From contig NC_015727.1 in the NCBI RefSeq assembly GCF_000219215.1, positions 496,001 through 560,000 of the forward strand: a DNA stretch of 64,000 nucleotides. Reading direction: 5' to 3'. This DNA is from Cupriavidus necator N-1. Lineage in GTDB: Bacteria > Pseudomonadota > Gammaproteobacteria > Burkholderiales > Burkholderiaceae. The notes below the pieces were generated by a model. It had not been told where the DNA came from and searched no databases. It saw only the letters and a list, made by a program, of their open reading frames with translations. A program made the translations under genes and the position numbers. Below are positions 1 through 64,000 of the stretch, piece after piece (position 1 is the first letter of the stretch; each line of letters opens with the position of its first letter).

Positions 1-228
1 CCGGCAACGGCCCGCGTGCTGGACTGGTATCACATTGGCATGCGGTTCGAGAACCTCCTCATGGCACTCCGAGGTCTGCGTGGCACTGATGCGCATACTC
101 GAAGAGTCGACTGCGTGAACGCGTGCTCAAAGCGAAATGGCTGTTGTAGCACGGTGAGTCGAAGCGGTGCTTGGAGAGGCTAGAGTCGCTGCGACAGGAC
201 ACAGGTTGGGTTGGCGCTCGCAGTCCAC
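1..228 (+). pseudogene. ISKra4-like transposase remnant, truncated by the window edge and by an IS110 insertion
   Basis: Frame 1 from base 1 reads a peptide with VLDWYHIGMRFENL. This matches the VLDWFHIAMRVQNL segment of the transposase ending at 28799. After about base 100 the homology moves to the third frame (RVLKAKWLL, an in-frame TAG at 147-149, then HGESKRCLERLESL), matching AKWHLWHG and LRRLESL of the same protein. So this is a decayed piece with one frameshift and one nonsense codon. It fades near 228, where the IS110-type element begins. Seen: the similarity and both lesions. Inferred: the family name, from the 28.8 kb homologue. Confidence 0.65.
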
Positions 229-308
229 TAGGACTGATGGTCACCCCCGCCTCCGCGAGTGCGCTACGCTTGCGGCACCAATTGATTGGAGACCATCATG
301 CTGCAAGC

Positions 309-1325
309 GTGACCCTGGTTGGTATCGACCTTGGCAAGCATTCCTTTCACCTACACGGCCAGGACCGCAGAGGTAAAGGCGTGTTTCGCAAGAAGCTGAG
401 CCGCAAGCAGTTGGTCGAGTTTTTCGCAACGTTCCACGCCTGCACCATCGTCATGGAAGCCTGTGCTGGCTCGCACCACATGGCCCGCAAGCTGGCTGCC
501 TTGGGTCATCAGGTTAAGCTCATCTCACCGCAGTTCGTGCGGCCCTTCGTCAAGAGTAACAAGAACGACTTCGTGGATGCTGAGGCGATTTGCGAGGCGG
601 CTTCGCGCCCATCCATGCGGTTCGTGACACCGAAGACGGAGTCCCAGCAAACGCTGTCTGCCCTGCATCGGGCGCGCGAATCGCTGATCCGCGATCGCAC
701 CAAGACCGTCAACCAGATGCACGGCTTCCTGCTGGAGTTCGGCGTTAGCCTGCCGGTCGGCCAAGCGGTCATCAAGCGCCTGCCGGCGGTGCTGGCTGAG
801 CATCCGCTGCCACCGCAACTGGTCGCGATCCTCGAACGCCTGCACAGCCACTTCAAGTACCTCGCCGAACAGATTGGCGAGATCGACAAGGAGATGACCC
901 TCCAGCTCGCTGATGATGACACCGGACAGCGCCTGCTATCCATTCCAGGAATCGGCCCGATCACCGCGAGCGTACTGGCCGCCGAGATGGGCGACGGCAA
1001 ACAATACGGCAGCAGCCGAGACTTCGCGGCATCGATCGGGCTAGTGCCGCGGCAGCACAGTACCGGTGGGAAAGCCAACTTACTCGGCATCAGTAGACGC
1101 GGGGACAAGAACATCAGGCGTTTGCTGGTTCTGTGCGCGAGAGCTTATATGCGTCAACTTGATAGACGAACCGGGCGACTGGCGGACTGGGTACGCGCAA
1201 TGTTGTTGCGCCGCCATTCCAACGTCGTGGCTTGCGCGCTGGCGAACAAGCTTGCCAGAACAGCATGGGCAATCACAACCCGCAGAGCGGTGTTCGATGC
1301 GGGGTGTACGGGCGCGCCAGCTTAG
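309..1325 (+). CDS. IS110-family (IS1111-like) transposase
   Basis: DEDD-type transposase of about 338 residues. The N-terminal RuvC-like part shows GIDLGK (first Asp), VMEACAGS (Glu) and a KNDFVDAEAI stretch (paired Asp). The C-terminal Transposase_20 part has IPGIGPITA and SIGLVPRQHSTGGK, which holds the Ser nucleophile region typical of IS110 elements. A longer frame opens at a TTG at 171, but residues encoded by 171-228 belong to the disrupted ISKra4-like gene upstream. A start at GTG 309, just before TLVGIDLGK, fits the family better. IS110 members often lack clear terminal inverted repeats and the element ends could not be fixed; they lie roughly between 229 and 1477. Confidence 0.85.
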   Translation: MTLVGIDLGKHSFHLHGQDRRGKGVFRKKLSRKQLVEFFATFHACTIVMEACAGSHHMARKLAALGHQVKLISPQFVRPFVKSNKNDFVDAEAICEAASRPSMRFVTPKTESQQTLSALHRARESLIRDRTKTVNQMHGFLLEFGVSLPVGQAVIKRLPAVLAEHPLPPQLVAILERLHSHFKYLAEQIGEIDKEMTLQLADDDTGQRLLSIPGIGPITASVLAAEMGDGKQYGSSRDFAASIGLVPRQHSTGGKANLLGISRRGDKNIRRLLVLCARAYMRQLDRRTGRLADWVRAMLLRRHSNVVACALANKLARTAWAITTRRAVFDAGCTGAPA

Positions 1326-1477
1326 GAAGCGGCACTCCCCTGGCTGACGAATTACCCAACTGGTTTTTCGACGACTGAAAATTTATGACGTGAACGGCAC
1401 AGCGGCCTGGCGGCGAACCTGGTCAGAAAACAAGTCTTCGAGACTGCTTCCGTTTTTAGGATCGTCAGGCGCGGATC

Positions 1478-1789
1478 TCATCGTGGCGCGGGGAGCCATT
1501 CCCCACGACGACGCCGAATAGATTTACGCAAGCCAACATCGGCATCAAGACTCAGGGTTGCAAAAATGGGGGTGACCATAGATTTTCTGAATCCCCGATC
1601 GCCCGCCATGATCGTCTCCAGCATGTGCGGGATCAACGTCGCCGCATCGACCGCTTCGCCATAGGTCTGCGCGTGCAGTGCGGCGTAGCGGTCGAGGTCG
1701 GCTTTCAGGCTGGCCGGGCAGGCAAAGGTCAGCTTCGTGGATTCCGATTTCGGCAGCGGCCCCAGCCGCAGCTTGCGCGTCGTCATCAT
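1478..1789 (-). CDS. DUF2274 family protein, distal gene of the conjugation operon
   Basis: 103 residues with an N-terminal basic stretch (RKLRLGPLPKSE), then KLTFACPASLKADLDRYAAL and HMLETIMAGDRGF, the usual DUF2274 signature. Such proteins follow trbI in Tn4371-type and related mating operons; their role is unknown. The start overlaps the trbI stop by 4 bases (ATGA), so translation is probably coupled. The C-terminal 34 residues after GDRGF are Arg-rich and do not look like the short tail I recall for the family. The 3' end may have been replaced when sequence to the left was rearranged. Confidence 0.7.
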   Translation of the reverse strand: MMTTRKLRLGPLPKSESTKLTFACPASLKADLDRYAALHAQTYGEAVDAATLIPHMLETIMAGDRGFRKSMVTPIFATLSLDADVGLRKSIRRRRGEWLPAPR

Positions 1790-3063
1790 GAAGTCCCCTT
1801 ATTGAAGAAAAGCGGCTGGTACGGCCGCAGCACCAGATCGCGGTTGACGATGATGCGAACCGGCAAGCCCGGACGTTCGGTCAGCGTCGGCTGAATGTTC
1901 ATGTTGCGCCGGGTCATCTCTTGACCGACCTGATTGATGCTGTCCTGCGCGCTGTCGCGCCCGGCGATGATGACCCGATCGCCGTCTTGGCGGTTCTCCG
2001 GCGCGGCTAGCTCTGCGCCGACGCCCAGCAGCGTCGTCAGTGCAGCGCTGGCAAAGATGCGATCCCAGTGCCAATCAACGCCATCTTCCAGGCCGGCATA
2101 GCCGGCCGGGTCGGTGCCGGCTAGATTGTCGAGCGTGAGCGAAGACGTATCGGGCAGGATGATCCTATTCCAGACGACTTGAACGCGGCTCTGCCCGTAG
2201 CTGACCTGGCTGTTGTATTTGCCCAGGATGCGCGAACCCTGCGGGATCAGCAGGAACTTGCCCGTGGCGGTGTCATAGACCGGCTCCGTCACCGTGGCGA
2301 TCACGTCGCCCGGCAAGTCTGATTTGATACCCGTCACCAGCGCCCCGGCAACCACCGTTCCGGCCATGACCTGATACGGCGAAGCCGGTAGGGTCAGATT
2401 GCCGGAATTACGGGTTTCCGTAGAGCCTCCAGTCAGGAACGCCTCTTTCTGGTCTTGCCTGTTCTGCACAGCGGTGGGATCGGCAGGCTGAGCCGCCGTC
2501 GAGGCCGGCCCGGCCGCCAGCGGGTCGAAGGCCGCATTGGCGGCGAAGCCCGGCGCGGCGGCCACCTGCGTCTGCGCCACCTGCGCGGCCTGCTGCGAAC
2601 CCGAGCGGAAGAACACCAACGATGCCGCCGCTGCTTCGGCTTCCTTGCGTAGCGCATCGTTCGGGTCGTGGCCGGGGGCCGTGTAGGCGGCCGTCACCGG
2701 CTGCTGCGACTTCACGATGGCCGGGCCAAGATCGCCCGGCAGCGGCGGCCCCAGTTCCGGCACGGATGCCGGCAAAGGGGGCGGCAGCTTCGAGTAGTCG
2801 GCCGGCAGCGCATCCAGCCCTTCCGACTTGGAGACGCGATCGACGTTGTAAAGCTCGGTCTGCTCGCCAGCGCCGCGCCGCTGCGGTTGCAGCGACCACA
2901 TGAGCGCGCCGAGCACGGCGACCGACAGGGTGCCGGCGAGGATGGCCAGCGTGCGCCGGTTCAAGCGCGTGACTGGGCGCGGCTGGGCGCGCAGCGCCAC
3001 CGCCTCGGGTGCTACCTTGCCCGCCTGCGGCGTGGCGAGGTCGGGAGTGTCGTCCTGGCTCAT
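1786..3063 (-). CDS. trbI: TrbI/VirB10-like mating-pair formation protein
   Basis: 425 residues, normal for TrbI. A cytoplasmic N-terminus is followed by one transmembrane helix near residues 38-58 (LAILAGTLSVAVLGALMWSL), a Pro-rich periplasmic linker, and the C-terminal VirB10 beta-barrel domain (GDVIATVTEPVYD, IPQGSRILGKY, RVQVVWNRIILPD). It spans the envelope and links the ATPases to the TrbG/VirB9 outer-membrane ring. It lies 2 bases after the trbG stop and overlaps the DUF2274 gene by 4 bases. This reading frame is intact, unlike several genes upstream in the operon. Confidence 0.93.
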   Translation of the reverse strand: MSQDDTPDLATPQAGKVAPEAVALRAQPRPVTRLNRRTLAILAGTLSVAVLGALMWSLQPQRRGAGEQTELYNVDRVSKSEGLDALPADYSKLPPPLPASVPELGPPLPGDLGPAIVKSQQPVTAAYTAPGHDPNDALRKEAEAAAASLVFFRSGSQQAAQVAQTQVAAAPGFAANAAFDPLAAGPASTAAQPADPTAVQNRQDQKEAFLTGGSTETRNSGNLTLPASPYQVMAGTVVAGALVTGIKSDLPGDVIATVTEPVYDTATGKFLLIPQGSRILGKYNSQVSYGQSRVQVVWNRIILPDTSSLTLDNLAGTDPAGYAGLEDGVDWHWDRIFASAALTTLLGVGAELAAPENRQDGDRVIIAGRDSAQDSINQVGQEMTRRNMNIQPTLTERPGLPVRIIVNRDLVLRPYQPLFFNKGTS

Positions 3064-3065
3064 GG

Positions 3066-4058
3066 TCAGTTCCTCCGCGCCACGCCATCCGTGCGTTCGA
3101 TCCGCACCACGTCGCCGCCATCACCGCCCAGGCGCAGTTCGGCCGCACCGAACAGCCGATCCACGATGTAGTACGGTGGACGGAAACGGTAGTTCACCAG
3201 TTGCCCGTCACCCTGCCCGCCGATCACGAACAGCGGCGGCAGCTCGCCTTGCGCGATGCCTGGCGGGAACTGGATATAGACCTTCTCGCCGTCATCGAAG
3301 GCGCGCAGCGGCTTCCACGGCGGATTGCTGCCGCTGACCGCGTAGCGGAAACGGATCTTCTCCAGTGCCAGGCCGGTATCGACCGGCGCGGCTGTCTGTG
3401 CGGCCTGCGACTGGCGCTGCAGGGCCAGCATCCGGTCTTTCGGGTAGTCCCAGGACACCGACGCCATCCATGCCTTTTCCGTCGAGGTCAGCTCCAGCAG
3501 GTACGTCCTGCGGCTGGTGGTGATGACCAAGTTCGTCTTGAGGCTCGAACGGATGGGCTTCACCAGCACATTGATGCGCAGCGCGTCGCCGCTGCCGCTG
3601 GATGTGTCACCGACGATCCAGCGCACGGTATCGCCTGCGGCAACAGTCACCAGTTCCTCGCCCGGCTGCAAGGAAACCACGGTCACGTGCCGCGGCGCGG
3701 CATAGACCTGATAGACCGCGCCGTCCGTGAAAGGCCACACCTGAATCGCATTGACGTAGCCCTCGCGGGTGGGCGCGATGCGAGCCTCGGCGTTGGCGCG
3801 CGAGACTCGCACCTTCTCGTCAGCAGGCTCCGGCGCCGCCGGGGCCGTGTCCGCTTCGGGTAGCGGCTTCAACTGTGCCGGCAGCGCCAGCGGCTCGGGC
3901 ACAGTGACAACTTCCACCGGCGCAGGTGGCTCCGGCAGCGCCTGCGCCTGCGCCGGCTTATCGAGCGAGATGGACGGAGGCGGCTTGCCCTGCGAGGCGC
4001 AACCCGACAGGGCCGCCACGGTCAGCACGAAAGCGTAAAAGCGGAAAGACTGGTTCAT
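3066..4058 (-). CDS. trbG: TrbG/VirB9-like outer-membrane channel protein
   Basis: 330-residue lipoprotein of the mating channel. Signal peptide with lipobox LSGC at about residues 17-20, a Pro/Ala-rich linker, then the VirB9/CagX beta domain (VTVVSLQPGEELVTVAAGDT, RTYLLELTSTEKAWMASVSWDYP, PPWKPLRAFDDGEKVYIQFP). The frame is open upstream to 4793, but that part only shadows trbF. The start at 4058 gives the signal peptide and a 4-base ATGA overlap with trbF, matching the coupling seen elsewhere in the operon. Confidence 0.92.
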   Translation of the reverse strand: MNQSFRFYAFVLTVAALSGCASQGKPPPSISLDKPAQAQALPEPPAPVEVVTVPEPLALPAQLKPLPEADTAPAAPEPADEKVRVSRANAEARIAPTREGYVNAIQVWPFTDGAVYQVYAAPRHVTVVSLQPGEELVTVAAGDTVRWIVGDTSSGSGDALRINVLVKPIRSSLKTNLVITTSRRTYLLELTSTEKAWMASVSWDYPKDRMLALQRQSQAAQTAAPVDTGLALEKIRFRYAVSGSNPPWKPLRAFDDGEKVYIQFPPGIAQGELPPLFVIGGQGDGQLVNYRFRPPYYIVDRLFGAAELRLGGDGGDVVRIERTDGVARRN

Positions 4059-4759
4059 GGTTTGGCTCCTTCGGAAGAATCCAGTTCGCGGCTCCATGAC
4101 AGGCCATTGACGTAGATACCCAGTGGGTTCTTGCGCAGGCGCTGCTCGGTGCGCGGGGTTTGCAGGACAGTGGAAAGCACCGCATTCCACCGCTCGGTGC
4201 CAGCGGGGGCACCGTTGATGAACCGTTGTTCCGTCCAGCGCACGTTGAAAGACGTGTCGCTGGCGCGGACAACGCTGGTGATCTGCACCGTCACCGATTC
4301 CTTGCCGATGCGGGCGAAGGGATCGTTCTTGCTGGCGTAGTCGTTGAGCACCGCCGCGCCCTTGTCGGTGGTGTAGTCGTAGGCATCCAGCCAGTTCTGC
4401 CGCACCACGATCGGGTCGATGGATAGCGAGCGCACCAGCGTCACGAAGCGCGCCAGGTGGTGCGCGATCTGCGCATCGGCGGGCCGATACGGCGTGGCCG
4501 CCTCGCCGACGGCGCGCACCTGCCCGGACTGATCGACCTCGATGACGTAAGGCGTGACGATGGACTGTGCCGAGCGCCACACCAGGCCGCCGGCCATCAG
4601 CAGCGCCAGCGTGAGACAGCCGAAGGCCATGAATCGCCAGTTCTTGGCCTGGACGCGGGCCGAGCCGATACGGTCGTCCCACACCTGCGCGGCGGATTGG
4701 TACGGGGTGGCAGGCTGCGGCGTATCGGCATAGCGCACCTGCGGGCGTTTGAATCGCAT
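4055..4759 (-). CDS. trbF: TrbF/VirB8-like inner-membrane mating protein
   Basis: 234 residues. A short cytoplasmic tail, a transmembrane helix near residues 42-62 (FMAFGCLTLALLMAGGLVWR), then the NTF2-like periplasmic VirB8 domain (VTPYVIEVDQSGQVRAVGEA, NWLDAYDYTTDKGAAVLNDY, WTEQRFINGAPAGTERWNAV). VirB8 proteins nucleate assembly of the type IV secretion complex at the inner membrane. The gene is intact, starts 30 bases after trbL ends, and overlaps trbG by 4 bases. Confidence 0.93.
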   Translation of the reverse strand: MRFKRPQVRYADTPQPATPYQSAAQVWDDRIGSARVQAKNWRFMAFGCLTLALLMAGGLVWRSAQSIVTPYVIEVDQSGQVRAVGEAATPYRPADAQIAHHLARFVTLVRSLSIDPIVVRQNWLDAYDYTTDKGAAVLNDYASKNDPFARIGKESVTVQITSVVRASDTSFNVRWTEQRFINGAPAGTERWNAVLSTVLQTPRTEQRLRKNPLGIYVNGLSWSRELDSSEGAKP

Positions 4760-4789
4760 GGGTGTTCTCCTTGAGGGTCAGGTATCGGG

Positions 4790-6163
4790 TCACTCATCGG
4801 GGCGCAGGCTGGGGCCTTGCCCCGAGCCGCCGCCGTCGCCCCCGCGCAGCGTGTGGGCGGCGGTGGTCGCGGCATGGGTGATCTGCTGGCGGCGGTGCAT
4901 CCGCTTGGCCCAGGCGGGTTGCTCTTGCTTCGGCGCGCTGGCTGCGCTGTCTGCGCCTTCGCCTGCGGCGGCCTGGCCGGAACCGGCAGCGCCGGCATTC
5001 GCGCCGTTCCATCCGGCACGGAAGGAATCGGCCACCTTCTGACCGGCAGCGGAAGCGCCGGACGCGGCGCGGCGGCCTGCGGCTTGCGCGCCGGTCTTGG
5101 CGACATTGCCGAGGCCCGCCGCAGCGCCCTTGGCTCCGCCGCGCGCTGCGGCGGAACCGGCCTGGAATGCGGACTTGGCGCTGCTGGCCGCCGACGTGGC
5201 GGCGCGTGCGCCGCTGCCGGCCAGCTTGGCGGCGGCGGGGGCCATGCGCGCGCCCGCCATGACGGCACCGCCCACGCCGGTCGCGGTGGCACCAATGGCA
5301 ACGCCAGTGCCGACCGCGCCGACGGCAGCGCCGGCCATCGCGCCCGCGCCAAGCTGCGGCGCACCGGACACAAGGCCCGTGGCGATGCCGGGGCCGAAGA
5401 TGCCGAGCGCCAGCAGCGCGATCGAGGCCAGCATCACGACAAGCGCATGGTCGATGGAAGGCTCGTCAGGATGAACCTGAAACTCCGCGAACAGGCCCGA
5501 GCCGATGCCGACGATGACGGCCAGCACCAAGACCTTGATGCCCGACGAAACCACGTTGCCGAGCACCTTTTCCGCAAGGAAGCTCGTCTTGTTCCAGAGC
5601 GCAAACGGAATCAAGACGAAGCCGGCGAGCGTGGTCAGCTTGAACTCGATCAGCGTGATGAAAAGCTGTACCGCCAGCACGAAGAAGCAGAGGATCACCA
5701 CCAGCCAGGCGATGAACAGCACCACGATGGGATCGAGGATCACGAACACTTCGGGGAAGCCGGCCATGTCGCCGATCTGGTCAAGGATCGGCGCAGCCGC
5801 GTCGATGCCCGTCTTCGCCAGCCGGCCCGGCTGCAAGAAGTTCTCCATCGTGATGGCCGAGCCGGTGGCGGTGATACCTAGCCCCGCAAATGACCGGAAC
5901 ACGACGCACGACAACCAGTTGAAGTTGCCGATGATGTAGGCGAAGGCACCGACGTAGAGCACCTTGCGCAGCAGCTTGGCAATCACGTCCTCGCCTTGGC
6001 CGGTGGCATGGCTCATGGCCCAATACAGGCCGGCGATGGTCATGTCGATGACGATCAGTGTGGCGGTCAGGAACGCCACTTCGCCTTGCAGGAGCCCGAA
6101 GCCCGAGTCGATGTAGCGCGAGAAGGTATCGAGAAATCTGTCGATGATGGTCACGTCGTTCAT
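4790..6163 (-). CDS. trbL: TrbL/VirB6-like polytopic inner-membrane protein
   Basis: 457 residues. About six hydrophobic helices occupy the first 290 residues (for example GEVAFLTATLIVIDMTIAGL and VLFIAWLVVILCFFVLAV). A long Ala/Gly-rich C-terminal tail follows, typical of TrbL of the Tn4371/P-type systems. VirB6 proteins form part of the DNA path through the inner membrane. The frame is open further upstream, but MNDVTIIDRFLDTF at 6163 is the natural start: it overlaps the trbK stop by 4 bases (ATGA). Confidence 0.9.
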   Translation of the reverse strand: MNDVTIIDRFLDTFSRYIDSGFGLLQGEVAFLTATLIVIDMTIAGLYWAMSHATGQGEDVIAKLLRKVLYVGAFAYIIGNFNWLSCVVFRSFAGLGITATGSAITMENFLQPGRLAKTGIDAAAPILDQIGDMAGFPEVFVILDPIVVLFIAWLVVILCFFVLAVQLFITLIEFKLTTLAGFVLIPFALWNKTSFLAEKVLGNVVSSGIKVLVLAVIVGIGSGLFAEFQVHPDEPSIDHALVVMLASIALLALGIFGPGIATGLVSGAPQLGAGAMAGAAVGAVGTGVAIGATATGVGGAVMAGARMAPAAAKLAGSGARAATSAASSAKSAFQAGSAAARGGAKGAAAGLGNVAKTGAQAAGRRAASGASAAGQKVADSFRAGWNGANAGAAGSGQAAAGEGADSAASAPKQEQPAWAKRMHRRQQITHAATTAAHTLRGGDGGGSGQGPSLRPDE

Positions 6164-6498
6164 GGCGTGTCCTCCGCAGCGGCGAGCGGCGCATCGCCTT
6201 CCGGCGCGTGGTCGTCGGGCGTGTCGAAGCTCGCTGGAATCGGCGGCAGTTCGGCCAGCGTCCGGTATTCGTCCGGCCCGGCCTGGCCGGCGAAGAACCG
6301 CCGCCGGAAGGCTTCGGCGGCGGCCCGGCAGGTGTCTTTGCCTGCGGCTTGCCGGTCGGCTACGCATCGGGCGCGCAGCACCTTGAGCCGCACGGGATCG
6401 GCGGCCAAGGTGGCGGCCAGGTCTTCGGCCGGCTGCTGGCCGCACGCGGTCAGCAGCACGGCCAGCAGCGAAACGGACAGAACGGGAACGCCTCGCAT
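6160..6498 (-). CDS. trbK: TrbK-like entry-exclusion lipoprotein (trbK-alt type)
   Basis: 112 residues from the ATG at 6498. Signal peptide with lipobox VLLTAC, then DPVRLKVLRARCVADRQAAG and CRAAAEAFRRRFF, the pattern of the small 'TrbK-alt' lipoproteins found between trbJ and trbL. Such proteins are thought to act in entry exclusion, blocking redundant transfer. A strong Shine-Dalgarno sequence GGGAGG (6504-6509, minus strand) sits just before this ATG and supports independent initiation. In this sequence the gene is also in the same frame as trbJ with no stop between them; see the trbJ entry. It overlaps trbL by 4 bases. Confidence 0.72.
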   Translation of the reverse strand: MRGVPVLSVSLLAVLLTACGQQPAEDLAATLAADPVRLKVLRARCVADRQAAGKDTCRAAAEAFRRRFFAGQAGPDEYRTLAELPPIPASFDTPDDHAPEGDAPLAAAEDTP

Positions 6499-7248
6499 GG
6501 CCGCCTCCCGTCGGTTGTTGTAGAAGTTGACGGACTGCGGCGTGTACGACGTGCCGGTGCCCAGGAAGCGCCGCCGCACTTCGCGGGCGCGCTCGGTGGC
6601 CGCCGCCTGCCGAGCCAGTTCCAGCGAGGCCGCCCGGTCTTGCGTGATCTGGAGCTGCTGGGTCTGAATGGACTGCTTGGCCTGCAAGGCGAGAAGCTGG
6701 TTCGTTGCCTGCATCGCTTGCAGCGCGCCGGTGGCCGACTGGCTCTGGCTCACGAGGTCGGCTAGCGCGCTTTCGTCTTGCGCCAGGTTCTGCGACACCT
6801 GCGCCTGCATCCGCATCGCGGTGTGCAGGCCGTCGAGCGTGTTCTTCCAGCGTTCGCGTGCGTCCTGTGCCATGCGGTCGCCGCTGATGGTGGCGGCGTA
6901 CTGCTCCGGGTACAGGCGCGAGAACGTGGCATCCATACTCTGCACGTCGTAGGCCAACCCCTGCGCTTCGGCGATCAGGCGTTCGGTGGTGGCAAGCGTC
7001 GAGCGCAGGCGGTTGGTGATGTTGAAATCCAGCTTCGTCAGGTTGCGCGCCTGGTTCAGCAGCATCTGTGCTTCGTTTTGGAGCTGGTTGATCTGGTTGT
7101 TGATCTGCTCCAGCGTGCGAACGGCGGTGAGCGTGTTCTGCACGAAGTTGGATGGGTCGAACACCGTCAGCGCCGATGCAGGCTGCACGGCCAGCAGGGA
7201 CACCGACAGCGCGGCGGCGAGCGAAACGGAAAGGACACGGGCTTTCAT
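6160..7248 (-). CDS. trbJ: TrbJ mating-pair protein, reading through into trbK (362-codon open frame)
   Basis: Residues 1-245 are a normal TrbJ/VirB5-like periplasmic protein. It has a signal peptide ending ASALTVFD, Gln/Asn-rich coiled-coil segments (LEQINNQINQLQNEAQ, RNLTKLDFNITNRLRSTLAT), and a C-terminus ERAREVRRRFLGTGTSYTP ending FYNN. VirB5-like proteins act at the pilus tip. Codon 246 is CGA (6511-6513); TrbJ proteins I recall end at about this point, so a TGA-to-CGA change would explain why the frame runs on through the trbK signal peptide. The resulting fusion would place a second hydrophobic segment mid-protein. Seen: the continuous frame and the intervening Shine-Dalgarno. Inferred: the lost stop. 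It overlaps trbE by 4 bases. Confidence 0.75.
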   Translation of the reverse strand: MKARVLSVSLAAALSVSLLAVQPASALTVFDPSNFVQNTLTAVRTLEQINNQINQLQNEAQMLLNQARNLTKLDFNITNRLRSTLATTERLIAEAQGLAYDVQSMDATFSRLYPEQYAATISGDRMAQDARERWKNTLDGLHTAMRMQAQVSQNLAQDESALADLVSQSQSATGALQAMQATNQLLALQAKQSIQTQQLQITQDRAASLELARQAAATERAREVRRRFLGTGTSYTPQSVNFYNNRREAAMRGVPVLSVSLLAVLLTACGQQPAEDLAATLAADPVRLKVLRARCVADRQAAGKDTCRAAAEAFRRRFFAGQAGPDEYRTLAELPPIPASFDTPDDHAPEGDAPLAAAEDTP

Positions 7249-9131
7249 GGCGAAACCTCCAGCGGTTGAGAAGCGAGGAAAGAAGCCGCCGCCGGCGAAG
7301 ACGGCAGCAGGTCAGCGGCCCAATCGAGGCCGAGATGGCGCAGCCACGTACCGGCGAAGCCGGGAGCGCCGGCCTGTGTCAGCACGCGGTCGATGTCGCG
7401 TTGGTCTTGCGGTGTGGATGCGCCCGCGAAGGCGAGGGCGGCCGGCCCCAGGTCGAGGTCGAACAGGCGATTGCCCAGGCGCGATTGGTAGTAGTAATCG
7501 CGCTTGGGCTGCGCGGTGGCGACGATTTCGATTTGCCGCGAGTTCAGCCCGAAGCCTTCGTAGATCGTGCGAATCTGCGGCTCGGTAGCCTGCGGGTTAG
7601 GGAGAAAAATCCGGCTCGCGCAGCTCTCGATGACCGCGGGCGCGATGGTCGAATCCTTGATGTCGGCCAGCGACTGCGTGGCGAAGATGACGCTGACGTT
7701 CTTTTTCCTGAGCGTCTTGAGCCATTGCCGGATGCGCGCCGCGAAGGACGGTTCATCGAGGAACAGCCACGCTTCATCGAGGATCAGCAGCGTGGGCGCA
7801 CCGTCGAAACGCGCATCGAAGCGGGCGAACAGATAGCGCAGCACCGCTTGCACGGCGGCGGGGCTGTGCATCAGTTCTTCCATCTCGAAGCCCTGCACGT
7901 CGCCGCTGCCGAGCCGGTCGCGGTCGGCATCCAGCAGCTTGCCGTGCGCGCCGCCGAGCACATAGGGCGACAGGGCTTGCCGCAGCGCGTTCGATTGCAG
8001 CAGCACCGAAAGGCCGGTCATCGTGCGCTGCTCAACGGGCGCACCGGCAAGACTGCCGAGCGCCGACCAGATGGCGGCTTTCTCGTCGGGGCCGACGGTC
8101 ACGCCTTCATGCAGAAACCGGCCTTCGATCCATTCGGCGGCCCAGGTGCGATAGCCTTCGCTGTCGATACGGGCCAAGGGCTGAAAGGCAATGCCGCCGT
8201 CCGCGCCGAGGTCGTAGTGTTCGCCACCCAGGCCCAGCACCGTCGCCCGCATGGATCGCCCCATGTCGAAGGCGAAGATGCGCGAGCCGCCATAGCGGCG
8301 GAACTGCAAGGCCAGCATCGCCAGCAGGACGGATTTACCCATACCCGTCGGCCCTGCGACTAGCGTGTGCCCCACGTCGCCGATGTGCGTGACCAAGCGG
8401 AACGGCGTTGCGCCATCGGTGCGGGTGACGATCAGCGGCGGGCCGTCGAGGTGGACGTTCTTCTCCGGCCCGGCCCACACGGCGGACACCGGCATCATGT
8501 GCGCCAGGTTCAGCGTCGAGACGATGGGCTGGCGCACGTTGGCGTAGGCGTTACCCGGTATGGACGACAGCCACGCATCCACCGCATTGAGCGTTTCAGG
8601 GATGGTGACGAAGCCCCGGCCCTGAATCACACGCTCCACCATGCGCAGCTTCTCGTCGGCCACGGCCGGGTCGGCGTCGAGCACCGTCACCGTGGCGGTG
8701 AGGTAGCCGAAGGCGACTTGATCGCTGCCCAGCTCTTGCAAGGCCGCCTCTGCGTCGGCCGCCTTGTTGCTGGCATCGGTATCGACCAGCGGGCTTTCCT
8801 GCTGGAAGATCGTTTCGCGCAGCAGCGCGATGACGTTCTTGCGCTTGGCGAACCATTGGCGGCGCAGGCGGCCCAGTTCCTTTTCCGCCTCGGCTTTGTC
8901 GAGGCAGAGGAACCGCGTACTCCAGCGATAGGCAAAGCCCAGACGGTTGAGGTCGTCCAGCAGGCCCGGCCAGGTCGAGGTCGGGAAGCCCCGCACCGAC
9001 ACCACGCGCAGGTGCTGGTCGCCCAGCATGGGCGCGAGGCCGCCGACCAGCGCGGAATCGGCCAGGAGCGCCCAGGGCAGCCAGTCGGCCAGCAAGGCGG
9101 GCCGCTGGCGGTATTCGGCAAGGTTCAGCAT
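7245..9131 (-). CDS. trbE: TrbE/VirB4-like conjugation ATPase with a large in-frame N-terminal deletion
   Basis: 628 residues, against roughly 800-850 for TrbE of this type. The ATPase half is complete: Walker A AGPTGMGKS at 259-267, Walker B LLILDEAW at about 448-455, and a downstream FATQSLADI motif. The N-terminus starts normally (MLNLAEYRQRPALLADWLPW) but jumps at residue 21 to LLADSALVGGLAPMLGD, which in full-length TrbE lies some 190 residues further on. So much of the CagE/TrbE/VirB N-terminal domain, which contacts the membrane complex, is gone while the frame is kept. The junction is at about 9060-9072. VirB4 ATPases power pilus assembly, so function is doubtful. It overlaps trbJ by 4 bases. 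Confidence 0.88.
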   Translation of the reverse strand: MLNLAEYRQRPALLADWLPWALLADSALVGGLAPMLGDQHLRVVSVRGFPTSTWPGLLDDLNRLGFAYRWSTRFLCLDKAEAEKELGRLRRQWFAKRKNVIALLRETIFQQESPLVDTDASNKAADAEAALQELGSDQVAFGYLTATVTVLDADPAVADEKLRMVERVIQGRGFVTIPETLNAVDAWLSSIPGNAYANVRQPIVSTLNLAHMMPVSAVWAGPEKNVHLDGPPLIVTRTDGATPFRLVTHIGDVGHTLVAGPTGMGKSVLLAMLALQFRRYGGSRIFAFDMGRSMRATVLGLGGEHYDLGADGGIAFQPLARIDSEGYRTWAAEWIEGRFLHEGVTVGPDEKAAIWSALGSLAGAPVEQRTMTGLSVLLQSNALRQALSPYVLGGAHGKLLDADRDRLGSGDVQGFEMEELMHSPAAVQAVLRYLFARFDARFDGAPTLLILDEAWLFLDEPSFAARIRQWLKTLRKKNVSVIFATQSLADIKDSTIAPAVIESCASRIFLPNPQATEPQIRTIYEGFGLNSRQIEIVATAQPKRDYYYQSRLGNRLFDLDLGPAALAFAGASTPQDQRDIDRVLTQAGAPGFAGTWLRHLGLDWAADLLPSSPAAASFLASQPLEVSP

Positions 9132-9143
9132 GGCGGCGTCTCC

Positions 9144-9416
9144 CTACACGTCCAGCAGCGGCTTGTGCTTGATGTGCCGGGCGAAGACCTGCATGAACTG
9201 CGGATCAACACGCGCCCCCCATACGGCCAGCGAGTGACCAACGATCCAGAGCGCGACACCGGGAATCCAGAGTTGCAGGCCCAGCCCGACGGCGGCGGCC
9301 AGCGTGCCGTTGGCAATCGCCACGGTGCGCGGCGCACCGCCCATGAGGATCGGCTCGGTCAGCGAGCGATGCAGCGGCACCTCGAAGCCAGCCGCGAAGC
9401 TGTCCACGCCGCTCAT
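9144..9416 (-). CDS. trbD: TrbD/VirB3-like protein
   Basis: 90 residues, the usual TrbD length. The N-terminus FEVPLHRSLTEPILMGGAPR is followed by a hydrophobic hairpin (VAIANGTLAAAVGLGLQLW, IPGVALWIVGHSLAVWGA) and the conserved DPQFMQVFARH near the C-terminus. VirB3 proteins sit in the inner membrane and pair with the VirB4 ATPase (TrbE, 12 bases downstream). The start at 9416 gives the 4-base overlap with trbC; longer open sequence upstream is a trbC shadow. Confidence 0.9.
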   Translation of the reverse strand: MSGVDSFAAGFEVPLHRSLTEPILMGGAPRTVAIANGTLAAAVGLGLQLWIPGVALWIVGHSLAVWGARVDPQFMQVFARHIKHKPLLDV

Positions 9417-9796
9417 ACAACGGCCCCGCCGGAAAAGCTGAAGAACGACAGGAAGAAGCTTGAAGCCGCGAACGCGATGCTCAGCCCGAAGACGATCTGG
9501 ATGAGTTTGCGGAAGCCGCCCGACGTGTCGCCGAAGGCCAGCGCGAGGCCCATGGCGATGATGATGATGACCGCGACGATGCGCGCCACCGGCCCCTGGA
9601 TCGACTCCAGAATGGATTGCAGCGGGCCTTCCCACGGCATCGAGGAACCGGCCGCCTGCGCGGTGCCGGTCAGGAACAGCAGCAGCGCGGCCAGCAGCAG
9701 GCCGTGGTGTGCGGGGCCGGCCAGCCGCCGCAGGCGTGCGATGGTCGAAACCGGTTTTACAGAAATACGGAAAGCGTGAGCGTACATCTGCATCAT
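9413..9796 (-). CDS. trbC: TrbC/VirB2-like prepilin
   Basis: 127 residues. A long positively charged leader ends in a hydrophobic signal (GLLLAALLLFLTGTAQAAG). A mature prepilin follows with two transmembrane helices (ARIVAVIIIIAMGLALAFGD and LIQIVFGLSIAFAASSFFLSF) joined by TSGGFRK. TrbC-type prepilins are processed and, in RP4, cyclised to build the conjugative pilus. ATGA overlaps link it to trbB upstream and trbD downstream. The frame is intact. Confidence 0.92.
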   Translation of the reverse strand: MMQMYAHAFRISVKPVSTIARLRRLAGPAHHGLLLAALLLFLTGTAQAAGSSMPWEGPLQSILESIQGPVARIVAVIIIIAMGLALAFGDTSGGFRKLIQIVFGLSIAFAASSFFLSFFSFSGGAVV

Positions 9797-10849
9797 GGCA
9801 GTTCTCCAGGTTGGTCAAGGGAAGGCGCAGCGGCATCGGCTGCGAGAGGAACCGGCATCAGCTCGGGAAACGGCGTTTCCAGCGCGTCCGCCAGGCGATA
9901 GCCAGTGCCGTCGAAGCCGACGACACGGGCGATGCTTTCGACGCGGCGCTTGCGGCCACGTCAGGCGATGTGGATGACGACGTTCACCGCCTCGGCGATC
10001 AGCGCACGCGGCGGGTTCACCGCCACTTCGAGAATCAACTGTTCGAGGCGCAGCAATGCGCCCAGCGCGGAACCGGCGTGGATGGTGGCAGTGCCGCCGG
10101 GATGGCCGGTGCCCCACACCTTCACCAAGTCCAGGGCTTCGCCGCCGCGCACTTCGCCGACGATCACGCGATCAGGGCGCAGGCGCATCGTGGCGCGCAC
10201 CAGTTCGGTCATCGACACGACACCGGCGCGGGTGCGCAGCGGCACATGGTCACGGGCGGCGCATTGCAGTTCGATCGTGTCTTCGAGCACCAGCACGCGG
10301 TCGCCGGTGGCGGCGATTTCCGCAAGCAAGGCATTGGCGAGCGTGGTCTTGCCGCTGCTTGTCGCGCCGGCGATCAGGATGTTCTGGCGCTCGCGCACGG
10401 CACTGCGCAGGAAGTCCGCTTGGCCTGTGGTCAGAATGCCGTCGGCCACATAGCGATCCAGGCCGATGATGCTCACGGCGCGCTTGCGCAGTGCGAAGGC
10501 CGGGCGCGGCCGGTGGCAGGATGCCCTCGAACCGCTCGCCGGTTTCGGGCAGCTCGGCGGTCAGCAGCGGCCGCCCGCGATGCACTTCCGCACCGACGTG
10601 CGCGGCCACCAAGCGGATGATGCGCTCGCCATCGTCTTCGGAAAGCTCCACGCCCAGGGGCGTGCGGCCCGACGACAGCCGATCCCCCCATAGGGTGCGG
10701 TCGGGGTTGAGCATGACTTCCACCACGTCCGAGTCGGCCAGCGCGGCGGCGATCACCGGCCCCATTGCCGTGCGCAGCATCTGGATGCGGCGATCCAGCG
10801 AAGCCGCGGTGGATGAGCGCTCGGGCGGGGTCTGCGGAACGGCGCTCAT
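9793..10849 (-). pseudogene. trbB: trbB (VirB11-like ATPase), frameshifted and with a premature stop
   Basis: The start MSAVPQTPPERSS at 10849 overlaps the upstream RHH stop (ATGA). The N-terminal domain reads DSDVVEVMLNPDRTLWGD to GERFEGILPP. Near 10500 the frame changes; the ATPase domain continues in another frame with Walker A AGATSSGKTT, LVLEDTIEL, and MRLRPDRVIVGEVRGGEALD. At 9961-9963 a TGA interrupts that frame after VNVVIHIA. Beyond it the same frame continues for 55 codons (RKRRVESIARVVGFDGTGYR) to the natural stop overlapping trbC. The total length of 1,057 bases is not a multiple of 3. VirB11 ATPases energise secretion, so this is probably a null allele. Confidence 0.88.
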
Positions 10850-11323
10850 GAGGCACGCTCCGCAGTTCGTTCGTGGGCTTCGGCCAGCGCCGCCGCGTCG
10901 TCCATCCGCACCGGGATCGGGATGCAGTTCTTCCACCACGTCGCGCACCAGGCTCCGACCACGCAACAAGTGGCGGCCAAGCTGCTCCACGAATTGCTCG
11001 AAACGCGCCTTGCCCTGCGCTCGGGCCGCGTCCTGATGGGCTTCGGGAACCGGCGTGCTGACGGTCAGGAAGTAGCGGATGAACAGCGCCAGCGTTTCGA
11101 TTTGGATGTTCTGGTCGCGCTCCATGCGCTCGGTCTGCCGCGACAGGCGATCCAGCCGCTTGGCGATGGCCGCCTCGCGCTGGTCGCCGGCATCGGGCGA
11201 CAGCCACGATGCAAGCGCCGCTGCGACGATGGATGACTTGGACACGCCTTTCTTGGCGGCCAGTTCTTCAAGGCGCTTGGCATGCTCGGGCTGGATGAAC
11301 AGGTTGAGGCGGTATTGGCTCAT
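10846..11323 (-). pseudogene. Ribbon-helix-helix (CopG-like) protein gene with a 1-base insertion
   Basis: Reads MSQYRLNLFIQPEHAKRLEE then KGVSKSSIVAAALASWLSP, a ribbon-helix-helix DNA-binding domain, followed by a coiled-coil stretch (IAKRLDRLSRQTERMERDQN). Such a gene normally sits between traG and trbB in Tn4371-type operons. After VVEELHP the frame slips. Dropping one G from the GGG at 10919-10921 restores PVRMDDAAALAEAHERTAER and a stop that overlaps the trbB start by 4 bases. Length 478 bases agrees with one extra base. It overlaps the traG stop (ATGA). A role as operon regulator is inferred from the fold. Confidence 0.78.
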
Positions 11324-13327
11324 AGGTCGATTCCGTCGTTGGAGTCGAGGGAAGCCAGCCGGGCCGTGCGCTGCATGGCCGGGTCAAGCTGGCCGGGAAG
11401 CGGCAGCGGCAGGTCGTCGTCGTCATCGAGCAGCGCCAGGTCGTTGCCGGCGGGCTGCGGTTCGGGGGTGTATTCCGCGACTTCGGATAGCTCGGGCTGG
11501 CGACGCGGGCCGCCGTCATCGGCGGTTCCAGCGCTATCGCTGGACAGGCCCGCCGGGGCTGCCGGCATAGCGGGGATTGCCAGGTCGCTCCAGTCGTCGG
11601 GCCGGGTCGGCGGCGCATCTGCGTAGCGCCCTGCCGCCAGCCCGGGCGGCGGCAGCACACGGCTCTTGAAATTCGCGTCGGCGTAGTAGCGCAAATTCTT
11701 CGCCTTAATCGGTGCCACGCTGGACACCATCACCACGGCTTCATCGGTTGGAAGCTGCATGACTTCGCCCGGTGTCAACAGCGGGCGGGCCGTCTCCTGG
11801 CGCGACACCATCAAGTGCCCGAGCCACGGCGCGAGCCGGTGGCCGGCATAGTTGCGCTGCGCGCGCAGTTCGGTGGCGGTGCCGAGCGTTTCGGCGATCC
11901 GTTTCGCCGTGCGTTCGTCGTTGGTCGCAAACGTCACGCGGACGTGGCAGTTGTCGAGGATGGAATGGTTCTGCGTTCTGCCCATACGCCTTGTCGATCT
12001 GGTTGAGCGACTGCGCGATGAGGAAGCTGCGGATGCCGTAGCCCGCCATGAAGGCGAGCGCCGTCTCGAAGAAGTCGAGGCGGCCAAGGGCCGGGAACTC
12101 ATCGAGCATCAGCAGCAGCTTGTGGCGGCGCTCGATGCCGTCGCTGCCGTCGAGGGATTCAGTGAGCCGCCGGCCGATCTGGTTGAGGATCAGGCGGATA
12201 AGCGGCTTCGTCCGAGAAATGTCCGAAGGCGGCACCACCAGATACAGCGAGACGGGATACTCGGATGCGATCAGGTCGGCGATACGCCAGTCGCAGCGCG
12301 AGGTGACTTCGGCCACCGTGGGGTCTCGGTACAGACCGAGGAACGACATGGCGGTACTCAACACGCCCGAGCGTTCGTTGTCCGACTTGTTGAGCACTTC
12401 GCGGGCAGCGGACGCGACAACCGGATGCGGCACCTCGTCCAGGTGCTTTGTCGTCATCATTCGGTGCAGCGTCAGCTCGAACGGGCTGGCCGGATCGGAC
12501 AGAAAATTGGCAACGCCGCGCAGGGTCTTGTCCTCGCCCGCATAGAGCACATGCAGGATGGCTCCGACCAGCAGCGCATGGCTGGTCTTCTCCCAATGGT
12601 TGCGTTTCTCCAGCGCGCCTTCGGGGTCAACGAGAATGTCCGCGATGTTCTGCACGTCGCGCACTTCATGCGCGCCGCGCCGTACTTCCAGCAGCGGGTT
12701 ATAGGCCGCCGACTTCGCATCGGTCGGGTTGAACAGCAGGCAATGCGAGAAGCGCGAGCGCCAGCCGGCGGTGATCTGCCAGTTCTCGCCTTTGATGTCG
12801 TGAATGACGGCGGATGCCGGCCACGACAGCAGCGTCGGCACCACCAGACCGACACCCTTGCCCGAGCGCGTGGGCGCAAAGGTCAGGATGTGCTCGAGGC
12901 CTTCGTGACGTAGGTACTCGTTGCGATATTTGCCGAGGAACACGCCGGCCGGCCGTGTCAGTCCGGCCTTGCGAATGTCATCCGCTTCGGCCCAGCGCGC
13001 CGAGCCGTAGGTAGTGACAAGGCGCGATTGCCGCGAACGCCACACCGACATGGCGACGGCGACCACCACGGCTACCAGGCCGCTGCCGCCCGCGATTGCC
13101 CCGCCTATGTCGAAAACATGAGGCGCGTAGGCATCGAAGAAGAACCACCACTCGAACAACCGCCAGGGGTAATAGACCGGCGTTCCGAAGAAATCGAACC
13201 AGGGCGAGCCAAGGCGTAGTTGATAGCCCAGGGCGGCGGCTGTCCATTGCGTTGCACTCCATACACCGGCGATCACGATGCCGATAACGGCGGCGATCTG
13301 CCCGAACAGCACGCCCTGAGCCTGCAT
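11320..13327 (-). pseudogene. traG: traG (VirD4-like coupling protein), frameshifted by a 7-bp tandem duplication
   Basis: Type IV coupling protein of about 666 residues if repaired. N-terminal transmembrane segments are followed by Walker A APTRSGKGVG, the Walker B region LLLMLDEFPALGRLD, and FLIAQSLNQIDKAYG. The frame then breaks at a 7-bp direct duplication GTTCTGC/GTTCTGC (11968-11974 and 11975-11981, plus strand). The other frame continues with NHSILDNCHVRVTFATND to the C-terminal acidic tail and a stop overlapping the RHH gene. Without one copy of the repeat the gene is a single 667-codon frame. TraG recruits the relaxosome, so transfer should fail unless it is supplied in trans. Confidence 0.9.
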
Positions 13328-13558
13328 GACTGGCCTCCGATTCTTGCGCTATTCCCCGTTCAAGCGCGGCACAAAGGACGTGCCGCATAGCGTGAGAATC
13401 GGTGCCGGGTCAGTGCCGGTCAAAGACCGTTATCGGAAGCAAGATGATGCAAAAAGCATCGTTTCAGGCTGCAAAGAAACCAGTAAGAACGCCGCAGGTG
13501 TGGGCGCGCTGCGGAGTGTTGACTACGAAGGGCAAAATTTCTTGCGAAAGGCTGGCGA

Positions 13559-13822
13559 TCAGAACTTAGGCGGTGTTTCGGGCGGCGTATAGGGTGTCTT
13601 TCCGTCGCCATAGAACCGCTTGCGCGTGGCTTCGGCCACCCGGTTGCACAACACGTCGCCAAGCGTTGCGCGGTCGGTCTTGCATCGCTGGCGCAGTTCC
13701 TTCAAGCGGTCCGGATCGGCGGCGAGTTCTTCCACGGTTGGCAGGTTGGGCTGCTTCGGCGTCTCCGACGGGCCGCAGGCCGTGAGCACCCCGATCAGCA
13801 GCAAAGATGGCATTCGCTTCAC
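13559..13822 (-). CDS. EexN-like small lipoprotein, probable entry-exclusion factor
   Basis: 87 residues from a GTG start. Signal peptide with lipobox GVLTAC, then TVEELAADPDRLKELRQRC and CNRVAEATRKRFYGDGKTP, the small EexN pattern. It resembles the trbK product at 6160-6498 (same DPxRLKxLRxRC and A..RF spacing), suggesting two related surface-exclusion lipoproteins in one element. The GTG overlaps the stop of the disrupted LysR gene (GTGA), so it was probably translated with that gene. With the LysR gene split by an IS, expression may now be altered. 231 bases without a gene separate it from traG. Confidence 0.7.
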   Translation of the reverse strand: MKRMPSLLLIGVLTACGPSETPKQPNLPTVEELAADPDRLKELRQRCKTDRATLGDVLCNRVAEATRKRFYGDGKTPYTPPETPPKF

Positions 13823-14054
13823 ACGACTGCCTCCTGAGCATCAAATTCAGGTGGTAGCGCGGGCCCTGTGCCTCCCGGCAGACCGATGGTTCGTACCCTT
13901 TCAATGAAGCGTGCGAGCGCTTCCCTAGGCTCACCCGAAGGGCACAGCAGGTAGGTGTCAGTACCGGCGAGTGGCCCGCCAACGGCCGGGCCACTACGCC
14001 GGTCTCTCGACTCGCCACGATGTCGGCGATTGTCAACGTAGTTGTCACGTCACC

Positions 14055-15134
14055 TCACGCAACCTGCTTTAGTTCTGCTGGCTCAATCCGTTCCGGATTG
14101 AGCCAGACTTCGTCTGCCAAACTCCAGTTCCGTGTCGGCCCGGACCAACGCTTGGGCGTTCTGGCCTTAGCCTCAGCATAGACTGCTTCACGGTGCGCCA
14201 GCACCGCCGCGGCTACGCCACCGTGGCGCTGCGCCGGTGTCACGAATTTCAGCCCACTATGCTTGTGCACGTGGTTGTACCAACGCACAAATCGCTGCGT
14301 CCATGCACGCGCCTCGTCCACGCTGCCGAATGCTTGGCGCGGGTAGTCCGGCCGATACTTGCAGGTCCGGAACAGCGACTCGGCGTAGGGGTTGTCATTG
14401 CTCACGCGCGGCCGGCTGAACGAAGCGACCACCCCCAGGTTTTCCAGGGTGGCGAGCATCGTCGCGCCCTTCATTGGACTGCCGTTATCCGAGTGCAGAA
14501 CCAGAGGACGTCCAGCCAGACCTTCGGCCAAACTGGCTCGCCGCATGAGCAACGCCGCCAACTCCGCCGACTCCGCCCGATGCACTTCATGACCGACGAT
14601 CTTGCGGCTGAACACGTCCAGCATCATGTACCAGTAGTAATACTGGCCCTTGATTGCTGCCGGCATCCAGGTAATGTCCCAGCTCCACACCTGATTGGGT
14701 CCGGTGGCGCAATGGCTGGTCACCACCCGCGCCGAGGGCTTGCGCGCACGACCGCGGTGATGCTGCTGCGACGCGCTACGCAAGACACGATAGAAGCTCG
14801 ACTCCGAGGCCACGTACTGGCCGCGGTCCGCCAGCGTCGGTACGATCTGGCTGGGCGGCAAACTGGCAAACTCCACGCTGTTGGCCACCGCAAGAATCTG
14901 CTGGCGTTCCGCCTTGCTTAGCTTGTTGGCTGGCGCTGGCCGCACAGTGGTGGTGCGAGCATCTGCGACCACCTCGTCGCCTTCTCGAACCCAGCGCTGG
15001 AAGGTGCGCAAGCTCAGACCCAACTCGTCGCAAGCCTGTGCCAGTCGGCAGCCAGAGCGTTCTGCCTCACGAATCAACGATATACACAATCGGCGATCTG
15101 GGACGTTGATCAGTCGTCCTCTTTTTCTCCCCAA
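14055..15134 (-). CDS. IS3-family transposase OrfB (copy 1)
   Basis: 359-codon frame with an integrase-core DDE domain: WSWDITWMPA (first Asp), LHSDNGSPMKGATM (second Asp) and NDNPYAESLFRTCKYRP (catalytic Glu). The tail FVRWYNHVHKHSGLKFVTP is typical of IS3 OrfB. The frame lies -1 relative to orfA, and the two overlap at 15110-15134. A run of seven A on the coding strand (15146-15152, read A AAA AAA in the orfA frame) is a standard slippery site and would give the OrfAB fusion transposase. The sequence around the first codon is open upstream in this frame as far as the slippery site. Confidence 0.93.
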   Translation of the reverse strand: MGRKRGRLINVPDRRLCISLIREAERSGCRLAQACDELGLSLRTFQRWVREGDEVVADARTTTVRPAPANKLSKAERQQILAVANSVEFASLPPSQIVPTLADRGQYVASESSFYRVLRSASQQHHRGRARKPSARVVTSHCATGPNQVWSWDITWMPAAIKGQYYYWYMMLDVFSRKIVGHEVHRAESAELAALLMRRASLAEGLAGRPLVLHSDNGSPMKGATMLATLENLGVVASFSRPRVSNDNPYAESLFRTCKYRPDYPRQAFGSVDEARAWTQRFVRWYNHVHKHSGLKFVTPAQRHGGVAAAVLAHREAVYAEAKARTPKRWSGPTRNWSLADEVWLNPERIEPAELKQVA

Positions 15135-15607
15135 ATCGCCTGGGCTTTTTTTCTCAGGATGAGCAATGCGGCCGCCTCCGCCAGCGCCTTCTCCTTTCGC
15201 TGTAATTCCTTCTCAAGCTGCTGGATGCGCTTCTTGTCACCCTTGGACTGAAGTCGTTGTTCTCGCGCCTGTTCACCGGCGTTGGCATTGGCCGAGCGAC
15301 AGGCCTCCCGCCAGGCAGCGATCTGCTCCGCGTAAAGACCCTTGCGGCGGCAATACTCCGCCAATTCCGCTTCATTGAGCGGCGCGGTTTCCAGTACCAC
15401 CGCAAACTTGTCCTCCGAGGACCACGCCTCGGGGTTCTTTCCATCTCCCGGCACCGGGACTCCTTGCGCTTTCATCTGTCGACGCCAAGCATACAACGTC
15501 TGCTCCGCAACTCCCGTCTCCCTTGCCAACGCCGACACCAACGCGTTCTCGGGGGGCATCATGCGACGCAACAGCGCTTCCTTTCTCTCTGCTGAATAGG
15601 CTCTCAT
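15110..15607 (-). CDS. IS3-family OrfA (copy 1)
   Basis: 165 residues with an N-terminal helix-turn-helix (LARETGVAEQTLYAWRRQMK), a second HTH-like part (LAEYCRRKGLYAEQIAAWRE), and a C-terminal leucine-zipper-like coiled coil (KKRIQQLEKELQRKEKALAE) used for oligomerisation. It binds the IS ends and is the N-terminal half of the frameshifted OrfAB. The frame is identical in the second copy at 53272-53769. Confidence 0.92.
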   Translation of the reverse strand: MRAYSAERKEALLRRMMPPENALVSALARETGVAEQTLYAWRRQMKAQGVPVPGDGKNPEAWSSEDKFAVVLETAPLNEAELAEYCRRKGLYAEQIAAWREACRSANANAGEQAREQRLQSKGDKKRIQQLEKELQRKEKALAEAAALLILRKKAQAIWGEKEDD

Positions 15608-16552
15608 TCACTCTGACTCTACCGCCCCCAGACTGGGTCAATCGAAATCAGGTGACACGACAACAATTCTGACGCCGGGGGATGTGCGCTGCGCTGGTCA
15701 ACCCTAACGCAATGCCGGCTGCCACCAAAGCCATCATCAGATCGCACGAAGCGACACGCTCGGCAATTAGTGGTTCCATGTCTACCTTGCGCAGCACGCG
15801 CTCTATCTGCCGCGCGTGGCCCTCGCATGCATGCGGATCACACAACACAAGCGGAAAGCGCAGCACTTCTTCCAGGGGGATCCGCTTGTGCCGGAGCAGG
15901 TCGTGCCGGGCCGGCACTGCCACAACCAAGGCATCTGTCCACACCGCCTGTGCCACGAGGCCTTCACCAACGTCCTCGGTCTGGGCAAAGCCGACGTCAT
16001 AAAGGTCGTCGCCCAACCCCTTGATTTGCTGCGACAGCGGTACCTCAAAGAAGCGGATGGCCACATCGGGCTCTTCCTCCCGACATTGCGCCAACAGGGC
16101 AGGCAGGCGCGAAGGCGTGATGCCATCGGACAGCGCCACGCGCAACTGGCCTTGGAAACCATTGGCCGCCGCCTTCACGCTGTCGCGCGCCTGCTTCAAG
16201 GCCGCGAAGACGCGCGGCACATGCTCAAGGAACAGCCTGCCCGCCCGCGTCAGCCGCGTGCTGCGGCTGGTGCGGACGAACAGCTGCTCACCCAGGTCTT
16301 CCTCCAGTTCTTTGATTGTGCGTGCAGCGGCGACTGCTCCATGTGCAACTTCATCGCCGCCCGAGCGAAGTGGAGTTCTTCGGCCACGGCAAGGAAACAG
16401 CGTAGATTGCGAAGCTCCATGTCCGTTCCTCGCTCGGTGTCTATCAACCCGTCGTCCGCCGTATTGTTGCCAGCCTGAGCGGCAGCGGACGGAGCAGTAG
16501 GACCGCTGCCAGGTTGGAGAGCACCCCGCTACGAAGGCCGGGACGTATTGGC

Positions 16553-17137
16553 TCACCCGAGCCGTTGCGCCGCCAGTTGGGACCAGTCGCCGCGATCAAC
16601 GCTGACGGCACTGTCGTCATCGCGCTGCAGCACAAACGCGCCTGGCTGCGGGAACTCTTTAAAATCCATAATTCCAAGTACCGTTTGCGAATCAATCATC
16701 ACGAAATGATCGAGTATCGGCTGCTGGTCGTAGATCAGAGTTCCTGTGACCTTTCCGCGATACTCGACCATACGCAGCCGACCGTGAGAGACGGTTGTGC
16801 TCAGGGCCAACGGGGAAAGTGTTGAAAAACGCGACACCATATCCGTGGGAGATAACTTCGCGCAGCCTATAAGTGGCAAAGGGCTGGGATCGATCGAAAA
16901 AAGCGTACTGGCGTCCGGGGACCGGATGATCAGCGGATATGCCTCATCCACGCTTTGGAACATTTTCCCGTACCAGCCGACAGCGCTCAGAAGACCGTCC
17001 ATGGGGTGCCCGGTAGCGATCACAAAACCACTCCAGCAGCCAACTAGCGAATCGCTCGATAATGGATCAAGTTCATCGAAAGCGGCCAGTACCGCCGCAG
17101 TTGTAGAGACTCGATTCCGCAGCATTTCTGTCAGCAT
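16553..17137 (-). CDS. GXWXG / DUF4334 domain protein
   Basis: 194 residues. LVGCWSGFVIATGHPMDGLL carries the GxWxG motif, and the following GWYGKMF..VDEAYPL is typical of the GXWXG domain. The C-terminal half (GRLRMVEYRGKVTGTLIYDQ, HFVMIDSQTVLGIMDFK) matches DUF4334. Function unknown; the fold suggests a small beta-barrel binding protein. It lies 132 bases upstream of the LysR start on the same strand. GC content is visibly lower than in the conjugation operon, and the same holds to about 19.8 kb, suggesting a separate origin for this block. Confidence 0.75.
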   Translation of the reverse strand: MLTEMLRNRVSTTAAVLAAFDELDPLSSDSLVGCWSGFVIATGHPMDGLLSAVGWYGKMFQSVDEAYPLIIRSPDASTLFSIDPSPLPLIGCAKLSPTDMVSRFSTLSPLALSTTVSHGRLRMVEYRGKVTGTLIYDQQPILDHFVMIDSQTVLGIMDFKEFPQPGAFVLQRDDDSAVSVDRGDWSQLAAQRLG

Positions 17138-17218
17138 TTTTGTTTCCTTCTAACGTCGCAGCTCGACAATAAATTCAGGTGAACAAGCCCTTCCACTAAA
17201 TAACCTTGCACACGGCCA

Positions 17219-17977
17219 TCAATATTCATCGAGTGCATCCAACACGAGCGCCGCCGTCATGCCACTACTGTATTGCTGCTGCCCAGTAATGAGGCGGCCA
17301 TCGCGAACGGCGAAGGGCTCGTCGACTCCCTGGCAGATAAAGGTCGTTCCGGCAATATTGGCGGCCTCGCCTTGAATAGTTTGGGCGTGAATCTTCATGC
17401 CGTAGCGGGCGTTCACCACCTCTTCCTCCGCGTCGGAGAAGCCTGTCCACTTCTTCCCCTCCGCCAGCATCTTTCCGTTGGAAAGCCGGGTCCAAAGCAG
17501 GAGGCAAGAGCCATGGCAGATCAACGAGACGACTTTCTCTTTCTCGTAGAACGACGCAATAAGCGAGTGAAGGGCCGTGTCATCTCTGAACGTCACGAGC
17601 GGACCGCCCCCGCCCGCGACCCATACGGCATCATAGTCGTCCACATTGACCTTGCTTATCGGGAGCGTGTTCTTCAAAAGCGCGCCGAACTTAGCATGGT
17701 GAACGAAGCCGAGGCTTACAAGATCGTTGGCATACGCTCCATTCGGCGCGCGCGGATCGCTATGGGTGTCGTACATTACCTCCCCGCCCAATGGCGAGGC
17801 CAAGTCCACCTGATGACCGGCTTCGGTGAACATCAAGAAGGCTCGCGTCATTTCCTCTGCAAAGAATCCGACTGGAACGCCTTTCAGTTTTGCCGTATTG
17901 GAAACAATAGACAATATACGGCGCGGCTTACGTTTCGTGCCGGAGCGGGTTTCAATTTTCAACTCTGATGCGGGCAT
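17219..17977 (-). CDS. DJ-1/PfpI (Hsp31-like) class I glutamine amidotransferase-fold protein
   Basis: 252 residues. GFFAEEMTRAFLMFTEAGHQVDLASPLGG is the start of the domain, with the conserved acid at Glu41/42 (quoted here only as its motif). The nucleophile elbow SLICHGSCLL places Cys154 next to His155. Members act as glyoxalase III/deglycase-like enzymes or chaperones on reactive carbonyl compounds. The start overlaps the SDR stop by 19 bases, so the two form an operon that diverges from the AraC regulator at 18871. A role in aldehyde or electrophile defence is inferred only. Confidence 0.82.
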   Translation of the reverse strand: MPASELKIETRSGTKRKPRRILSIVSNTAKLKGVPVGFFAEEMTRAFLMFTEAGHQVDLASPLGGEVMYDTHSDPRAPNGAYANDLVSLGFVHHAKFGALLKNTLPISKVNVDDYDAVWVAGGGGPLVTFRDDTALHSLIASFYEKEKVVSLICHGSCLLLWTRLSNGKMLAEGKKWTGFSDAEEEVVNARYGMKIHAQTIQGEAANIAGTTFICQGVDEPFAVRDGRLITGQQQYSSGMTAALVLDALDEY

Positions 17978-18774
17978 AGAAGATCCTTCATATCTATCGA
18001 TTGTTTCTGCTGACTCTGCGCTACATAGTTGGCTTGGGCCATCCAGGATCTGGCGTCTTCGCCAGCAGGGATCTTGAATGGTGCATTAGGCTCAGTTGCC
18101 GCGTGCCATACCGCTTCGGCGACGTCGCTCGCAAAGGTAACCGGCCCATTGTTCTCGCGAAAATCCGCGATCATTCCATCGATCAATGGCTTGTAGTCGG
18201 CACTATCCAGCCCCCGCAAATGCGCCCTTGCAACGCCGCTGAAACTTGTTTCCGGAGAACGGCCAGGAAGGACGAGATGCACGCGTACGCCAAACGGGCT
18301 CACCTCAAGCGCGAGTGATTCCGTCAGCGCGTTCACTGCCGTCTTGCTCGCGGCATAAGTGCCGACCAGCGGCAGCGCTTTGATCGTCACCGAAGAAGTG
18401 ATGTTGATGATCGTTCCGCTGCGGCGCTCGCGGAACTGGGGGAGGACCGCCTGCATCATGGAGAGCGTGCCCAGCGTATTGGTCTCAAAAAGCTGACGCG
18501 CTGTATCAAGCTCGATCAGCTCAACTGGGACACCTGCGCCAAATCCGGCGTTGTTGACGAGCACATCAATTTCGCCAGCCTTTTGAACGGCGCTCCGGAT
18601 GCTCTCGGGATCGGTGACATCGAGCGGGAGAACCATGAGGTTATCCGACGCTGGCAGGATGTCTGGTCTTACGTTGCGCATGGTGGCGATAACGCTCCAA
18701 CCGCGCTGAAGGAATACTTTGGCGGTTAAGAGGCCAAAGCCGGATGAACAGCCTGTGATGAGGACAGTGGGCAT
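17959..18774 (-). CDS. SDR family oxidoreductase
   Basis: 271-residue classical short-chain dehydrogenase/reductase. Rossmann motif TGCSSGFG at 7-14, LDVTD near 52-56, NNAG at 74-77, catalytic Ser near 127-128, and YAASK with Tyr140 and Lys144. An Arg in TMRN after beta-2 suggests NADPH preference. A GGAG Shine-Dalgarno lies 7 bases before ATG 18774. It is transcribed with the DJ-1-like gene, away from the AraC gene, which probably controls it. Substrate unknown; the family covers hydroxy/keto interconversion of many lipids and alcohols. Confidence 0.87.
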   Translation of the reverse strand: MPTVLITGCSSGFGLLTAKVFLQRGWSVIATMRNVRPDILPASDNLMVLPLDVTDPESIRSAVQKAGEIDVLVNNAGFGAGVPVELIELDTARQLFETNTLGTLSMMQAVLPQFRERRSGTIINITSSVTIKALPLVGTYAASKTAVNALTESLALEVSPFGVRVHLVLPGRSPETSFSGVARAHLRGLDSADYKPLIDGMIADFRENNGPVTFASDVAEAVWHAATEPNAPFKIPAGEDARSWMAQANYVAQSQQKQSIDMKDLLCPHQS

Positions 18775-18795
18775 AAATGACTCCGTGATGGATGA

Positions 18796-18881
18796 CTGAT
18801 TTGATTGTAGATTTCAATAACCAGACCATCTATAGTCAAAGGTCCACAAATCATCTTCGATAGTCCTGATATGACTGTAGA
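18796..18881. promoter_or_regulatory. Divergent SDR/AraC control region with a 16-bp direct repeat
   Basis: CTGATTTGATTGTAGA (18796-18811) recurs as CTGATATGACTGTAGA (18866-18881), 14 of 16 matching, 70 bases apart (about 7 helical turns). A shorter ATAGTC repeat occurs at 18832-18837 and 18859-18864. The second copy overlaps the AraC start codon. Direct repeats spaced by whole turns are typical AraC-family sites; binding is inferred. Confidence 0.45.
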
Positions 18882-19776
18882 CCCACTCTCAGAGATCGTG
18901 ACGCTCCTGCAGCCGTCCGCCGGCCTTTCCAAACAAGTCGAGTACACAGGAAGCTGGCGCATCCGCCGCGATCCGGAAAGCAAGCCCGTCTACTTCGCCG
19001 TTCTAGAGGGCGGTTGTCGTGTAGTGGGGCCTGGCCGATCGCCTATCCTTCTTCGTGCCGGCGACTTCGTCCTATCCCCCTCGGCCAATGAACAGACGAT
19101 CGAAAGCATCGATGCACCACCGGAAGGTGCCTACGTGCTGCCTGTAGAGATTGGGGAGGGCCGGTTTAGAGTTGGGCCTCCGACGGAGCCGGTCAATCTC
19201 AGGATGCAATATGGGCTATGCCGATTTGCCTCGCCCGATGCCGCACTGCTCGTCTCTCTGCTGCCATCACTAGTAGTCGCACGCGGCGAGCCACGACTTG
19301 AGCAGTTACTGCAGCTTGTCAGTGATGAAACGCGTCAGTTTCGACCTGGACGCGATCTGGTGTTGGAGCGTCTTCTTGAGGTTCTCATGATCGAAGCTCT
19401 ACGCTGCGGGACCGAGATGGCCTCGGTGCCAAGCTTGGCTCGCGGCCTGTCGGATGTTCGCTTGGCTCCGGCTCTGCGGGCGGTACATGCACGACCGGAT
19501 AGCGATTGGACTGTGACCAAACTCGCAATTGAAGCTGGCATGTCTCGCTCGGCCTTCTTCGCACGGTTTGGTCGCATCGTGGGGCTGGCTCCGATGGAAT
19601 ATGTTCTCGCTTGGCGCATGGCTCTCGCGAAGCGCCTGCTGCGCGCACACGATCTTGCAACTGAGCGTATTGCTACACAGGTTGGGTATAGCTCTGCAAG
19701 CACGTTCACCACCGCTTTCACGCGCCATGTTGGAATGACCCCATTGCGCTATGCGCGATCCACTGATATCCCCTGA
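18871..19776 (+). CDS. AraC-family transcriptional regulator (cupin_6 type)
   Basis: 301 residues. The N-terminal AraC-type cupin (WRIRRDPESKPVYFAVLEGG, LLRAGDFVLSPSANEQTIES) is followed by a C-terminal pair of helix-turn-helix motifs (TVTKLAIEAGMSRSAFFARF and ATERIATQVGYSSASTFTTA, ending HVGMTPLRY). It is divergent from the SDR/DJ-1 operon, which is the usual target arrangement for such sensors. No clear Shine-Dalgarno precedes ATG 18871, so the true start could be slightly different. Effector unknown. Confidence 0.87.
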   Translation: MTVDPLSEIVTLLQPSAGLSKQVEYTGSWRIRRDPESKPVYFAVLEGGCRVVGPGRSPILLRAGDFVLSPSANEQTIESIDAPPEGAYVLPVEIGEGRFRVGPPTEPVNLRMQYGLCRFASPDAALLVSLLPSLVVARGEPRLEQLLQLVSDETRQFRPGRDLVLERLLEVLMIEALRCGTEMASVPSLARGLSDVRLAPALRAVHARPDSDWTVTKLAIEAGMSRSAFFARFGRIVGLAPMEYVLAWRMALAKRLLRAHDLATERIATQVGYSSASTFTTAFTRHVGMTPLRYARSTDIP

Positions 19777-20259
19777 GTTCTGTGCCGCAAACGCTTCGCC
19801 CGGTCAAACTGCCGAGTTACGCGTCATTGTGATCTACGCCGCGCCCCCGATCATCACCGACCGCTGCCTGGGACGCCAGCGCACGCGGCACGAACCGCGG
19901 AGGCATGGGCGACCCCTTACCTGCAACACGCGATCGACACAGCCTTAAGAAGCCGGTGCCCGATGCCTGCAATCCCCCTGCCCTAAGGTCTGTTTACAGA
20001 GGGGATTTCCACATCGCTGGAAAGAAGCTGGAATAGATGCTCCGTATTCATGCCGCGAAGGAACATGCGGCACATGCCAAACAGCCGTGGTGGCCGGGAT
20101 TCCTCAGAACAGAAATTCCACCCTCTTGCAGCAGGAACGGACGTCGAGCAGAACGATGATGATTTGTTGTGGAAGCAGCAAATGCCCACGATTGGTGTTG
20201 GACACTTGTGGGCGGCCCCAGACCGAAATGCCCTTCATATCCAAGTCGCCATTTCGGAG
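19777..20259. other. 483-bp stretch with no supportable gene
   Basis: No frame on either strand shows a recognisable domain. A short minus-strand peptide KGISVWGRP near 20230 recalls the start of glutathione S-transferases but decays at once, so it is at most a relic. It separates the AraC gene from a convergent monooxygenase gene. Confidence 0.5.
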
Positions 20260-20649
20260 TCAGGCTGTGCAGAAGCCGGGGACGGCGACCTTCTGGAACA
20301 GGTGCGGGCTGCCTACGACGGATGACGGATAGGCCGAAAGCTTCGCGACGAACTCGGGATGGGTGAGGCCGGCGCGGACCGTCTCGGTGGATTCCCACAC
20401 CACATAGTTCAGGTAAGTCGGGCTATCGCCGATCGCTCGATGCAGTTGCATGGAAATGAAGCCCGGTTGCTTCGTTATGATCTCGGCAGCCGCCTTGAAA
20501 ACGTCCAGGAAGCCCGCTTCGTCGGCGTAATCGAGCGTGAAGAGGTTGATGAGCACGACTGGCGCCGCCGCGATGCCGAGTTGGCGTTCAAGCGGGAATC
20601 TATCGTCTAGCGGTTTGAATTTACGGTCTTGCGGCTTTAGGTCAGCCAT
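20260..20649 (-). CDS. Antibiotic biosynthesis monooxygenase (ABM) domain protein
   Basis: 129 residues from ATG 20649, preceded by GGGAG. VVLINLFTLDYADEAGFLDV, QPGFISMQLHRAIGDSPTYL and NYVVWESTETVRAGLTHPEF show the ferredoxin-like ABM fold with the conserved xxWxS strand. Small ABM proteins are cofactor-free oxygenases or act on quinone-like substrates. The frame is open upstream to 20757, but that part overlaps the flavoprotein gene and lacks family similarity. It is probably co-transcribed with the flavoprotein 56 bases upstream. Confidence 0.82.
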   Translation of the reverse strand: MADLKPQDRKFKPLDDRFPLERQLGIAAAPVVLINLFTLDYADEAGFLDVFKAAAEIITKQPGFISMQLHRAIGDSPTYLNYVVWESTETVRAGLTHPEFVAKLSAYPSSVVGSPHLFQKVAVPGFCTA

Positions 20650-20705
20650 GGTGGCGCTCCCGTCTACTGTGAAATTGAAAATGGCGTGATCGATGCTGCT
20701 TGCAC

Positions 20706-21599
20706 TCAAGCCAGCATGGACTGCTGGGCGGAGATGCCGGCCGTTGCGCCCTGCCATGATGCCGTGGTGACCGAGGGCAATCCGGGGTTGGCGAGGTCGC
20801 CGGCGGCGTAGATGCCGGGCATACTGGTTTCGCGGCGCTCGTCCACCTTGAGGGCGATGCCGGTTGGCGTATTGTCCGTGGCGAGGCCGAGTGATTCATG
20901 CAGGCTTGCGGACGGCTTGGTACGCGGATGCGCGAACAGAATGTCGACCGCGACATCGGGGGCGCTATCGAGTTTTACCGTGGCATTACGACCTCCGTGA
21001 CGGACGATTTCGGTAATCCGGCCATCAACGACAGGTGCGTTGCGGCGCGCCAGATCGGCCCGGGTATCGGGTGCAATGTCGTGACCATCGGCGAAGACCG
21101 TCAACCTGTCGGTCCAATCGTGGAACAGCCTGACCTGATTAATCGACTGCGGGCCGGACCAGACGAGACCCCAATGCTGGCCAGCGACTTCAAAGCCATC
21201 GCAATAGGGGCAAGGCACAATGTATGTGCCCCAGCTTTCGACATACCCCGGAACAGCGGGCATCTGGTCGACAACGCCATAGCTCAGGATCAGGCGGCGC
21301 GCCCTGAGGCTTTCACCATCGCCAGTGAGGACGGAGAAATCGTCGATGGCGCCGGAGACGCTCTCGGCTCGGGCACTGACCAGTTTGATTGTGGGATAGC
21401 GCGCCAGCTGCTGCCGCGCCTCGGCCAGGATGCCCAGCGGCGGGCTGTGGTCGTGGCCGAGCACGCCATGCGAGTGGCCGGCGAAGCGATTGCGCGGCAG
21501 GCCGGTATCGAGAACGGTGACCTTGCGGCGGGCACGGCCGAGCTGCAGTGCGGCGGCGAGGCCGGCAAAGCTGCCTCCGATGATGATGACGTCATTCAT
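20706..21599 (-). CDS. Thioredoxin-reductase-like NAD(P)/FAD oxidoreductase
   Basis: 297 residues, the size of a low-molecular-weight thioredoxin reductase. FAD motif IIIGGSFAGLAA at 5-16, NAD(P)-binding GLVWSGPQSINQVRLF (degenerate relative to GGGxxA), and a terminal FAD motif GIYAAGDLAN. CPYC at 130-133 retains the redox Cys pair. Partner unknown: no thioredoxin gene is nearby. Enzymes like this also reduce small disulfides or act as ferredoxin/flavodoxin reductases. The open frame extends upstream to 21938, but the GxGxxG start at 21599 is clear. Confidence 0.84.
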   Translation of the reverse strand: MNDVIIIGGSFAGLAAALQLGRARRKVTVLDTGLPRNRFAGHSHGVLGHDHSPPLGILAEARQQLARYPTIKLVSARAESVSGAIDDFSVLTGDGESLRARRLILSYGVVDQMPAVPGYVESWGTYIVPCPYCDGFEVAGQHWGLVWSGPQSINQVRLFHDWTDRLTVFADGHDIAPDTRADLARRNAPVVDGRITEIVRHGGRNATVKLDSAPDVAVDILFAHPRTKPSASLHESLGLATDNTPTGIALKVDERRETSMPGIYAAGDLANPGLPSVTTASWQGATAGISAQQSMLA

Positions 21600-22180
21600 G
21601 GTGATGGGCTCCGTTTTGTCGATGGAGGGGCTGGGCTTGGGGGGCCGAGTAAGAAACGCCGGCCGCAGCGATCCGCCTCTGGGCAGTAGTCCGCGGCGCG
21701 GTTGCATTCGGTAACGGTAGAGGGCGCGGCGGTAACGCGCCAGTTCGGCAATCAACTCGTCGGTGGCAACAGCCAGGTCTCCTCCTATTTGGCGTAATTC
21801 GCTGTTATTTTGGCGCGGTCCGCTAGACACTTGGCGCTTCCCCTGGCTCAAGATTGGTATCCACAGTCGAACGCGTTCCGGCCGGGACCCTATGCGATCT
21901 GGCGCAGAAAATCTGCGGCTGGGAAATTCGCTTGTCACTGATATTGCCCGGAAGTATTTACCGTCGACTGCTCAAGTCGGCTTCGGGTCGGAGACTCCAG
22001 TTCATTGCGGCTGAGCTTTAAATGTGTTTGACGATGATGTCAAAGCCCCACAGCGCCAGCGGGAGGCGTCGCCAAGGAATGTTCTTTGCGACTGCACAGT
22101 TCCTTCTCCTGGGCTGCGGCCACACGGCCTCTCCCGACCCGATCGAGAAACATCGCCCTCCAAACTCTAAGGATGCAAAG
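21600..22180. other. Divergent intergenic region between the flavoprotein and the first Mo-hydroxylase operon
   Basis: About 580 bases without a supportable gene. Open frames on both strands here are N-terminal extensions of the flanking genes and show no domain. Two TTGGCG-type words near 21788-21836 (TTGGCGTAATTCGC and TTGGCGCTTCCCC) might be regulator half-sites, but no clear palindrome was found. Confidence 0.4.
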
Positions 22181-22639
22181 ATGAACCTGAACGTCAATGG
22201 CCGCGACTACGCGTTCGACGTGGAACCCGAGATGCCCCTCCTTTGGGCATTGCGGGACGAATTGCGCATTACCGGGCCCAAGTACGGTTGCGGAGTCGGC
22301 TACTGCGGCGCCTGCACGGTACACATGAATGGCACGCCAGTCCGATCGTGCTCGATGCCTGTCGGGGCGGTGTCGGGACCGGTTGTGACGATCGAGGGCC
22401 TGGGCCAGCCAGATGCGCTTCATGCGGTGCAGCGGGCCTGGATTGAGCATCAAGTCGCACAGTGCGGCTATTGCCAGGCAGGCCAGATGATGACGGCGGC
22501 GGCGTTCCTCGCCGCAACGCCTGCGCCCACGGACAAACAGATTGATGACGCCATGTCGGCCAATCTGTGCCGCTGCGGCACCTACCCACGTATCCGCGAG
22601 GCGACCAAGACCGCCGCCAAGTTGCTGAAGGGAGTGTGA
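22181..22639 (+). CDS. Molybdenum hydroxylase small subunit, 2x[2Fe-2S] (IorA-like), operon 1
   Basis: 152 residues. The plant-type [2Fe-2S] domain has Cys37, Cys42, Cys45 and Cys57 ([16 protein letters not shown]). The C-terminal [2Fe-2S]_2 domain has Cys95/Cys98 (QCGYCQAG) and Cys130/Cys132 (NLCRCGTY). It passes electrons from the Mo site of its partner 2 bases downstream to an external acceptor, as in isoquinoline 1-oxidoreductase and related aldehyde dehydrogenases; no FAD subunit is encoded here. AAGGA lies before ATG 22181; the upstream open frame is not needed. Confidence 0.92.
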
Positions 22640-22641
22640 TC

Positions 22642-24885
22642 ATGGGACGCGTAGCCACCATTACACGTCGCACGTTCTTGATTGGCTCGGCAGCACTTGC
22701 CGGCGGCGTGGCATTCGGCATCTACAAGTTCAAGCGCGAGCTGCCCAATCCGCTGCTCCATGAACTGTCCAGCGGCGAGGCCGCCATTACACCTTATGTG
22801 AAAATTGACGCCAATGGCATCACGCTGATCACGCCGCGCGGTGACAAAGGACAAGGCGCCTACTCTGTGCAGGCCTATCTGCTGGCTGAAGAGCTCGACG
22901 TCGACCCCTTGAAGGTACGCCTGAGCCCGGGCCTCCCAGATGCGGCCTACTACAACGGCGCAGTGTTGGAAGAAGCCGCGCCGAAGCCATCGTACGACGA
23001 TAGCTGGCTGGCTGAGCGCATGCGCGCCTCCATGGAGGCACCGGCCAAGTTGCTGGGGATGCAGGTGACGGGCGGTTCGTCAACCGTGAGAGATGCCTTC
23101 GTCAAGCTCCGTACGGCCGGCGCCGTGGCGCGCGAAACGCTGAAGGAAGCGGCGGCACGCCAAAGTGGCGTGCCTCGCGACCAGCTCAAGACCGAAGATG
23201 GGCACGTGATCCTGCCTGATGGCAAGCGCATCGCCTACACGCAGCTGGCCGCGGCTGCGGCCACGCTCGAGCCCGTGCGCGGAATCCCGCTTCGGTCCGA
23301 GTCGCAGTGGCGCTATCTGGGCAAAGCCGTGCCTCGGGTCGACATGATGCGCAAGTGCACGGGCACAGAGGTGTACGGAATCGACTTCGCTGTTGAAGGC
23401 ATGGTCTACGCGAGCGTACGCGCAAACCCCGGCATCGGCGCGCCGGTCAAGCGCTTCGACGCCACCAAGGCAGAGAAGATGCGTGGCATCAAGAAGATCG
23501 TGCCGATCCGCTCCGGCGTTGGCGTCATCGCTGACAACACCTGGCGCGCGTTCCAGGCCGTCAATGCGATAGACATCGAGTGGGCAGCTGCCAACTATCC
23601 CGGCGACCAGGCTGAACTCTGGAAAAGCCTGGCGGACAGCTTTACCGATAAGCGACGCGACTCGCGCCCGCGCAATGATGGAGACGTTGACAAAGCCTTG
23701 CGCACTGGCCACGTTATCGAGGCCGAGTACCGGGTGCCCTATCTCGCGCATGCGCCGATGGAGCCCATGAATGCCGTCGTGCGCGTCATGGACGATCGCT
23801 GCGAAATCTGGACCGGCACGCAGATTCCCGGCTTCGTGCAGGAGCACGCCGCGAAGCTGACCGGCCTGGCCAAGGAGAAGGTGCTCGTCCATGGGTTGCC
23901 GATGGGCGGCAGCTTTGGCCATCGGCTGGAGGACACACACGTCTTGCAGGCGGTCGAACTGGCCATGGCCGTGAAGGGCACACCGGTCAAGCTGACTTGG
24001 TCACGTGAAGAGGACATGTCGCACGACTACCCGCGGCCGGCGGGGATTGCTCGGGGGCTCGGTGCCATCAAGGACGGTCACGTTGAGGTCTACGATCTGT
24101 CGATCGCGTCATCCTCGGTCGCTGCGTCGTGGCTGGGGCGCCTCATGGGGGCGCCACCCGGGCCCGACCAGAGCATAATCGCTGGCGCCTGGGACCAGCC
24201 GTTTGCAATCCCGCATTACCGTGTGTCAGGCTACCGCGCGCCGGAAACGGTCCCCGTGAGTTCATGGCGGTCCGTGGGCGCCTCTGGCAGCGCCTTCTTT
24301 CATGATGGATTTCTAGATGAGCTAATCCACGCTGCGGGCGCCGATCCCCTCGAAGAGCGCATTCGGCTTTGTCACCACGACCTGTCACGCAAAGTGCTCG
24401 AAGCGGTGGGGCAGATGTCGGGATGGAACGGGCCGAAAACCGAAGCGAACAGGGGCCGCGGCGTCGCCTTTTGCATGGCATTCGGGGTGCCGGTGGCGCA
24501 GGTCATCGAGGTCACGAAGACAAGCAAAGGCATCAGAATTGACAAGGTGTTTGTGGCGATGGAAGTCGGCAAAGTGCTGGATCCCCGCAACTTCGAAGCC
24601 CAAGCCACAGGCGGCATCATCTGGGGTCTTGGCCACGCCATCCATGGCGAGTTGACCTACCAGGGTCACCGGCCAAGGCAGTCGAACTTCACAGCCTACG
24701 AGAGCCTGAAGCTCTACCAGGTACCGAAGATCGAGGTCCGCGCGTTGACTAACGGGTCGAAAATCCATGGCATAGGCGAGCCGACGGTCCCGCCCGCCGC
24801 GCCGGCACTCGCCAACGCCATCTTTGCGGCTACGGGCCAGCGCATTCGGGAGTTGCCGCTGCGCAAGCACATCGAGTTCGCCTGA
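22642..24885 (+). CDS. Molybdenum hydroxylase large subunit (IorB-like, Tat-exported), operon 1
   Basis: 747 residues. A twin-arginine signal (TRRTFLIGSAALAGG) implies export with its Fe-S partner. Two aldehyde-oxidase/xanthine-dehydrogenase Mo-binding domains follow: VEMGQG is replaced here by RGDKGQGAYSVQ, then GGSFGHRLEDTHVLQAVELA, WSREEDMSHDY, and WRSVGASGSAFFHDGFLDEL. GIGEPTVPP near the C-terminus carries the catalytic Glu. The reaction is hydroxylation of an N-heterocycle or oxidation of an aldehyde with water as O donor. A paralogue with a canonical EMGQG motif lies at 47357-49681. Start at 22642 follows the upstream stop by 2 bases, with GGAG before it. Confidence 0.9.
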   Translation: MGRVATITRRTFLIGSAALAGGVAFGIYKFKRELPNPLLHELSSGEAAITPYVKIDANGITLITPRGDKGQGAYSVQAYLLAEELDVDPLKVRLSPGLPDAAYYNGAVLEEAAPKPSYDDSWLAERMRASMEAPAKLLGMQVTGGSSTVRDAFVKLRTAGAVARETLKEAAARQSGVPRDQLKTEDGHVILPDGKRIAYTQLAAAAATLEPVRGIPLRSESQWRYLGKAVPRVDMMRKCTGTEVYGIDFAVEGMVYASVRANPGIGAPVKRFDATKAEKMRGIKKIVPIRSGVGVIADNTWRAFQAVNAIDIEWAAANYPGDQAELWKSLADSFTDKRRDSRPRNDGDVDKALRTGHVIEAEYRVPYLAHAPMEPMNAVVRVMDDRCEIWTGTQIPGFVQEHAAKLTGLAKEKVLVHGLPMGGSFGHRLEDTHVLQAVELAMAVKGTPVKLTWSREEDMSHDYPRPAGIARGLGAIKDGHVEVYDLSIASSSVAASWLGRLMGAPPGPDQSIIAGAWDQPFAIPHYRVSGYRAPETVPVSSWRSVGASGSAFFHDGFLDELIHAAGADPLEERIRLCHHDLSRKVLEAVGQMSGWNGPKTEANRGRGVAFCMAFGVPVAQVIEVTKTSKGIRIDKVFVAMEVGKVLDPRNFEAQATGGIIWGLGHAIHGELTYQGHRPRQSNFTAYESLKLYQVPKIEVRALTNGSKIHGIGEPTVPPAAPALANAIFAATGQRIRELPLRKHIEFA

Positions 24886-24998
24886 TCCGCGCTTCTCGGG
24901 AGGCGCCTCGCCGTCGTGTCTTCAGCCATGCGATGGTACGAAATCGCACCAGCAGGTTTGAACATCGAGGCGCACCGAAAAGGAGTCTGCCTGGCGGC

Positions 24999-25943
24999 CT
25001 AGTCCGCGGCGCCATGGCGCCGCATGGTAGCCCGCAGCGCCGGCAGCGCAGCGGCCACGGCCTCGTATCCGAGCCGCCTGGCCGTCTCCCGGCCCTCGGC
25101 GTCATCGATACCGGCAGGCGTAATCGCCGGCGCGATCAACACATCGGCCGATGCCGCTTCCGGTAGGGACAGCTGACAGCTCTGCATCTGGGACACTCGC
25201 AGCAACATCGACACCGCAGAATTCGACGGGTATCGAGGACCATGACAGTAGATGTCCACGGCGATGACCACATCGGCGCCCAGTGCGCGGGCTGCGTAGA
25301 CGGGCACCAACGAGGTGACGCCGCCGTCGACGAAAACGTGGCCGGTGGACTGCACCGGCAAAAATACGCCCGGGATCGCCGCCGACGCCCGCAGCGCCTC
25401 GCCGGCATCCCCGCGGGTGATTACGTAGGGCAGTGAGCGTTCGATGTCCGTCGACACCGCGGCGAACTGCACTGGAAAATGTTCGATCGTCTGTTGCCCG
25501 ACCAGGATATTCCCCCAGTGCGCCAGGGCCTCGCCTTTCACGAATCCCGGTCCACTGAGCGTGACATCGACCAAGGATCTCACACGCATGGAGCTGGCCT
25601 GTTGCCAGAGCTGGTCTGGGGACGCACCCGAGGCGTATGCGGCGCCGATGATCGACCCGATCGAAGTTCCGACGACCAGATCGGGATGAATGCCGGCGTC
25701 CTTCAGCGCCTGCAGCACCCCGATGTGCGCATAGCCGCGCAGGCCTCCGCCCCCCAGCGCGATAGCAATCCGGGGCGGCATTGCGCTCCTGTCGGAGACA
25801 GGGGTCGCCGCCTGCGTCTGCAACGCGCCATCCACCAGCCACGCGCCGCCGAAGCCCACGGATCGGTCGGGCGTGCCCGCGCATGCTGCCAGAAGGCTGG
25901 CTGAAAATAGTAGGGGAAACAAGCGACGCCGCATGCGCTTCAT
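24999..25943 (-). CDS. Patatin-like phospholipase, lipoprotein
   Basis: 314 residues. Signal peptide with lipobox LLAAC (Cys21). The patatin core has the oxyanion loop LGGGGLRGYAHIGVL, the nucleophile elbow GTSIGS and the catalytic Asp in FVDGGVTSLVP, the Ser-Asp dyad of the family. It probably hydrolyses acyl chains from phospholipids or acyl-esters at the envelope. It overlaps the NAD(P)-binding gene by 4 bases and forms a three-gene operon with it and the AraC gene. It lies convergent to the Mo-hydroxylase operon. Confidence 0.88.
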   Translation of the reverse strand: MKRMRRRLFPLLFSASLLAACAGTPDRSVGFGGAWLVDGALQTQAATPVSDRSAMPPRIAIALGGGGLRGYAHIGVLQALKDAGIHPDLVVGTSIGSIIGAAYASGASPDQLWQQASSMRVRSLVDVTLSGPGFVKGEALAHWGNILVGQQTIEHFPVQFAAVSTDIERSLPYVITRGDAGEALRASAAIPGVFLPVQSTGHVFVDGGVTSLVPVYAARALGADVVIAVDIYCHGPRYPSNSAVSMLLRVSQMQSCQLSLPEAASADVLIAPAITPAGIDDAEGRETARRLGYEAVAAALPALRATMRRHGAAD

Positions 25944-26644
25944 CGGTAGGACGTCTCGGTCACCAGCTTGCCTCCGATTCTGTCGAGCATATCGGAAGCC
26001 AGCACGACTACCCCCTTGGCCGTTGGCACGGTGTTCACCAGCGCCTGCGCCACCGCACGTGCGCGCACCGGCCGGTAGACCCCGGGAAGGATGGGTGCGA
26101 GCAATTTCGCTATCGGAATCGCGAGCTTCTCGCCGATCCGCGGAGGCTGCTGCAAGCCATCCCGGTTGTCCAGCAGCAAAGAGGGCTGGGCCATCACCAG
26201 CGCGTTGAGACGCATCGCCTTCAGCGCATCCTCCAGCTCTCCTTTGACGCGGTTGTAGAACATGGAGGATTGCGCGTTGGCGCCCACCGCGCTGACCAGA
26301 CCCACGCGTTGGACTCCCGCAGCGACTGCGCCCCTGGCCAGCGCCAGATTGGCGTCCAGATCGACGGCGCGAAACGCCGCCTGGCTGCCTGCCACCTTGA
26401 TGGTCGTGCCGAGCGCCAAATAGACCTCGTCGGCCGGGGGCAGCGCGGGCAATCGGCGGAAGTCGACGATGTGGACCTGGAGCTTAGGGTGTCTGATGTT
26501 CAAGGCCCGGCGGCTCAGCGCATGCACCTCTGAAACCGTGCTATCGGCAAGCAAGACCTCAAGCATGAGGCCACCGACAAGCCCGGTCGCACCCGAGAGC
26601 AGCACCCTTCGTTGATCAGCAAGCATGGAGATGACAGTATCCAT
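25940..26644 (-). CDS. NAD(P)-binding Rossmann protein (HTATIP2/NmrA-like)
   Basis: 234 residues. SGATGLVGGLMLEVLLAD is the extended-SDR glycine motif, followed by ALSRRAL and VYLALGTTIKVAGSQAAFRA. The order matches the atypical SDR group that includes human HTATIP2/TIP30 and bacterial 'oxidoreductase' relatives. The usual YxxxK is only hinted at (FYNRVKGELE), as in that group. It sits between AraC and patatin genes with 1-base and 4-base overlaps. Function unknown; a redox-sensing or lipid-related role would suit the operon. Confidence 0.8.
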   Translation of the reverse strand: MDTVISMLADQRRVLLSGATGLVGGLMLEVLLADSTVSEVHALSRRALNIRHPKLQVHIVDFRRLPALPPADEVYLALGTTIKVAGSQAAFRAVDLDANLALARGAVAAGVQRVGLVSAVGANAQSSMFYNRVKGELEDALKAMRLNALVMAQPSLLLDNRDGLQQPPRIGEKLAIPIAKLLAPILPGVYRPVRARAVAQALVNTVPTAKGVVVLASDMLDRIGGKLVTETSYR

Positions 26645-27654
26645 CAGTTCAGACGCATGGCATGACGGATACTGTCAGGTGTCTGACCTGTCCAATCGTG
26701 GAATGCGCGATAGAAGGAATTGGGTTCTTCGAAGCCGAGCAGGAAGGCGATCTCGCCGCCGGACATGGATGTGTTCTGCAGATAGTGACGCGCCAGACTC
26801 TCCCGCGTACTGCTGACCAACGCGCGAAAATTTTCCCCCTCATCTTCGAGGCGACGCTGCAGCGTGCGTTTGCTCATGCCCAAGCGCTCGGCGGCCCGTT
26901 CAATGGTGGCCGAATTGCTGGGCAGCAGCTCCAGCAAAACCGCGCGCACGCGTTCCGCCGTCGCCGCCATGGCATCCAGTTCGCTGAGCCTCTGGCGCAG
27001 GGCGGGCTCGAACACGCGCCACATGCCTTTGTTGACTGTAAGGAACGGTCGCAAGGCGTCTGCAGCGGCAAAGGTGATGCTTGGACTCGCCCCATGTTGG
27101 ACGGGCGTGCCAAAGAAGGCCTCGTAACGGCGAGCGTAGGCGCTGGGCGGGAGTTCGGGGAGTACCACGCGAAGCGCCTTGACGGTCTCGCGGGTCGCAA
27201 GCCGGGCGAGTCGCAAGAAGAACGCGAGTTCGGCTACTTGCAATGAGTAAGGGACGTCGGTCTGCACGGACAGCCAGCGCGGCGACACTGTCAGTTCGCC
27301 CAGTTTGCCTACCTCGACCTCCAGGCTCATGGGCGCCACGAGTTGCTTGTACTTGGCCAGGCGCTGGACCGCCTGCATCAGGGTAGCACTGCACAGGGCA
27401 GCGAACAGGGGCGGATCGAAGGACTCAGCCGAGACGGTCTCGGCGATGCGCAAGGGGAACATCACGTCGCCGGCCTCCATTTCCAGCGCACGCCAGAAAC
27501 GGAAATACTCGTCAGTGGTGAGCCCATGCCCTTCACGGGAAAGCAGGTCTTCTGGCAGCCCAGCCCTACGCAGCACATGACTGGCTTGAACGCCAAAGTC
27601 CTTCAGTAGGGTCTGCCAGCCGATGCTCAAGGAAAAGGTTTGGTTGCGTGTCAT
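26644..27654 (-). CDS. AraC-family regulator with an arabinose_bd-type sensor domain
   Basis: 336 residues. The N-terminal AraC-type arabinose_bd/dimerisation region (VLRRAGLPEDLLSREGHGLT, FWRALE) is of the OruR/ArgR-like class. The C-terminal HTH pair is TIERAAERLGMSKRTLQRRL and SGGEIAFLLGFEEPNSFYRA, ending FHDWTGQTPDSIR. The TGA stop overlaps the ATG of the next gene by one base, so it leads the AraC, NAD(P)-binding, patatin operon and probably controls it. Confidence 0.88.
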   Translation of the reverse strand: MTRNQTFSLSIGWQTLLKDFGVQASHVLRRAGLPEDLLSREGHGLTTDEYFRFWRALEMEAGDVMFPLRIAETVSAESFDPPLFAALCSATLMQAVQRLAKYKQLVAPMSLEVEVGKLGELTVSPRWLSVQTDVPYSLQVAELAFFLRLARLATRETVKALRVVLPELPPSAYARRYEAFFGTPVQHGASPSITFAAADALRPFLTVNKGMWRVFEPALRQRLSELDAMAATAERVRAVLLELLPSNSATIERAAERLGMSKRTLQRRLEDEGENFRALVSSTRESLARHYLQNTSMSGGEIAFLLGFEEPNSFYRAFHDWTGQTPDSIRHAMRLN

Positions 27655-27759
27655 TGGCTACTCATCAACGCGCCCAGTCCGGGCCATTCTCTGCTGAATC
27701 CGGGCGTCCAGTATAGGGAAGGGCAGAGTACCCTTGACCTGCAAACGGTGCCAGTCACG

Positions 27760-28799
27760 ATTCAATATGCGCCAAAACGCTGCAGTATCTCGAGGTCAAG
27801 TTTGCAGCGTTGATGTCGTATGGTCTGACCGTCAACGTCCTGCAAGAGGTGTTGCCGCTCGATCATGTGCTGGCAGCCAGCTCGATCCGGCGCCAGGTCA
27901 CCACGCTCGGTCGCAGGCTGGAAGCGGAACAGGCCACCGACGCCCGGCAGCAGGCGGAGGTGGCGGCGAGCGGCCGCTCGCCCGAGATCCCGGAGCCCAG
28001 TCCGGTCCGCGCCGTCGGCATTGACGGCGGCTACCTTCGGCTGGCCGGCCACCGGCGCCGGCAGGACGGCTGGTTTGAAGTGATCGTCGGGAAGTCCCTG
28101 CGGGATCAGGATGGCGGGCATAGTTTTGCCTACGTGCACAAGTTGGAGCGCCGACCGGCCGATCGTATGTGGAACTTCCTGCTACGAGAAGGTGTGCAAC
28201 CTAGTAAGCCGGTTACCTTCCTGTCGGACGGCGGGGATACCGTACGGTTTGCCCAACTCGGCTTTGGTGACCGCGGTGAGTACGTTCTCGATTGGTTCCA
28301 CATCGCCATGCGGGTACAGAACCTCGAGCAGATGATCAAGGGTCGGCCGGCACACTGTGACGGTCCCAGCAACGCAGCCTTGATCAAGGCGCTGCATGGC
28401 GCCAAGTGGCACCTGTGGCACGGCTGCCCCCATCCGGCGTTGCGCCGACTGGAAAGCCTCGGCTGGGATCTGGACGCTGAGGGCAGCCCCGAAGAGGCCA
28501 AACTCCTCGGTAAGCTCGAGGAGTTCATTGTCTACCTCGACAACAACCGGCACTTCATCGTGAACTACGGTGACCGCTATCGGCATGGGGAGCCCATTGC
28601 ATCAGGTTTTGTCGAGTCGGCCGTCAACCAGGTGGTCAGCAAGCGATTCGTCAAACGGCAGCAGATGGCCTGGCGGCCTCGGCACGCGCACAACCTGCTG
28701 CAAATCCGGACCGCCGTGCTCAATAACCAGCTCCGGTCTTACGTTGAACGCTGGTATCCCTCCATCGCCGGAGAAGAAGACCACCGCCTTGCCGCTTAG
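27760..28799 (+). pseudogene. ISKra4-like transposase, 5'-truncated
   Basis: In the frame ending at 28799, similarity can be read back to about 27777 (TLQYLEVKFAALMSYGLTVN), before any usable start. The N-terminal third is absent, so this is a truncated gene. Retained: the DDE-like core with AVGIDGGYLRLAGHR, TFLSDGGDTVRFAQLG, YVLDWFHIAMRVQNLEQMI and AKWHLWHGC, and the C-terminal IASGFVESAVNQVVSKRFVK plus WRPRHAHNLLQIR. The order matches ISKra4-family transposases. A relative with more damage is at bases 1-228. It may still yield a protein of about 329 residues from TTG 27810 but is unlikely to be active. Confidence 0.75.
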
Positions 28800-28830
28800 T
28801 CAGCCCCCGGTTTGGCGCGGTCTCTGTTTC

Positions 28831-29004
28831 TTGGGGTCATCGTACTTTTTGCGAAATCTGGCGCCAACGAGCCGGAATGCCGCTTGCAGCAACGCCTCAC
28901 GGGTTATCCAGCCCCGCGTGATCGCTGATTTTTCAAGTGCCTGATTCGAAAGCGTTTTCAGGGCTGGACCGCCAGATTTTACTGAAAAAGTACGATGACC
29001 CCAA
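28831..29004. repeat. 174-bp element with long terminal inverted repeats (MITE-like)
   Basis: 28831-28863 begins TTGGGGTCATCGTACTTTTT and ends AAATCTGGCG. The reverse complement of 28970-29004 begins with the same 20 bases and ends AAAATCTGGCG, with CAGTA in place of GCG between. Between the arms are about 106 bases of non-coding sequence. No coding frame crosses it. Such a size and arm length suggests a non-autonomous transposable element; no target duplication was confirmed. It lies just after the truncated ISKra4-like gene. Confidence 0.7.
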
Positions 29005-29100
29005 CCTCGACGCACTGCGCTTTCTGGCTCAAGGGCCGGATAACCTGCGGCTGGAAGGCGAAAAAAAGAGGGAAGCTCAACGAAACTGGCCAAGTGCAAA

Positions 29101-29814
29101 TTAGGTCAAGAGCAAGAACCTATGCATCATCGCCGTCAGCTTGGTTTCAATCAGATCCCCGTCAACGCGCAACGGCCCCGGGTCGATCAGCAGGCTGAGA
29201 TAGAGCGTGCCCACGACCATCTGCATGCCGATGCGGACTTCTGACTCAGAACCGGCCTTGGCTTGGGCCTGCATCTTCTTCGCGAGGGCTGGCGCGACCA
29301 AGCTCTGGATGTGGCGGTCCAGACAGCGCATCGGGTTTAAGTCCGGGTTGCGCGCGGCAAAGTGGCGCAGCACGGCTTTGAACATGCCATGGTTCCGGCG
29401 ACACATGTCGACGTAGTACCGGACGATGCGAGCGGCGAATTCCGATGCCGTACCTTGCTCCACGGAGGCCGCGTCGTTCGGGAGACCTATGTTCGCCCCG
29501 GCCCGCATTTCCGCAAAGGCGGCGTCCAATACAGATGCAATGAAGGCGTCCTTGTCCTTGAAGCGGCCGTAGAACGCGCCGATAGAGGTCCCTGCAATGC
29601 GGATGACATCGCTGATCAGGACGAGATCAAAATTTCCGTGCTGCTCGATCAGGTCGCGTCCGGCCAGGATCATCTTGGCAAGTGTCTCTTCACTGCGCAG
29701 CTGGCGGGGTGGACGCTGCGCCGGCACCGCCGTTGCGGTGGTCTGCCTTGTGATGTGCGCGGCATGAGGCGGGCGCCTCTTGTGATCTTCTTGGCGCTTC
29801 AGGGTGGCAACCAT
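29101..29814 (-). CDS. TetR-family transcriptional regulator
   Basis: 237 residues. A basic N-terminal tail precedes the TetR HTH (LAKMILAGRDLIEQHGNFDL, ISDVIRIAGTSIGAFYGRFK, KDAFIASVLDAAF) and an all-helical ligand domain. The frame is open to a TTG at 29826, but GAGGAA lies 6 bases before ATG 29814, which is preferred. It follows the fused acyl-CoA dehydrogenase gene by 8 bases. A repressor at the end of its own catabolic operon, releasing on an acyl-CoA ligand (FadR/KstR-like logic), is the likely role; the ligand is inferred only. Confidence 0.85.
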   Translation of the reverse strand: MVATLKRQEDHKRRPPHAAHITRQTTATAVPAQRPPRQLRSEETLAKMILAGRDLIEQHGNFDLVLISDVIRIAGTSIGAFYGRFKDKDAFIASVLDAAFAEMRAGANIGLPNDAASVEQGTASEFAARIVRYYVDMCRRNHGMFKAVLRHFAARNPDLNPMRCLDRHIQSLVAPALAKKMQAQAKAGSESEVRIGMQMVVGTLYLSLLIDPGPLRVDGDLIETKLTAMMHRFLLLT

Positions 29815-29822
29815 GGCATTCC

Positions 29823-32108
29823 TCAACGAGGCAATCCCAGCCCACGCTGGGCAATCAGGTTGCGCTGGATCTCGGCCGTGCCACCACCGATGACGGTCAA
29901 AATCGCATAACGCAGCAACTGTTCGAACTTGCCCCGGGCGACCGCGCCTTCGGCGTCCTCGGACAAGGTTGCCCCGGTGCCGAGGATGTCGAGGGCCGTC
30001 TGGCCCAGACGCTCCATCAACTCGCCCATGTAGGCTTTGCTCATGGCCGCTTCATGAACGGGGACCCTGCCTTGCTCGGCCAGGGCGATGCTGTTCATAA
30101 ACAACTGCCGTCCGGCTTCCACCTCCGCCGCCAGCGCGCCGATGCGATCGCGGACCGCACCGTCATCGGCCAGCGCGCCGTCGAACACCGTCTTGCTACA
30201 GACGCAGCGAACCAGTCGTTCGAATTCCGAGCGGGCATTGGCGATGAAGCTTCCCATCATCATGCGCTCGGTTGCAAGCGCCGATGTCACGATCGTCCAG
30301 CCGTCATTGACCTTTCCGACCAGCGCGCTGGCAGGCACGCGGACATTGTCCAGGAACTCCTGGCAGAACGTGTGTCCGTACATCGCCATCGACGGTATGA
30401 CCGTGAGGCCAGGGCTGTTCATCGGGACGATGAAGATGCTGATGCCGGCGTGCGGCCGTGCCGCGTTCCGGTCGGTGCGCGCGGCCAGCCACATGTAGTC
30501 CGCCTTTTCGGCGGCTGTGGTCCAGATCTTCTGGCCGTTGATGACCCACTCGTCCCCGTCGCGCATGGCGGTAGTCTGCATGGATGCGAGGTCAGAGCCC
30601 GACCCAGGTTCGCTGTAGCCGAGGCAGAAGGTGATCTCACCGCGCGCGAGCCTGGGCAGGAACTCGGCCTTTTGCTCATCCGTGCCGAAAGCCATCAGCG
30701 CATGCGCCTGGATGTCGCCGCGGCCGCCCATGGGCGCGCCGGCTTGCTGGATCTCTTCCATGAAGGCAAGCTGCTCGTAGGGCGTGCGTCCCTGGCCACC
30801 ATACTCCCTGGGCCAGCTCATGGTGTTCCAGCCCTTGCGGCCCAACAGCCTGGTGAACTGCGTGTCGTAGCCCCATTCCTCATAGGCATGGTCATGTTCT
30901 CGCTTGCGAGAAGCGCTGGACCAGTTCTCCTTTAGCCAGGCCCGTACCTCATCGCGGAATGCATTGCCGGCCGGGCCGAGATCGTACTCGGGAAGGGTCG
31001 CGCCCTGGTCGAGCAGCGCCCGGGCGAGCTCCTCGCGCGCCTGCCGTACGCCGCCGTGGCGCGCCAGATCCGCATGCGTGCGCCGGAAGTGCCGCGGTGC
31101 CTCATGTTCCTCTGAGTAACCGATGGCGCCGAGAGTGTGATGCGTTTCGAGCGATACCTGACGCACCGCGGGCCCGGCGAAGGCGCGCGCAGCCGCGCCG
31201 AGGATCCGCCAGTTCTCCGAGCCGAGGTCATGCGTGCTGGCTGCGTTCTGGAGCATCAGCCGTGCGGCCTCCAGCGCCATCAGGCAGTTGGCCAGCTTGT
31301 GCTGTATCGCCTGGAAGCGACCGATTGGCTGCCCGAACTGCTGACGTTCCTTGGCGTAAGCCACAGCCATGTCGAACCCTTGCCGGGCGGCGCCGAGCGC
31401 GCGCGCCAGCAGCGCAAGCCCGCCGATCCGGCGCAGGTCCTCGGCCAGCCCGGGCGGGAGCTGCAACGCCGCCGCGGCCACGCGATCGAAACTCACCGTC
31501 GCCAAGGGCGGCACCGCCAGTCCCGAGGTTTCCGTCACGGTCAGGCCGGCCGCACCGCACGGCACGATGGCCAGTACCGGCCCCGGCTCTGCCAGCACGA
31601 GCAGGTGGGTGGCATGGCTCGCTGCCTCGACAAAGGCAGTTCGCCCGTGCAGCGTGCCCTTGGCGAACCGCACACAGCCTGCTTGCGCGTCACCGTCAAA
31701 GCTGCCGAAGGCGAAGCTCACGCTGGCATCGCCGCGATGCAGTGCGCCCAGCAGCGCTGCTGCCTCGCCTGGTGCAGGTTCCTCGGGCAGATGCGTCGAC
31801 AGGGCGAGATTGGCGAGTGCGGCGCCGATCAGCGGTGCCGGGCAGGCGACGCGGCCGAGTTCTTCCAGCGCCACAGCGATCTCGCGCAAGCCGCCTTCTT
31901 GCGGGTTGCTGCCCAGACTGGTCAGGCCTTGCTCGGCCAGCACTCGCCAGATCGAGGCCAGTGCCTGCTGGTCCGCCGCATGCTCCACGGCCCGCTCGGC
32001 AGGCCAGTGCCGCGCCAGCAGGCGGCGCAGGCTCTCCTGGAGCATCAGCCGCTCCTCGTCGCCAGGCAGCCTTGCCGAAGGGGGGAATTCCGTTTGTTCC
32101 TGGGCCAT
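29823..32108 (-). CDS. Fused double-domain acyl-CoA dehydrogenase (FadE34-like)
   Basis: 761 residues, two acyl-CoA dehydrogenase domains in one chain (about 15-370 and 380-761). The first keeps the C-terminal helix motif RQQFGQPIGRFQAIQHKLA (255-273) but has FAFGSFDGD where the FAD-loop motif should be. The second keeps YSEPGSGSD (498-506) and NGQKIWTT but has KTVFDG in place of RxQFG. This complementary loss is what heteromeric steroid-type dehydrogenases show, and FadE34 of mycobacteria is a natural fusion of this kind. The reaction is alpha,beta-dehydrogenation of a bulky acyl-CoA. A steroid or isoprenoid side chain is inferred. It shares an operon with TetR. Confidence 0.85.
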   Translation of the reverse strand: MAQEQTEFPPSARLPGDEERLMLQESLRRLLARHWPAERAVEHAADQQALASIWRVLAEQGLTSLGSNPQEGGLREIAVALEELGRVACPAPLIGAALANLALSTHLPEEPAPGEAAALLGALHRGDASVSFAFGSFDGDAQAGCVRFAKGTLHGRTAFVEAASHATHLLVLAEPGPVLAIVPCGAAGLTVTETSGLAVPPLATVSFDRVAAAALQLPPGLAEDLRRIGGLALLARALGAARQGFDMAVAYAKERQQFGQPIGRFQAIQHKLANCLMALEAARLMLQNAASTHDLGSENWRILGAAARAFAGPAVRQVSLETHHTLGAIGYSEEHEAPRHFRRTHADLARHGGVRQAREELARALLDQGATLPEYDLGPAGNAFRDEVRAWLKENWSSASRKREHDHAYEEWGYDTQFTRLLGRKGWNTMSWPREYGGQGRTPYEQLAFMEEIQQAGAPMGGRGDIQAHALMAFGTDEQKAEFLPRLARGEITFCLGYSEPGSGSDLASMQTTAMRDGDEWVINGQKIWTTAAEKADYMWLAARTDRNAARPHAGISIFIVPMNSPGLTVIPSMAMYGHTFCQEFLDNVRVPASALVGKVNDGWTIVTSALATERMMMGSFIANARSEFERLVRCVCSKTVFDGALADDGAVRDRIGALAAEVEAGRQLFMNSIALAEQGRVPVHEAAMSKAYMGELMERLGQTALDILGTGATLSEDAEGAVARGKFEQLLRYAILTVIGGGTAEIQRNLIAQRGLGLPR

Positions 32109-32230
32109 GATGTCTCCTGTGCTGCATCGTCCGTGATGCGCCCGTGAATGGCAGGCGATTCTGGGACGCCCCCTACCGTGATGTCACCACACTTTCCGGG
32201 TGTTCGGCGGGCGCCGGAGCGATCGCGCCG

Positions 32231-34921
32231 TCAGTCGATCAGGCCGCGCTTGCGCGCGGCGATTACCGCGTCATAACGGCTTGGCACCCCCAGTTTCTCG
32301 AACACGTTCTTCATGTTCCACTTCACCGTGTCCAGCGTGAGGTTGAGGGTCAGGGCGATGCGCTTGTTCGACATCGACTGCGCGGCCAGCCGCAGGATTT
32401 CGACCTCACGTGGCTTGAGCGCCGGGCCGTTGGCCTGCGCACCCGCATCGTCGGACTGCTGAAGCGGCACATGCGCCCCGATGCTGCGGCGCAGGACCTC
32501 GGCCAGATAGTCGCCGGCGCAGCCCGGGCCAAGCGTGAGCTGCAGTTGCAGCAGGGCCTGCCGCACACGCTCGCCTTCGTCGAGCAGCGTGCGAACCAGC
32601 CCCAGCCTCTGCGCTGACTCGACCGCAGCGTTCAGGCGATGCATGGCTTCGGTGGTTTCGCCCATTTCGGCGAGAGCGGTGCCCGACAGGAGGTCGGCCT
32701 GCACCACGCATTTCTGGCGCCCGAACGTAACGCCATAGCCGCGCAGCGTTTCGGCCCGCGCCATGGCATTCGTCCAGTCCATGCTCGCCAGCGCCAGCCG
32801 GGCGCCGGCCAGGGCTGCGATCGCCTCGATCTCGGCGAGAAAACCGGCGGCATTCCGGTGACGCACGGCCAGCTGGTCGAGTGCGGCCTGCAGCTGCCGG
32901 GCTTCGTCCTGGCGGTTCAGCTGGAGCTGCAAGCGGGCTTTGCCGGCAAGGACGTAGGCCAATGGCCGGTCCAGCCCCAGTTCGCGGCAGCGGGCTTCCT
33001 CCTCGTCCAGCGCGCGCAGTCCTTCTTCTGGGGAGGCCTGTGCCGCCATCAGGCGGCTGCGCACGATGATGGCCAGTGTCATCGGCTCAGGCGAGGAGAG
33101 GCGCAGCAAATCCAGGCGGTTGGCCAGCACCTCGTTGGCCTCGGCCAGCAAGTCGGCCTCGTAATAGGCGTTGGCGAGGAATGCCGCGCTATTGACGGCA
33201 GACACCGAACGCCGGCCATGCGCCGCCTCCGCGCGCGCCACCAGGGCGCTGCCGGTGCGGATGGCCTCGCGATTGTTGCCCGCCAGCAGGTGGCTGAGCA
33301 GCAGGGTGGATTCGGCCACCAGGGCCATCTCGTCCTGAAGCTCGGAGCGTGGCAGCCGCGCGATGTGCCCATGGAGCGCCCGCGCGTCCTCGTAGCGCCC
33401 GGCCGCGCAATAGGAAAAACTGAGCACTGCCAGATGTGCCTGGCGCAGGAAGCGGTCGCTTAGGCTCTCGAAGTCTGATGGCGCTACCAGGGCCAATGCG
33501 GCCTCGGTGTCGTCGCGCTGCAGCGCGATGCTGGCTCGCAGGTAGAGCGCGTGCAAGGCGTGCTCAGGCGCCAGTGTGCCGTGCGGCCGCTCCAGCCGCT
33601 CGAGCCAGCCCTGCGCGTCGCGCCAGCGGCCCGCGGCCACCAGCGCCCAGCAACCGAGGAGCAGCAGCCGGGGATGGCCCAGCAGCACCTCGGCCGGAAG
33701 TTCATCCGTCCAGTGTTGCAGCGTGCTGATGAAACTCATGCTGCGGATCGGCAGGTCAGCCCGCTCGACCAGGTGCACGGCCGCCTCGGTGTCGTTCGCG
33801 TGATAGGCGTGCCGCAGCGCTTCAATCAGCAGGCCCTGTTGCTCGAACCACTGGCTGGCCCTTGCATGGATCTCTTGTACCAATGCCGGATCGCGCTGCT
33901 GCAGCCGGTCCTGGAGGAAGCTGGCGAACAGGGGATGCAGGCGGTACCACGGCTGGGGGCTGTCCAACTCGACCGGCAGCAGGAAGAGGTTGTCGCGCTC
34001 GATCTGCTCAAGCAGCACCGGAGCCTGTGCATTGCCCGTGACGCGCCGCGCCAGTTCGGCATTGAAGCGGCGGCAGAACGAGAGCTTCTCGATGAAATCG
34101 GCCACGTCGGGCGCCAGATGGCGCACCACGTCTTCCGAGAGATAGCGCTGCAGATCGGTGCGGCGATGCAGCAACTGGGACAGCACGGCCCGGTTGGCCG
34201 GGCTGCGCTTGAGCCGGATGCAGATCATCTGCAGGCAGACCGGCCAGCCGTCGGTGATGTCGTGGATCAGGCGCGCATCGTCAGGCACCACTTCGCCGAG
34301 GTGCTTGGCCAGGAAGTCCTGTGTCTCCGCGAAATCGAAGGGCAGGTCGGGGAAGGCGATCTCCGCCAGCTCGCCGGTCAGGCGCTGGCGGTGGACGGCA
34401 AGCGGCGGGTGGGTTCGCGAGGCCAGGATCAGGTGCAGGGTCTCGGGCCCGTGGTCCACGAGGCCCTGGATCAGCGCGTGCGTGTCGCTGTCATCAACGT
34501 GATGGTAGTCGTCGATGAACAGGAACACGTCCTGGCCCTGCTGGCACACCGCGTCAACGATGGTGGCGACCAGTCCCGCAACTGGCAGGTCGGCCCGCAC
34601 CTCCGAGGCAAAAGCGGTCCCATCATCGACGGGCAGCCCTGCCTGCTGCAGTGCGCCGGTCAGGTAGGCGCGGAACTGGGGCAGCAGCCGTTCGTCCGGC
34701 GACAGGGACAGCCAGCAGACCAGTTCGCCGTCCTTCAGCAGCTGCTGGCGCCACTGGGCCAGCAAGGTCGTCTTGCCGAAGCCGGCGCTGCCGCACACCA
34801 GCGTCAGCCCGCTGTCGCGCGCATCCCGCAGTCGCGCCAGCAGTTTGGTCCGCAGCGTGGACTGCGGGCTGATGCGCGGTGGCGCGAACTTGGTGGGAAT
34901 AAGAAGGCGATCAGGGGCCAA
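32231..34921 (-). CDS. MalT-type LuxR-family transcriptional activator
   Basis: 896 residues. Domains in order: an N-terminal STAND/AAA ATPase with Walker A GSAGFGKTT at 44-52 and Walker B VFLFIDDYHH; a winged-helix linker; a long TPR-like helical sensor region (about 380-800); and a C-terminal LuxR HTH (LKPREVEILRLAAQSMSNKR, LTLDTVKWNMKNVFEKL). It is an ATP-dependent activator of the MalT/AlkS class, in which ligand binding drives oligomerisation. The start is TTG 34921 with AGGAGA 7 bases upstream. It diverges from the catabolic operon at 35208 across 286 bases, so it is the best candidate activator of that operon. Confidence 0.9.
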   Translation of the reverse strand: MAPDRLLIPTKFAPPRISPQSTLRTKLLARLRDARDSGLTLVCGSAGFGKTTLLAQWRQQLLKDGELVCWLSLSPDERLLPQFRAYLTGALQQAGLPVDDGTAFASEVRADLPVAGLVATIVDAVCQQGQDVFLFIDDYHHVDDSDTHALIQGLVDHGPETLHLILASRTHPPLAVHRQRLTGELAEIAFPDLPFDFAETQDFLAKHLGEVVPDDARLIHDITDGWPVCLQMICIRLKRSPANRAVLSQLLHRRTDLQRYLSEDVVRHLAPDVADFIEKLSFCRRFNAELARRVTGNAQAPVLLEQIERDNLFLLPVELDSPQPWYRLHPLFASFLQDRLQQRDPALVQEIHARASQWFEQQGLLIEALRHAYHANDTEAAVHLVERADLPIRSMSFISTLQHWTDELPAEVLLGHPRLLLLGCWALVAAGRWRDAQGWLERLERPHGTLAPEHALHALYLRASIALQRDDTEAALALVAPSDFESLSDRFLRQAHLAVLSFSYCAAGRYEDARALHGHIARLPRSELQDEMALVAESTLLLSHLLAGNNREAIRTGSALVARAEAAHGRRSVSAVNSAAFLANAYYEADLLAEANEVLANRLDLLRLSSPEPMTLAIIVRSRLMAAQASPEEGLRALDEEEARCRELGLDRPLAYVLAGKARLQLQLNRQDEARQLQAALDQLAVRHRNAAGFLAEIEAIAALAGARLALASMDWTNAMARAETLRGYGVTFGRQKCVVQADLLSGTALAEMGETTEAMHRLNAAVESAQRLGLVRTLLDEGERVRQALLQLQLTLGPGCAGDYLAEVLRRSIGAHVPLQQSDDAGAQANGPALKPREVEILRLAAQSMSNKRIALTLNLTLDTVKWNMKNVFEKLGVPSRYDAVIAARKRGLID

Positions 34922-35207
34922 GCGAGGGTCTCCTGCTGATATGCGAACGGCATCTTATCGGAAGTGCTCTGGCACGTCTAAGCGGCCGCCGCCGGGCGGG
35001 CCTCATGCGCGCGGCTCAGACGCCATGCCTGCCACCCGGTAAAACACCCGGCCAGCACCCGATAAGTGTGGTGCGCCCACCCGGCGCGCGACCCATCATT
35101 GAGCCATGCCCAGCGGACGGGCTGCGAGCGCCGGAGCCCGCCACTGGCCGGGCCGCCCGGGCGCGCAGCATTGCCGCCAGCTTGCCAGCCTGCAAGGAGA
35201 CAGTACA

Positions 35208-35993
35208 GTGCATTACGAAACCATTATCTACGAACGGCGAGGCCCGGTCGCGTGGATCACGCTGAATCGCCCGGCCGAACTCAATGCGGTGAACCTGCGC
35301 ATGCTTGAAGAGCTTCAGGATGCGCTCACCGCAGTGCAGGCCGATGCCGGCCAGGCCGTACTGGTGCTGACCGGGGCCGGGCGGGCGTTCTGCGCCGGCG
35401 CCGATCTCAAGGCGCTGCTCGCCGGCCTTGAAGTGGCTCCGGGCGAGCCCAATTTCGCCGACCGCACCCTTGCCACGCTTTCGCTGCTGCGCAACATGCC
35501 CAAACCGGTCATCGCGGCGATCAACGGGCTGACCGTCGCGGGCGGCCTGGAGCTGGCAATGTGCTGCGACATCCTGATCGGCGCGGCGGGCGCCAGGATC
35601 GGCGACGGCCATGCCAACTTCGGCGTGTTTCCTGGCGGCGGCGGCGCGGCGGTGCTGCCGCGCCGAGTCGGCCTCAGCCGCGCCAAGCAGCTGCTGTTTA
35701 CCGGCGACCTTGCCGACGCCGCCCGGATGCAGGCCTGGGGGCTGCTCAACGAGGTGGTCGCCGATGAGGAACTGCTTCCGGCCGTGGCGGCCATGGCCGA
35801 GCGGATGGCGGCCAAGAGCAGCCTTGTGCTGCGCCGCATGAAGGAGGTGGCAGGCCGGTCGGTCGACCTCTCGCAGGAGGCAGCACTGCGCGACGAGCTG
35901 TTGGCCTGCCAGCAGCACACGCGCTCCCATGACTTTCGCGAGGGTCTCGCTGCCTACAGCGAAAAGCGCCCGCCGGCGTTCCGTGGCATCTGA
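35208..35993 (+). CDS. Enoyl-CoA hydratase/isomerase family protein (crotonase fold)
   Basis: 261 residues from GTG 35208 (AAGGAGA 7 bases before). RPAELNAVNLRMLEEL and GAGRAFCAGADLKAL (57-69) give the first oxyanion-hole strand; INGLTVAGGLELAMCCD (106-121) the second. The active-site stretch reads IGDGHANFGVFPGGGG (131-146), so the Glu usual in PExxxG of hydratases is not there. The chemistry may be hydration with an altered base, isomerisation or hydrolysis. First gene of the six-gene plus-strand operon of sub-cluster A, 46 bases before the acyl-CoA synthetase. Confidence 0.86.
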   Translation: MHYETIIYERRGPVAWITLNRPAELNAVNLRMLEELQDALTAVQADAGQAVLVLTGAGRAFCAGADLKALLAGLEVAPGEPNFADRTLATLSLLRNMPKPVIAAINGLTVAGGLELAMCCDILIGAAGARIGDGHANFGVFPGGGGAAVLPRRVGLSRAKQLLFTGDLADAARMQAWGLLNEVVADEELLPAVAAMAERMAAKSSLVLRRMKEVAGRSVDLSQEAALRDELLACQQHTRSHDFREGLAAYSEKRPPAFRGI

Positions 35994-36039
35994 TGACCTG
36001 GGCTGACCCAGGCAAGCACAGCACATAAAGGAGACAAGG

Positions 36040-37611
36040 ATGAAGATCGATTTCTCGAGATGGTCGCTCGATGCCGCCTCGCGGTTCGGGCAGCGCGAAG
36101 CCCTGGTCAATGTCGAGCGCAACCGCCGCTATACGCACCTAGAACTGCACCGGCTTACCAACCGGATAGCCCGCATGATCAAGGAGCGGCTCAACCTTAT
36201 GTCGGGCGACATCTACCTGACCATTCTCGACAACGACAACATGAGCCTGCTGACCTTCTGCACGCTGGCCAAGGCGGACGTGAAGGCGGCATGGTGCAAC
36301 TTCCGGGACACCTTCGACGAGCACCTCTGGCAGATCGACTGGGTCGAGCCCAAGGTGGTATTCCTCGAAACCGCGCTGCTGGACAAGTACTACGACATGC
36401 TGCGCCAGCGCGGCATCCGCATCGTGTGCATGGATCCGCCCGCCACGCCGCGCGATGGCGTGTCCTGTTTCTGGGAACTGCTGGAGGGCGTGTCGGACAC
36501 GGAGCCGCATATCGAAATCGACGCGGACGAACCGCTGCTCCTGCGCTTCACCGGCGGCACCACTGGCAGGGGCAAGTGCTGCATGTACAGCCTGAACAAC
36601 TGGCTGGCCTTGCACCGCTACTTCTACTCGATGCCGGACGACATGTTCAGCTATGACGCGCGCCACCTGAGCATCACGCCGCTGAGCCACGGGTCAGCGG
36701 CGTACGCGACGACCCTTGCCTTCAAGGGCGGCTGCCATGTCACCATGAATGCGTCGGACCTCAGGCAGTTCTGCGCCAATATCCAGAACGAGCGGATCAC
36801 GTCCAGCCATCTCGTGCCGACCATCCTCTACCGCTTCCTGGAATTCGGCCTGCACGAGCAATTCGATCTGTCGAGCCTGCGCACGATCCTCTATGCCGCG
36901 GCGCCGATGAGTCCGGCCAAGCTCGCGCTGCTGCAGGAGAAGTTCGGCAATATCTTCATCCAGGCCTACGGCAGCAGCGAAGCGCTGGCACCGGTGGCCG
37001 TGCTGAGCAAGGCGGAGCACCTGCGCGCCCCTGGCGAGAGCAACCGCCCCCTGAGTTCCACCGGCATCGCGCTGCCGGAAACCGAAATCGTCGTGATGGA
37101 CGACGAAGGCCACGAGCTGCCGGCCGGCGAGACCGGCGAACTCTGGATCCGCGGGCCGGGCGTGATCAAGGGCTACTACAAGAATCCCGAGGCAACCGCC
37201 GCCGAATTCCAGGACGGCTTCTGGAAGTCCGGCGACCTGGGCTACATCGACGAAGACCGCTACGTGTACATCGTCGATCGCAAGAAGGACATGATCATCA
37301 GTGGCGGCTTCAACGTCTACGCCATCGAGGTGGAAGCGGCGCTCAACGCGCACCCCGCCGTACTGATGTCGGCGGCGGTGGGCGTGCCCCATGCCGAATG
37401 GGGCGAGTCCGTGCACGCCGAAGTGGTGCTCAAGGAAGGGCACTGCGCCGATGCCGCCGAGTTCATCGCCTTCTGCAAGGAGCGCATCGGCTACAAGGCG
37501 CCGAAGACAGTGACCATCGTCGACCAGCTCCCGATGACGGTGATCGGCAAGGTGTTGCGCAGGCAAGTGCGCGACAAATACTGGACGGACCAGCAGCGCA
37601 AGGTGCACTAG
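36040..37611 (+). CDS. Acyl-CoA synthetase (AMP-forming), FadD-like, sub-cluster A
   Basis: 523 residues of the ANL superfamily. The P-loop reads FTGGTTGRGKCC (170-181), departing from the usual TGGTTGxPKG. The A5-like motif is QAYGSSEA, A7 is KSGDLGY, A8 is YIVDRKKDMIISGGFNVY, and Lys504 (VIGKVLRR) is the adenylation lysine. It activates a carboxylic acid to its CoA thioester for the pathway. Start at 36040 has AAAGGAGA upstream. The unusual P-loop with Arg-Gly-Lys-Cys may alter ATP handling or mark a subfamily; catalysis is otherwise expected. Operon spacing of 22 bases to the next gene. Confidence 0.9.
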   Translation: MKIDFSRWSLDAASRFGQREALVNVERNRRYTHLELHRLTNRIARMIKERLNLMSGDIYLTILDNDNMSLLTFCTLAKADVKAAWCNFRDTFDEHLWQIDWVEPKVVFLETALLDKYYDMLRQRGIRIVCMDPPATPRDGVSCFWELLEGVSDTEPHIEIDADEPLLLRFTGGTTGRGKCCMYSLNNWLALHRYFYSMPDDMFSYDARHLSITPLSHGSAAYATTLAFKGGCHVTMNASDLRQFCANIQNERITSSHLVPTILYRFLEFGLHEQFDLSSLRTILYAAAPMSPAKLALLQEKFGNIFIQAYGSSEALAPVAVLSKAEHLRAPGESNRPLSSTGIALPETEIVVMDDEGHELPAGETGELWIRGPGVIKGYYKNPEATAAEFQDGFWKSGDLGYIDEDRYVYIVDRKKDMIISGGFNVYAIEVEAALNAHPAVLMSAAVGVPHAEWGESVHAEVVLKEGHCADAAEFIAFCKERIGYKAPKTVTIVDQLPMTVIGKVLRRQVRDKYWTDQQRKVH

Positions 37612-37633
37612 TCAACCGCCCGAGGACACCAAG

Positions 37634-38809
37634 ATGAGCATGTCAAACCGTGTCGCCATCGTCTCCATGGCGCAAGTCAACTACAGCGAGAAGCGCGCGT
37701 ACTCGCCCGAGGAACTGGCCTACCAAGCCATCCGTCCCGTGCTGCAGGAGACCGGGCTGCGCTTCCTGCCGGCCTACGAGAAGGGCGGGATTGATGCCAG
37801 CCTGATCTGTCACGAGCACTCGCGCATCGCGCGGCCGTTCTCGGCATCGCTGGTGGTCGACGTTGCCGGTGCCAACCTGCGTCCCGATGAAAAGATCGAT
37901 CAGGACGGCGCCGTCGGCGTGCTCGAAGCGGCCTGGCAGATTGCCTCCGGCGAGTTTGAGACGGTGCTGGTGGTAGCCGTGTGCCACGACTCCACCAGCA
38001 ACAGCGCGGCCAATGCGATCGAGAACAAGGTCTTCGACCCGTTCTTCTGCCGACCGCTTGGCCTCGACAACGTGCAGGCCGCCGGGCTGCAGGCCAACCG
38101 CTACATGGAGAAGTACGGCATCACACCCGGGCAATGCGCGGCGGTGTCGGTGAAGAACCTGCGCCATGCCAAGGACAACGCATGGGCGCTGCGCGCGGGG
38201 GACTATAGCGTCGCCGACGTGCTCGGCTCGAAGGCACTGTCAGATCCGATCACGGCGCTGCAGACGCGTGCGTTCGGCGACAGCGCCATCGTCATGCTGC
38301 TGGCCAGCGAGGAAAGGGCGCGGCAGCTGACCAGCAAGCCGGTGTGGATCAAGGGCCAGGCCAACTGCTGCGACGGCTACAACCTGGGGGACCGCGACCT
38401 TGCGGACTCGGAGGTGCTGAAGATCGCGGCGAACAAGGCCTATCGCATGGCCGGCATCAGCGATCCGCGCAAGGAGATCGATCTGCTCGAGGTGACAGAT
38501 GAATTCTCCTACCAGGAGCTGATGGCCTATGAGGGGTTGGGCCTGTGCGAAGCCGGGCAGGGCGGCCGTTGGCTGGAGTCGGGCACGAGCAGCCGCGGCG
38601 GGCATCAGCCGGTCAACCTGTCCGGCGGCGCGCTGTCTGGTTGCTCCCATACCACCATCGGCATGGGCCGCATTGCCGAGATTGTGCTGCAGCTACGCGG
38701 CGAGGCGGGCGCGCGCCAGGTGGACGGCGCCCGCACCGGGCTTGCCCATCTGGCTTCGGGGCCGTGCGGGCAACTGCAGCAGGTCATGGTCCTGGGCACC
38801 ACGCCTTGA
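37634..38809 (+). CDS. Thiolase-like protein lacking the catalytic Cys, subunit 1
   Basis: 391 residues with the thiolase fold. Where thiolases have the nucleophile in NxxCASG, this protein reads KIDQDGAVGVLEA (87-99), so the Cys is absent. The HDCF position reads EVTDEFSY and the C-terminal GHPxGATG loop is replaced by SGGALSGCSHTTIGMG. It therefore cannot do standard thiolysis through a Cys acyl-enzyme. Cys-less relatives (Ltp2) act as retro-aldolases with DUF35 partners in steroid side-chain degradation. Here it is followed by a second such protein and two DUF35 genes; a heteromeric complex is inferred. Confidence 0.82.
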   Translation: MSMSNRVAIVSMAQVNYSEKRAYSPEELAYQAIRPVLQETGLRFLPAYEKGGIDASLICHEHSRIARPFSASLVVDVAGANLRPDEKIDQDGAVGVLEAAWQIASGEFETVLVVAVCHDSTSNSAANAIENKVFDPFFCRPLGLDNVQAAGLQANRYMEKYGITPGQCAAVSVKNLRHAKDNAWALRAGDYSVADVLGSKALSDPITALQTRAFGDSAIVMLLASEERARQLTSKPVWIKGQANCCDGYNLGDRDLADSEVLKIAANKAYRMAGISDPRKEIDLLEVTDEFSYQELMAYEGLGLCEAGQGGRWLESGTSSRGGHQPVNLSGGALSGCSHTTIGMGRIAEIVLQLRGEAGARQVDGARTGLAHLASGPCGQLQQVMVLGTTP

Positions 38810-38853
38810 TGCTGGCCTGGTGACGCCAGGCGGCGCCGCAACGGAGAAACAGT

Positions 38854-40053
38854 ATGAATCGCAGAGTGGCAATCGTCGGCTTCGGCCAGACGGAAATGAT
38901 GGCGCGCAGTCCGCTGACCAAGGCGGAGCTGGCCAACCAGGCGGTGCGCCGGGCGCTGGAAGATGCGCAGATCACGATGAAGCAGGTCGAAGAGATCGTG
39001 CTTGCCGACATCGACTACGTGTCGGGCACGGCGGAGTCGGAGATGGAGCTGGCCGACTGGGTGGGGCACTGCCGCAAGCCCGTGGTCAAGATCGAGACCG
39101 GCGGCACCGTAGGCGGGTCGGCGGCGCTGTCGGCGGTGCATCACATCGCAGCCGGCGCCTGTGACGTTGCGCTGGTTTCGGCAACGGCGAAGTTCGTGGG
39201 CCCGCCCCCGGGCACGCTGCCGCGCGGGCCGTTCCTGCAGGCGGCGATCAACTCAGGCCTGCACGCGCTCACCGAGAAATGGTGCAGCGTGGGCGCCGTG
39301 GGTACCTTCTCCCTGATGGCAAGCTCCTATGTGAAGCTTTCCGGCTGCACCGAAGAAGCCGTTGCCATCGCCCGGGTCAAGGCCGCCAACAACGCCTTGA
39401 AGAACCCCTATGCGCATCTGCGCGAGCACCTGACCGTGGAGGACGTGCTCAAGTCACCCATGCTGACGGCACCGATGCGCCAACTCCACATGTGCCCGAT
39501 CACCGAAGGCTCGGCGGCGATGATCTTTGCCAGCGAGGACGTGGCGCACATGCTCACCAAAAAGCCGGTGTGGGTGAAGGACATGGTCACCATCCACTCG
39601 GCCCAGCACTGGGCTGCCCTGCAGGACTTCATCGCGCCCAGGGAACGTTGCGTGCTGCCGAGCCTGGCCAAGGCGTGCGAGGTGCTCTACAAGCGCAATG
39701 GCATCACCCATCCCGCCAAGGAGCTCGACGTGATCGAGATGTACGAGCCCTGCACCTGGGCCGAACTGGTGTGGATGGAAACCATGGGCCTGTGCGAACC
39801 GAACCAGGCCTGGAAGCTGATGGGCACCGGCGCCACCGATATCGACGGCGAACTGCCCATCAACCCTTCCGGTGGGGTCACCTGCACCAACCCCGGCGTT
39901 CCCTCGACCCTGCTGCGTTACGGCGAGCTGGCCCTGCAGATCCGCGGCGATGCCGGTGAGCACCAGGTGCCGCGCGATGTCAGGCTGGGCCTGGCGACCG
40001 GCTTCGGCGGCACCGGCTGGACGCCGCTGATGCTGCTGTCCAAGGACAAGTAA
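38854..40053 (+). CDS. Thiolase-like protein lacking the catalytic Cys, subunit 2 (Ltp2-like)
   Basis: 399 residues. RVAIVGFGQTEMMAR is the SCP-x/lipid-transfer-thiolase N-terminus. The nucleophile position reads ETGGTVGGSAAL (81-92), again without Cys. The HDCF box is VIEMYEPCTWAEL, with Tyr at the His position; my memory of Ltp2-type aldolases is that Tyr residues take over catalysis. The C-terminal loop PSGGVTCTNPGVPSTLLRYG lacks the GHP motif. It follows subunit 1 by 44 bases and precedes the DUF35 pair. Proposed role: C-C cleavage of a beta-hydroxyacyl-CoA or related intermediate. Confidence 0.84.
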   Translation: MNRRVAIVGFGQTEMMARSPLTKAELANQAVRRALEDAQITMKQVEEIVLADIDYVSGTAESEMELADWVGHCRKPVVKIETGGTVGGSAALSAVHHIAAGACDVALVSATAKFVGPPPGTLPRGPFLQAAINSGLHALTEKWCSVGAVGTFSLMASSYVKLSGCTEEAVAIARVKAANNALKNPYAHLREHLTVEDVLKSPMLTAPMRQLHMCPITEGSAAMIFASEDVAHMLTKKPVWVKDMVTIHSAQHWAALQDFIAPRERCVLPSLAKACEVLYKRNGITHPAKELDVIEMYEPCTWAELVWMETMGLCEPNQAWKLMGTGATDIDGELPINPSGGVTCTNPGVPSTLLRYGELALQIRGDAGEHQVPRDVRLGLATGFGGTGWTPLMLLSKDK

Positions 40054-40065
40054 GGAGGAGTGGCA

Positions 40066-40590
40066 ATGAGCACCGAGCAACCCGAAACCCTTCCCGTGCC
40101 GCCGACGCGCCTGCGCACGCCCTGCTTCATGGAATACCCGCTGGGCCTGTTCAACGGCAGGTTCTCGCGCGAAATGCGCGACCACGGCCGCCTCATGGGC
40201 ATGGTCTGCCGCCATTGCGGCTTCACCATGCTGCCGCCGCAGGCCGTATGCAGCGTGTGCCATGGCGAGAACTTCGACGACCCACAATGGGTGGAAATGG
40301 GGCTCGAGGCCACCGTGGCCGGCTTCATGTCATTCAACATGCCGTTCATCGATACCAACGACCTGTCGGTGCAGTCGAGCGCCTACCCCGTCGGCGTGCT
40401 GATGGTCGATTCGCCCGGCCGCACCGCCGGCTTCCTGTGGCACTACATCGGCGAAACCGACCTGGGCAAGGTGCACAACGGCATGCGTGTCCGTGCCGTG
40501 TTCCGGCCCGAGGCCGAGCGCAAGGGGTTGATGACTGACATCCTCTACTGGGAGCCGGTGCAGGACCCGGCCACAACACAAGGAGACTAG
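40066..40590 (+). CDS. DUF35 Zn-ribbon/OB-fold protein 1
   Basis: 174 residues. A rubredoxin-like zinc ribbon with Cys48, Cys51, Cys62 and Cys65 (MVCRHCGFTMLPPQAVCSVC) precedes an OB-fold domain (GLEATVAGFMSFNMPF, YPVGVLMVDSPGRTAGFLWH, KVHNGMRVRAVFRP). DUF35 proteins bind acyl-CoA and partner thiolase-fold enzymes (Ltp2-ChsH2, BbsAB, archaeal HMG-CoA synthase complexes). AAGGAGG lies 7 bases before ATG 40066; a GTG at 40060 is an alternative. Partner choice between the two adjacent thiolase-like proteins cannot be told from sequence. Confidence 0.86.
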   Translation: MSTEQPETLPVPPTRLRTPCFMEYPLGLFNGRFSREMRDHGRLMGMVCRHCGFTMLPPQAVCSVCHGENFDDPQWVEMGLEATVAGFMSFNMPFIDTNDLSVQSSAYPVGVLMVDSPGRTAGFLWHYIGETDLGKVHNGMRVRAVFRPEAERKGLMTDILYWEPVQDPATTQGD

Positions 40591-40594
40591 GATC

Positions 40595-41071
40595 ATGTAT
40601 CCCGCTTACCTGGAAGACGCGGACCCGGCCATCCTGCGCCAGCCGGTGCTGTATGCCGACATCAACTACGACGTCGGCGAGACCAACGGCCGCTTCTTCG
40701 CCGCACTGCGCGACCACGGCAAGATCACCGCGACCCATTGCGCCGCCTGTGCGCGCACCTACGTGCCGCCGCGGCTTTCCTGCCCCGAGTGCTTTGCCGA
40801 ACTGCACGACTGGGTCGACGTCAGCGACACCGGAACACTGGTGTCCTACACCATTGTGCGCGAGCCCGGGATGCTGCAACCGGTGGCCCGCCCCTATGTC
40901 CTGGGGCTGATCCGCCTCGATGGGGCCGACACCGCGCTGGCGCACTACCTCGGCGAGATCGATCCCGCGGCCGTGAAGCCCGGAATGCGCGTGCGCGCAG
41001 TGTTGGCCGAAGAGCGCGTGGGAAATATCTTGGACATCCGCTATTTCAAACCGGTCGGCGATAGCGCCTGA
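40595..41071 (+). CDS. DUF35 Zn-ribbon/OB-fold protein 2
   Basis: 158 residues. Zinc ribbon Cys49, Cys52, Cys63, Cys66 (THCAACARTYVPPRLSCPEC) followed by an OB fold (VDVSDTGTLVSYTIVREPGM, ARPYVLGLIRLDGADTALAH, PGMRVRAVLAEERVG). It begins 4 bases after DUF35 protein 1, with AAGGAGA in between, and is the last gene of the operon. Having two DUF35 proteins for two thiolase-like proteins suggests either two 1:1 complexes or one four-component assembly. Confidence 0.86.
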   Translation: MYPAYLEDADPAILRQPVLYADINYDVGETNGRFFAALRDHGKITATHCAACARTYVPPRLSCPECFAELHDWVDVSDTGTLVSYTIVREPGMLQPVARPYVLGLIRLDGADTALAHYLGEIDPAAVKPGMRVRAVLAEERVGNILDIRYFKPVGDSA

Positions 41072-41570
41072 ACGCGATCCGGCGCGCCAGCGCGCATCGG
41101 CCCGGCATCCAGGGTCAGGGCACAAATCCGTGCCCAGCGATCCGGATGCCACGGCCCACATGGCAGATTGCCCGCCATTCATTCCCAACGAAGGCAGCCG
41201 CCTACACCAGTGGGAGCTTCCGCAACGCGCAGCACACCCGCGATCTACGTGCGCATGAGCTCATCGTCGGCTGATCGGGTCGACCAAGTTCGCGCCGACG
41301 GGCTCCATTGTTGTGGTTGCCGCACCGAGCCTGAAATCGGCTAGCAAATAGGTGGCTGGTGGCTTTTCGCGTGGGTCACGACAGGGGTGTTGCGTGATCG
41401 GCTCGGCTTGCGGACGCGCTTTGCCTGGATTCCCGTCACCGTGACGTCTGCCGGCGCCCCCCGGGTCCACTCTTTTCGGGTGGTGCGGTGGTGGGGAGGC
41501 GAGTACAGAATGAAATGCATAACAGGACCTGATACGTCGACAGACGTAATCGGGCCTCAGGAGAGAACAT
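41072..41570. other. 499-bp gap between sub-clusters A and B
   Basis: No supportable gene. A minus-strand frame (41261-41653) has no recognisable domain and runs into the next gene. An AGGAGAG Shine-Dalgarno for the following synthetase ends the region (about 41558). Codon usage and GC fall slightly from here on, and the pathway functions restart with a second synthetase, so the gap may be a junction between two acquired blocks. Promoter elements could not be fixed. Confidence 0.4.
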
Positions 41571-43127
41571 ATGGCGATCATCGACTTTTTCGACCGGGGC
41601 TGGCAGATCGACCCGACTGCAGCAGCGTACGTCATGGACGACGAAGTCTTCACCTTCGACCAGGTGGGTCAGCTTTCATGCCGCATCGCAAACGCATTGC
41701 TGGCCGCAGGCATGGGACGCGGCAAGATTGGCGCGGTACTGGCGGGGAACCATCCCACGGCATGGACCTGTACGCTGGGCCTGTGGCGTGCAGGCATGGC
41801 ATGGATGCCGGTCAACCCGCGTGGCTCTCTGGAAGATAACCAGCAACTGCTGGACGGCTTCGATTGCGAGGTGCTGTTCTTCCAGAAGGCGTTCGCGCCC
41901 ACGGTCGAGGCAATGCGGCCAAAGCTGGCTAAGGTCAAGCTCTATGTCTGCATCGAAGAGCCCGTGCCGGGTGCGCACGGGCTGCCCGATTGGGTTGCTG
42001 GCCAACCGGCGACCAAGCCGCACATCACATACGAGCCGCACGACACGATTGCCGTAATGCCGACCGGCGGCACGACGGGGTTGCCCAAAGGGGTGATGAA
42101 CACCCATCGAAGCTTCCAGGCCTTCTGTGCGCAGTTCATGATCGCCTGCAGCTACCGCGCAGACGAGAAGATCGTGAACCTCGCTGCGGCGCCGATGACG
42201 CATACAGCGGGCGTGCTTTCGCTGCCGTGCACCGCGCGCGGCGGCACGGTGGTGGTGCTGACCAAGCCGGATCCCGCAGCTCTGGTTGATGTCATCGAGA
42301 AGCATCGCGTCACTGAGTTCTTCCTGCCGCCCACGGTGATCTACCGGCTGCTCGACACGCCTGGCATCGAACAGCGCGACTACACATCGCTGAAATACTT
42401 CATCTGCGGTGCGGCGCCCATGTCGGCAGAGAAGCTGCGCCGCGCCATTGCGGTATTCGGGCCCGTGATGATGGAAGCCTATGGACAAACCGAAGCGCCT
42501 GGCTCAATCGCCATCAAGCGACCCGAAGAGAATTTCATCGATGGCGAAATTGCCGACGATGCGCGGCTGCTCTCGTGCGGACGGCCGAGCCCGCTGGTGC
42601 ACGTAGCGATCATGAACGAGCGCAATGAGCCGCTCGCAACGGGTGAGACCGGCGAGATCTGCGTGCGTGGCGATCTGGTGATGAAGGGATACTACAGCGC
42701 GCCCGAGAAGACGGCGGAAGCCATCATCGACGGCTGGCTGCACACCGGGGATGTCGGTCATATCGACGGCAACGGCTACCTGCGCATCACCGATCGCAAG
42801 AAAGACATGGTGATCACGGGCGGCTTCAACGTCTATCCCAGCGAAGTCGAGCAGGTGATCTGGGGCCACCCTGCGGTGCAGGACTGCGCGGTGATCGGCG
42901 TGCCGGATGCGACCTGGGGCGAGGCTGTCAAGGCCGTGGTCGAACTGAACCCCGGGATGCAGGTGAGCGGCGACGAGCTGATCGCGTTGTGCAAGGAAAG
43001 GCTCGGCAGCGTGAAGGCGCCAAAGTCGATCGACTTTGTCGAATCCCTGCCGCGCAGCCCCAATGGGAAGGTCCTGAAGAAAGATCTGCGCACACCCTAT
43101 TGGGCTGCCCAGAACCGCAGCATCTGA
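41571..43127 (+). CDS. Acyl-CoA synthetase (AMP-forming), sub-cluster B
   Basis: 518 residues of the ANL family. Canonical P-loop MPTGGTTGLPKGVM (163-176), MEAYGQTEAPG, LHTGDVGHID, ITDRKKDMVITGGFNVYPSE, and adenylation Lys500 in SPNGKVLKKDLR. It resembles FadD3/long-chain and cyclohexanecarboxylate-type ligases. It leads sub-cluster B and duplicates the activity coded at 36040-37611 but with a normal P-loop, so the two may act on different intermediates of one pathway. 19 bases separate it from the thiolase gene. Confidence 0.92.
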   Translation: MAIIDFFDRGWQIDPTAAAYVMDDEVFTFDQVGQLSCRIANALLAAGMGRGKIGAVLAGNHPTAWTCTLGLWRAGMAWMPVNPRGSLEDNQQLLDGFDCEVLFFQKAFAPTVEAMRPKLAKVKLYVCIEEPVPGAHGLPDWVAGQPATKPHITYEPHDTIAVMPTGGTTGLPKGVMNTHRSFQAFCAQFMIACSYRADEKIVNLAAAPMTHTAGVLSLPCTARGGTVVVLTKPDPAALVDVIEKHRVTEFFLPPTVIYRLLDTPGIEQRDYTSLKYFICGAAPMSAEKLRRAIAVFGPVMMEAYGQTEAPGSIAIKRPEENFIDGEIADDARLLSCGRPSPLVHVAIMNERNEPLATGETGEICVRGDLVMKGYYSAPEKTAEAIIDGWLHTGDVGHIDGNGYLRITDRKKDMVITGGFNVYPSEVEQVIWGHPAVQDCAVIGVPDATWGEAVKAVVELNPGMQVSGDELIALCKERLGSVKAPKSIDFVESLPRSPNGKVLKKDLRTPYWAAQNRSI

Positions 43128-43146
43128 TTCCGGAGATAAGGAAACC

Positions 43147-44343
43147 ATGAGCAGCAATGTCGTGATCGCCGGCGTCGGGATGGTGCCGTTCAAGCGCCCC
43201 GGGCAGAGCGAATCGTATGACCTGATGGCGGAGCAGGCTGTGCGCGCGGCGCTGGCCGACGCCGGGATCGAATATGGCCTGGTGGAGCAGGCTTTTGCGA
43301 GCTTCGTCTATGGCGACTCTTGCTCGGGCGAGCGCGCACTCTACCGCGTTGGCATGACCGGCATCCCGATTACCAATGTCAACAACAACTGTGCTTCCGG
43401 ATCTTCGGCGCTGTACCTGGCGCGGCAGGCTGTGCTGGCGGGCGCGGCCGAATGTGCGCTCGCAGTTGGTTTCGAGGAGATGCAGCCGGGCGCGCTGGAC
43501 AGGGTTTTCCCGGCCTATGCCGACCCGTTAGAGCGCCACCGCGAGAGCGTTGCAGCGGCAATGGGCTTTGGGCAAGCGGAACGCGCGCTGCCGCCCGCAC
43601 TGATGATGTTCGGCTCGCAACTCGAATGGACAGCGCGTGAGTTGCAGATTCCGGACGAGGTGTTCGCACGCATTGCCGTCAAGGCCCGCGCACACGCCAA
43701 GCACAACCCCTATGCGATCTTCCGCGATCCGCTGACGGTTGAGGAAGTCCTCTCGGCACCCACCGTCTGGGGACGTCTGCGCAAGCTCTACGCTTGCCCG
43801 CCGAGCTGCGGCGCTGCTGCCGTGATCGTATGCAGTGACAAGTTCGCGCGTCGGCATGGATTGCGCTTGGACGTGGTGATCCTAGCGCATGAGATCGGCA
43901 GTGATATTGCGTCTGATCTCGACCCGCCCAACGTGCCGGATGCGCTGAGCCGCGGTGCCGCACGGCGCACGGCCGACCGCGCCTACGCCATGGCCGGTGT
44001 GGAACCCCTGGACATCGACGTGGCAGAAGTGCACGACTGCTTTGTCAGCAACGAGCTGCTCACCTATGCATGCGTGGGTTTTTGCGACGAAGAAGACCTT
44101 GAGCGGTTTGTTATTGAAGGCCGCAACACCTACGGCGGCCAAGTGGTGGTGTGTCCGTCGGGCGGTTTGCTTTCCAAAGGGCACCCTCTCGGTGCGACGG
44201 GGCTGGCCCAGATCACGGAGCTGACGATGCAACTGCGCGGCACCGCAGGCCAGCGGCAGGTCGAGGGCGCCCGGCTGGCATTGCAGCACAACGGCGGATT
44301 GGGCACTGCGGTGTCGGTCGCCATTTTGCAGCGGCGCACATGA
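43147..44343 (+). CDS. SCP-x-type thiolase (lipid-transfer protein family), canonical
   Basis: 398 residues. All catalytic elements are present: Cys82 in NNNCASGSSALYLAR, the His of AEVHDCFVSNELL, and GGLLSKGHPLGATGLAQ near residue 345. SCP-x thiolases cleave branched-chain and steroid-side-chain beta-ketoacyl-CoAs to propionyl- or acetyl-CoA. It contrasts with the two Cys-less thiolase-like proteins of sub-cluster A. AAGGAAA precedes ATG 43147. Substrate is inferred from the family. Confidence 0.92.
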   Translation: MSSNVVIAGVGMVPFKRPGQSESYDLMAEQAVRAALADAGIEYGLVEQAFASFVYGDSCSGERALYRVGMTGIPITNVNNNCASGSSALYLARQAVLAGAAECALAVGFEEMQPGALDRVFPAYADPLERHRESVAAAMGFGQAERALPPALMMFGSQLEWTARELQIPDEVFARIAVKARAHAKHNPYAIFRDPLTVEEVLSAPTVWGRLRKLYACPPSCGAAAVIVCSDKFARRHGLRLDVVILAHEIGSDIASDLDPPNVPDALSRGAARRTADRAYAMAGVEPLDIDVAEVHDCFVSNELLTYACVGFCDEEDLERFVIEGRNTYGGQVVVCPSGGLLSKGHPLGATGLAQITELTMQLRGTAGQRQVEGARLALQHNGGLGTAVSVAILQRRT

Positions 44344-44457
44344 GCTAAAAGCCGCATTTCACGCTCATTCTTTTTCCCGATGGAAGCCGCGCAGGAGCTG
44401 TCGTGCCTATCGCAGGGAATCTCATTCCAAAACGACATTTCGCTTGAGTAGAGAGCC

Positions 44458-45445
44458 ATGGCTATCGATGAAGTTGATTTCAATTTCACCCGCCGCTCCT
44501 TTCTGAAGGCGGGCGTTGCAGGCTCCGTGCTGCTCGGTACGGCCGGCGCAGGTATGGCACTCAGCGGCTGTGGGCGAAGCGAGCACACGCCAGCTCATGG
44601 CTATCGCTTTCTGTGCGATACCGACCTTGAGTTGCTGTCGGTCGTCATGCCAGTGATGCTGGCCGGCTTGCCGCTGGACGCGCAAACCGGAACTGCCGTT
44701 TTGCACCTGCTCGATGGGCTGCTGGTGCGTGCCGGCGCGCCAGCGCAGAGGGAACTGCGCAAGCTGTTTGATCTGCTCAGCTTTGGGCCGACACGCTGGC
44801 TGACGACCGGCGTATGGAGAGCGCCGGCCGATAGTCCTGGCTTCAAGATCGAAGTGGCGCCGATCTTTCCGGCGCTCTTCTCGGCCGCGGTTCGGCTGCA
44901 CGGTTCGGTGCTGGCGCAAGACATCGCGCAGCTGCCGAACATGCAGTGCATGGGGGTCATCCTGCGCGATGGAGTCCATGCGGAGGGCCAAGGCGGTGAG
45001 GGTCGAGTCGCTAACGATGGCGCCCCGCTGCTGGACTACACGCTGACCGACTCCTGTGGCACGGCGTGCGCCAAGGCTTGCTGCGCACCACCGAGGCACA
45101 GTTTGCCGCCGGTGCGACCCGCGTGCTGCCGGCACACCTGGACGGCAAATGGTACGCGTCCTGGGAACAGGCAAAGGCCAGCATTGAAGCGTTGCCCATG
45201 CAGAAATTTCGCGCTGCGCTGTTCACGGCCCATCTGATGGGCGGCTGCGCCATGGGCGAGGACCCAAAGCAATCCGTGGTGCGTAGCGATGGGCGGCATC
45301 ACGAACTCGCCAACCTCTCGGTCCTGGACGGATCGGTGTTCCCCACCAGCAGCGGGGCCAATCCGCAGTCTCCATCTACGGCATGACGGCCAAGAACGCC
45401 ACGGCACTCGCGCGCGCACTCGGCGGCAAGTTGGAGGCGGCCTAG
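44458..45445 (+). pseudogene. Deletion fusion of a gluconate-2-dehydrogenase-subunit-3-like gene with a GMC oxidoreductase, plus frameshifts
   Basis: The start encodes a Tat signal (FTRRSFLKAGVAGSVLLG) and the small-subunit domain (DTDLELLSVVMPVMLAGLPL, LRKLFDLLSFGPTRWLTTGV). At about residue 120 it passes straight into the C-terminal domain of a GMC flavoprotein (SPGFKIEVAPIFPALFSAAV, HGSVLAQDIAQLPNM). A frameshift near 45050 moves the reading frame to HGVRQGLLRTTEAQFAAGAT and HLMGGCAMGEDPKQS, and another near 45368 to SIYGMTAKNATALARALGG, ending at TAG 45443-45445. The FAD-binding N-terminal half of the GMC enzyme is missing. The intact pair would be a membrane or periplasmic alcohol dehydrogenase. 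Confidence 0.8.
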
Positions 45446-45573
45446 ATACACCTGAATACTGCCTTGAAGGGCCTGACAAGCCATGGGTTGTAAGCGTGGT
45501 GTTGACCTGGCACCGGGCTGTGCCGCATCAATAGCAAACCGAAAAGCGTGGAAGAACACGCGGAGGAGACATC

Positions 45574-46776
45574 GTGAAAACACCAAATAGTGCTGTGGCA
45601 TCGGCGATCCTGGCGGCTTGTGCACTCGTTGCCGTTCGCCCGGCACAGGCGGCGGTGGGCGCCCAAGCCAACTCGTTCTCGCCGGAGAACGCAGGGATGG
45701 CGGGCGCATCGATCGCGAATCCTGCGGACACGGTTGCCGCTGCCGATAACCCGGCGGGTATGTCGAAGGTGGGAAACCGCTATGACATCGGCATGATGCT
45801 CATCATCTCGGATGAGAAGAACACCTTCCTGTCGTCGCAGAACAAGCTGTCCGGTCTCAAGTTCTTTCCCAATCTGGCAGGCGGGTACAACCGTCAGATT
45901 GACGATCGCACCACCGTCGGCATTTCGATCTACGGGCAGGGCGCAGGTGCGCTGTACGACCAACCGATACTGCCGATCAACGGCCTGAGCCATGCCAAGG
46001 CCCTGTTCATGGCCGAGCACTTTACGCCGACAGTGACGCGCAAGCTGACCGACACGCTGGCAGTCGGCGCGTCGCTCGACATGGTGTTGGCGGGTCTTTA
46101 CACGAAGGGCCTGGTGGCACCTAATGGACAGCCGATCGCACCGGATCTTTCCACGGGCATCGTTGCGCTACCCAACCACGGTCTGCGCTCGGCGTTCGGT
46201 GTCGGCGTCAAGGTTGGTGTTCTGTGGGATGTCTTGCCGACGACGGTTTCCGTTGGCGCAAGCTACTCGTCCAAGGTCTTGTTGAGCCGATTCTCCGGGT
46301 ACAACCAAGACGTTTTGGCTGGTAGCAATGGCCATATCGACTTGCCGGAAGAATATGGTGTCGGCATCAAATGGAAACCGATTCCCCAGCTCACGCTGGC
46401 GGCCGATTACCTGCGTGTCAATTGGGCGAACGCGCGCGCGTTCGGTGATCCGAATACATTCGGCTACCGCAACGTCCATGCCGGGCGCTTTGGGGTGGCG
46501 TACGACCTGAACTCGCAATGGACCGTGCGGACCGGCTTCCAGGTGGCGAGCAACTGGTCGAACTCCCAGAACACGCTGAACAACGTTCTGGGTCCGGTCA
46601 CACAGAACCGAGAGATCTCGGCGGGCTTCACTTACCACCTCGACAAAGTGCAGGACATCAGCTTTGCGATTGGCTACAGCCTGCCCAACAAGGTTCAAGG
46701 CACCGGGAACTCGACTGGAACCAACATCGATACCTCTATCAACTTCTGCACGGTTCAGTATTCGCATCGCATCTGA
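45574..46776 (+). CDS. OmpP1/FadL/TodX-family outer-membrane transporter
   Basis: 400 residues from GTG 45574 with GGAGGAG upstream. Signal peptide ending [10 protein letters not shown], then the FadL N-terminal hatch with [20 protein letters not shown] and [10 protein letters not shown]. Repeating amphipathic beta strands run to the C-terminus, ending CTVQYSHRI. FadL/TodX barrels admit hydrophobic substrates (fatty acids, toluene, terpenoids) by lateral diffusion. Its presence in sub-cluster B indicates a hydrophobic growth substrate. It is probably co-transcribed with the flanking genes. Confidence 0.9.
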
Positions 46777-46883
46777 TCGCGCGTGCTTGCGTTGGCCCAG
46801 GCAGTCACAACGACATGACCTGGGCCGGTTGCGAGTATCGATGTCAAATCAGCGGAGCAGCCTACGCGACCACAGGACACAGC

Positions 46884-47360
46884 ATGCTCAGACTCGACGT
46901 CAACGGCACCGCGCACACAATCGACTGTGAGGCCAGCACGCCTTTGCTGTGGGTATTGCGCGACCACCTGAACCTGACGGGCACCAAGTTCGGCTGCGGT
47001 GCAGGCCAGTGTGGTGCGTGCACCGTGCATCTCGATGGTGCGGCAGTGCGCTCCTGTGTACTGCCTGCCATTGCGGCTACCGGAAGGCAGGTACAAACCA
47101 TTGAGGGGTTGGCTTCCGGCAATCCGCACCCGTTGCAAGACGCCTGGATCGAACTACAGGTGTCGCAGTGCGGGTATTGCCAATCGGGCATGCTGATGGC
47201 TGCTGCGGCCTTGCTCGCAATCAACCCAACCCCCAATGATGCCGACATTGATGCCGCGATCACGAATCTGTGCCGTTGCGGTACGTACGGCCGTGTGCGA
47301 GAGGCGATCCGCCGCGTTGGCGCATGCTCTGCCAAGTGCGCGAAGGAACTGCCGGTATGA
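46884..47360 (+). CDS. Molybdenum hydroxylase small subunit, 2x[2Fe-2S] (IorA-like), operon 2
   Basis: 158 residues. Cluster ligands Cys38, Cys43, Cys46, Cys58 ([17 protein letters not shown]), then Cys96/Cys99 (QCGYCQSG) and Cys130/Cys132 (NLCRCGTY). It is homologous to the 22181-22639 subunit. Electron carrier for the large subunit, whose ATG overlaps its stop (ATGA). The start at ATG 46884 removes upstream sequence that only shadows the porin gene. A Cys pair near the C-terminus ([11 protein letters not shown]) is extra and of unknown role. Confidence 0.92.
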
Positions 47361-49681
47361 GCACAGAAGACGCGCGCAGCGGGGCGAAGCGTGGCAAGAC
47401 GACGAGCCATAAGCGCCGCCGCTTTCTGCTCGGGGCCCTTGGCGTCACGGGGGCATTGATCGTTGGGTGGGGTGTGCTGCCGCCGCGTAGCCGCATCGGC
47501 CATGCGTCGATGTTCCCAGGTGTCGACGGTGAGATTGCGCTGAACGGATGGATCAAGATCGCGCCGGACGGGGCCGTGGTGATTGCGGTGCCGCGTGTCG
47601 AGATGGGGCAGGGCATCCATACCGCGTTCGCAATGCTGGTGGCCGAAGAACTGGATGTGCCGCTTGCCAATGTGCGCGTGCAAGCGGTGACCTCTGAGCG
47701 GATCTACGGCAACATTGCCGGGATCGCCGACAGCTCCTTGCCGATCCACCCGGACGATTGGCAGAAGCCGTGGGCACGTGCGGTGCACTGGCTGCTGTCC
47801 AAGACCGGGCGCGAGCTGGGGCTGATTGTTACTGGCGGCAGCAGCAGTGTTGCTGATGCATGGCTGCCCTTGCGTGAGGCGGCAGCCAGCGCGCGCGCTG
47901 CGCTGATCGAGGCGGCGGCAAGGCAATGGCGGGCTCAGGCGGCAAGCGTTTCGATCCACGAGGGCATGGTGATCGGACCGGCCCAGGAACGCGTGCCGAT
48001 TGGCGCCGTGGCAGCCAATGCCGCCGCAATCGGAGCACCTTCAGAAGTGCGCCTAAAGCCGGCATCGTCCTATCGGCTGATTGGCCGTCCGGCTCCGCGG
48101 ATCGACGCGCAAGCTAAGGCAGACGGCTCGGCCACTTTTGCATTGGACGTGCGTCCAGCCGGCTTGTGCTACGCGGCAGTGGCGCTGTGTCCCGTGCTTG
48201 GAGGCAGCGTCGGCACAATCAACGATGCGCCGGCACGTGCCATGCCTGGTGTGCTTGGCGTGGTGCCTTTTGATGGCGAGTGCGGCGGCTGTGCCGGCGT
48301 CGCCGTGATCGCGGAGCACTATTGGCAGGCACGAGAGGCGCTGGAGCGTCTCCAGGTGACGTGGATCGATGGGCCGTATTCGACTTTGAGCAGCGCCGAC
48401 ATCGATCACAAGCTTTCGGCGGAACTGCGCGGCGAGCGTGACGGCTTCACCTATCGCAAGCAGGGTGACGGCCTCGCGGCGCTGCCGTCGCCTGGCACTG
48501 GCATCGTGCTCGATGTCGAGTACCGGGTTCCATATCTCGCCCATGCACCGATGGAGCCGGTGAACTGCACGGCCCAGGTGCGAGGAGGCCGCGTTCACCT
48601 GTGGGCGCCGACGCAAACCGCAACGCTTGCCCGTATGGCAGCGGCGCGCGCAGCGGGCGTCGATGGCGATCAAGTCGATATCGATGTACCGTTGCTCGGT
48701 GGCGGTTTCGGGCGGCGGCTGGAATCCGATTTCGTGGCGCAGGCAGTCCGCATCGCAAAGCACACCGGCGAGCGTCCAGTCCAGGTGATCTGGTCGCGCG
48801 AGGACGATATCCGGCACGATTTCTACCGACCCGCCGCGGCTGCGCGGCTGCGCGCTCGCGTGACGGGCCGCGATGTGGACGCGATCGCTTCCCGCAGTGT
48901 CGGGCAGTCGATTCTTGACCAGGAACTTCGGCGCATCCTCGGCACGCCTGGCGTGGGGATTGACCGCTATACGACCGAGGGCTTGTTCGACATGCCCTAT
49001 GCCATCCCGCATCAGCATATCGCGCACGTCAACGTCGACCTGCCTGTGCCGGTCGGCTTTTGGCGCAGCGTTGGTCACTCGTATAACGCCTTCTTCCTCG
49101 AGTGCTTTCTTGATGAGGTTGCAGTTGCAGCAGGGCGCGACCCGATCGATCTGCGCCGCTCACTGTTGTACCGGCATCCGCGCAATCTGTGCGTGCTGGA
49201 TACGGTGACTCGCGCGGCCGGCCTTGGCGCGCCAGGCCGGATCCCGCCGACGGATGGCAAGCGTGCGTTGGGCGTGGCATTGCATGCGTCGTTCGGCTCG
49301 ATTGCCGCGCTGATCACGGATGTGTCGCTCAATAACGGCCGTTTGAAGCTGAACCGGATTGTGTGCGCCGTTGATTGCGGCACGGTAGTCAATCCGCAGA
49401 TCGTGCGGCAGCAGGTGGACAGCGGCATCGCTTTCGGACTCAGCGCGGCGCTGTACGGAAAGATCACTTTTGAGCACGGCCGGGTGAGGAAAGCGAACTT
49501 CAACGACTATCCGCTCCTGCGCATGAGCGACATGCCGCCGGTTGAGACCCATATCGTCGAAAGCGCTGACCCTCCGACCGGCATTGGCGAAGTCGCGGTG
49601 CCGCCGGTCGCCCCCTCGGTTGCCAATGCTCTGTTCCGGATCACCGGGAAACCGTGTCGCAGCCTGCCACTGGAACTCTAA
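47357..49681 (+). CDS. Molybdenum hydroxylase large subunit (IorB-like), operon 2
   Basis: 774 residues. The N-terminal [20 protein letters not shown] is a Tat-like signal or anchor. The Mo-cofactor domains are canonical: [74 protein letters not shown], and the catalytic Glu in GIGEVAVPP. It oxidises an aldehyde or hydroxylates a ring carbon using water. This operon is inserted between the FadL transporter and the crotonase, which ties it to early substrate oxidation. It is the paralogue of 22642-24885 but with intact EMGQG. Confidence 0.92.
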
Positions 49682-49699
49682 CTACCGGGAAGTACTGCC

Positions 49700-50479
49700 A
49701 TGCCCCAACCTGCCCTGCTCGAGAAGCACGGTGACGTTGCAACCATCGTGTTGAACCGCCCTGAGCACGCCAATGCCATTGACCCCGATTCGACACGCGC
49801 GTTGATCCAGTGCATTGATGCGGTGGCCGCCGAGCCATCCGCGCGCGTTGTTGTGTTGCGGGCCACAGGGCGGATGTTCTGCGCGGGCGGCAGCATCGAT
49901 TTCTTTGCCAAAGGCGGTGCTGATTTTCCAGCCGTTCTCGACGAGTTGCTTGGTCCGCTGCACGCCGCTTTACACAAGCTGGCCACGCTGCCGGTGCCTG
50001 TCATCAGCGCCGTGAATGGGCCGGTGGTCGGCGGCGGCATCGGCTTGGCGCTGTGCGCGGACATCGCGCTTGCTGCTGAATCGATGAAGCTGCGCGGCGG
50101 CTACTCAGCCATCGGACTCACACCGGATGCATGCTCTTCATGGTTCCTCACCCGTCGCGTCGGGCCAATGCGGGCCAAGCAGATTTTCTTCACCAACGAC
50201 TCGCTCTCGGCCCAGCAATGCCTGGCCATGGGCATTGTGAGTGAGGTGGTGCCGGATGCCGAGCTCGCCGCGCGAACGACCGCGCTTGCCGAGGCACTGG
50301 CGCGCGGCGCCACAGGCGCGCTCGGGCGCATCAAGCAACTGGTGGACGGGGCGCACGAGCGGTCGCTGGAAGCACAACTCGACCTGGAGCATCGCCTGAT
50401 GGTCGAGTCTGCGGCCAGCGCCGAGGCTCGCGAAGGGATCGCCGCCTTTCTTTCCAAGCGAGTACCGCGGTTTTCATGA
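49700..50479 (+). CDS. Enoyl-CoA isomerase/hydratase (PaaG-like crotonase)
   Basis: 259 residues. RPEHANAIDPDSTRAL, ATGRMFCAGGSIDFF and VNGPVVGGGIGLALCAD are crotonase motifs. The active-site loop is GGYSAIGLTPDACSSWFLTR with Asp143 and no Glu of the hydratase type. This TPD pattern is shared with PaaG-type isomerases and 4-chlorobenzoyl-CoA dehalogenases, so double-bond isomerisation is likelier than hydration. It follows the Mo-hydroxylase by 18 bases and precedes the SDR. Confidence 0.88.
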   Translation: MPQPALLEKHGDVATIVLNRPEHANAIDPDSTRALIQCIDAVAAEPSARVVVLRATGRMFCAGGSIDFFAKGGADFPAVLDELLGPLHAALHKLATLPVPVISAVNGPVVGGGIGLALCADIALAAESMKLRGGYSAIGLTPDACSSWFLTRRVGPMRAKQIFFTNDSLSAQQCLAMGIVSEVVPDAELAARTTALAEALARGATGALGRIKQLVDGAHERSLEAQLDLEHRLMVESAASAEAREGIAAFLSKRVPRFS

Positions 50480-50539
50480 CTACACATGCCGCGCTAGCCG
50501 GTACCGGTCGCGGCGGATGAATTTCAGCAAGGAGCGATC

Positions 50540-51364
50540 ATGCAGATCAATCTCGATTTCAAGGGCCGTCACGCCTTCGTGTTTGGCGGCACCACGGGCA
50601 TCAACTTTGGCATTGCCCAGGCTTTCGCACGGCAGGGTGCCAGCGTGACGGTAGCCAGCCGCAAGCGCGAGAACGTTGAGGCCGCCAGCGAAGTGCTCGC
50701 CAAGTTCGGTGGCCCGGTGCATGGCGTCTGCGCCGACGTGCGTGACTTCGATGCGGTGGGGCAGGCATTCGCCGAATCCGTCGAACGCTTCGGCCCAGTC
50801 GATGTGCTGGTTTCCGGTGCCGCTGGCAACTTTCTGTGCGAAGCGAAGGACATGTCGTCGAATGGCTTTCGGGTAGTCGTCGATATCGACCTGGTCGGTA
50901 CCTTCCACGTGCTGCGACAAGCCTATGACCACCTGCGCAAGCCCGGTGCATCGGTGATTAACATCACAGCGCCGCAGTCCTTCGTGCCCATGCGCTATCA
51001 GGCGCACGCCAGCGCAGCCAAGGCGGGGGTTGATCAACTGACGCGCGTGCTCGCGCTGGAGTGGGGCGGTGACGGCATCCGCATCAACTCGATTTCGCCG
51101 GGGCCGATCGAGGACACAGAGGGCTTCCGCCGATTGATGGCACCGACAGAGCAGGACCGTGCAGCCGCACAGGCGCATGTGCCCATGCATCGGTTCGGCG
51201 CTGTGGACGACATTGCGAACCTCGCGCTTTTCCTGGGCTCGCCCTACGCGGGATACATCTCTGGCTCGCTCATTCCTTGTGATGGCGGTGGCGCGCTGGA
51301 AAGCGTGAAGACGGCGCTCGAACTGGCAGGCCGCTCGGCGTCGGCTGCCTCAAAGAGCGCCTGA
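50540..51364 (+). CDS. SDR of the 2,4-dienoyl-CoA reductase (DECR) type
   Basis: 274 residues. FGGTTGINFGIAQAFARQGA is the cofactor motif. GAAGNFLCEAKDMSSNGF and VVDIDLVGTF are DECR hallmarks, and the catalytic region is HASAAKAGVDQLTR without the YxxxK Tyr, as in peroxisomal DECR2. It reduces 2,4-dienoyl-CoA with NADPH, removing double bonds that block beta-oxidation. Together with the PaaG-like isomerase it would process unsaturated or ring-derived acyl-CoAs. Last gene of sub-cluster B; CAAGGAG precedes the ATG. Confidence 0.88.
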   Translation: MQINLDFKGRHAFVFGGTTGINFGIAQAFARQGASVTVASRKRENVEAASEVLAKFGGPVHGVCADVRDFDAVGQAFAESVERFGPVDVLVSGAAGNFLCEAKDMSSNGFRVVVDIDLVGTFHVLRQAYDHLRKPGASVINITAPQSFVPMRYQAHASAAKAGVDQLTRVLALEWGGDGIRINSISPGPIEDTEGFRRLMAPTEQDRAAAQAHVPMHRFGAVDDIANLALFLGSPYAGYISGSLIPCDGGGALESVKTALELAGRSASAASKSA

Positions 51365-51409
51365 AGAGCGCCGTAGGCCACGCGCCCTGTTGCATCGGCA
51401 AGCGCCAGA

Positions 51410-51640
51410 GGTGGAACGTGATTGGGAATGATGATGTCGAGCGGACTGACACCGCGCTTACACGACTCGCCTCGCTGCGAAACGAGATTCGCCGGGTCAG
51501 CCGGCGCGCGGGTTCGCCGCCTTGTAGCAAGCCCGCGACAGCGTGAAGGCGGCAGCTAATGGCTTCGCGGACAACTGGCATCGCGCTGTCCGATGGCATC
51601 ATGCCGTCGCGCCTGCCGACCTTGCTTGCAATGTCGTAGA
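51410..51640 (+). pseudogene. Fragment of a LysR-type regulator related to the one at 13.8-16.4 kb
   Basis: The stretch 51521-51636 aligns with the coding strand of the LysR gene around 16200-16080: QARDSVKAAANGF in one frame, then IALSDGIMPSRLPTLLA in another, against QARDSVKAAANGF and VALSDGITPSRLPALLA. Flanking bases resemble the RSTRLTRAG region but are full of shifts. It is a diverged relic, opposite in orientation to the 16-kb gene. No start, HTH or C-terminus survives. It lies between the cargo and the ISL3 transposase. Confidence 0.65.
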
Positions 51641-51729
51641 ACAAAGTAATTCTGGGTCTCCCGCACTTTGTGTGACGGCCGCGTTGGGGGCTTGATTTCT
51701 GGCCGATCTGGCCTACGTTGATCGTTACC

Positions 51730-53035
51730 ATGAGCCAAGTTCTCGGTGGGATCGATCGTATTCTCGCCCGTGTAGGTAAGCGCGTCGTCTCCAGTAACGC
51801 GCGAGGGGAGACCGTTACTGTCGAAGCCTGCAGTACGGTTCGCGCGGCACCGTGTCCTGCCTGCCATCGTTGGAGTAACCGACGCCACGGCAGCTATGTG
51901 CGCAGGCTGGAAGAACGTCCGATGCTCGACCAGCGGGTCGTTCTCGCCATTGAGGTGCGTCGCTTCAAGTGTGCAAATGCCGGCTGCCCGCGTCGTACGT
52001 TTGCCAAGAACATCCACGCCTTAGCCGGTCGGCATCAACGTCGTACGCAATCGCAGGCTCGGGCGTTGCACGCGCTGGGCCATGCCCTCGGTGGTGAGGC
52101 GGCTGCCCGGCTAGCTAACGTCCTGGGCTTGCGTACCAGTGCCGACACCGTGCTGCGGGAGTTGCGCAGAGCTCCTGAGCGCAAGCGCAGACCACGACCG
52201 CGGGTCGTCGGCATCGATGACTGGGCGATCGCGCGAGGTCACCAGTATGGAACGATCATCGTCGACCTGGAGCGACGTGAGCCGATCGCAGTGTTCGCCG
52301 GCAGGGAAGCAACTGCGGTGGCCGCGTGGATGCGTGCGCACCCATCGATCGAGATCGTCGCCAGGGACCGGGCCGGGGCCTACTCCGAGGCCGTCGACAT
52401 TGCGCTGCCGGCAGCCACGCAGGTCTCGGATCGCTGGCATCTACTGTGCAACTTGTGCGACAACGTCGAGAGACTGCTGTGCCACTCGGACCGCAACTGC
52501 GCCAAGCCGCGCAGCAAGTCGAGGTCCGTGGCGTGACCCTGGGCCGGCAGCGGGAGCTGAGCCGCAACTCACTGTGGTCATGGCAGCGTCTGACCGATCA
52601 GCGACGCGCCTCGTGGCTGGAGCTGTACGAGCGGGTGATGGCGCTACACGCCCAGGGCGGCACGATGAAAGGAATCGGGCAAGAGCTCTCAATCGACCAT
52701 CGAACCGTGCGCAACTTCATCACTGCGGGGGCATTCCCCGAGCGCGCACCCAGGGCGCGGGGTCCGACGCCTTTAGATCCTTATCTCAGCGATATCGAGG
52801 AACGAATCGCACAGGGCTGTCGCTTTCCTGAACTGATCTGGCGGGAAGTCAAGCAGCGAGGATACACGGGCAGTCGCGCCGCCGTTCGGAATTGCGTGAT
52901 TCGCCTCCTTTTTCCGCAGGGCAAGAAGCCTCTTTTCCAGGCATCCGTGCGCACGATGCCGTGCCCGTCGGCCCGGCGCGTGTTCGGATGGCTTATAGGA
53001 TGGAGGAAGCTCGCGGTCGCGGAGGAGCCCGCTCC
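51730..53035 (+). pseudogene. ISL3-family transposase, frameshifted and 3'-truncated
   Basis: The ATG at 51730 begins MSQVLGGIDRILARVG, followed by a zinc-binding part (CPACHRWSNRRHG, RRFKCANAGCPRRTF) and the DDE domain (VVGIDDWAIARGHQYGTIIV, ARDRAGAYSEAV, DRWHLLCNL), all ISL3 hallmarks. Near 52480 the frame shifts and continues as LGPQLRQAAQQVEVRG, WLELYERVMALHAQGGTMKG and FPELIWREVKQRGYTG. Similarity ends near 53035, before the usual C-terminus, where it abuts the TniA-like repeat region. Not expected to be active. Confidence 0.82.
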
Positions 53036-53271
53036 AGCGAAAGTGTGGATACCGCGCCCGTCTACTGATTCCGCCAAGCCGGTTGCTCCGCTCAATAGAT
53101 CGCCTCGGGCGCGGAAGCCAGCGGACTTGAACATGGCGGTGAGAATTGTCACGGATCGAGAACGGGCGATTGTGAGGATCTTACGTCCGCTGGGGATCCC
53201 CCGGCGTCAGAATTGTTGTCGTGTCACCTGATTTCGATTGACCCAGTCTGGGGGCGGTAGAGTCAGAGTGA

Positions 53272-53769
53272 ATGAGAGCCTATTCAGCAGAGAGAAAGGA
53301 AGCGCTGTTGCGTCGCATGATGCCCCCCGAGAACGCGTTGGTGTCGGCGTTGGCAAGGGAGACGGGAGTTGCGGAGCAGACGTTGTATGCTTGGCGTCGA
53401 CAGATGAAAGCGCAAGGAGTCCCGGTGCCGGGAGATGGAAAGAACCCCGAGGCGTGGTCCTCGGAGGACAAGTTTGCGGTGGTACTGGAAACCGCGCCGC
53501 TCAATGAAGCGGAATTGGCGGAGTATTGCCGCCGCAAGGGTCTTTACGCGGAGCAGATCGCTGCCTGGCGGGAGGCCTGTCGCTCGGCCAATGCCAACGC
53601 CGGTGAACAGGCGCGAGAACAACGACTTCAGTCCAAGGGTGACAAGAAGCGCATCCAGCAGCTTGAGAAGGAATTACAGCGAAAGGAGAAGGCGCTGGCG
53701 GAGGCGGCCGCATTGCTCATCCTGAGAAAAAAAGCCCAGGCGATTTGGGGAGAAAAAGAGGACGACTGA
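53272..53769 (+). CDS. IS3-family OrfA (copy 2)
   Basis: 165 residues, identical to OrfA of copy 1: N-terminal HTH (LARETGVAEQTLYAWRRQMK) and C-terminal coiled coil (KKRIQQLEKELQRKEKALAE). The slippery run of seven A lies at 53727-53733 and reads A AAA AAA in this frame, giving a -1 shift into orfB. Confidence 0.92.
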   Translation: MRAYSAERKEALLRRMMPPENALVSALARETGVAEQTLYAWRRQMKAQGVPVPGDGKNPEAWSSEDKFAVVLETAPLNEAELAEYCRRKGLYAEQIAAWREACRSANANAGEQAREQRLQSKGDKKRIQQLEKELQRKEKALAEAAALLILRKKAQAIWGEKEDD

Positions 53770-54824
53770 TCAACGTCCCAGATCGCCGATTGTGTATATC
53801 GTTGATTCGTGAGGCAGAACGCTCTGGCTGCCGACTGGCACAGGCTTGCGACGAGTTGGGTCTGAGCTTGCGCACCTTCCAGCGCTGGGTTCGAGAAGGC
53901 GACGAGGTGGTCGCAGATGCTCGCACCACCACTGTGCGGCCAGCGCCAGCCAACAAGCTAAGCAAGGCGGAACGCCAGCAGATTCTTGCGGTGGCCAACA
54001 GCGTGGAGTTTGCCAGTTTGCCGCCCAGCCAGATCGTACCGACGCTGGCGGACCGCGGCCAGTACGTGGCCTCGGAGTCGAGCTTCTATCGTGTCTTGCG
54101 TAGCGCGTCGCAGCAGCATCACCGCGGTCGTGCGCGCAAGCCCTCGGCGCGGGTGGTGACCAGCCATTGCGCCACCGGACCCAATCAGGTGTGGAGCTGG
54201 GACATTACCTGGATGCCGGCAGCAATCAAGGGCCAGTATTACTACTGGTACATGATGCTGGACGTGTTCAGCCGCAAGATCGTCGGTCATGAAGTGCATC
54301 GGGCGGAGTCGGCGGAGTTGGCGGCGTTGCTCATGCGGCGAGCCAGTTTGGCCGAAGGTCTGGCTGGACGTCCTCTGGTTCTGCACTCGGATAACGGCAG
54401 TCCAATGAAGGGCGCGACGATGCTCGCCACCCTGGAAAACCTGGGGGTGGTCGCTTCGTTCAGCCGGCCGCGCGTGAGCAATGACAACCCCTACGCCGAG
54501 TCGCTGTTCCGGACCTGCAAGTATCGGCCGGACTACCCGCGCCAAGCATTCGGCAGCGTGGACGAGGCGCGTGCATGGACGCAGCGATTTGTGCGTTGGT
54601 ACAACCACGAGCACAAGCATAGTGGGCTGAAATTCGTGACACCGGCGCAGCGCCACGGTGGCGTAGCCGCGGCGGTGCTGGCGCACCGTGAAGCAGTCTA
54701 TGCTGAGGCTAAGGCCAGAACGCCCAAGCGTTGGTCCGGGCCGACACGGAACTGGAGTTTGGCAGACGAAGTCTGGCTCAATCCGGAACGGATTGAGCCA
54801 GCAGAACTAAAGCAGGTTGCGTGA
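53745..54824 (+). CDS. IS3-family transposase OrfB (copy 2)
   Basis: 359 codons with integrase-core DDE residues in WSWDITWMPA, LHSDNGSPMKGA and NDNPYAESLF. It differs from copy 1 at NHEHKH versus NHVHKH (GAG versus GTG). It overlaps orfA by 25 bases and is in the -1 frame, so the active enzyme is probably the OrfAB fusion. Confidence 0.93.
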   Translation: MGRKRGRLINVPDRRLCISLIREAERSGCRLAQACDELGLSLRTFQRWVREGDEVVADARTTTVRPAPANKLSKAERQQILAVANSVEFASLPPSQIVPTLADRGQYVASESSFYRVLRSASQQHHRGRARKPSARVVTSHCATGPNQVWSWDITWMPAAIKGQYYYWYMMLDVFSRKIVGHEVHRAESAELAALLMRRASLAEGLAGRPLVLHSDNGSPMKGATMLATLENLGVVASFSRPRVSNDNPYAESLFRTCKYRPDYPRQAFGSVDEARAWTQRFVRWYNHEHKHSGLKFVTPAQRHGGVAAAVLAHREAVYAEAKARTPKRWSGPTRNWSLADEVWLNPERIEPAELKQVA

Positions 54825-55743
54825 GGTGACGTGACAACTACGTTGACAATCGCCGGGATTGGTCCCCTCTCGCGTGAGCGAGCTACGAAGGCTGGGGAAA
54901 TGCTTGGGCTCCATTGTTCTTCTGTATATCGCTTGCGGCGGCGCTTCCTCGCGGATCCTGTAGCGAGCGCGTTGATACCTCATAGCTCGGGTCCCAAGGT
55001 GGGAGATCTGCGTATAGCAGCGACGATTGAGAATATCGTGAATGAAGTGCTTACCGATTGGCTGCCACGCCAGCCTCATCTCGCACATCCGCTTCTTGGG
55101 CTCTGCGTCGAGATCCGGAAGAGATGCGCGGGGGCAAGTGTTTGTCCGCCAAGCAGATCTACTATTTCGCGACGCTGGGCCGCCCATCGGAACGCGGGGG
55201 CGGCGAGCAGTGGCAGAGTCCAACCTCCGCTCAGCAAATCGTCTCAGGTGCGTAAGATTACGGTTCTGAACATGCCAGAGACGATTGCAACGGAGCGCGA
55301 GCGGGCGATTGTGAGGGTCTTACATCCGCTGGGGACGGGTCCGCTCTCGCGTCAGCAAGCCAAGAAGGCTGGCGACTTGCTGGGAGTCCATAGGTCGACG
55401 ATTTATCGCTTGCGCCGACTCTTTCTCGTGAATCCGGTGGCGAGCGCGTTGATACGTCACGACCCGGGTCCCAAGGCAGGGGATCGGCGTCTAGCAGCGA
55501 CGATCGAGAAAATCGTGAGTGACGTGCTTACCGATTGGCTGCCACGACAGCCTCATCTCGCGCATCCGCTTCGCGAGCTCTGCCTCGAAATCCGGAAGCG
55601 ATGCGCAGGGGCAAGTGTTAGTCCGCCAAGCAGACCTACCATTTCAAGGCGCTGGGCCGCCCAATGGCAAGCGGAGGCCCAGAGCAGTGCGAGAGTCCGG
55701 GTACGTCGCCGCGTGACAGAGAGTAAGGCTGGAGGTATAGACC

Positions 55744-56289
55744 ATGGTCTTGCCGATCCTTGTGTTGGAGCAGTCTGAGCCCAACCCCGCGTACGTGCAG
55801 ATGCCGCGCGAACGCGAGGCAGTTCCACCGCCAACGAGCAAGCGCGATAAGCTCATCCGTCAATGGCGCCAGATCCTGGGCAGCCGAGCGTTTATGACCA
55901 ACAGCGGGCGCTATCGGACCCGCGCCTCGAGCGACTGGACCTGCGAGGCGATGGCCGGGGGCGACTCGAGTGTGTTGCTGCACGACAGCGAGCATTTGAC
56001 AAGATTATTGCTGCGCCGGGCGTGGGCAAAGGTGCCGCGTCGCCAACAGCGGCTGCTTCGTCTCGCCGTTCGATGTTTCGATCCGAACAGGCCCGCCATC
56101 AAGGTGGCAGCCACTCAGGTCAACGCGGCGGCGTGGCTGCTCGCCGCGATGCACTGGAACGGCTGTCGGCATCCCAGCGCTCTGTGGTGCAAGCCTCTGC
56201 ATCCGCTTACCGGAGTGGTGCGTTGGCTCATAGATAGCGTCAAGCAGGACGGCCGGTCCAGCGACAACCATTTTGGCCGGCCGCATTGA
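55744..56289 (+). CDS. Unidentified open frame in the transposon graveyard
   Basis: 181-codon frame beginning MVLPILVLEQSEPNPAYVQM, with a basic centre (RRAWAKVPRRQQRLLRLAVR) and a C-terminal part VNAAAWLLAAMHWNGC. I do not recognise it. It follows the duplicated TniA-like segment, where a TniB-type ATPase gene would be expected, but no Walker motif is visible in this frame. It may be a shadow or a scrambled relic; other frames of the same stretch are also open. Confidence 0.25.
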   Translation: MVLPILVLEQSEPNPAYVQMPREREAVPPPTSKRDKLIRQWRQILGSRAFMTNSGRYRTRASSDWTCEAMAGGDSSVLLHDSEHLTRLLLRRAWAKVPRRQQRLLRLAVRCFDPNRPAIKVAATQVNAAAWLLAAMHWNGCRHPSALWCKPLHPLTGVVRWLIDSVKQDGRSSDNHFGRPH

Positions 56290-56389
56290 CTCATCAGAAT
56301 TGCAACTCGCGCTGACCTGTTGCCTCACGTAGTTTGCTACCCGTCGGATTGTCCGGCGGGAGCGGCACGAGGTGACGAGGCAAATCAGC

Positions 56390-57898
56390 ATGACGACACG
56401 CAAGGAGTTGGTCGCAGCATTGCAATTGCGGTATGGCAGCGCGACGTTCGGTGACCGGGTCAGGATCCTCGACGAGTTCGTGGCTTTGACCGGGTATCAC
56501 CGCAAACACGCCGTCCGGTTGTTACGGCAAAAGCCCGGCGCGGCAAAGGGGACGAGCGAGCGCAACCGGCTATATGACGAAGCGGTACGCCAGGCACTGA
56601 CAGTGTTGTGGGAAGCTGCCGACCGGGTCTGCGGCAAGCGACTACAAGCGCTGATACCGAAGCTGGTTGATGCCATGGAGCGGCACGGCCATCTCGACCT
56701 GAATCCAGTCGTCAAGGCCAAACTCCTGCAGATCAGCGCGGCGACCATCGATCGCATGCTAGCCAATGCGCGTGCGCACATCGATGGGCAGCGCAAACGG
56801 CGTACGGGAGTGGGCTCGGGCATCCGGCGCAGCATTCCAGTGCGTACCTTCGCCGACTGGCGCGATCCACCACCTGGCTTCTTCGAGATCGACATGGTCG
56901 AACACTGCGGCGGATCGAAGATAGACGGTGAATTTGTCCACACCCTCACGCTGACTGATATCGCCAGCGGCTGGACAGAATGTGTGGCCATGCGAGTACG
57001 TAACCAGATGCTGGTGATTGAAGGATTTGAGAAGGCGGCTGCCGATCTGCCATTCGCGATGCTTGGAGTTGACTCGGATAATGACAGTGCGTTCATGAAC
57101 CAGAGCGTCCTCGACTACTGCAAGGGCCGTGGCCTTGTGCAGACGCGCTCGAGGGCCTACAAGAAGAACGACCAGGCCTGGGTGGAGCAGAAGAACGGCG
57201 CCGTCGTGCGGAGGCTTGCCGGCTATGGCCGGCTGAGCGGTGTCGATGCCACGAACGCGCTGGTGCAGCTGTACGCTTCATCGCGGCTATACATTAACTT
57301 CTTCCAGCCTTCGTTCAAGCTGAAGTCCAAGACGCGTGACGGCGCGCGCGTACACAAGGTCTATTTAGCGCCGGCGACGCCGTGCGATCGGCTTCTGGCA
57401 CACGACAGCGTCGCCCCCGCTATCAAGGAGAAGCTGAAGGCACAGTTCAAAGGCCTCGATCCTGTGCGGCTGCTGCAGGAGATGCGAATGGCTCAGCAAA
57501 CATTGAGCGAGTTCGCAGCTCACGGTGTGTGTGCTGAAGCAGCGCCAGCCGGTGAGTCAGACGTTGCGGTCTTCCTCGCCGGCCTTTCTTCGGCATGGAA
57601 GGAAGGTGAGGCACGTCCAACACACCGGAAGCATCCGAAGGCAAAGCACTGGTGGCGAAGTCGGGTGGATCCGTTCGCCGACGCGTGGCCGCTAATCGAA
57701 GGATGGCTGATTGCAGAGCCCTCAGTGCCGGCCAACGTATTGATGGATCGGTTGGCCTCGATGTTTCCAGAAGCGTACGCGAGTAAGGCACAACTACGAA
57801 CGCTGCAGCGCCGGGTCAAGGCGTGGCGAGCAGAGCGCGTGAAAGAACTAATTCTGGGTGACCTGCGAAAGTCCGCTGACGCGTCAGCCGAAGTGTGA
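56390..57898 (+). CDS. DDE integrase-core transposase (ISNCY-like)
   Basis: 502 residues from ATG 56390. An N-terminal HTH region (MTTRKELVAALQLRYGSATF, RILDEFVALTGYHRKHAVRL) precedes the rve core with FFEIDMVEHCGG (Asp), MLGVDSDNDSAFMNQSVLDY (Asp) and KKNDQAWVEQKNGAVVRRLA (Glu). A C-terminal helical domain ends LRTLQRRVKAWR. It resembles the integrase-type transposases common in Burkholderiales and rhizobia; the IS family label is tentative. A GTG at 56372 in frame is an alternative start. The frame is intact, so the element may be active. Confidence 0.85.
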   Translation: MTTRKELVAALQLRYGSATFGDRVRILDEFVALTGYHRKHAVRLLRQKPGAAKGTSERNRLYDEAVRQALTVLWEAADRVCGKRLQALIPKLVDAMERHGHLDLNPVVKAKLLQISAATIDRMLANARAHIDGQRKRRTGVGSGIRRSIPVRTFADWRDPPPGFFEIDMVEHCGGSKIDGEFVHTLTLTDIASGWTECVAMRVRNQMLVIEGFEKAAADLPFAMLGVDSDNDSAFMNQSVLDYCKGRGLVQTRSRAYKKNDQAWVEQKNGAVVRRLAGYGRLSGVDATNALVQLYASSRLYINFFQPSFKLKSKTRDGARVHKVYLAPATPCDRLLAHDSVAPAIKEKLKAQFKGLDPVRLLQEMRMAQQTLSEFAAHGVCAEAAPAGESDVAVFLAGLSSAWKEGEARPTHRKHPKAKHWWRSRVDPFADAWPLIEGWLIAEPSVPANVLMDRLASMFPEAYASKAQLRTLQRRVKAWRAERVKELILGDLRKSADASAEV

Positions 57899-57926
57899 GT
57901 TACGGAAAAGTTAAAAGTCGCCGGGG

Positions 57927-57947
57927 GCCGGGCGCTCCGCGCCCGGC
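57927..57947. terminator. Strong GC hairpin after the transposase gene
   Basis: GCCGGGCGC (57927-57935), loop TCC, GCGCCCGGC (57939-57947): a perfect 9-bp stem 29 bases after the transposase stop. There is no T-run after it, so it is not a classic intrinsic terminator; it may insulate the element. Confidence 0.4.
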
Positions 57948-58021
57948 AAACCACGAAAGAAGAGAAGAAAGAAAGCGAAACGACAACAATTCGTCAGGTA
58001 ACATTCCTTCGTGAGGTAACA

Positions 58022-58550
58022 CGGCCGGACAAAATGATTGTCGCCGCCCAGGCTCAGCGGCTTTGACGTTGTCGAACAGCATGAGCATTCGCGAGAGATC
58101 CTCACGAAGCTGGCGGAAAGGGTAGGGCGGGTCGAACGACATAGCCGCCAACTCGTTGTTGCGATGAGGGCCGAAAGGCAAGTTGTCGCGTTGCTGCCTG
58201 AACTGCTGCAGTGAAGGCCTTTCCAGCGGCCCAGTCACCACATTCTTGAAACGGAACTGTATTACTTCATAAGCGGAACACGATTACTTCTCTTCACGCA
58301 GAGCGTGCGCAACGCCCCACAGGAACGTTGTTTCGCATTGAAAAGCTAAAGTCGCATGAATGATGAGCGCGAAAAAGGCTACGTTCGCAAATGAGCGCGG
58401 CTCGCACGAATGACGTTCTTCAACACCAGGCCAAGCCGTTACGTCGAACTTAAAGTGCAATTAATCGCCAAGCTTCCCCGGCAACCATCAATTGCCGGCT
58501 GGCACGAAGGAGTTCCCCGCTGCATAGAAGGCAGCCAGTTCCGTTTCGGA
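58022..58550. other. About 530 bp without a supportable gene
   Basis: A minus-strand frame around 57900-58241 (FRQLREDLSRMLMLFDNVK) has no recognisable domain and may be a relic of the locus hit by the IS. The 58260-58440 part is AT-richer and shows loosely repeated GCGAATGA/GAGCGCG words, possibly old element ends. Nothing else was found. Confidence 0.4.
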
Positions 58551-58551
58551 T

Positions 58552-58573
58552 TATAATTTCACGATCATGAAAT
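58552..58573. promoter_or_regulatory. TATAAT box and palindromic operator before the HipB-like gene
   Basis: TATAAT at 58552-58557 runs into ATTTCA (58556-58561), spacer CGATCA, TGAAAT (58568-58573): a perfect 6-bp inverted repeat on a -10 box. This suits autorepression by the XRE protein encoded 54 bases downstream. No good -35 was found. Confidence 0.5.
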
Positions 58574-58626
58574 AATCTGGCCCGCCGCCTCCACGCTGGC
58601 TTGCCTTCTCCACGGGACGGTCCTTT

Positions 58627-58941
58627 ATGCCGCGACCACTACCTGATCCGACGCCACCGTCGCGCGCGACGATTCGCACCACTCACCAACTGGGCGACCG
58701 CATTCGCGCCACCCGGGCAGGGGAAGGGATGCCCATAGACCAGGCGGCGAGGCATTGCGGTGTCTCTGTCGGCATGCTGTCCAAGCTCGAAAACGGCAAG
58801 GGCGTCAATCTCGGGCATGCCCTGCGGGTGCTGGACGGACTGGGTTTGACGATGCTGGTCGTGCCCAAGGCGCATGCACCTTGGCTCGAGGAGGCTGCGG
58901 CCCATGCGTCCAAGACCGGCGAGCTGGCAGCGTGGGATTAG
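58627..58941 (+). CDS. HipB-like XRE-family transcriptional regulator
   Basis: 104 residues. LGDRIRATRAGEGMPIDQAARHCGVSVGMLSKLENGK is an XRE helix-turn-helix (quoted as two parts: LGDRIRATRAGEGMPIDQAA and HCGVSVGMLSKLENGK), followed by NLGHALRVLDGLGLTMLVVP as in HipB/HTH antitoxins. HipB usually precedes a hipA kinase gene, but none is visible downstream, where a ProQ gene lies on the other strand. So this is an orphan antitoxin-like regulator or the remnant of a toxin-antitoxin pair. Confidence 0.82.
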   Translation: MPRPLPDPTPPSRATIRTTHQLGDRIRATRAGEGMPIDQAARHCGVSVGMLSKLENGKGVNLGHALRVLDGLGLTMLVVPKAHAPWLEEAAAHASKTGELAAWD

Positions 58942-59145
58942 TCCTTAGCGGGGCTGCCATGCTGGCGTTTGTGGTCAGCATCGGCGTCAAAGTTGGGAGT
59001 CGCCGATGCGCGAAGCCAGCCGGGTCTGACTCAGCCGAGGTCAGACAAAATGCCGCGTGCGAGAAGCGCGCTCCCAGGCGCCGTGGCGCGGAGATGGATT
59101 GCTGTGTGCCTTCGCTGAGCCGGCTGTCCATGCCATAACTTCAAC

Positions 59146-59640
59146 CTATCGAGCCGCGTCAATGGGGTGCGACGCCTTCGCCGATTGGGATGGTGCCCCC
59201 GGCGAACGCCTCGCTTGCAGTTGCTGCGCCCGTTTTGCATCCTCCGGGCGAACCTGCCCCGCCTGCTGGCCGGCCAGATCCATCCGCGATGCGCCTTCGA
59301 TGAGGCAGGCCCAGTAGCGGGCGCCGCGGCACCAGGTCTTGATCGCCTCGCGCAATTCGGCCTCCGTGAGGGCAAGCTTATGGGCATGCGGGAGGAGATC
59401 CTCGAAGATGCCGATCTTGAGCGGCACCTTGGGTGCCGGGTGCTTCGGAAAGGCTAGCGGAAAACGCCGTTGCAGCCTGGCGATCGCGTGGACAACCGGA
59501 TCGACCGGCTTTGCCGGATTGGCTGGCGTGGCTTCCCGGGCGCGGGGCGGCCTGGCCCGCTTCGGAGCCTTGGCAGCCTTTTCGGCCTTTGCCTGCTCTG
59601 CCAGTTGTGCTTTAAGTGCCGCCAGTTGTTCGAAGCCCAT
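59146..59640 (-). CDS. ProQ/FinO (FINO) family RNA-binding protein
   Basis: 164 residues. An N-terminal basic, Ala/Pro-rich tail precedes the FinO fold: LQRRFPLAFPKHPAPKVPLK, GIFEDLLPHAHKLALTEAEL and AIKTWCRGARYWACLIEG. A C-terminal Gln/Ala-rich tail follows. ProQ/FinO proteins bind structured RNA ends and small RNAs and can control plasmid transfer or global RNA stability. It is not in an operon here. Whether it acts on the mobile element or on host RNAs cannot be told. Confidence 0.88.
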   Translation of the reverse strand: MGFEQLAALKAQLAEQAKAEKAAKAPKRARPPRAREATPANPAKPVDPVVHAIARLQRRFPLAFPKHPAPKVPLKIGIFEDLLPHAHKLALTEAELREAIKTWCRGARYWACLIEGASRMDLAGQQAGQVRPEDAKRAQQLQARRSPGAPSQSAKASHPIDAAR

Positions 59641-60000
59641 CGTCTCTAGTGGTTATCGCGTGGAGCGATTTTAGCAGCCGCGTCCCCTTCGGGGCTTGCC
59701 ACGCGGGTGCGCCTTACGTCTTCGCGGTCCACCCAATACGATGTCGCTCGCTGGCGGGCTCGCCCACGTTAGTCAATAAGAGGAATGGTGGTAGTGGGGC
59801 GGGAAAGACGACGGCAAGGTCCTACACGCGAATTCGCCGTTCGTCACACAAATTGCGGAAGACCCGACTTTCCTTTGTTCTACGTCAGGTCAAAGTGCCA
59901 TGTCCCACCTTGACTCTAACCTCAGCGCTACTCGTGGCGGGGCGAACCGGGCCGGGTAGATGAGCTTATATGATTAGCGCCGCCATCTGAGCAGCGGCGA
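59641..60000. other. 360-bp intergenic region with no gene seen
   Basis: Only the upstream region of the ProQ gene and the 3' flank of the IclR gene. A short GTCCCCTTCGGGGC hairpin-forming word lies near 59681-59694. No coding signal or clear promoter was found. Confidence 0.4.
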
Positions 60001-60750
60001 TCAGAGCAACACTTCGTACCGCGACCCATCCCCGCCAAAGAGTTCGGTTAAATGCTGGGACGCCCGGAACAAGTGTGGCTTTATCCGAGCGATCGCTTCC
60101 TTGCTCAAGCGCGTTGCCGGACCGGAGATGGAAATGGCGCCTTCGAGCTTATCCCCAGAACCGAAAACCGGTGAGGCTAGTGACACGATGCCCTCGTAGA
60201 GCTCGCCTCGGCTTAGCGAGAACATCTCCTCGCGGATCGTATCGAACTCAGAACCCTGCCGGCCCACGAAAGCGAGTAGCACTTTACCTCCGGCGCCGCG
60301 CTCGAGGGGTCGCATTTCTCCGGCCTGCACGTTGTCAGTGATCGCGAGAGGCGAGTTCGCGCGATACGCGCACAAGCGCTTGTCCCCCGATATGACGTAG
60401 AACGTCGCGCTCTCTTCAGTCAGCTCAACGAGGCTTCGCAACACGGGCATCACCAACTCCGCAGGATGCAGATTGCGCTGGTACAGCGTGGCGAGCCGGA
60501 ACGGCGTGGGACCAAGAGTAAATACGCTGCCTTCCCCTCTTCTCAGATAGCCGTACGCCTCTAGCGACTCGGCCAGCCGAAGGATCGTGCTTTTGTAGAG
60601 GCCGGTCCGCTCGGCCATCTGCGCCAATGTGAAGGACAGGTGCTCCTTCGAGAACTTGTCGAGAAGGGACAGCGCTCGATTCACCGCTGCAACTCCTACT
60701 TCTTCCTCGCCGGCAGGCTCCTGCTTTGGGTCAAGGTTTTTTCGAGCCAT
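60001..60750 (-). CDS. IclR-family transcriptional regulator
   Basis: 249 residues from ATG 60750, which has GGAG 8 bases upstream; in-frame ATGs further up (to 60783) lack one. The N-terminal winged helix reads VNRALSLLDKFSKEHLSFTL, AQMAERTGLYKSTILRLAES and LEAYGYLRRG. The C-terminal IclR effector domain includes LERGAGGKVLLAFVG and LASPVFGSGDKLEGAISISG. It diverges from the ALDH operon and an inverted repeat lies between them. It likely controls that operon and responds to a small organic acid. Confidence 0.9.
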   Translation of the reverse strand: MARKNLDPKQEPAGEEEVGVAAVNRALSLLDKFSKEHLSFTLAQMAERTGLYKSTILRLAESLEAYGYLRRGEGSVFTLGPTPFRLATLYQRNLHPAELVMPVLRSLVELTEESATFYVISGDKRLCAYRANSPLAITDNVQAGEMRPLERGAGGKVLLAFVGRQGSEFDTIREEMFSLSRGELYEGIVSLASPVFGSGDKLEGAISISGPATRLSKEAIARIKPHLFRASQHLTELFGGDGSRYEVLL

Positions 60751-60799
60751 TTGATTTGCTCCAATGTGCATCATAAGCCGCATTCATGCGGCAATCGAT

Positions 60800-60849
60800 G
60801 CGTTCTATCTGCCAGAACGCTTGACTGTAGTTTAGAACGATCCTAAAGT
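60800..60849 (+). promoter_or_regulatory. ALDH-operon promoter with an IclR-type operator
   Basis: Perfect inverted repeat GCGTTCT-ATCTGCC-AGAACGC at 60800-60820. It directly abuts a -35 box TTGACT (60821-60826), 17-base spacer, and -10 TAAAGT (60844-60849). A third half-site AGAACGA at 60834-60840 lies in the spacer. The Shine-Dalgarno AAGGAGA follows at about 60867. Confidence 0.65.
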
Positions 60850-60877
60850 TGCTGCAACAGCCGAACAAGGAGACGTG

Positions 60878-62356
60878 GTGAAGCGCTATCAGATGTTCAT
60901 CAATAACGAGTGGGTCGACTCCACTTCGGGACAGTGGTTCGAGTCTATCGAGCCGTATTCGGGCAAGGCCTGGGCGGAAGTGCCGAAGGGCAATGCCCAG
61001 GACGTTGAGAAGGCCGTGCAGGCGGCCAAGGCTGCGTTTGATGATCCCGCTTGGCGCGATCTCACGGCGACGCAGCGCGGCGCTCTTCTGCGTCGTCTCG
61101 CTGAATTAGTCAGCACGAATGTCGCGCGCCTGGCCGAGACGGAGCAGCGGGACAATGGCAAACTGATCGCCGAAGTCTCCGGACAGGTTCAGAACGTTGC
61201 CCAGTGGTTCCACTACTACGCCGGTCTGGCCGACAAGGTGCAGGGCGCCGTGGTTCCCATCAACAAGCCGGGCGTTTTCAACTACATCAAGCACGAGCCA
61301 CTGGGGGTGGTCGCGGCGATCACGCCCTGGAATTCTCCACTCGCGCTGACAGTCTGGAAGATGGCGCCGGCATTAGCCGCCGGCAATACGATGGTCATCA
61401 AGCCGTCCGAATACACCTCGGCATCCCTGCTGGAACTTGCTGCATTGACCAAGGAAGCCGGCTTCCCCCCCGGTGTGGTCAATGTCATCACGGGCTTCGG
61501 CGCAGATGTGGGTGAACCGCTGGTGCGCCATAAGGACATTGCCAAGATCGCATTCACAGGTGGCGACATTGCCGGGCAGCGCATCAACGAGATTGCGGCA
61601 AGCGACTTCAAGAAGGTTACGCTCGAACTGGGTGGAAAGTCGGCAAACATTGTCTTCGACGACGCCGATCTTGACCAAGCCGTAAAAGGTGCCGTGGCGG
61701 GCATTTTCGGTGCCGCCGGGCAGACCTGCATGGCTGGTTCCCGGTTGCTGGTCCAGCGCAATGTGCACGACCAGTTCGTCGAGATGCTGATCAAGGTTGC
61801 CAGCGAGGCGGTCATCGGCGACCCCTCCAAACAAGAAACACAAGTTGGCCCGATCGCAACTGAGGCCCAGTTCCGGAAGATCCTTTCCTACATCGAGATT
61901 GCGAAGCGCGGCGGAGCACGCTGCGTTCTCGGCGGCCACGCACTGACCGGCGATGCCTACGGACAAGGCCAGTTCATCGCCCCGACGATCTTCACGGGCG
62001 TGACGAACGACATGCGTATCGCCCAGGAAGAAGTCTTTGGGCCGGTGCTTGCCGTCATCCCGTTCGACACGGAAGACGACGCCCTTCGCATCGCCAACGA
62101 CACCATGTTTGGTCTCGCAGCCGGGGTATGGACTTCCGACCTGCATCGCGCGTTCTACATGTCCGACCGCCTGAAGGCAGGGACTGTGTGGGTGAACAAT
62201 TACCGCGCGACCAGCTTCACCACACCGTTCGGCGGCTACAAGCGCAGCGGGATCGGCCGCGAGGGCGGCGTGGACGCCATCAAGGAATATCTCCAGACCA
62301 AGAGTGTCTGGATCACAACCAAGCCGGCCAAGGCAAACGCCTTCGTTCTGGGCTAG
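60878..62356 (+). CDS. NAD(P)-dependent aldehyde dehydrogenase
   Basis: About 492 residues. ITPWNSPLALTVWKMAPALA and KPSEYTSASLLELA are the coenzyme-binding region. LELGGKSANIVFDDADLD carries the catalytic base Glu; GAAGQTCMAGSRLLVQ carries the nucleophilic Cys. EEVFGPVLAVIPF and FGGYKRSGIGREGGV complete the family. Two GTG codons adjoin (60875 and 60878); the second has a 5-base gap from GGAG and is preferred. It is first in an operon with the flavoprotein and a binding protein, under the IclR operator. Substrate unknown. Confidence 0.92.
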   Translation: MKRYQMFINNEWVDSTSGQWFESIEPYSGKAWAEVPKGNAQDVEKAVQAAKAAFDDPAWRDLTATQRGALLRRLAELVSTNVARLAETEQRDNGKLIAEVSGQVQNVAQWFHYYAGLADKVQGAVVPINKPGVFNYIKHEPLGVVAAITPWNSPLALTVWKMAPALAAGNTMVIKPSEYTSASLLELAALTKEAGFPPGVVNVITGFGADVGEPLVRHKDIAKIAFTGGDIAGQRINEIAASDFKKVTLELGGKSANIVFDDADLDQAVKGAVAGIFGAAGQTCMAGSRLLVQRNVHDQFVEMLIKVASEAVIGDPSKQETQVGPIATEAQFRKILSYIEIAKRGGARCVLGGHALTGDAYGQGQFIAPTIFTGVTNDMRIAQEEVFGPVLAVIPFDTEDDALRIANDTMFGLAAGVWTSDLHRAFYMSDRLKAGTVWVNNYRATSFTTPFGGYKRSGIGREGGVDAIKEYLQTKSVWITTKPAKANAFVLG

Positions 62357-62391
62357 TGGCGCACCAACCAATACAATCAGGAGGAGCTACT

Positions 62392-63855
62392 GTGAACGAT
62401 AAATTTGACGCGGACGTCGTCATCGTGGGATGTGGTGTTGCCGGGCTTTCCGCAGCCGTTACCGCGCTGGAAGCGGGCCTCAAGGTCATCAACCTGGAGC
62501 GCTCGGATGAGAGCCACTTTGGCGGAAATTCGCGGTGGACCGAAGCGTACATGCGCATGAAGAACGACTCGGAAATCTCCGCCGATTTCGAGGAGCACTT
62601 TGCGAACAATGCCGGATGGAACATCGACCCCAATGTGCTCGATGCTCTCACCGACTCCTACGCCGACTGGCCGTCCTTCGTGAAGTCGCACAGCCTGCCG
62701 GATCCCGAAGTCATCTCCGCTTTCGCCAACTCGGTTCCACCCACGATCTCCTGGCTCAAGGGACTGGGCCTGAAGTTCGAACCTCAACCGATCTACCTGC
62801 TGACACAGAACACTACTCGCATCGCAGCCAAGGGCGGCGGCCTCGCCATCATCGAGGCATTGCGTGCCAAGGCGTTGGCACTTGGCGGTGAAATTCGATA
62901 CCGCACCACTGCGACCGACCTCGTTCGCAACGACAACGGCGCGGCCTGCGGCGTCGTCATCACGAACCCCGACGGCGTCCGGTCGCAGTTGCTTGCAAAA
63001 CACGTGGTCCTAGCGAGCGGCGGGTTCCAGGGTAATCCGGAGATGATGACGAAGTACGTCGGTCCGCGCGCAAAGCACATTCGGCCAGTTGCCATCGGCG
63101 GCTATTACAACCGTGGCGAGGGCATCCAGATGGCGCTCAACGCCGGCGCCGCTCCTGCCGGGGAATTCGGTTCCTATCACGCGGAGCCCGTTGATCCCCG
63201 CTCGCGGCAGGCAGAGGCCGTCGTGTTTATCTACCCATACGGCATGCTGGTCAACAAGCTCGCCAAGCGCTTTGTCAACGAGGCGCCGGGAACCGTCGAC
63301 GCGCACTACGACAACATCGCGCGCACCATCGCGGATCAGCCGGACGGCATCTCGTACGTCATCTTCGACTCCAAGGTCGAAGACATTCCGCGCTGGAAGA
63401 CCAGCATCCGCAGCGATCAGCCCCCCGTCTCCGCGCAGACGCTCGATGCTCTCGCCGCGAAACTTGGCCTTCCCGAAGATGCACTCGCGCAAACCGTCGC
63501 CACCTTCAACGCAGCATGCCCGCAGCGCTCGGATGCCTTCGAGCCATTCACCGTGGACCACCGCGGCACCGAAGGCCTCGAGATCAACAAGAGTCACTGG
63601 TGCCGTCCGATCGACCAAGCGCCTTATTACGCCTATCCGATCATCTCCACGAACTGCTTCACGTTTGGCGGCCTGAAGGTCAATGTGAGCGCGCAGGTTC
63701 TGGATCAGGACGGCCGCGTCATGGCAGGCCTTTACGCGGCTGGGGAAACCATGGGCATCTATCACCAAGTCTATACGGGCTCGACGTCCGTGCTCCGGGG
63801 CCTCGTCTTCGGTCGCCGAGCTGCCCAGCACATTGCGCTCAGCAATGACCGCTGA
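62392..63855 (+). CDS. FAD-dependent oxidoreductase of the fumarate reductase/tricarballylate dehydrogenase type
   Basis: 487 residues from GTG 62392 with AGGAGGAG upstream. N-terminal FAD motif VVIVGCGVAGLSAAVTALEA, then GGNSRWTEAYMR, a flavin-domain loop GGGLAIIEALRAKALALGGE, ASGGFQGNPEMM, and the C-terminal GLYAAGETMGIYHQVYTGS with RGLVFGRRAA. The order is that of fumarate reductase flavoproteins, 3-ketosteroid dehydrogenases and TcuA. Desaturation or reduction of an organic acid or enone is likely. With an IclR regulator and a binding protein next to it, an organic-acid substrate is slightly favoured over a steroid. Confidence 0.87.
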   Translation: MNDKFDADVVIVGCGVAGLSAAVTALEAGLKVINLERSDESHFGGNSRWTEAYMRMKNDSEISADFEEHFANNAGWNIDPNVLDALTDSYADWPSFVKSHSLPDPEVISAFANSVPPTISWLKGLGLKFEPQPIYLLTQNTTRIAAKGGGLAIIEALRAKALALGGEIRYRTTATDLVRNDNGAACGVVITNPDGVRSQLLAKHVVLASGGFQGNPEMMTKYVGPRAKHIRPVAIGGYYNRGEGIQMALNAGAAPAGEFGSYHAEPVDPRSRQAEAVVFIYPYGMLVNKLAKRFVNEAPGTVDAHYDNIARTIADQPDGISYVIFDSKVEDIPRWKTSIRSDQPPVSAQTLDALAAKLGLPEDALAQTVATFNAACPQRSDAFEPFTVDHRGTEGLEINKSHWCRPIDQAPYYAYPIISTNCFTFGGLKVNVSAQVLDQDGRVMAGLYAAGETMGIYHQVYTGSTSVLRGLVFGRRAAQHIALSNDR

Positions 63856-63903
63856 AGCAACCGATCAAGCATACCGACATATAAGAACTCCAGGAGACTC
63901 ACC

Positions 63904-64000
63904 ATGGACAGACGCACGTTTCTGTCGCTAGCAGGCGCTACCGCGGGATCGATTGCACTCCCGCGCCTTGCCGTCGCCCAGCCGAAGCCGCTGGTGTACT
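63904..64000 (+). CDS. Start of a periplasmic protein with a Tat-like signal (probable solute-binding protein), cut by the window end
   Basis: 32 codons: MDRRTFLSLAGATAGSIALP then RLAVAQPKPLVY. A twin-Arg signal with an AVAQ cleavage region. In betaproteobacteria, genes of this kind beside IclR/ALDH operons often code Bug/TctC-type substrate-binding proteins, but too little is present to decide. AGGAGA precedes ATG 63904 and the gap from the flavoprotein is 48 bases, so it belongs to the same operon. Confidence 0.6.
   Translation, partial: MDRRTFLSLAGATAGSIALPRLAVAQPKPLVY

Follow-up and report, generated by a model that had tools for sequence, protein, structure and literature searches.

What kind of enzyme is encoded by four consecutive genes of Cupriavidus necator N-1, two for thiolase-fold proteins (T1 and T2) followed by two for different DUF35 proteins (D1 and D2)? 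The genes lie in a 64-kb stretch of DNA, here called the window, and their order, first proposed from the bare sequence, is confirmed by the open reading frames and by Pfam, D1 and D2 scoring above the cut-offs of zf-ChsH2 and OB_ChsH2_C. Their neighbourhood is degradative according to Pfam, consisting of ligases, an acyl-CoA dehydrogenase, hydratases, a short-chain dehydrogenase and a thiolase (Table 1). This thiolase, T3, is the third of the cluster, and had gone unmentioned in the original prediction. A FadL-type porin is also found among the window proteins (Pfam), and lipases lie close to the cluster in relatives.

Table 1. Genes of the cluster and their positions in the window
Gene	Product	Position	Strand	Evidence
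T1	X-type thiolase-fold protein without nucleophilic Cys, 391 aa	37634..38809	+	ORF, Pfam, alignments, tree
T2	Y-type thiolase-fold protein, Gly84 at Cys position, YEPC motif, 399 aa	38854..40053	+	ORF, Pfam, alignments, tree
D1	DUF35 protein, Zn ribbon CRHC...CSVC + OB fold, 176 aa	40060..40590	+	ORF, Pfam
D2	DUF35 protein, Zn ribbon CAAC...CPEC + OB fold, 158 aa	40595..41071	+	ORF, Pfam
ECH	Conserved neighbour of the enoyl-CoA hydratase family; EchA19 is its top NCBIfam model, with 212 of 400 bits	35106..35993	+	
LIG1	AMP-binding acyl-CoA ligase	36040..37611	+	
LIG2	AMP-binding acyl-CoA ligase, conserved neighbour	41571..43127	+	
T3	SCP2/SCP-x-type thiolase with Cys, 398 aa; PRK08256 574 bits, cut-off 436	43147..44343	+	
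ECH2	Second enoyl-CoA hydratase family protein	49700..50479	+	
SDR	Short-chain dehydrogenase, conserved neighbour	50540..51364	+	
ACAD2	Fused double acyl-CoA dehydrogenase	29823..32108	-	
MalT-like	LuxR-family regulator	32231..34921	-	

The set of two thiolase-fold and two DUF35 genes is real, and it is conserved: four further bacteria carry the complete T1-T2-D1-D2 block (five organisms, window included). All 24 comparisons of T1, T2, D1 and D2 among four organisms gave a dN/dS of at most 0.27, indicating purifying selection; dN being far below dS in every one of them, the block is not decaying and a pseudogene reading of the four genes is ruled out. The surroundings vary from locus to locus. 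ACAD2 and the MalT-like regulator are kept in the related C. necator locus and both Variovorax loci, and ECH2 lies directly 3' of T3 in the four relatives. LIG1 is present in the C. necator locus, P. japonica retains a remnant of it with an internal deletion, and no LIG1 ortholog was seen in either Variovorax locus. The interval between D2 and LIG2 (41088-41555) is missing from the C. necator relative; it contains no repeats, and neither the rest of the window nor the loci examined from outside its own genome have a further copy of it.

T1 and T2 both match Thiolase_C_1 of Pfam above its cut-off of 28 bits (115 and 86 bits, respectively), and with Thiolase_N (cut-off 26.4 bits) T1 falls below at 19.8 and T2 above at 28.8. 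Neither has the nucleophilic cysteine of thiolases. In an 11-row alignment with T3, the column of its nucleophile (Cys82) holds Gly92 in T1 and Gly84 in T2, and in a 56-row alignment it holds Asp89 in T1, neither alignment giving a Cys. The HDCF motif is replaced by TDEF in T1 and YEPC in T2 (the V and M of the VTDEF and MYEPC reported earlier are the preceding residues), and GHP by GCS (then H) and TNP. The absence of all three elements, as noted in the original prediction, is thereby borne out. SCP2/SCP-x thiolases such as T3 share with T1 and T2 the fold and general alignment, but T3 keeps the Cys, HDCF and GHP that both lack.

Such pairs are not peculiar to the window. Of 12 regions examined in Actinobacteria, haloarchaea and betaproteobacteria, 11 have an X-type and a Y-type thiolase-fold gene accompanied by a single or tandem DUF35 (L032 being the only exception), which is not an unbiased rate since the regions were hand-chosen: four among 20 T1 matches listed (550 records) and eight among 40 T2 matches listed (528 records). 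A hydratase gene lies near the pair in 7/9 annotated loci. In phylogenetic analyses, T1 groups with the X chains (support 91/89) and T2 with the Y chains (93/94), neither node being starred; the two are sister groups within one starred clade (100/99) that excludes T3 and the 23 remaining thiolase-fold rows. The tree leaves out L029X, L041 and an unrelated ORF of L057, and represents the copies of the cluster by L023 and L025 (those of L024 and L028 being unused). Long branches meet in it, and T2 is 31-36% identical to Y rows outside its own lineage. A recent duplication giving rise to T1 and T2 was rejected (p-AU of 0.006 for a T1+T2 clade).

Within the genomes searched, close relatives are few. 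T1 at E<=1e-50 finds 1/398 genomes of the phylum, T2 at E<=1e-80 finds 1/249 of the family (in both cases the own genome), and among 60 genomes of the own genus no T1 match elsewhere is better than E 6.6e-40, the level of a paralog. A Y profile at E<=1e-70 finds 3/398 genomes, the two others with 247.5 and 239.5 bits, about the score of T1 itself (246.9). Scanning contigs with back-translated patterns gave three relatives of T1, a search that distant orthologs can escape as the patterns are short.

One of the X/Y modules leads to genes for which a function has been proposed. In Nocardia (L076), an Rv3520c-family gene is found directly upstream of the module, with a PRK07850 steroid thiolase and a PRK07798 ligase a few kb away, and this neighbourhood is that of Rv3520c-Rv3521-ltp4-ltp3. 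By this synteny ltp3 and ltp4 form such a pair, and they are cited as aldol lyases for C24-branched sterols. The original prediction of a heteromeric C-C lyase of a new type thus holds in its first part, a heteromeric, Cys-independent C-C lyase being the best reading of the four genes, but a new type is not supported, given both this pair and the same X/Y split in the 11 regions.

We consider it fairly probable that T1-T2-D1-D2 represents the ltp4-ltp3-Rv3521 module in a distant, proteobacterial form, in which T2 would be a retro-aldolase, T1 a pseudo-enzyme and D1 and D2 their caps. Both have adjacent X and Y genes without the nucleophilic Cys (T1 pairing with X, T2 with Y), two DUF35 domains and a catabolic acyl-CoA setting. 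Unlike the actinobacterial tandem protein, the DUF35s of the window are encoded by two genes, each with a complete Zn ribbon, and no sterol cluster was seen beside the block. D2 is nearer than D1 to the DUF35s of other X/Y modules. Its best BLAST match is the N-terminal half of the tandem proteins in L054, L057 and L031 and the C-terminal half in L058, whereas D1 matches C-terminal halves best (the halves being nearly equal in L031); a DUF35 tree gives no resolved match of either to the tandem halves. The tandem form occurs in the four loci with an X closest to that of Tsukamurella. Several observations speak against this reading: 1) the unstarred X and Y nodes; 2) L029X, a protein of 304 aa weakly matching thiolase models, which has a Cys at the nucleophile column of the 56-row alignment; 3) Mycolicibacterium neoaurum WIII, which still forms 4-HBC from phytosterols when ltp3 or ltp4 is deleted singly; and 4) the NCBIfam cut-offs missed by T2 (298 of 514 bits for PRK08313, a Y model) and T1 (130 of 419 for PRK07937, an X model, and 203 of 516 for PRK06066), while Tsukamurella L054 passes PRK08313 and PRK07937 with 734 and 593 bits.

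These missed cut-offs also bear on whether the set could be a true Ltp3/Ltp4 steroid aldolase brought into Proteobacteria to act on sterol or bile-acid side chains. The grouping of T1 and T2 with the X/Y module would fit, as would the porin and lipases mentioned above and the top model of ECH, EchA19, a sterol side-chain hydratase. However, besides the missed Ltp3/Ltp4-type cut-offs, no steroid model reached its cut-off among those listed for the 10 proteins scanned (for four of them the best 25 models), and the window proteins covered by the Pfam scans showed no steroid-ring gene, so that we give this reading little credence.

Returning to the division of labour proposed for T1 and T2, the two chain types are conserved very differently. 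Over the same loci (13 rows each, L029 left out), Y chains have 31 invariant residues (11 polar) and X chains nine (1 polar); as X diverges faster overall (mean identity of 33% among X vs 40% among Y), the small number in X partly reflects general divergence. Asn346, His188 and Cys214 of T2 are invariant in 14 Y rows, and 10/13 X rows have an Asp immediately before the nucleophile position. Judging from these alignments, T2 is probably the active and T1 the inactive thiolase-fold chain of one enzyme. That both are catalytic, in succession or on two substrates, with T1 working through Asp89/Asp91, Glu290 and the His339 region, seems unlikely to us: DQDG, TDEF and SHTT are fully kept in four aligned T1 sequences, the dN/dS of T1 is close to that of T2 and its lineage has a second DUF35, but over the 13 X rows Glu286, before the motif, is the only invariant residue capable of catalysis. 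The AlphaFold2 models of the two proteins (mean pLDDT of 56.8 and 62.1) are too weak for active-site geometry, and the fold match alone was used.

Far less probable still is an ordinary thiolase activity by way of a displaced cysteine, an outcome that would have overturned the original prediction and that the alignments support in neither protein. Outside the nucleophile position T1 has nine cysteines and T2 ten, of which Cys300 lies inside YEPC and Cys214 alone is invariant among the Y rows (14/14). Cys214, however, is no displaced nucleophile, because it aligns in the 11-row alignment with a Cys of T3, which has a nucleophile of its own; it may have some other role. At the position of Cys300, the 11 Y rows that do not belong to the T2 lineage have Phe or Tyr, and the X chains have no invariant Cys.

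For the proposed retro-aldolase T2, mechanistic parallels are Ltp2-ChsH2 and Sal-Shy, steroid retro-aldolases that likewise have the thiolase fold, no nucleophilic Cys, a motif Tyr and a DUF35 partner. In CtSal, a Gly replaces the Cys and the motif Tyr is used. The systems differ in that a single kind of DUF35 protein, in two copies, flanks the Sal dimer, that the DUF35 protein of Ltp2-ChsH2 and Sal-Shy also has a MaoC hydratase domain, and that their motif, YD[HC][FY] (YDHF or YDCY), is found in neither T2 (YEPC, with Pro at the position of Sal's essential Cys) nor T1 (TDEF). T1 and T2 would form a heteromer, and T2 would receive a beta-hydroxyacyl-CoA produced by the cluster's own ligase, acyl-CoA dehydrogenase and hydratase. 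Tyr297 of YEPC, by analogy to Ltp2/Sal the candidate base, would deprotonate the beta-hydroxyl and the C2-C3 bond would be cut in a retro-aldol reaction without an acyl-enzyme, giving a shorter acyl-CoA and an aldehyde or ketone; the position being Phe in 5/14 Y rows, Tyr297 is no universal base. T1 would have lost its catalytic residues and could be the half that gives structure or binds substrate. Each half could be capped by D1 or D2, much as happens with the DUF35 partners of Ltp2 and Sal, and T3 could carry out ordinary thiolysis of the remaining chain.

Other complexes combine thiolase-fold and DUF35 chains. BbsAB, the benzoylsuccinyl-CoA thiolase, has a single thiolase-fold gene. In sequence searches of the PDB, T1 matches BbsB best, but the NCBIfam model of BbsB gives only 123 (T1) and 109 (T2) of 750 bits, and that of BbsA 24 of 250 with D2. 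PhlABC and the archaeal HMGCS/thiolase/DUF35 complex pair two different thiolase-superfamily chains with DUF35. The precedents first listed for T1 and T2 were incomplete, PhlA/PhlC/PhlB being omitted and the HMGCS complex, though named, having two such chains. Both complexes are among the fold-search matches of T1 and T2, and the set could in principle build C-C bonds or move acyl groups as they do. We find this improbable: the acting chains keep their Cys (Cys88 of PhlC, Cys85 of the thiolase, Cys114 of HMGCS) and the second chain is HMGCS-like, PhlC being the only acting chain of PhlABC (PhlA and PhlC are each homodimers), whereas T1 and T2 both match Thiolase_C_1, have no Cys at the nucleophile position and lie in a degradative neighbourhood.

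The substrate of the proposed aldolase is probably a branched, hydrophobic acid. Relatives of LIG2 gave no hint of it, the Azoarcus, P. aeruginosa plasmid and Tistrella loci being generic acyl-CoA clusters, nor did the entries listed in a literature search on P. japonica. None of the paper listings and passages searched describes the pair as having an active and a degenerate member. With its four separate genes, the block makes ltp3/ltp4-type 'thiolases' testable as one heteromeric aldolase, together with the acting chain and the role of the second DUF35, and such enzymes are of interest as C-C bond biocatalysts. Although the X/Y module occurs in bacteria and archaea, searches of solved structures with the Y, X and tandem DUF35 sequences of Tsukamurella matched only distant chains. 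More tentatively, the module could give prokaryotes a general way around the branch points at which beta-oxidation is blocked. It would then be a four-chain CoA-dependent lyase with two thiolase folds, one active and one dead, that go back to an ancient duplication common to bacteria and archaea and have a DUF35 cap each. Such a lyase would cleave non-steroid beta-hydroxy-beta-branched acyl-CoAs, yielding ketones, by means of a residue set ([YF]xP[FYC] plus Asn346, His188 and Cys214) unlike that of the aldolases compared.

The four consecutive genes in the window (see the table) are separated by gaps of 4 to 44 bases. They are surrounded by genes for an enoyl-CoA hydratase, two AMP-binding ligases and T3, an SCP-x-type thiolase that has the Cys; a second hydratase (ECH2) and a short-chain dehydrogenase (SDR) lie further on, and the opposite strand encodes a MalT-like regulator and a double acyl-CoA dehydrogenase fusion. 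That both thiolase-fold proteins, T1 and T2, lack the nucleophilic Cys, as the original prediction had it, is borne out by both alignments made: one of 11 rows places VNNNCASG of T3, ungapped, over IDQDGAVG of T1 and IETGGTVG of T2, with Gly92 and Gly84 at the Cys position, and in another of 56 rows T1 is displaced and has Asp89 there. The other predicted losses are likewise real, HDCF being replaced by TDEF in T1 and YEPC in T2, and the C-terminal GHP being gone from both. Across all contigs of the host genome, 20 places exceed the Thiolase_C_1 cut-off (four of them only with neighbours in frame), T1, T2 and T3 included; six have Gly for Cys and a YDAF, YDSF or YAPC motif in the 56-row alignment, resembling Sal/Ltp2-type aldolases.

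Features of the window with their positions
Feature	Position	Strand	Description
T1	37634-38809	+	ORF
T2	38854-40053	+	ORF
D1	40060-40590	+	ORF
D2	40595-41071	+	ORF
Extra segment	44334-49698		about 5.4 kb between T3 and ECH2
GMC oxidoreductase gene	44458-45386		259-aa ORF without Pfam match; 106-aa GMC_oxred_C piece in another frame
2Fe-2S/molybdopterin oxidoreductase pair	46518-49681		within extra segment
Second molybdopterin cofactor-binding oxidoreductase	22567-24885		apart from the pair
Transposase-type genes	51718-57898		ISL3 family, HTH_Tnp_1, rve integrase core; downstream of SDR gene

Pairs of this kind are found well beyond this cluster. In 11 of 12 outside regions, which were chosen from the plasmid records that tblastn listed for T1 and T2 and so give no unbiased rate, a gene termed X lies directly upstream of a T2-like gene, Y: Rhodococcus (L029, L053, L055, L060), Tsukamurella (L054), Streptomyces clavuligerus (L031), Nocardia (L057), Nonomuraea (L058), Haloterrigena (L030), Natronosalvus (L056) and Simplicispira (L059). 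The exception, from Achromobacter (L032), has one thiolase with a DUF35 protein. X is annotated as hypothetical in the four Rhodococcus regions; all six X proteins scanned (L029, L030, L031, L053, L054, L059) match thiolase-type NCBIfam models, two over the cut-off and that of L029 weakly, and the remaining ones are close kin of these by tree or BLAST. In the 56-row alignment the nucleophile column holds Gly in all 11 Y rows; among the 11 X rows only that of L029 has Cys, and those of L030 and L056 have gaps. One upstream gene carries two DUF35 halves in L031, L054, L057 and L058, and the other seven pairs adjoin a single DUF35. L030, L056 and L059 each have one more thiolase-fold gene nearby, accompanied by an OB-fold gene of its own; on the Simplicispira suum plasmid (L059, 5084-9319), X, Y and DUF35 are followed by a Gly/YDHF thiolase-fold gene and its own DUF35, a three-plus-two set.

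In a 53-row IQ-TREE tree, all X, Y, T1 and T2 form one clade (100/99, starred), with T3 and 23 other rows outside. Within it T1 falls on the X side (91/89) and T2 on the Y side (93/94); both nodes are below the tool's star, and the tool warns of long branches. Local duplication as the source of T1 and T2 was rejected, as constraining the two to a clade cost 30 log units (p-AU 0.006); together with their placement, this indicates descent from an old X/Y split.

The closest parallel is the actinobacterial ltp4-ltp3-Rv3521 module. Tsukamurella X exceeds the cut-off of PRK07937 ('lipid-transfer protein') and Tsukamurella Y that of PRK08313. In Nocardia (L076), the gene directly upstream of the tandem-DUF35/X/Y set, on the opposite strand, belongs to the F420_Rv3520c family (508 bits, cut-off 335). 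Roughly 3 kb downstream comes a thiolase scoring 712 bits (cut-off 515) for PRK07850 ('steroid 3-ketoacyl-CoA thiolase'), and roughly 6 kb upstream a ligase scoring 828 (cut-off 543) for PRK07798; five of the ten neighbours scanned had no model match at E<=1e-80. Tables in PMC6429209 list Rv3520c, an F420-dependent oxidoreductase, then Rv3521, Rv3522 (ltp4) and Rv3523 (ltp3). By synteny and family, rather than by mycobacterial sequences, we infer that the Nocardia genes are the equivalents of Rv3521, ltp4 and ltp3. Passages in PMC6593523, PMC8708139, PMC7807495 and PMC6273163, citing Wilbrink 2012, assign to ltp3 and ltp4 an aldol-lyase function on sterol side chains branched at C24. Against this simple picture, an excerpt of PMC10398937 reports that M. 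neoaurum WIII with ltp3 or ltp4 deleted still formed 4-HBC from phytosterols, the gene needed being atf1. T1-T2-D1-D2 would work like the Ltp3/Ltp4 aldolase pair, although it falls below the Ltp3/Ltp4 family-model cut-offs. The prediction is thereby partly supported: a heteromeric C-C lyase without the Cys is the most probable reading, but its being of a new type is not supported, given X-Y pairs with DUF35 in those 11 regions.

The two DUF35 proteins, D1 and D2, are indeed distinct, as predicted, being 34% identical and each having a complete CxxC...CxxC ribbon. No complete ribbon is present in the single DUF35 proteins of L053, L055 and L059, in either half of the tandem proteins of L054 and L057, or in the N-halves of those of L031 and L058. 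Outside its own lineage D2 is nearest to the single proteins of L053 and L055 and to the N-halves of L054 and L057 (42-45% identity); D1 is divergent, about 30% identical or less to the rest, and its sole match among plasmid records is the C. necator copy of the cluster. One DUF35 cap for each thiolase chain is a reasonable guess.

When 13 X and 13 Y rows taken from shared loci are compared, 31 columns are invariant in Y (polar: Thr82, Tyr159, Asn184, His188, Cys214, Glu295, Glu309, Asn337, Ser339, Asn346, Gln362) and nine in X (polar: Glu286 only), a difference that partly reflects general divergence, mean identity being 33% in X against 40% in Y. Asp directly precedes the nucleophile position in 10 of the 13 X rows. 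This pattern of conservation suggests that X is a pseudo-enzyme and Y the catalyst. In Foldseek searches with AlphaFold2 models from the 11-row alignment (mean pLDDT 56.8 for T1, 62.1 for T2), SCP2-thiolases, archaeal thiolases, PhlC and BbsB led the matches of both, and Ltp2 and Sal ranked lower; the predicted fold is that of a thiolase, and the models support nothing beyond it. PDB sequence searches with Tsukamurella Y, X and tandem DUF35 returned distant chains only and no close structure.

PMC12329534 describes Ltp2 and Sal as retro-aldolases of thiolase fold that have a DUF35 partner; the Tyr of YDHF or YDCY is the base, and CtSal has Gly in the nucleophile place and needs Cys304. In T2 the Tyr is retained (Tyr297), whereas Pro occupies the place of Cys304 and Cys comes one place later. 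The motif Tyr is Phe in five of 14 Y rows, which have Tyr three places on, so the catalytic set of Y chains, judged from these residues, probably differs from that of Sal. A branched beta carbon is not oxidisable to a ketone, and retro-aldol chemistry is the natural way on. The ligase, dehydrogenase and hydratase of the gene context would supply a beta-hydroxyacyl-CoA, to be cleaved by retro-aldol reaction. The 2Fe-2S/molybdopterin pair could oxidise an aldehyde product, but this insertion is missing from the four relatives. That the substrate may be a hydrophobic, ester-derived acid is hinted at by a secretory lipase (PF03583) two genes after SDR in C. necator C39, by a lectin/lipase-like protein encoded upstream of the Pseudomonas japonica block, and by the FadL-type porin of the window.

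The block recurs in Variovorax sp. 679, V. boronicumulans, P. japonica and plasmid p1 of C. necator C39; its proteins are 81-98.5% (T1, T2) and 69-95% (D1, D2) identical to those of the window. The nearest named plasmid record, from C. necator, shares 87.5% DNA identity over 61% of a 23-kb query. Between four of the five organisms, dN/dS (Nei-Gojobori) never exceeded 0.27 in the 30 comparisons made for T1, T2, D1, D2 and T3. In P. japonica a tblastn match to the ligase LIG1 (L025, 7673-7904) covers only 53 residues at the start and 23 at the end, separated by four bases, so the ligase seems dispensable there. Among 398 genomes of the phylum, T1 was found at E<=1e-50 in the host genome only, and a Y profile at E<=1e-70 in three, two of which score at the level of T1. 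ECH2 directly follows T3 in the four relatives; the extra segment in the window holds pieces of a GMC oxidoreductase gene, which appears broken, the FadL/TodX-type porin and the oxidoreductase pair. The transposase-type genes of the window fit with spread by mobile DNA.
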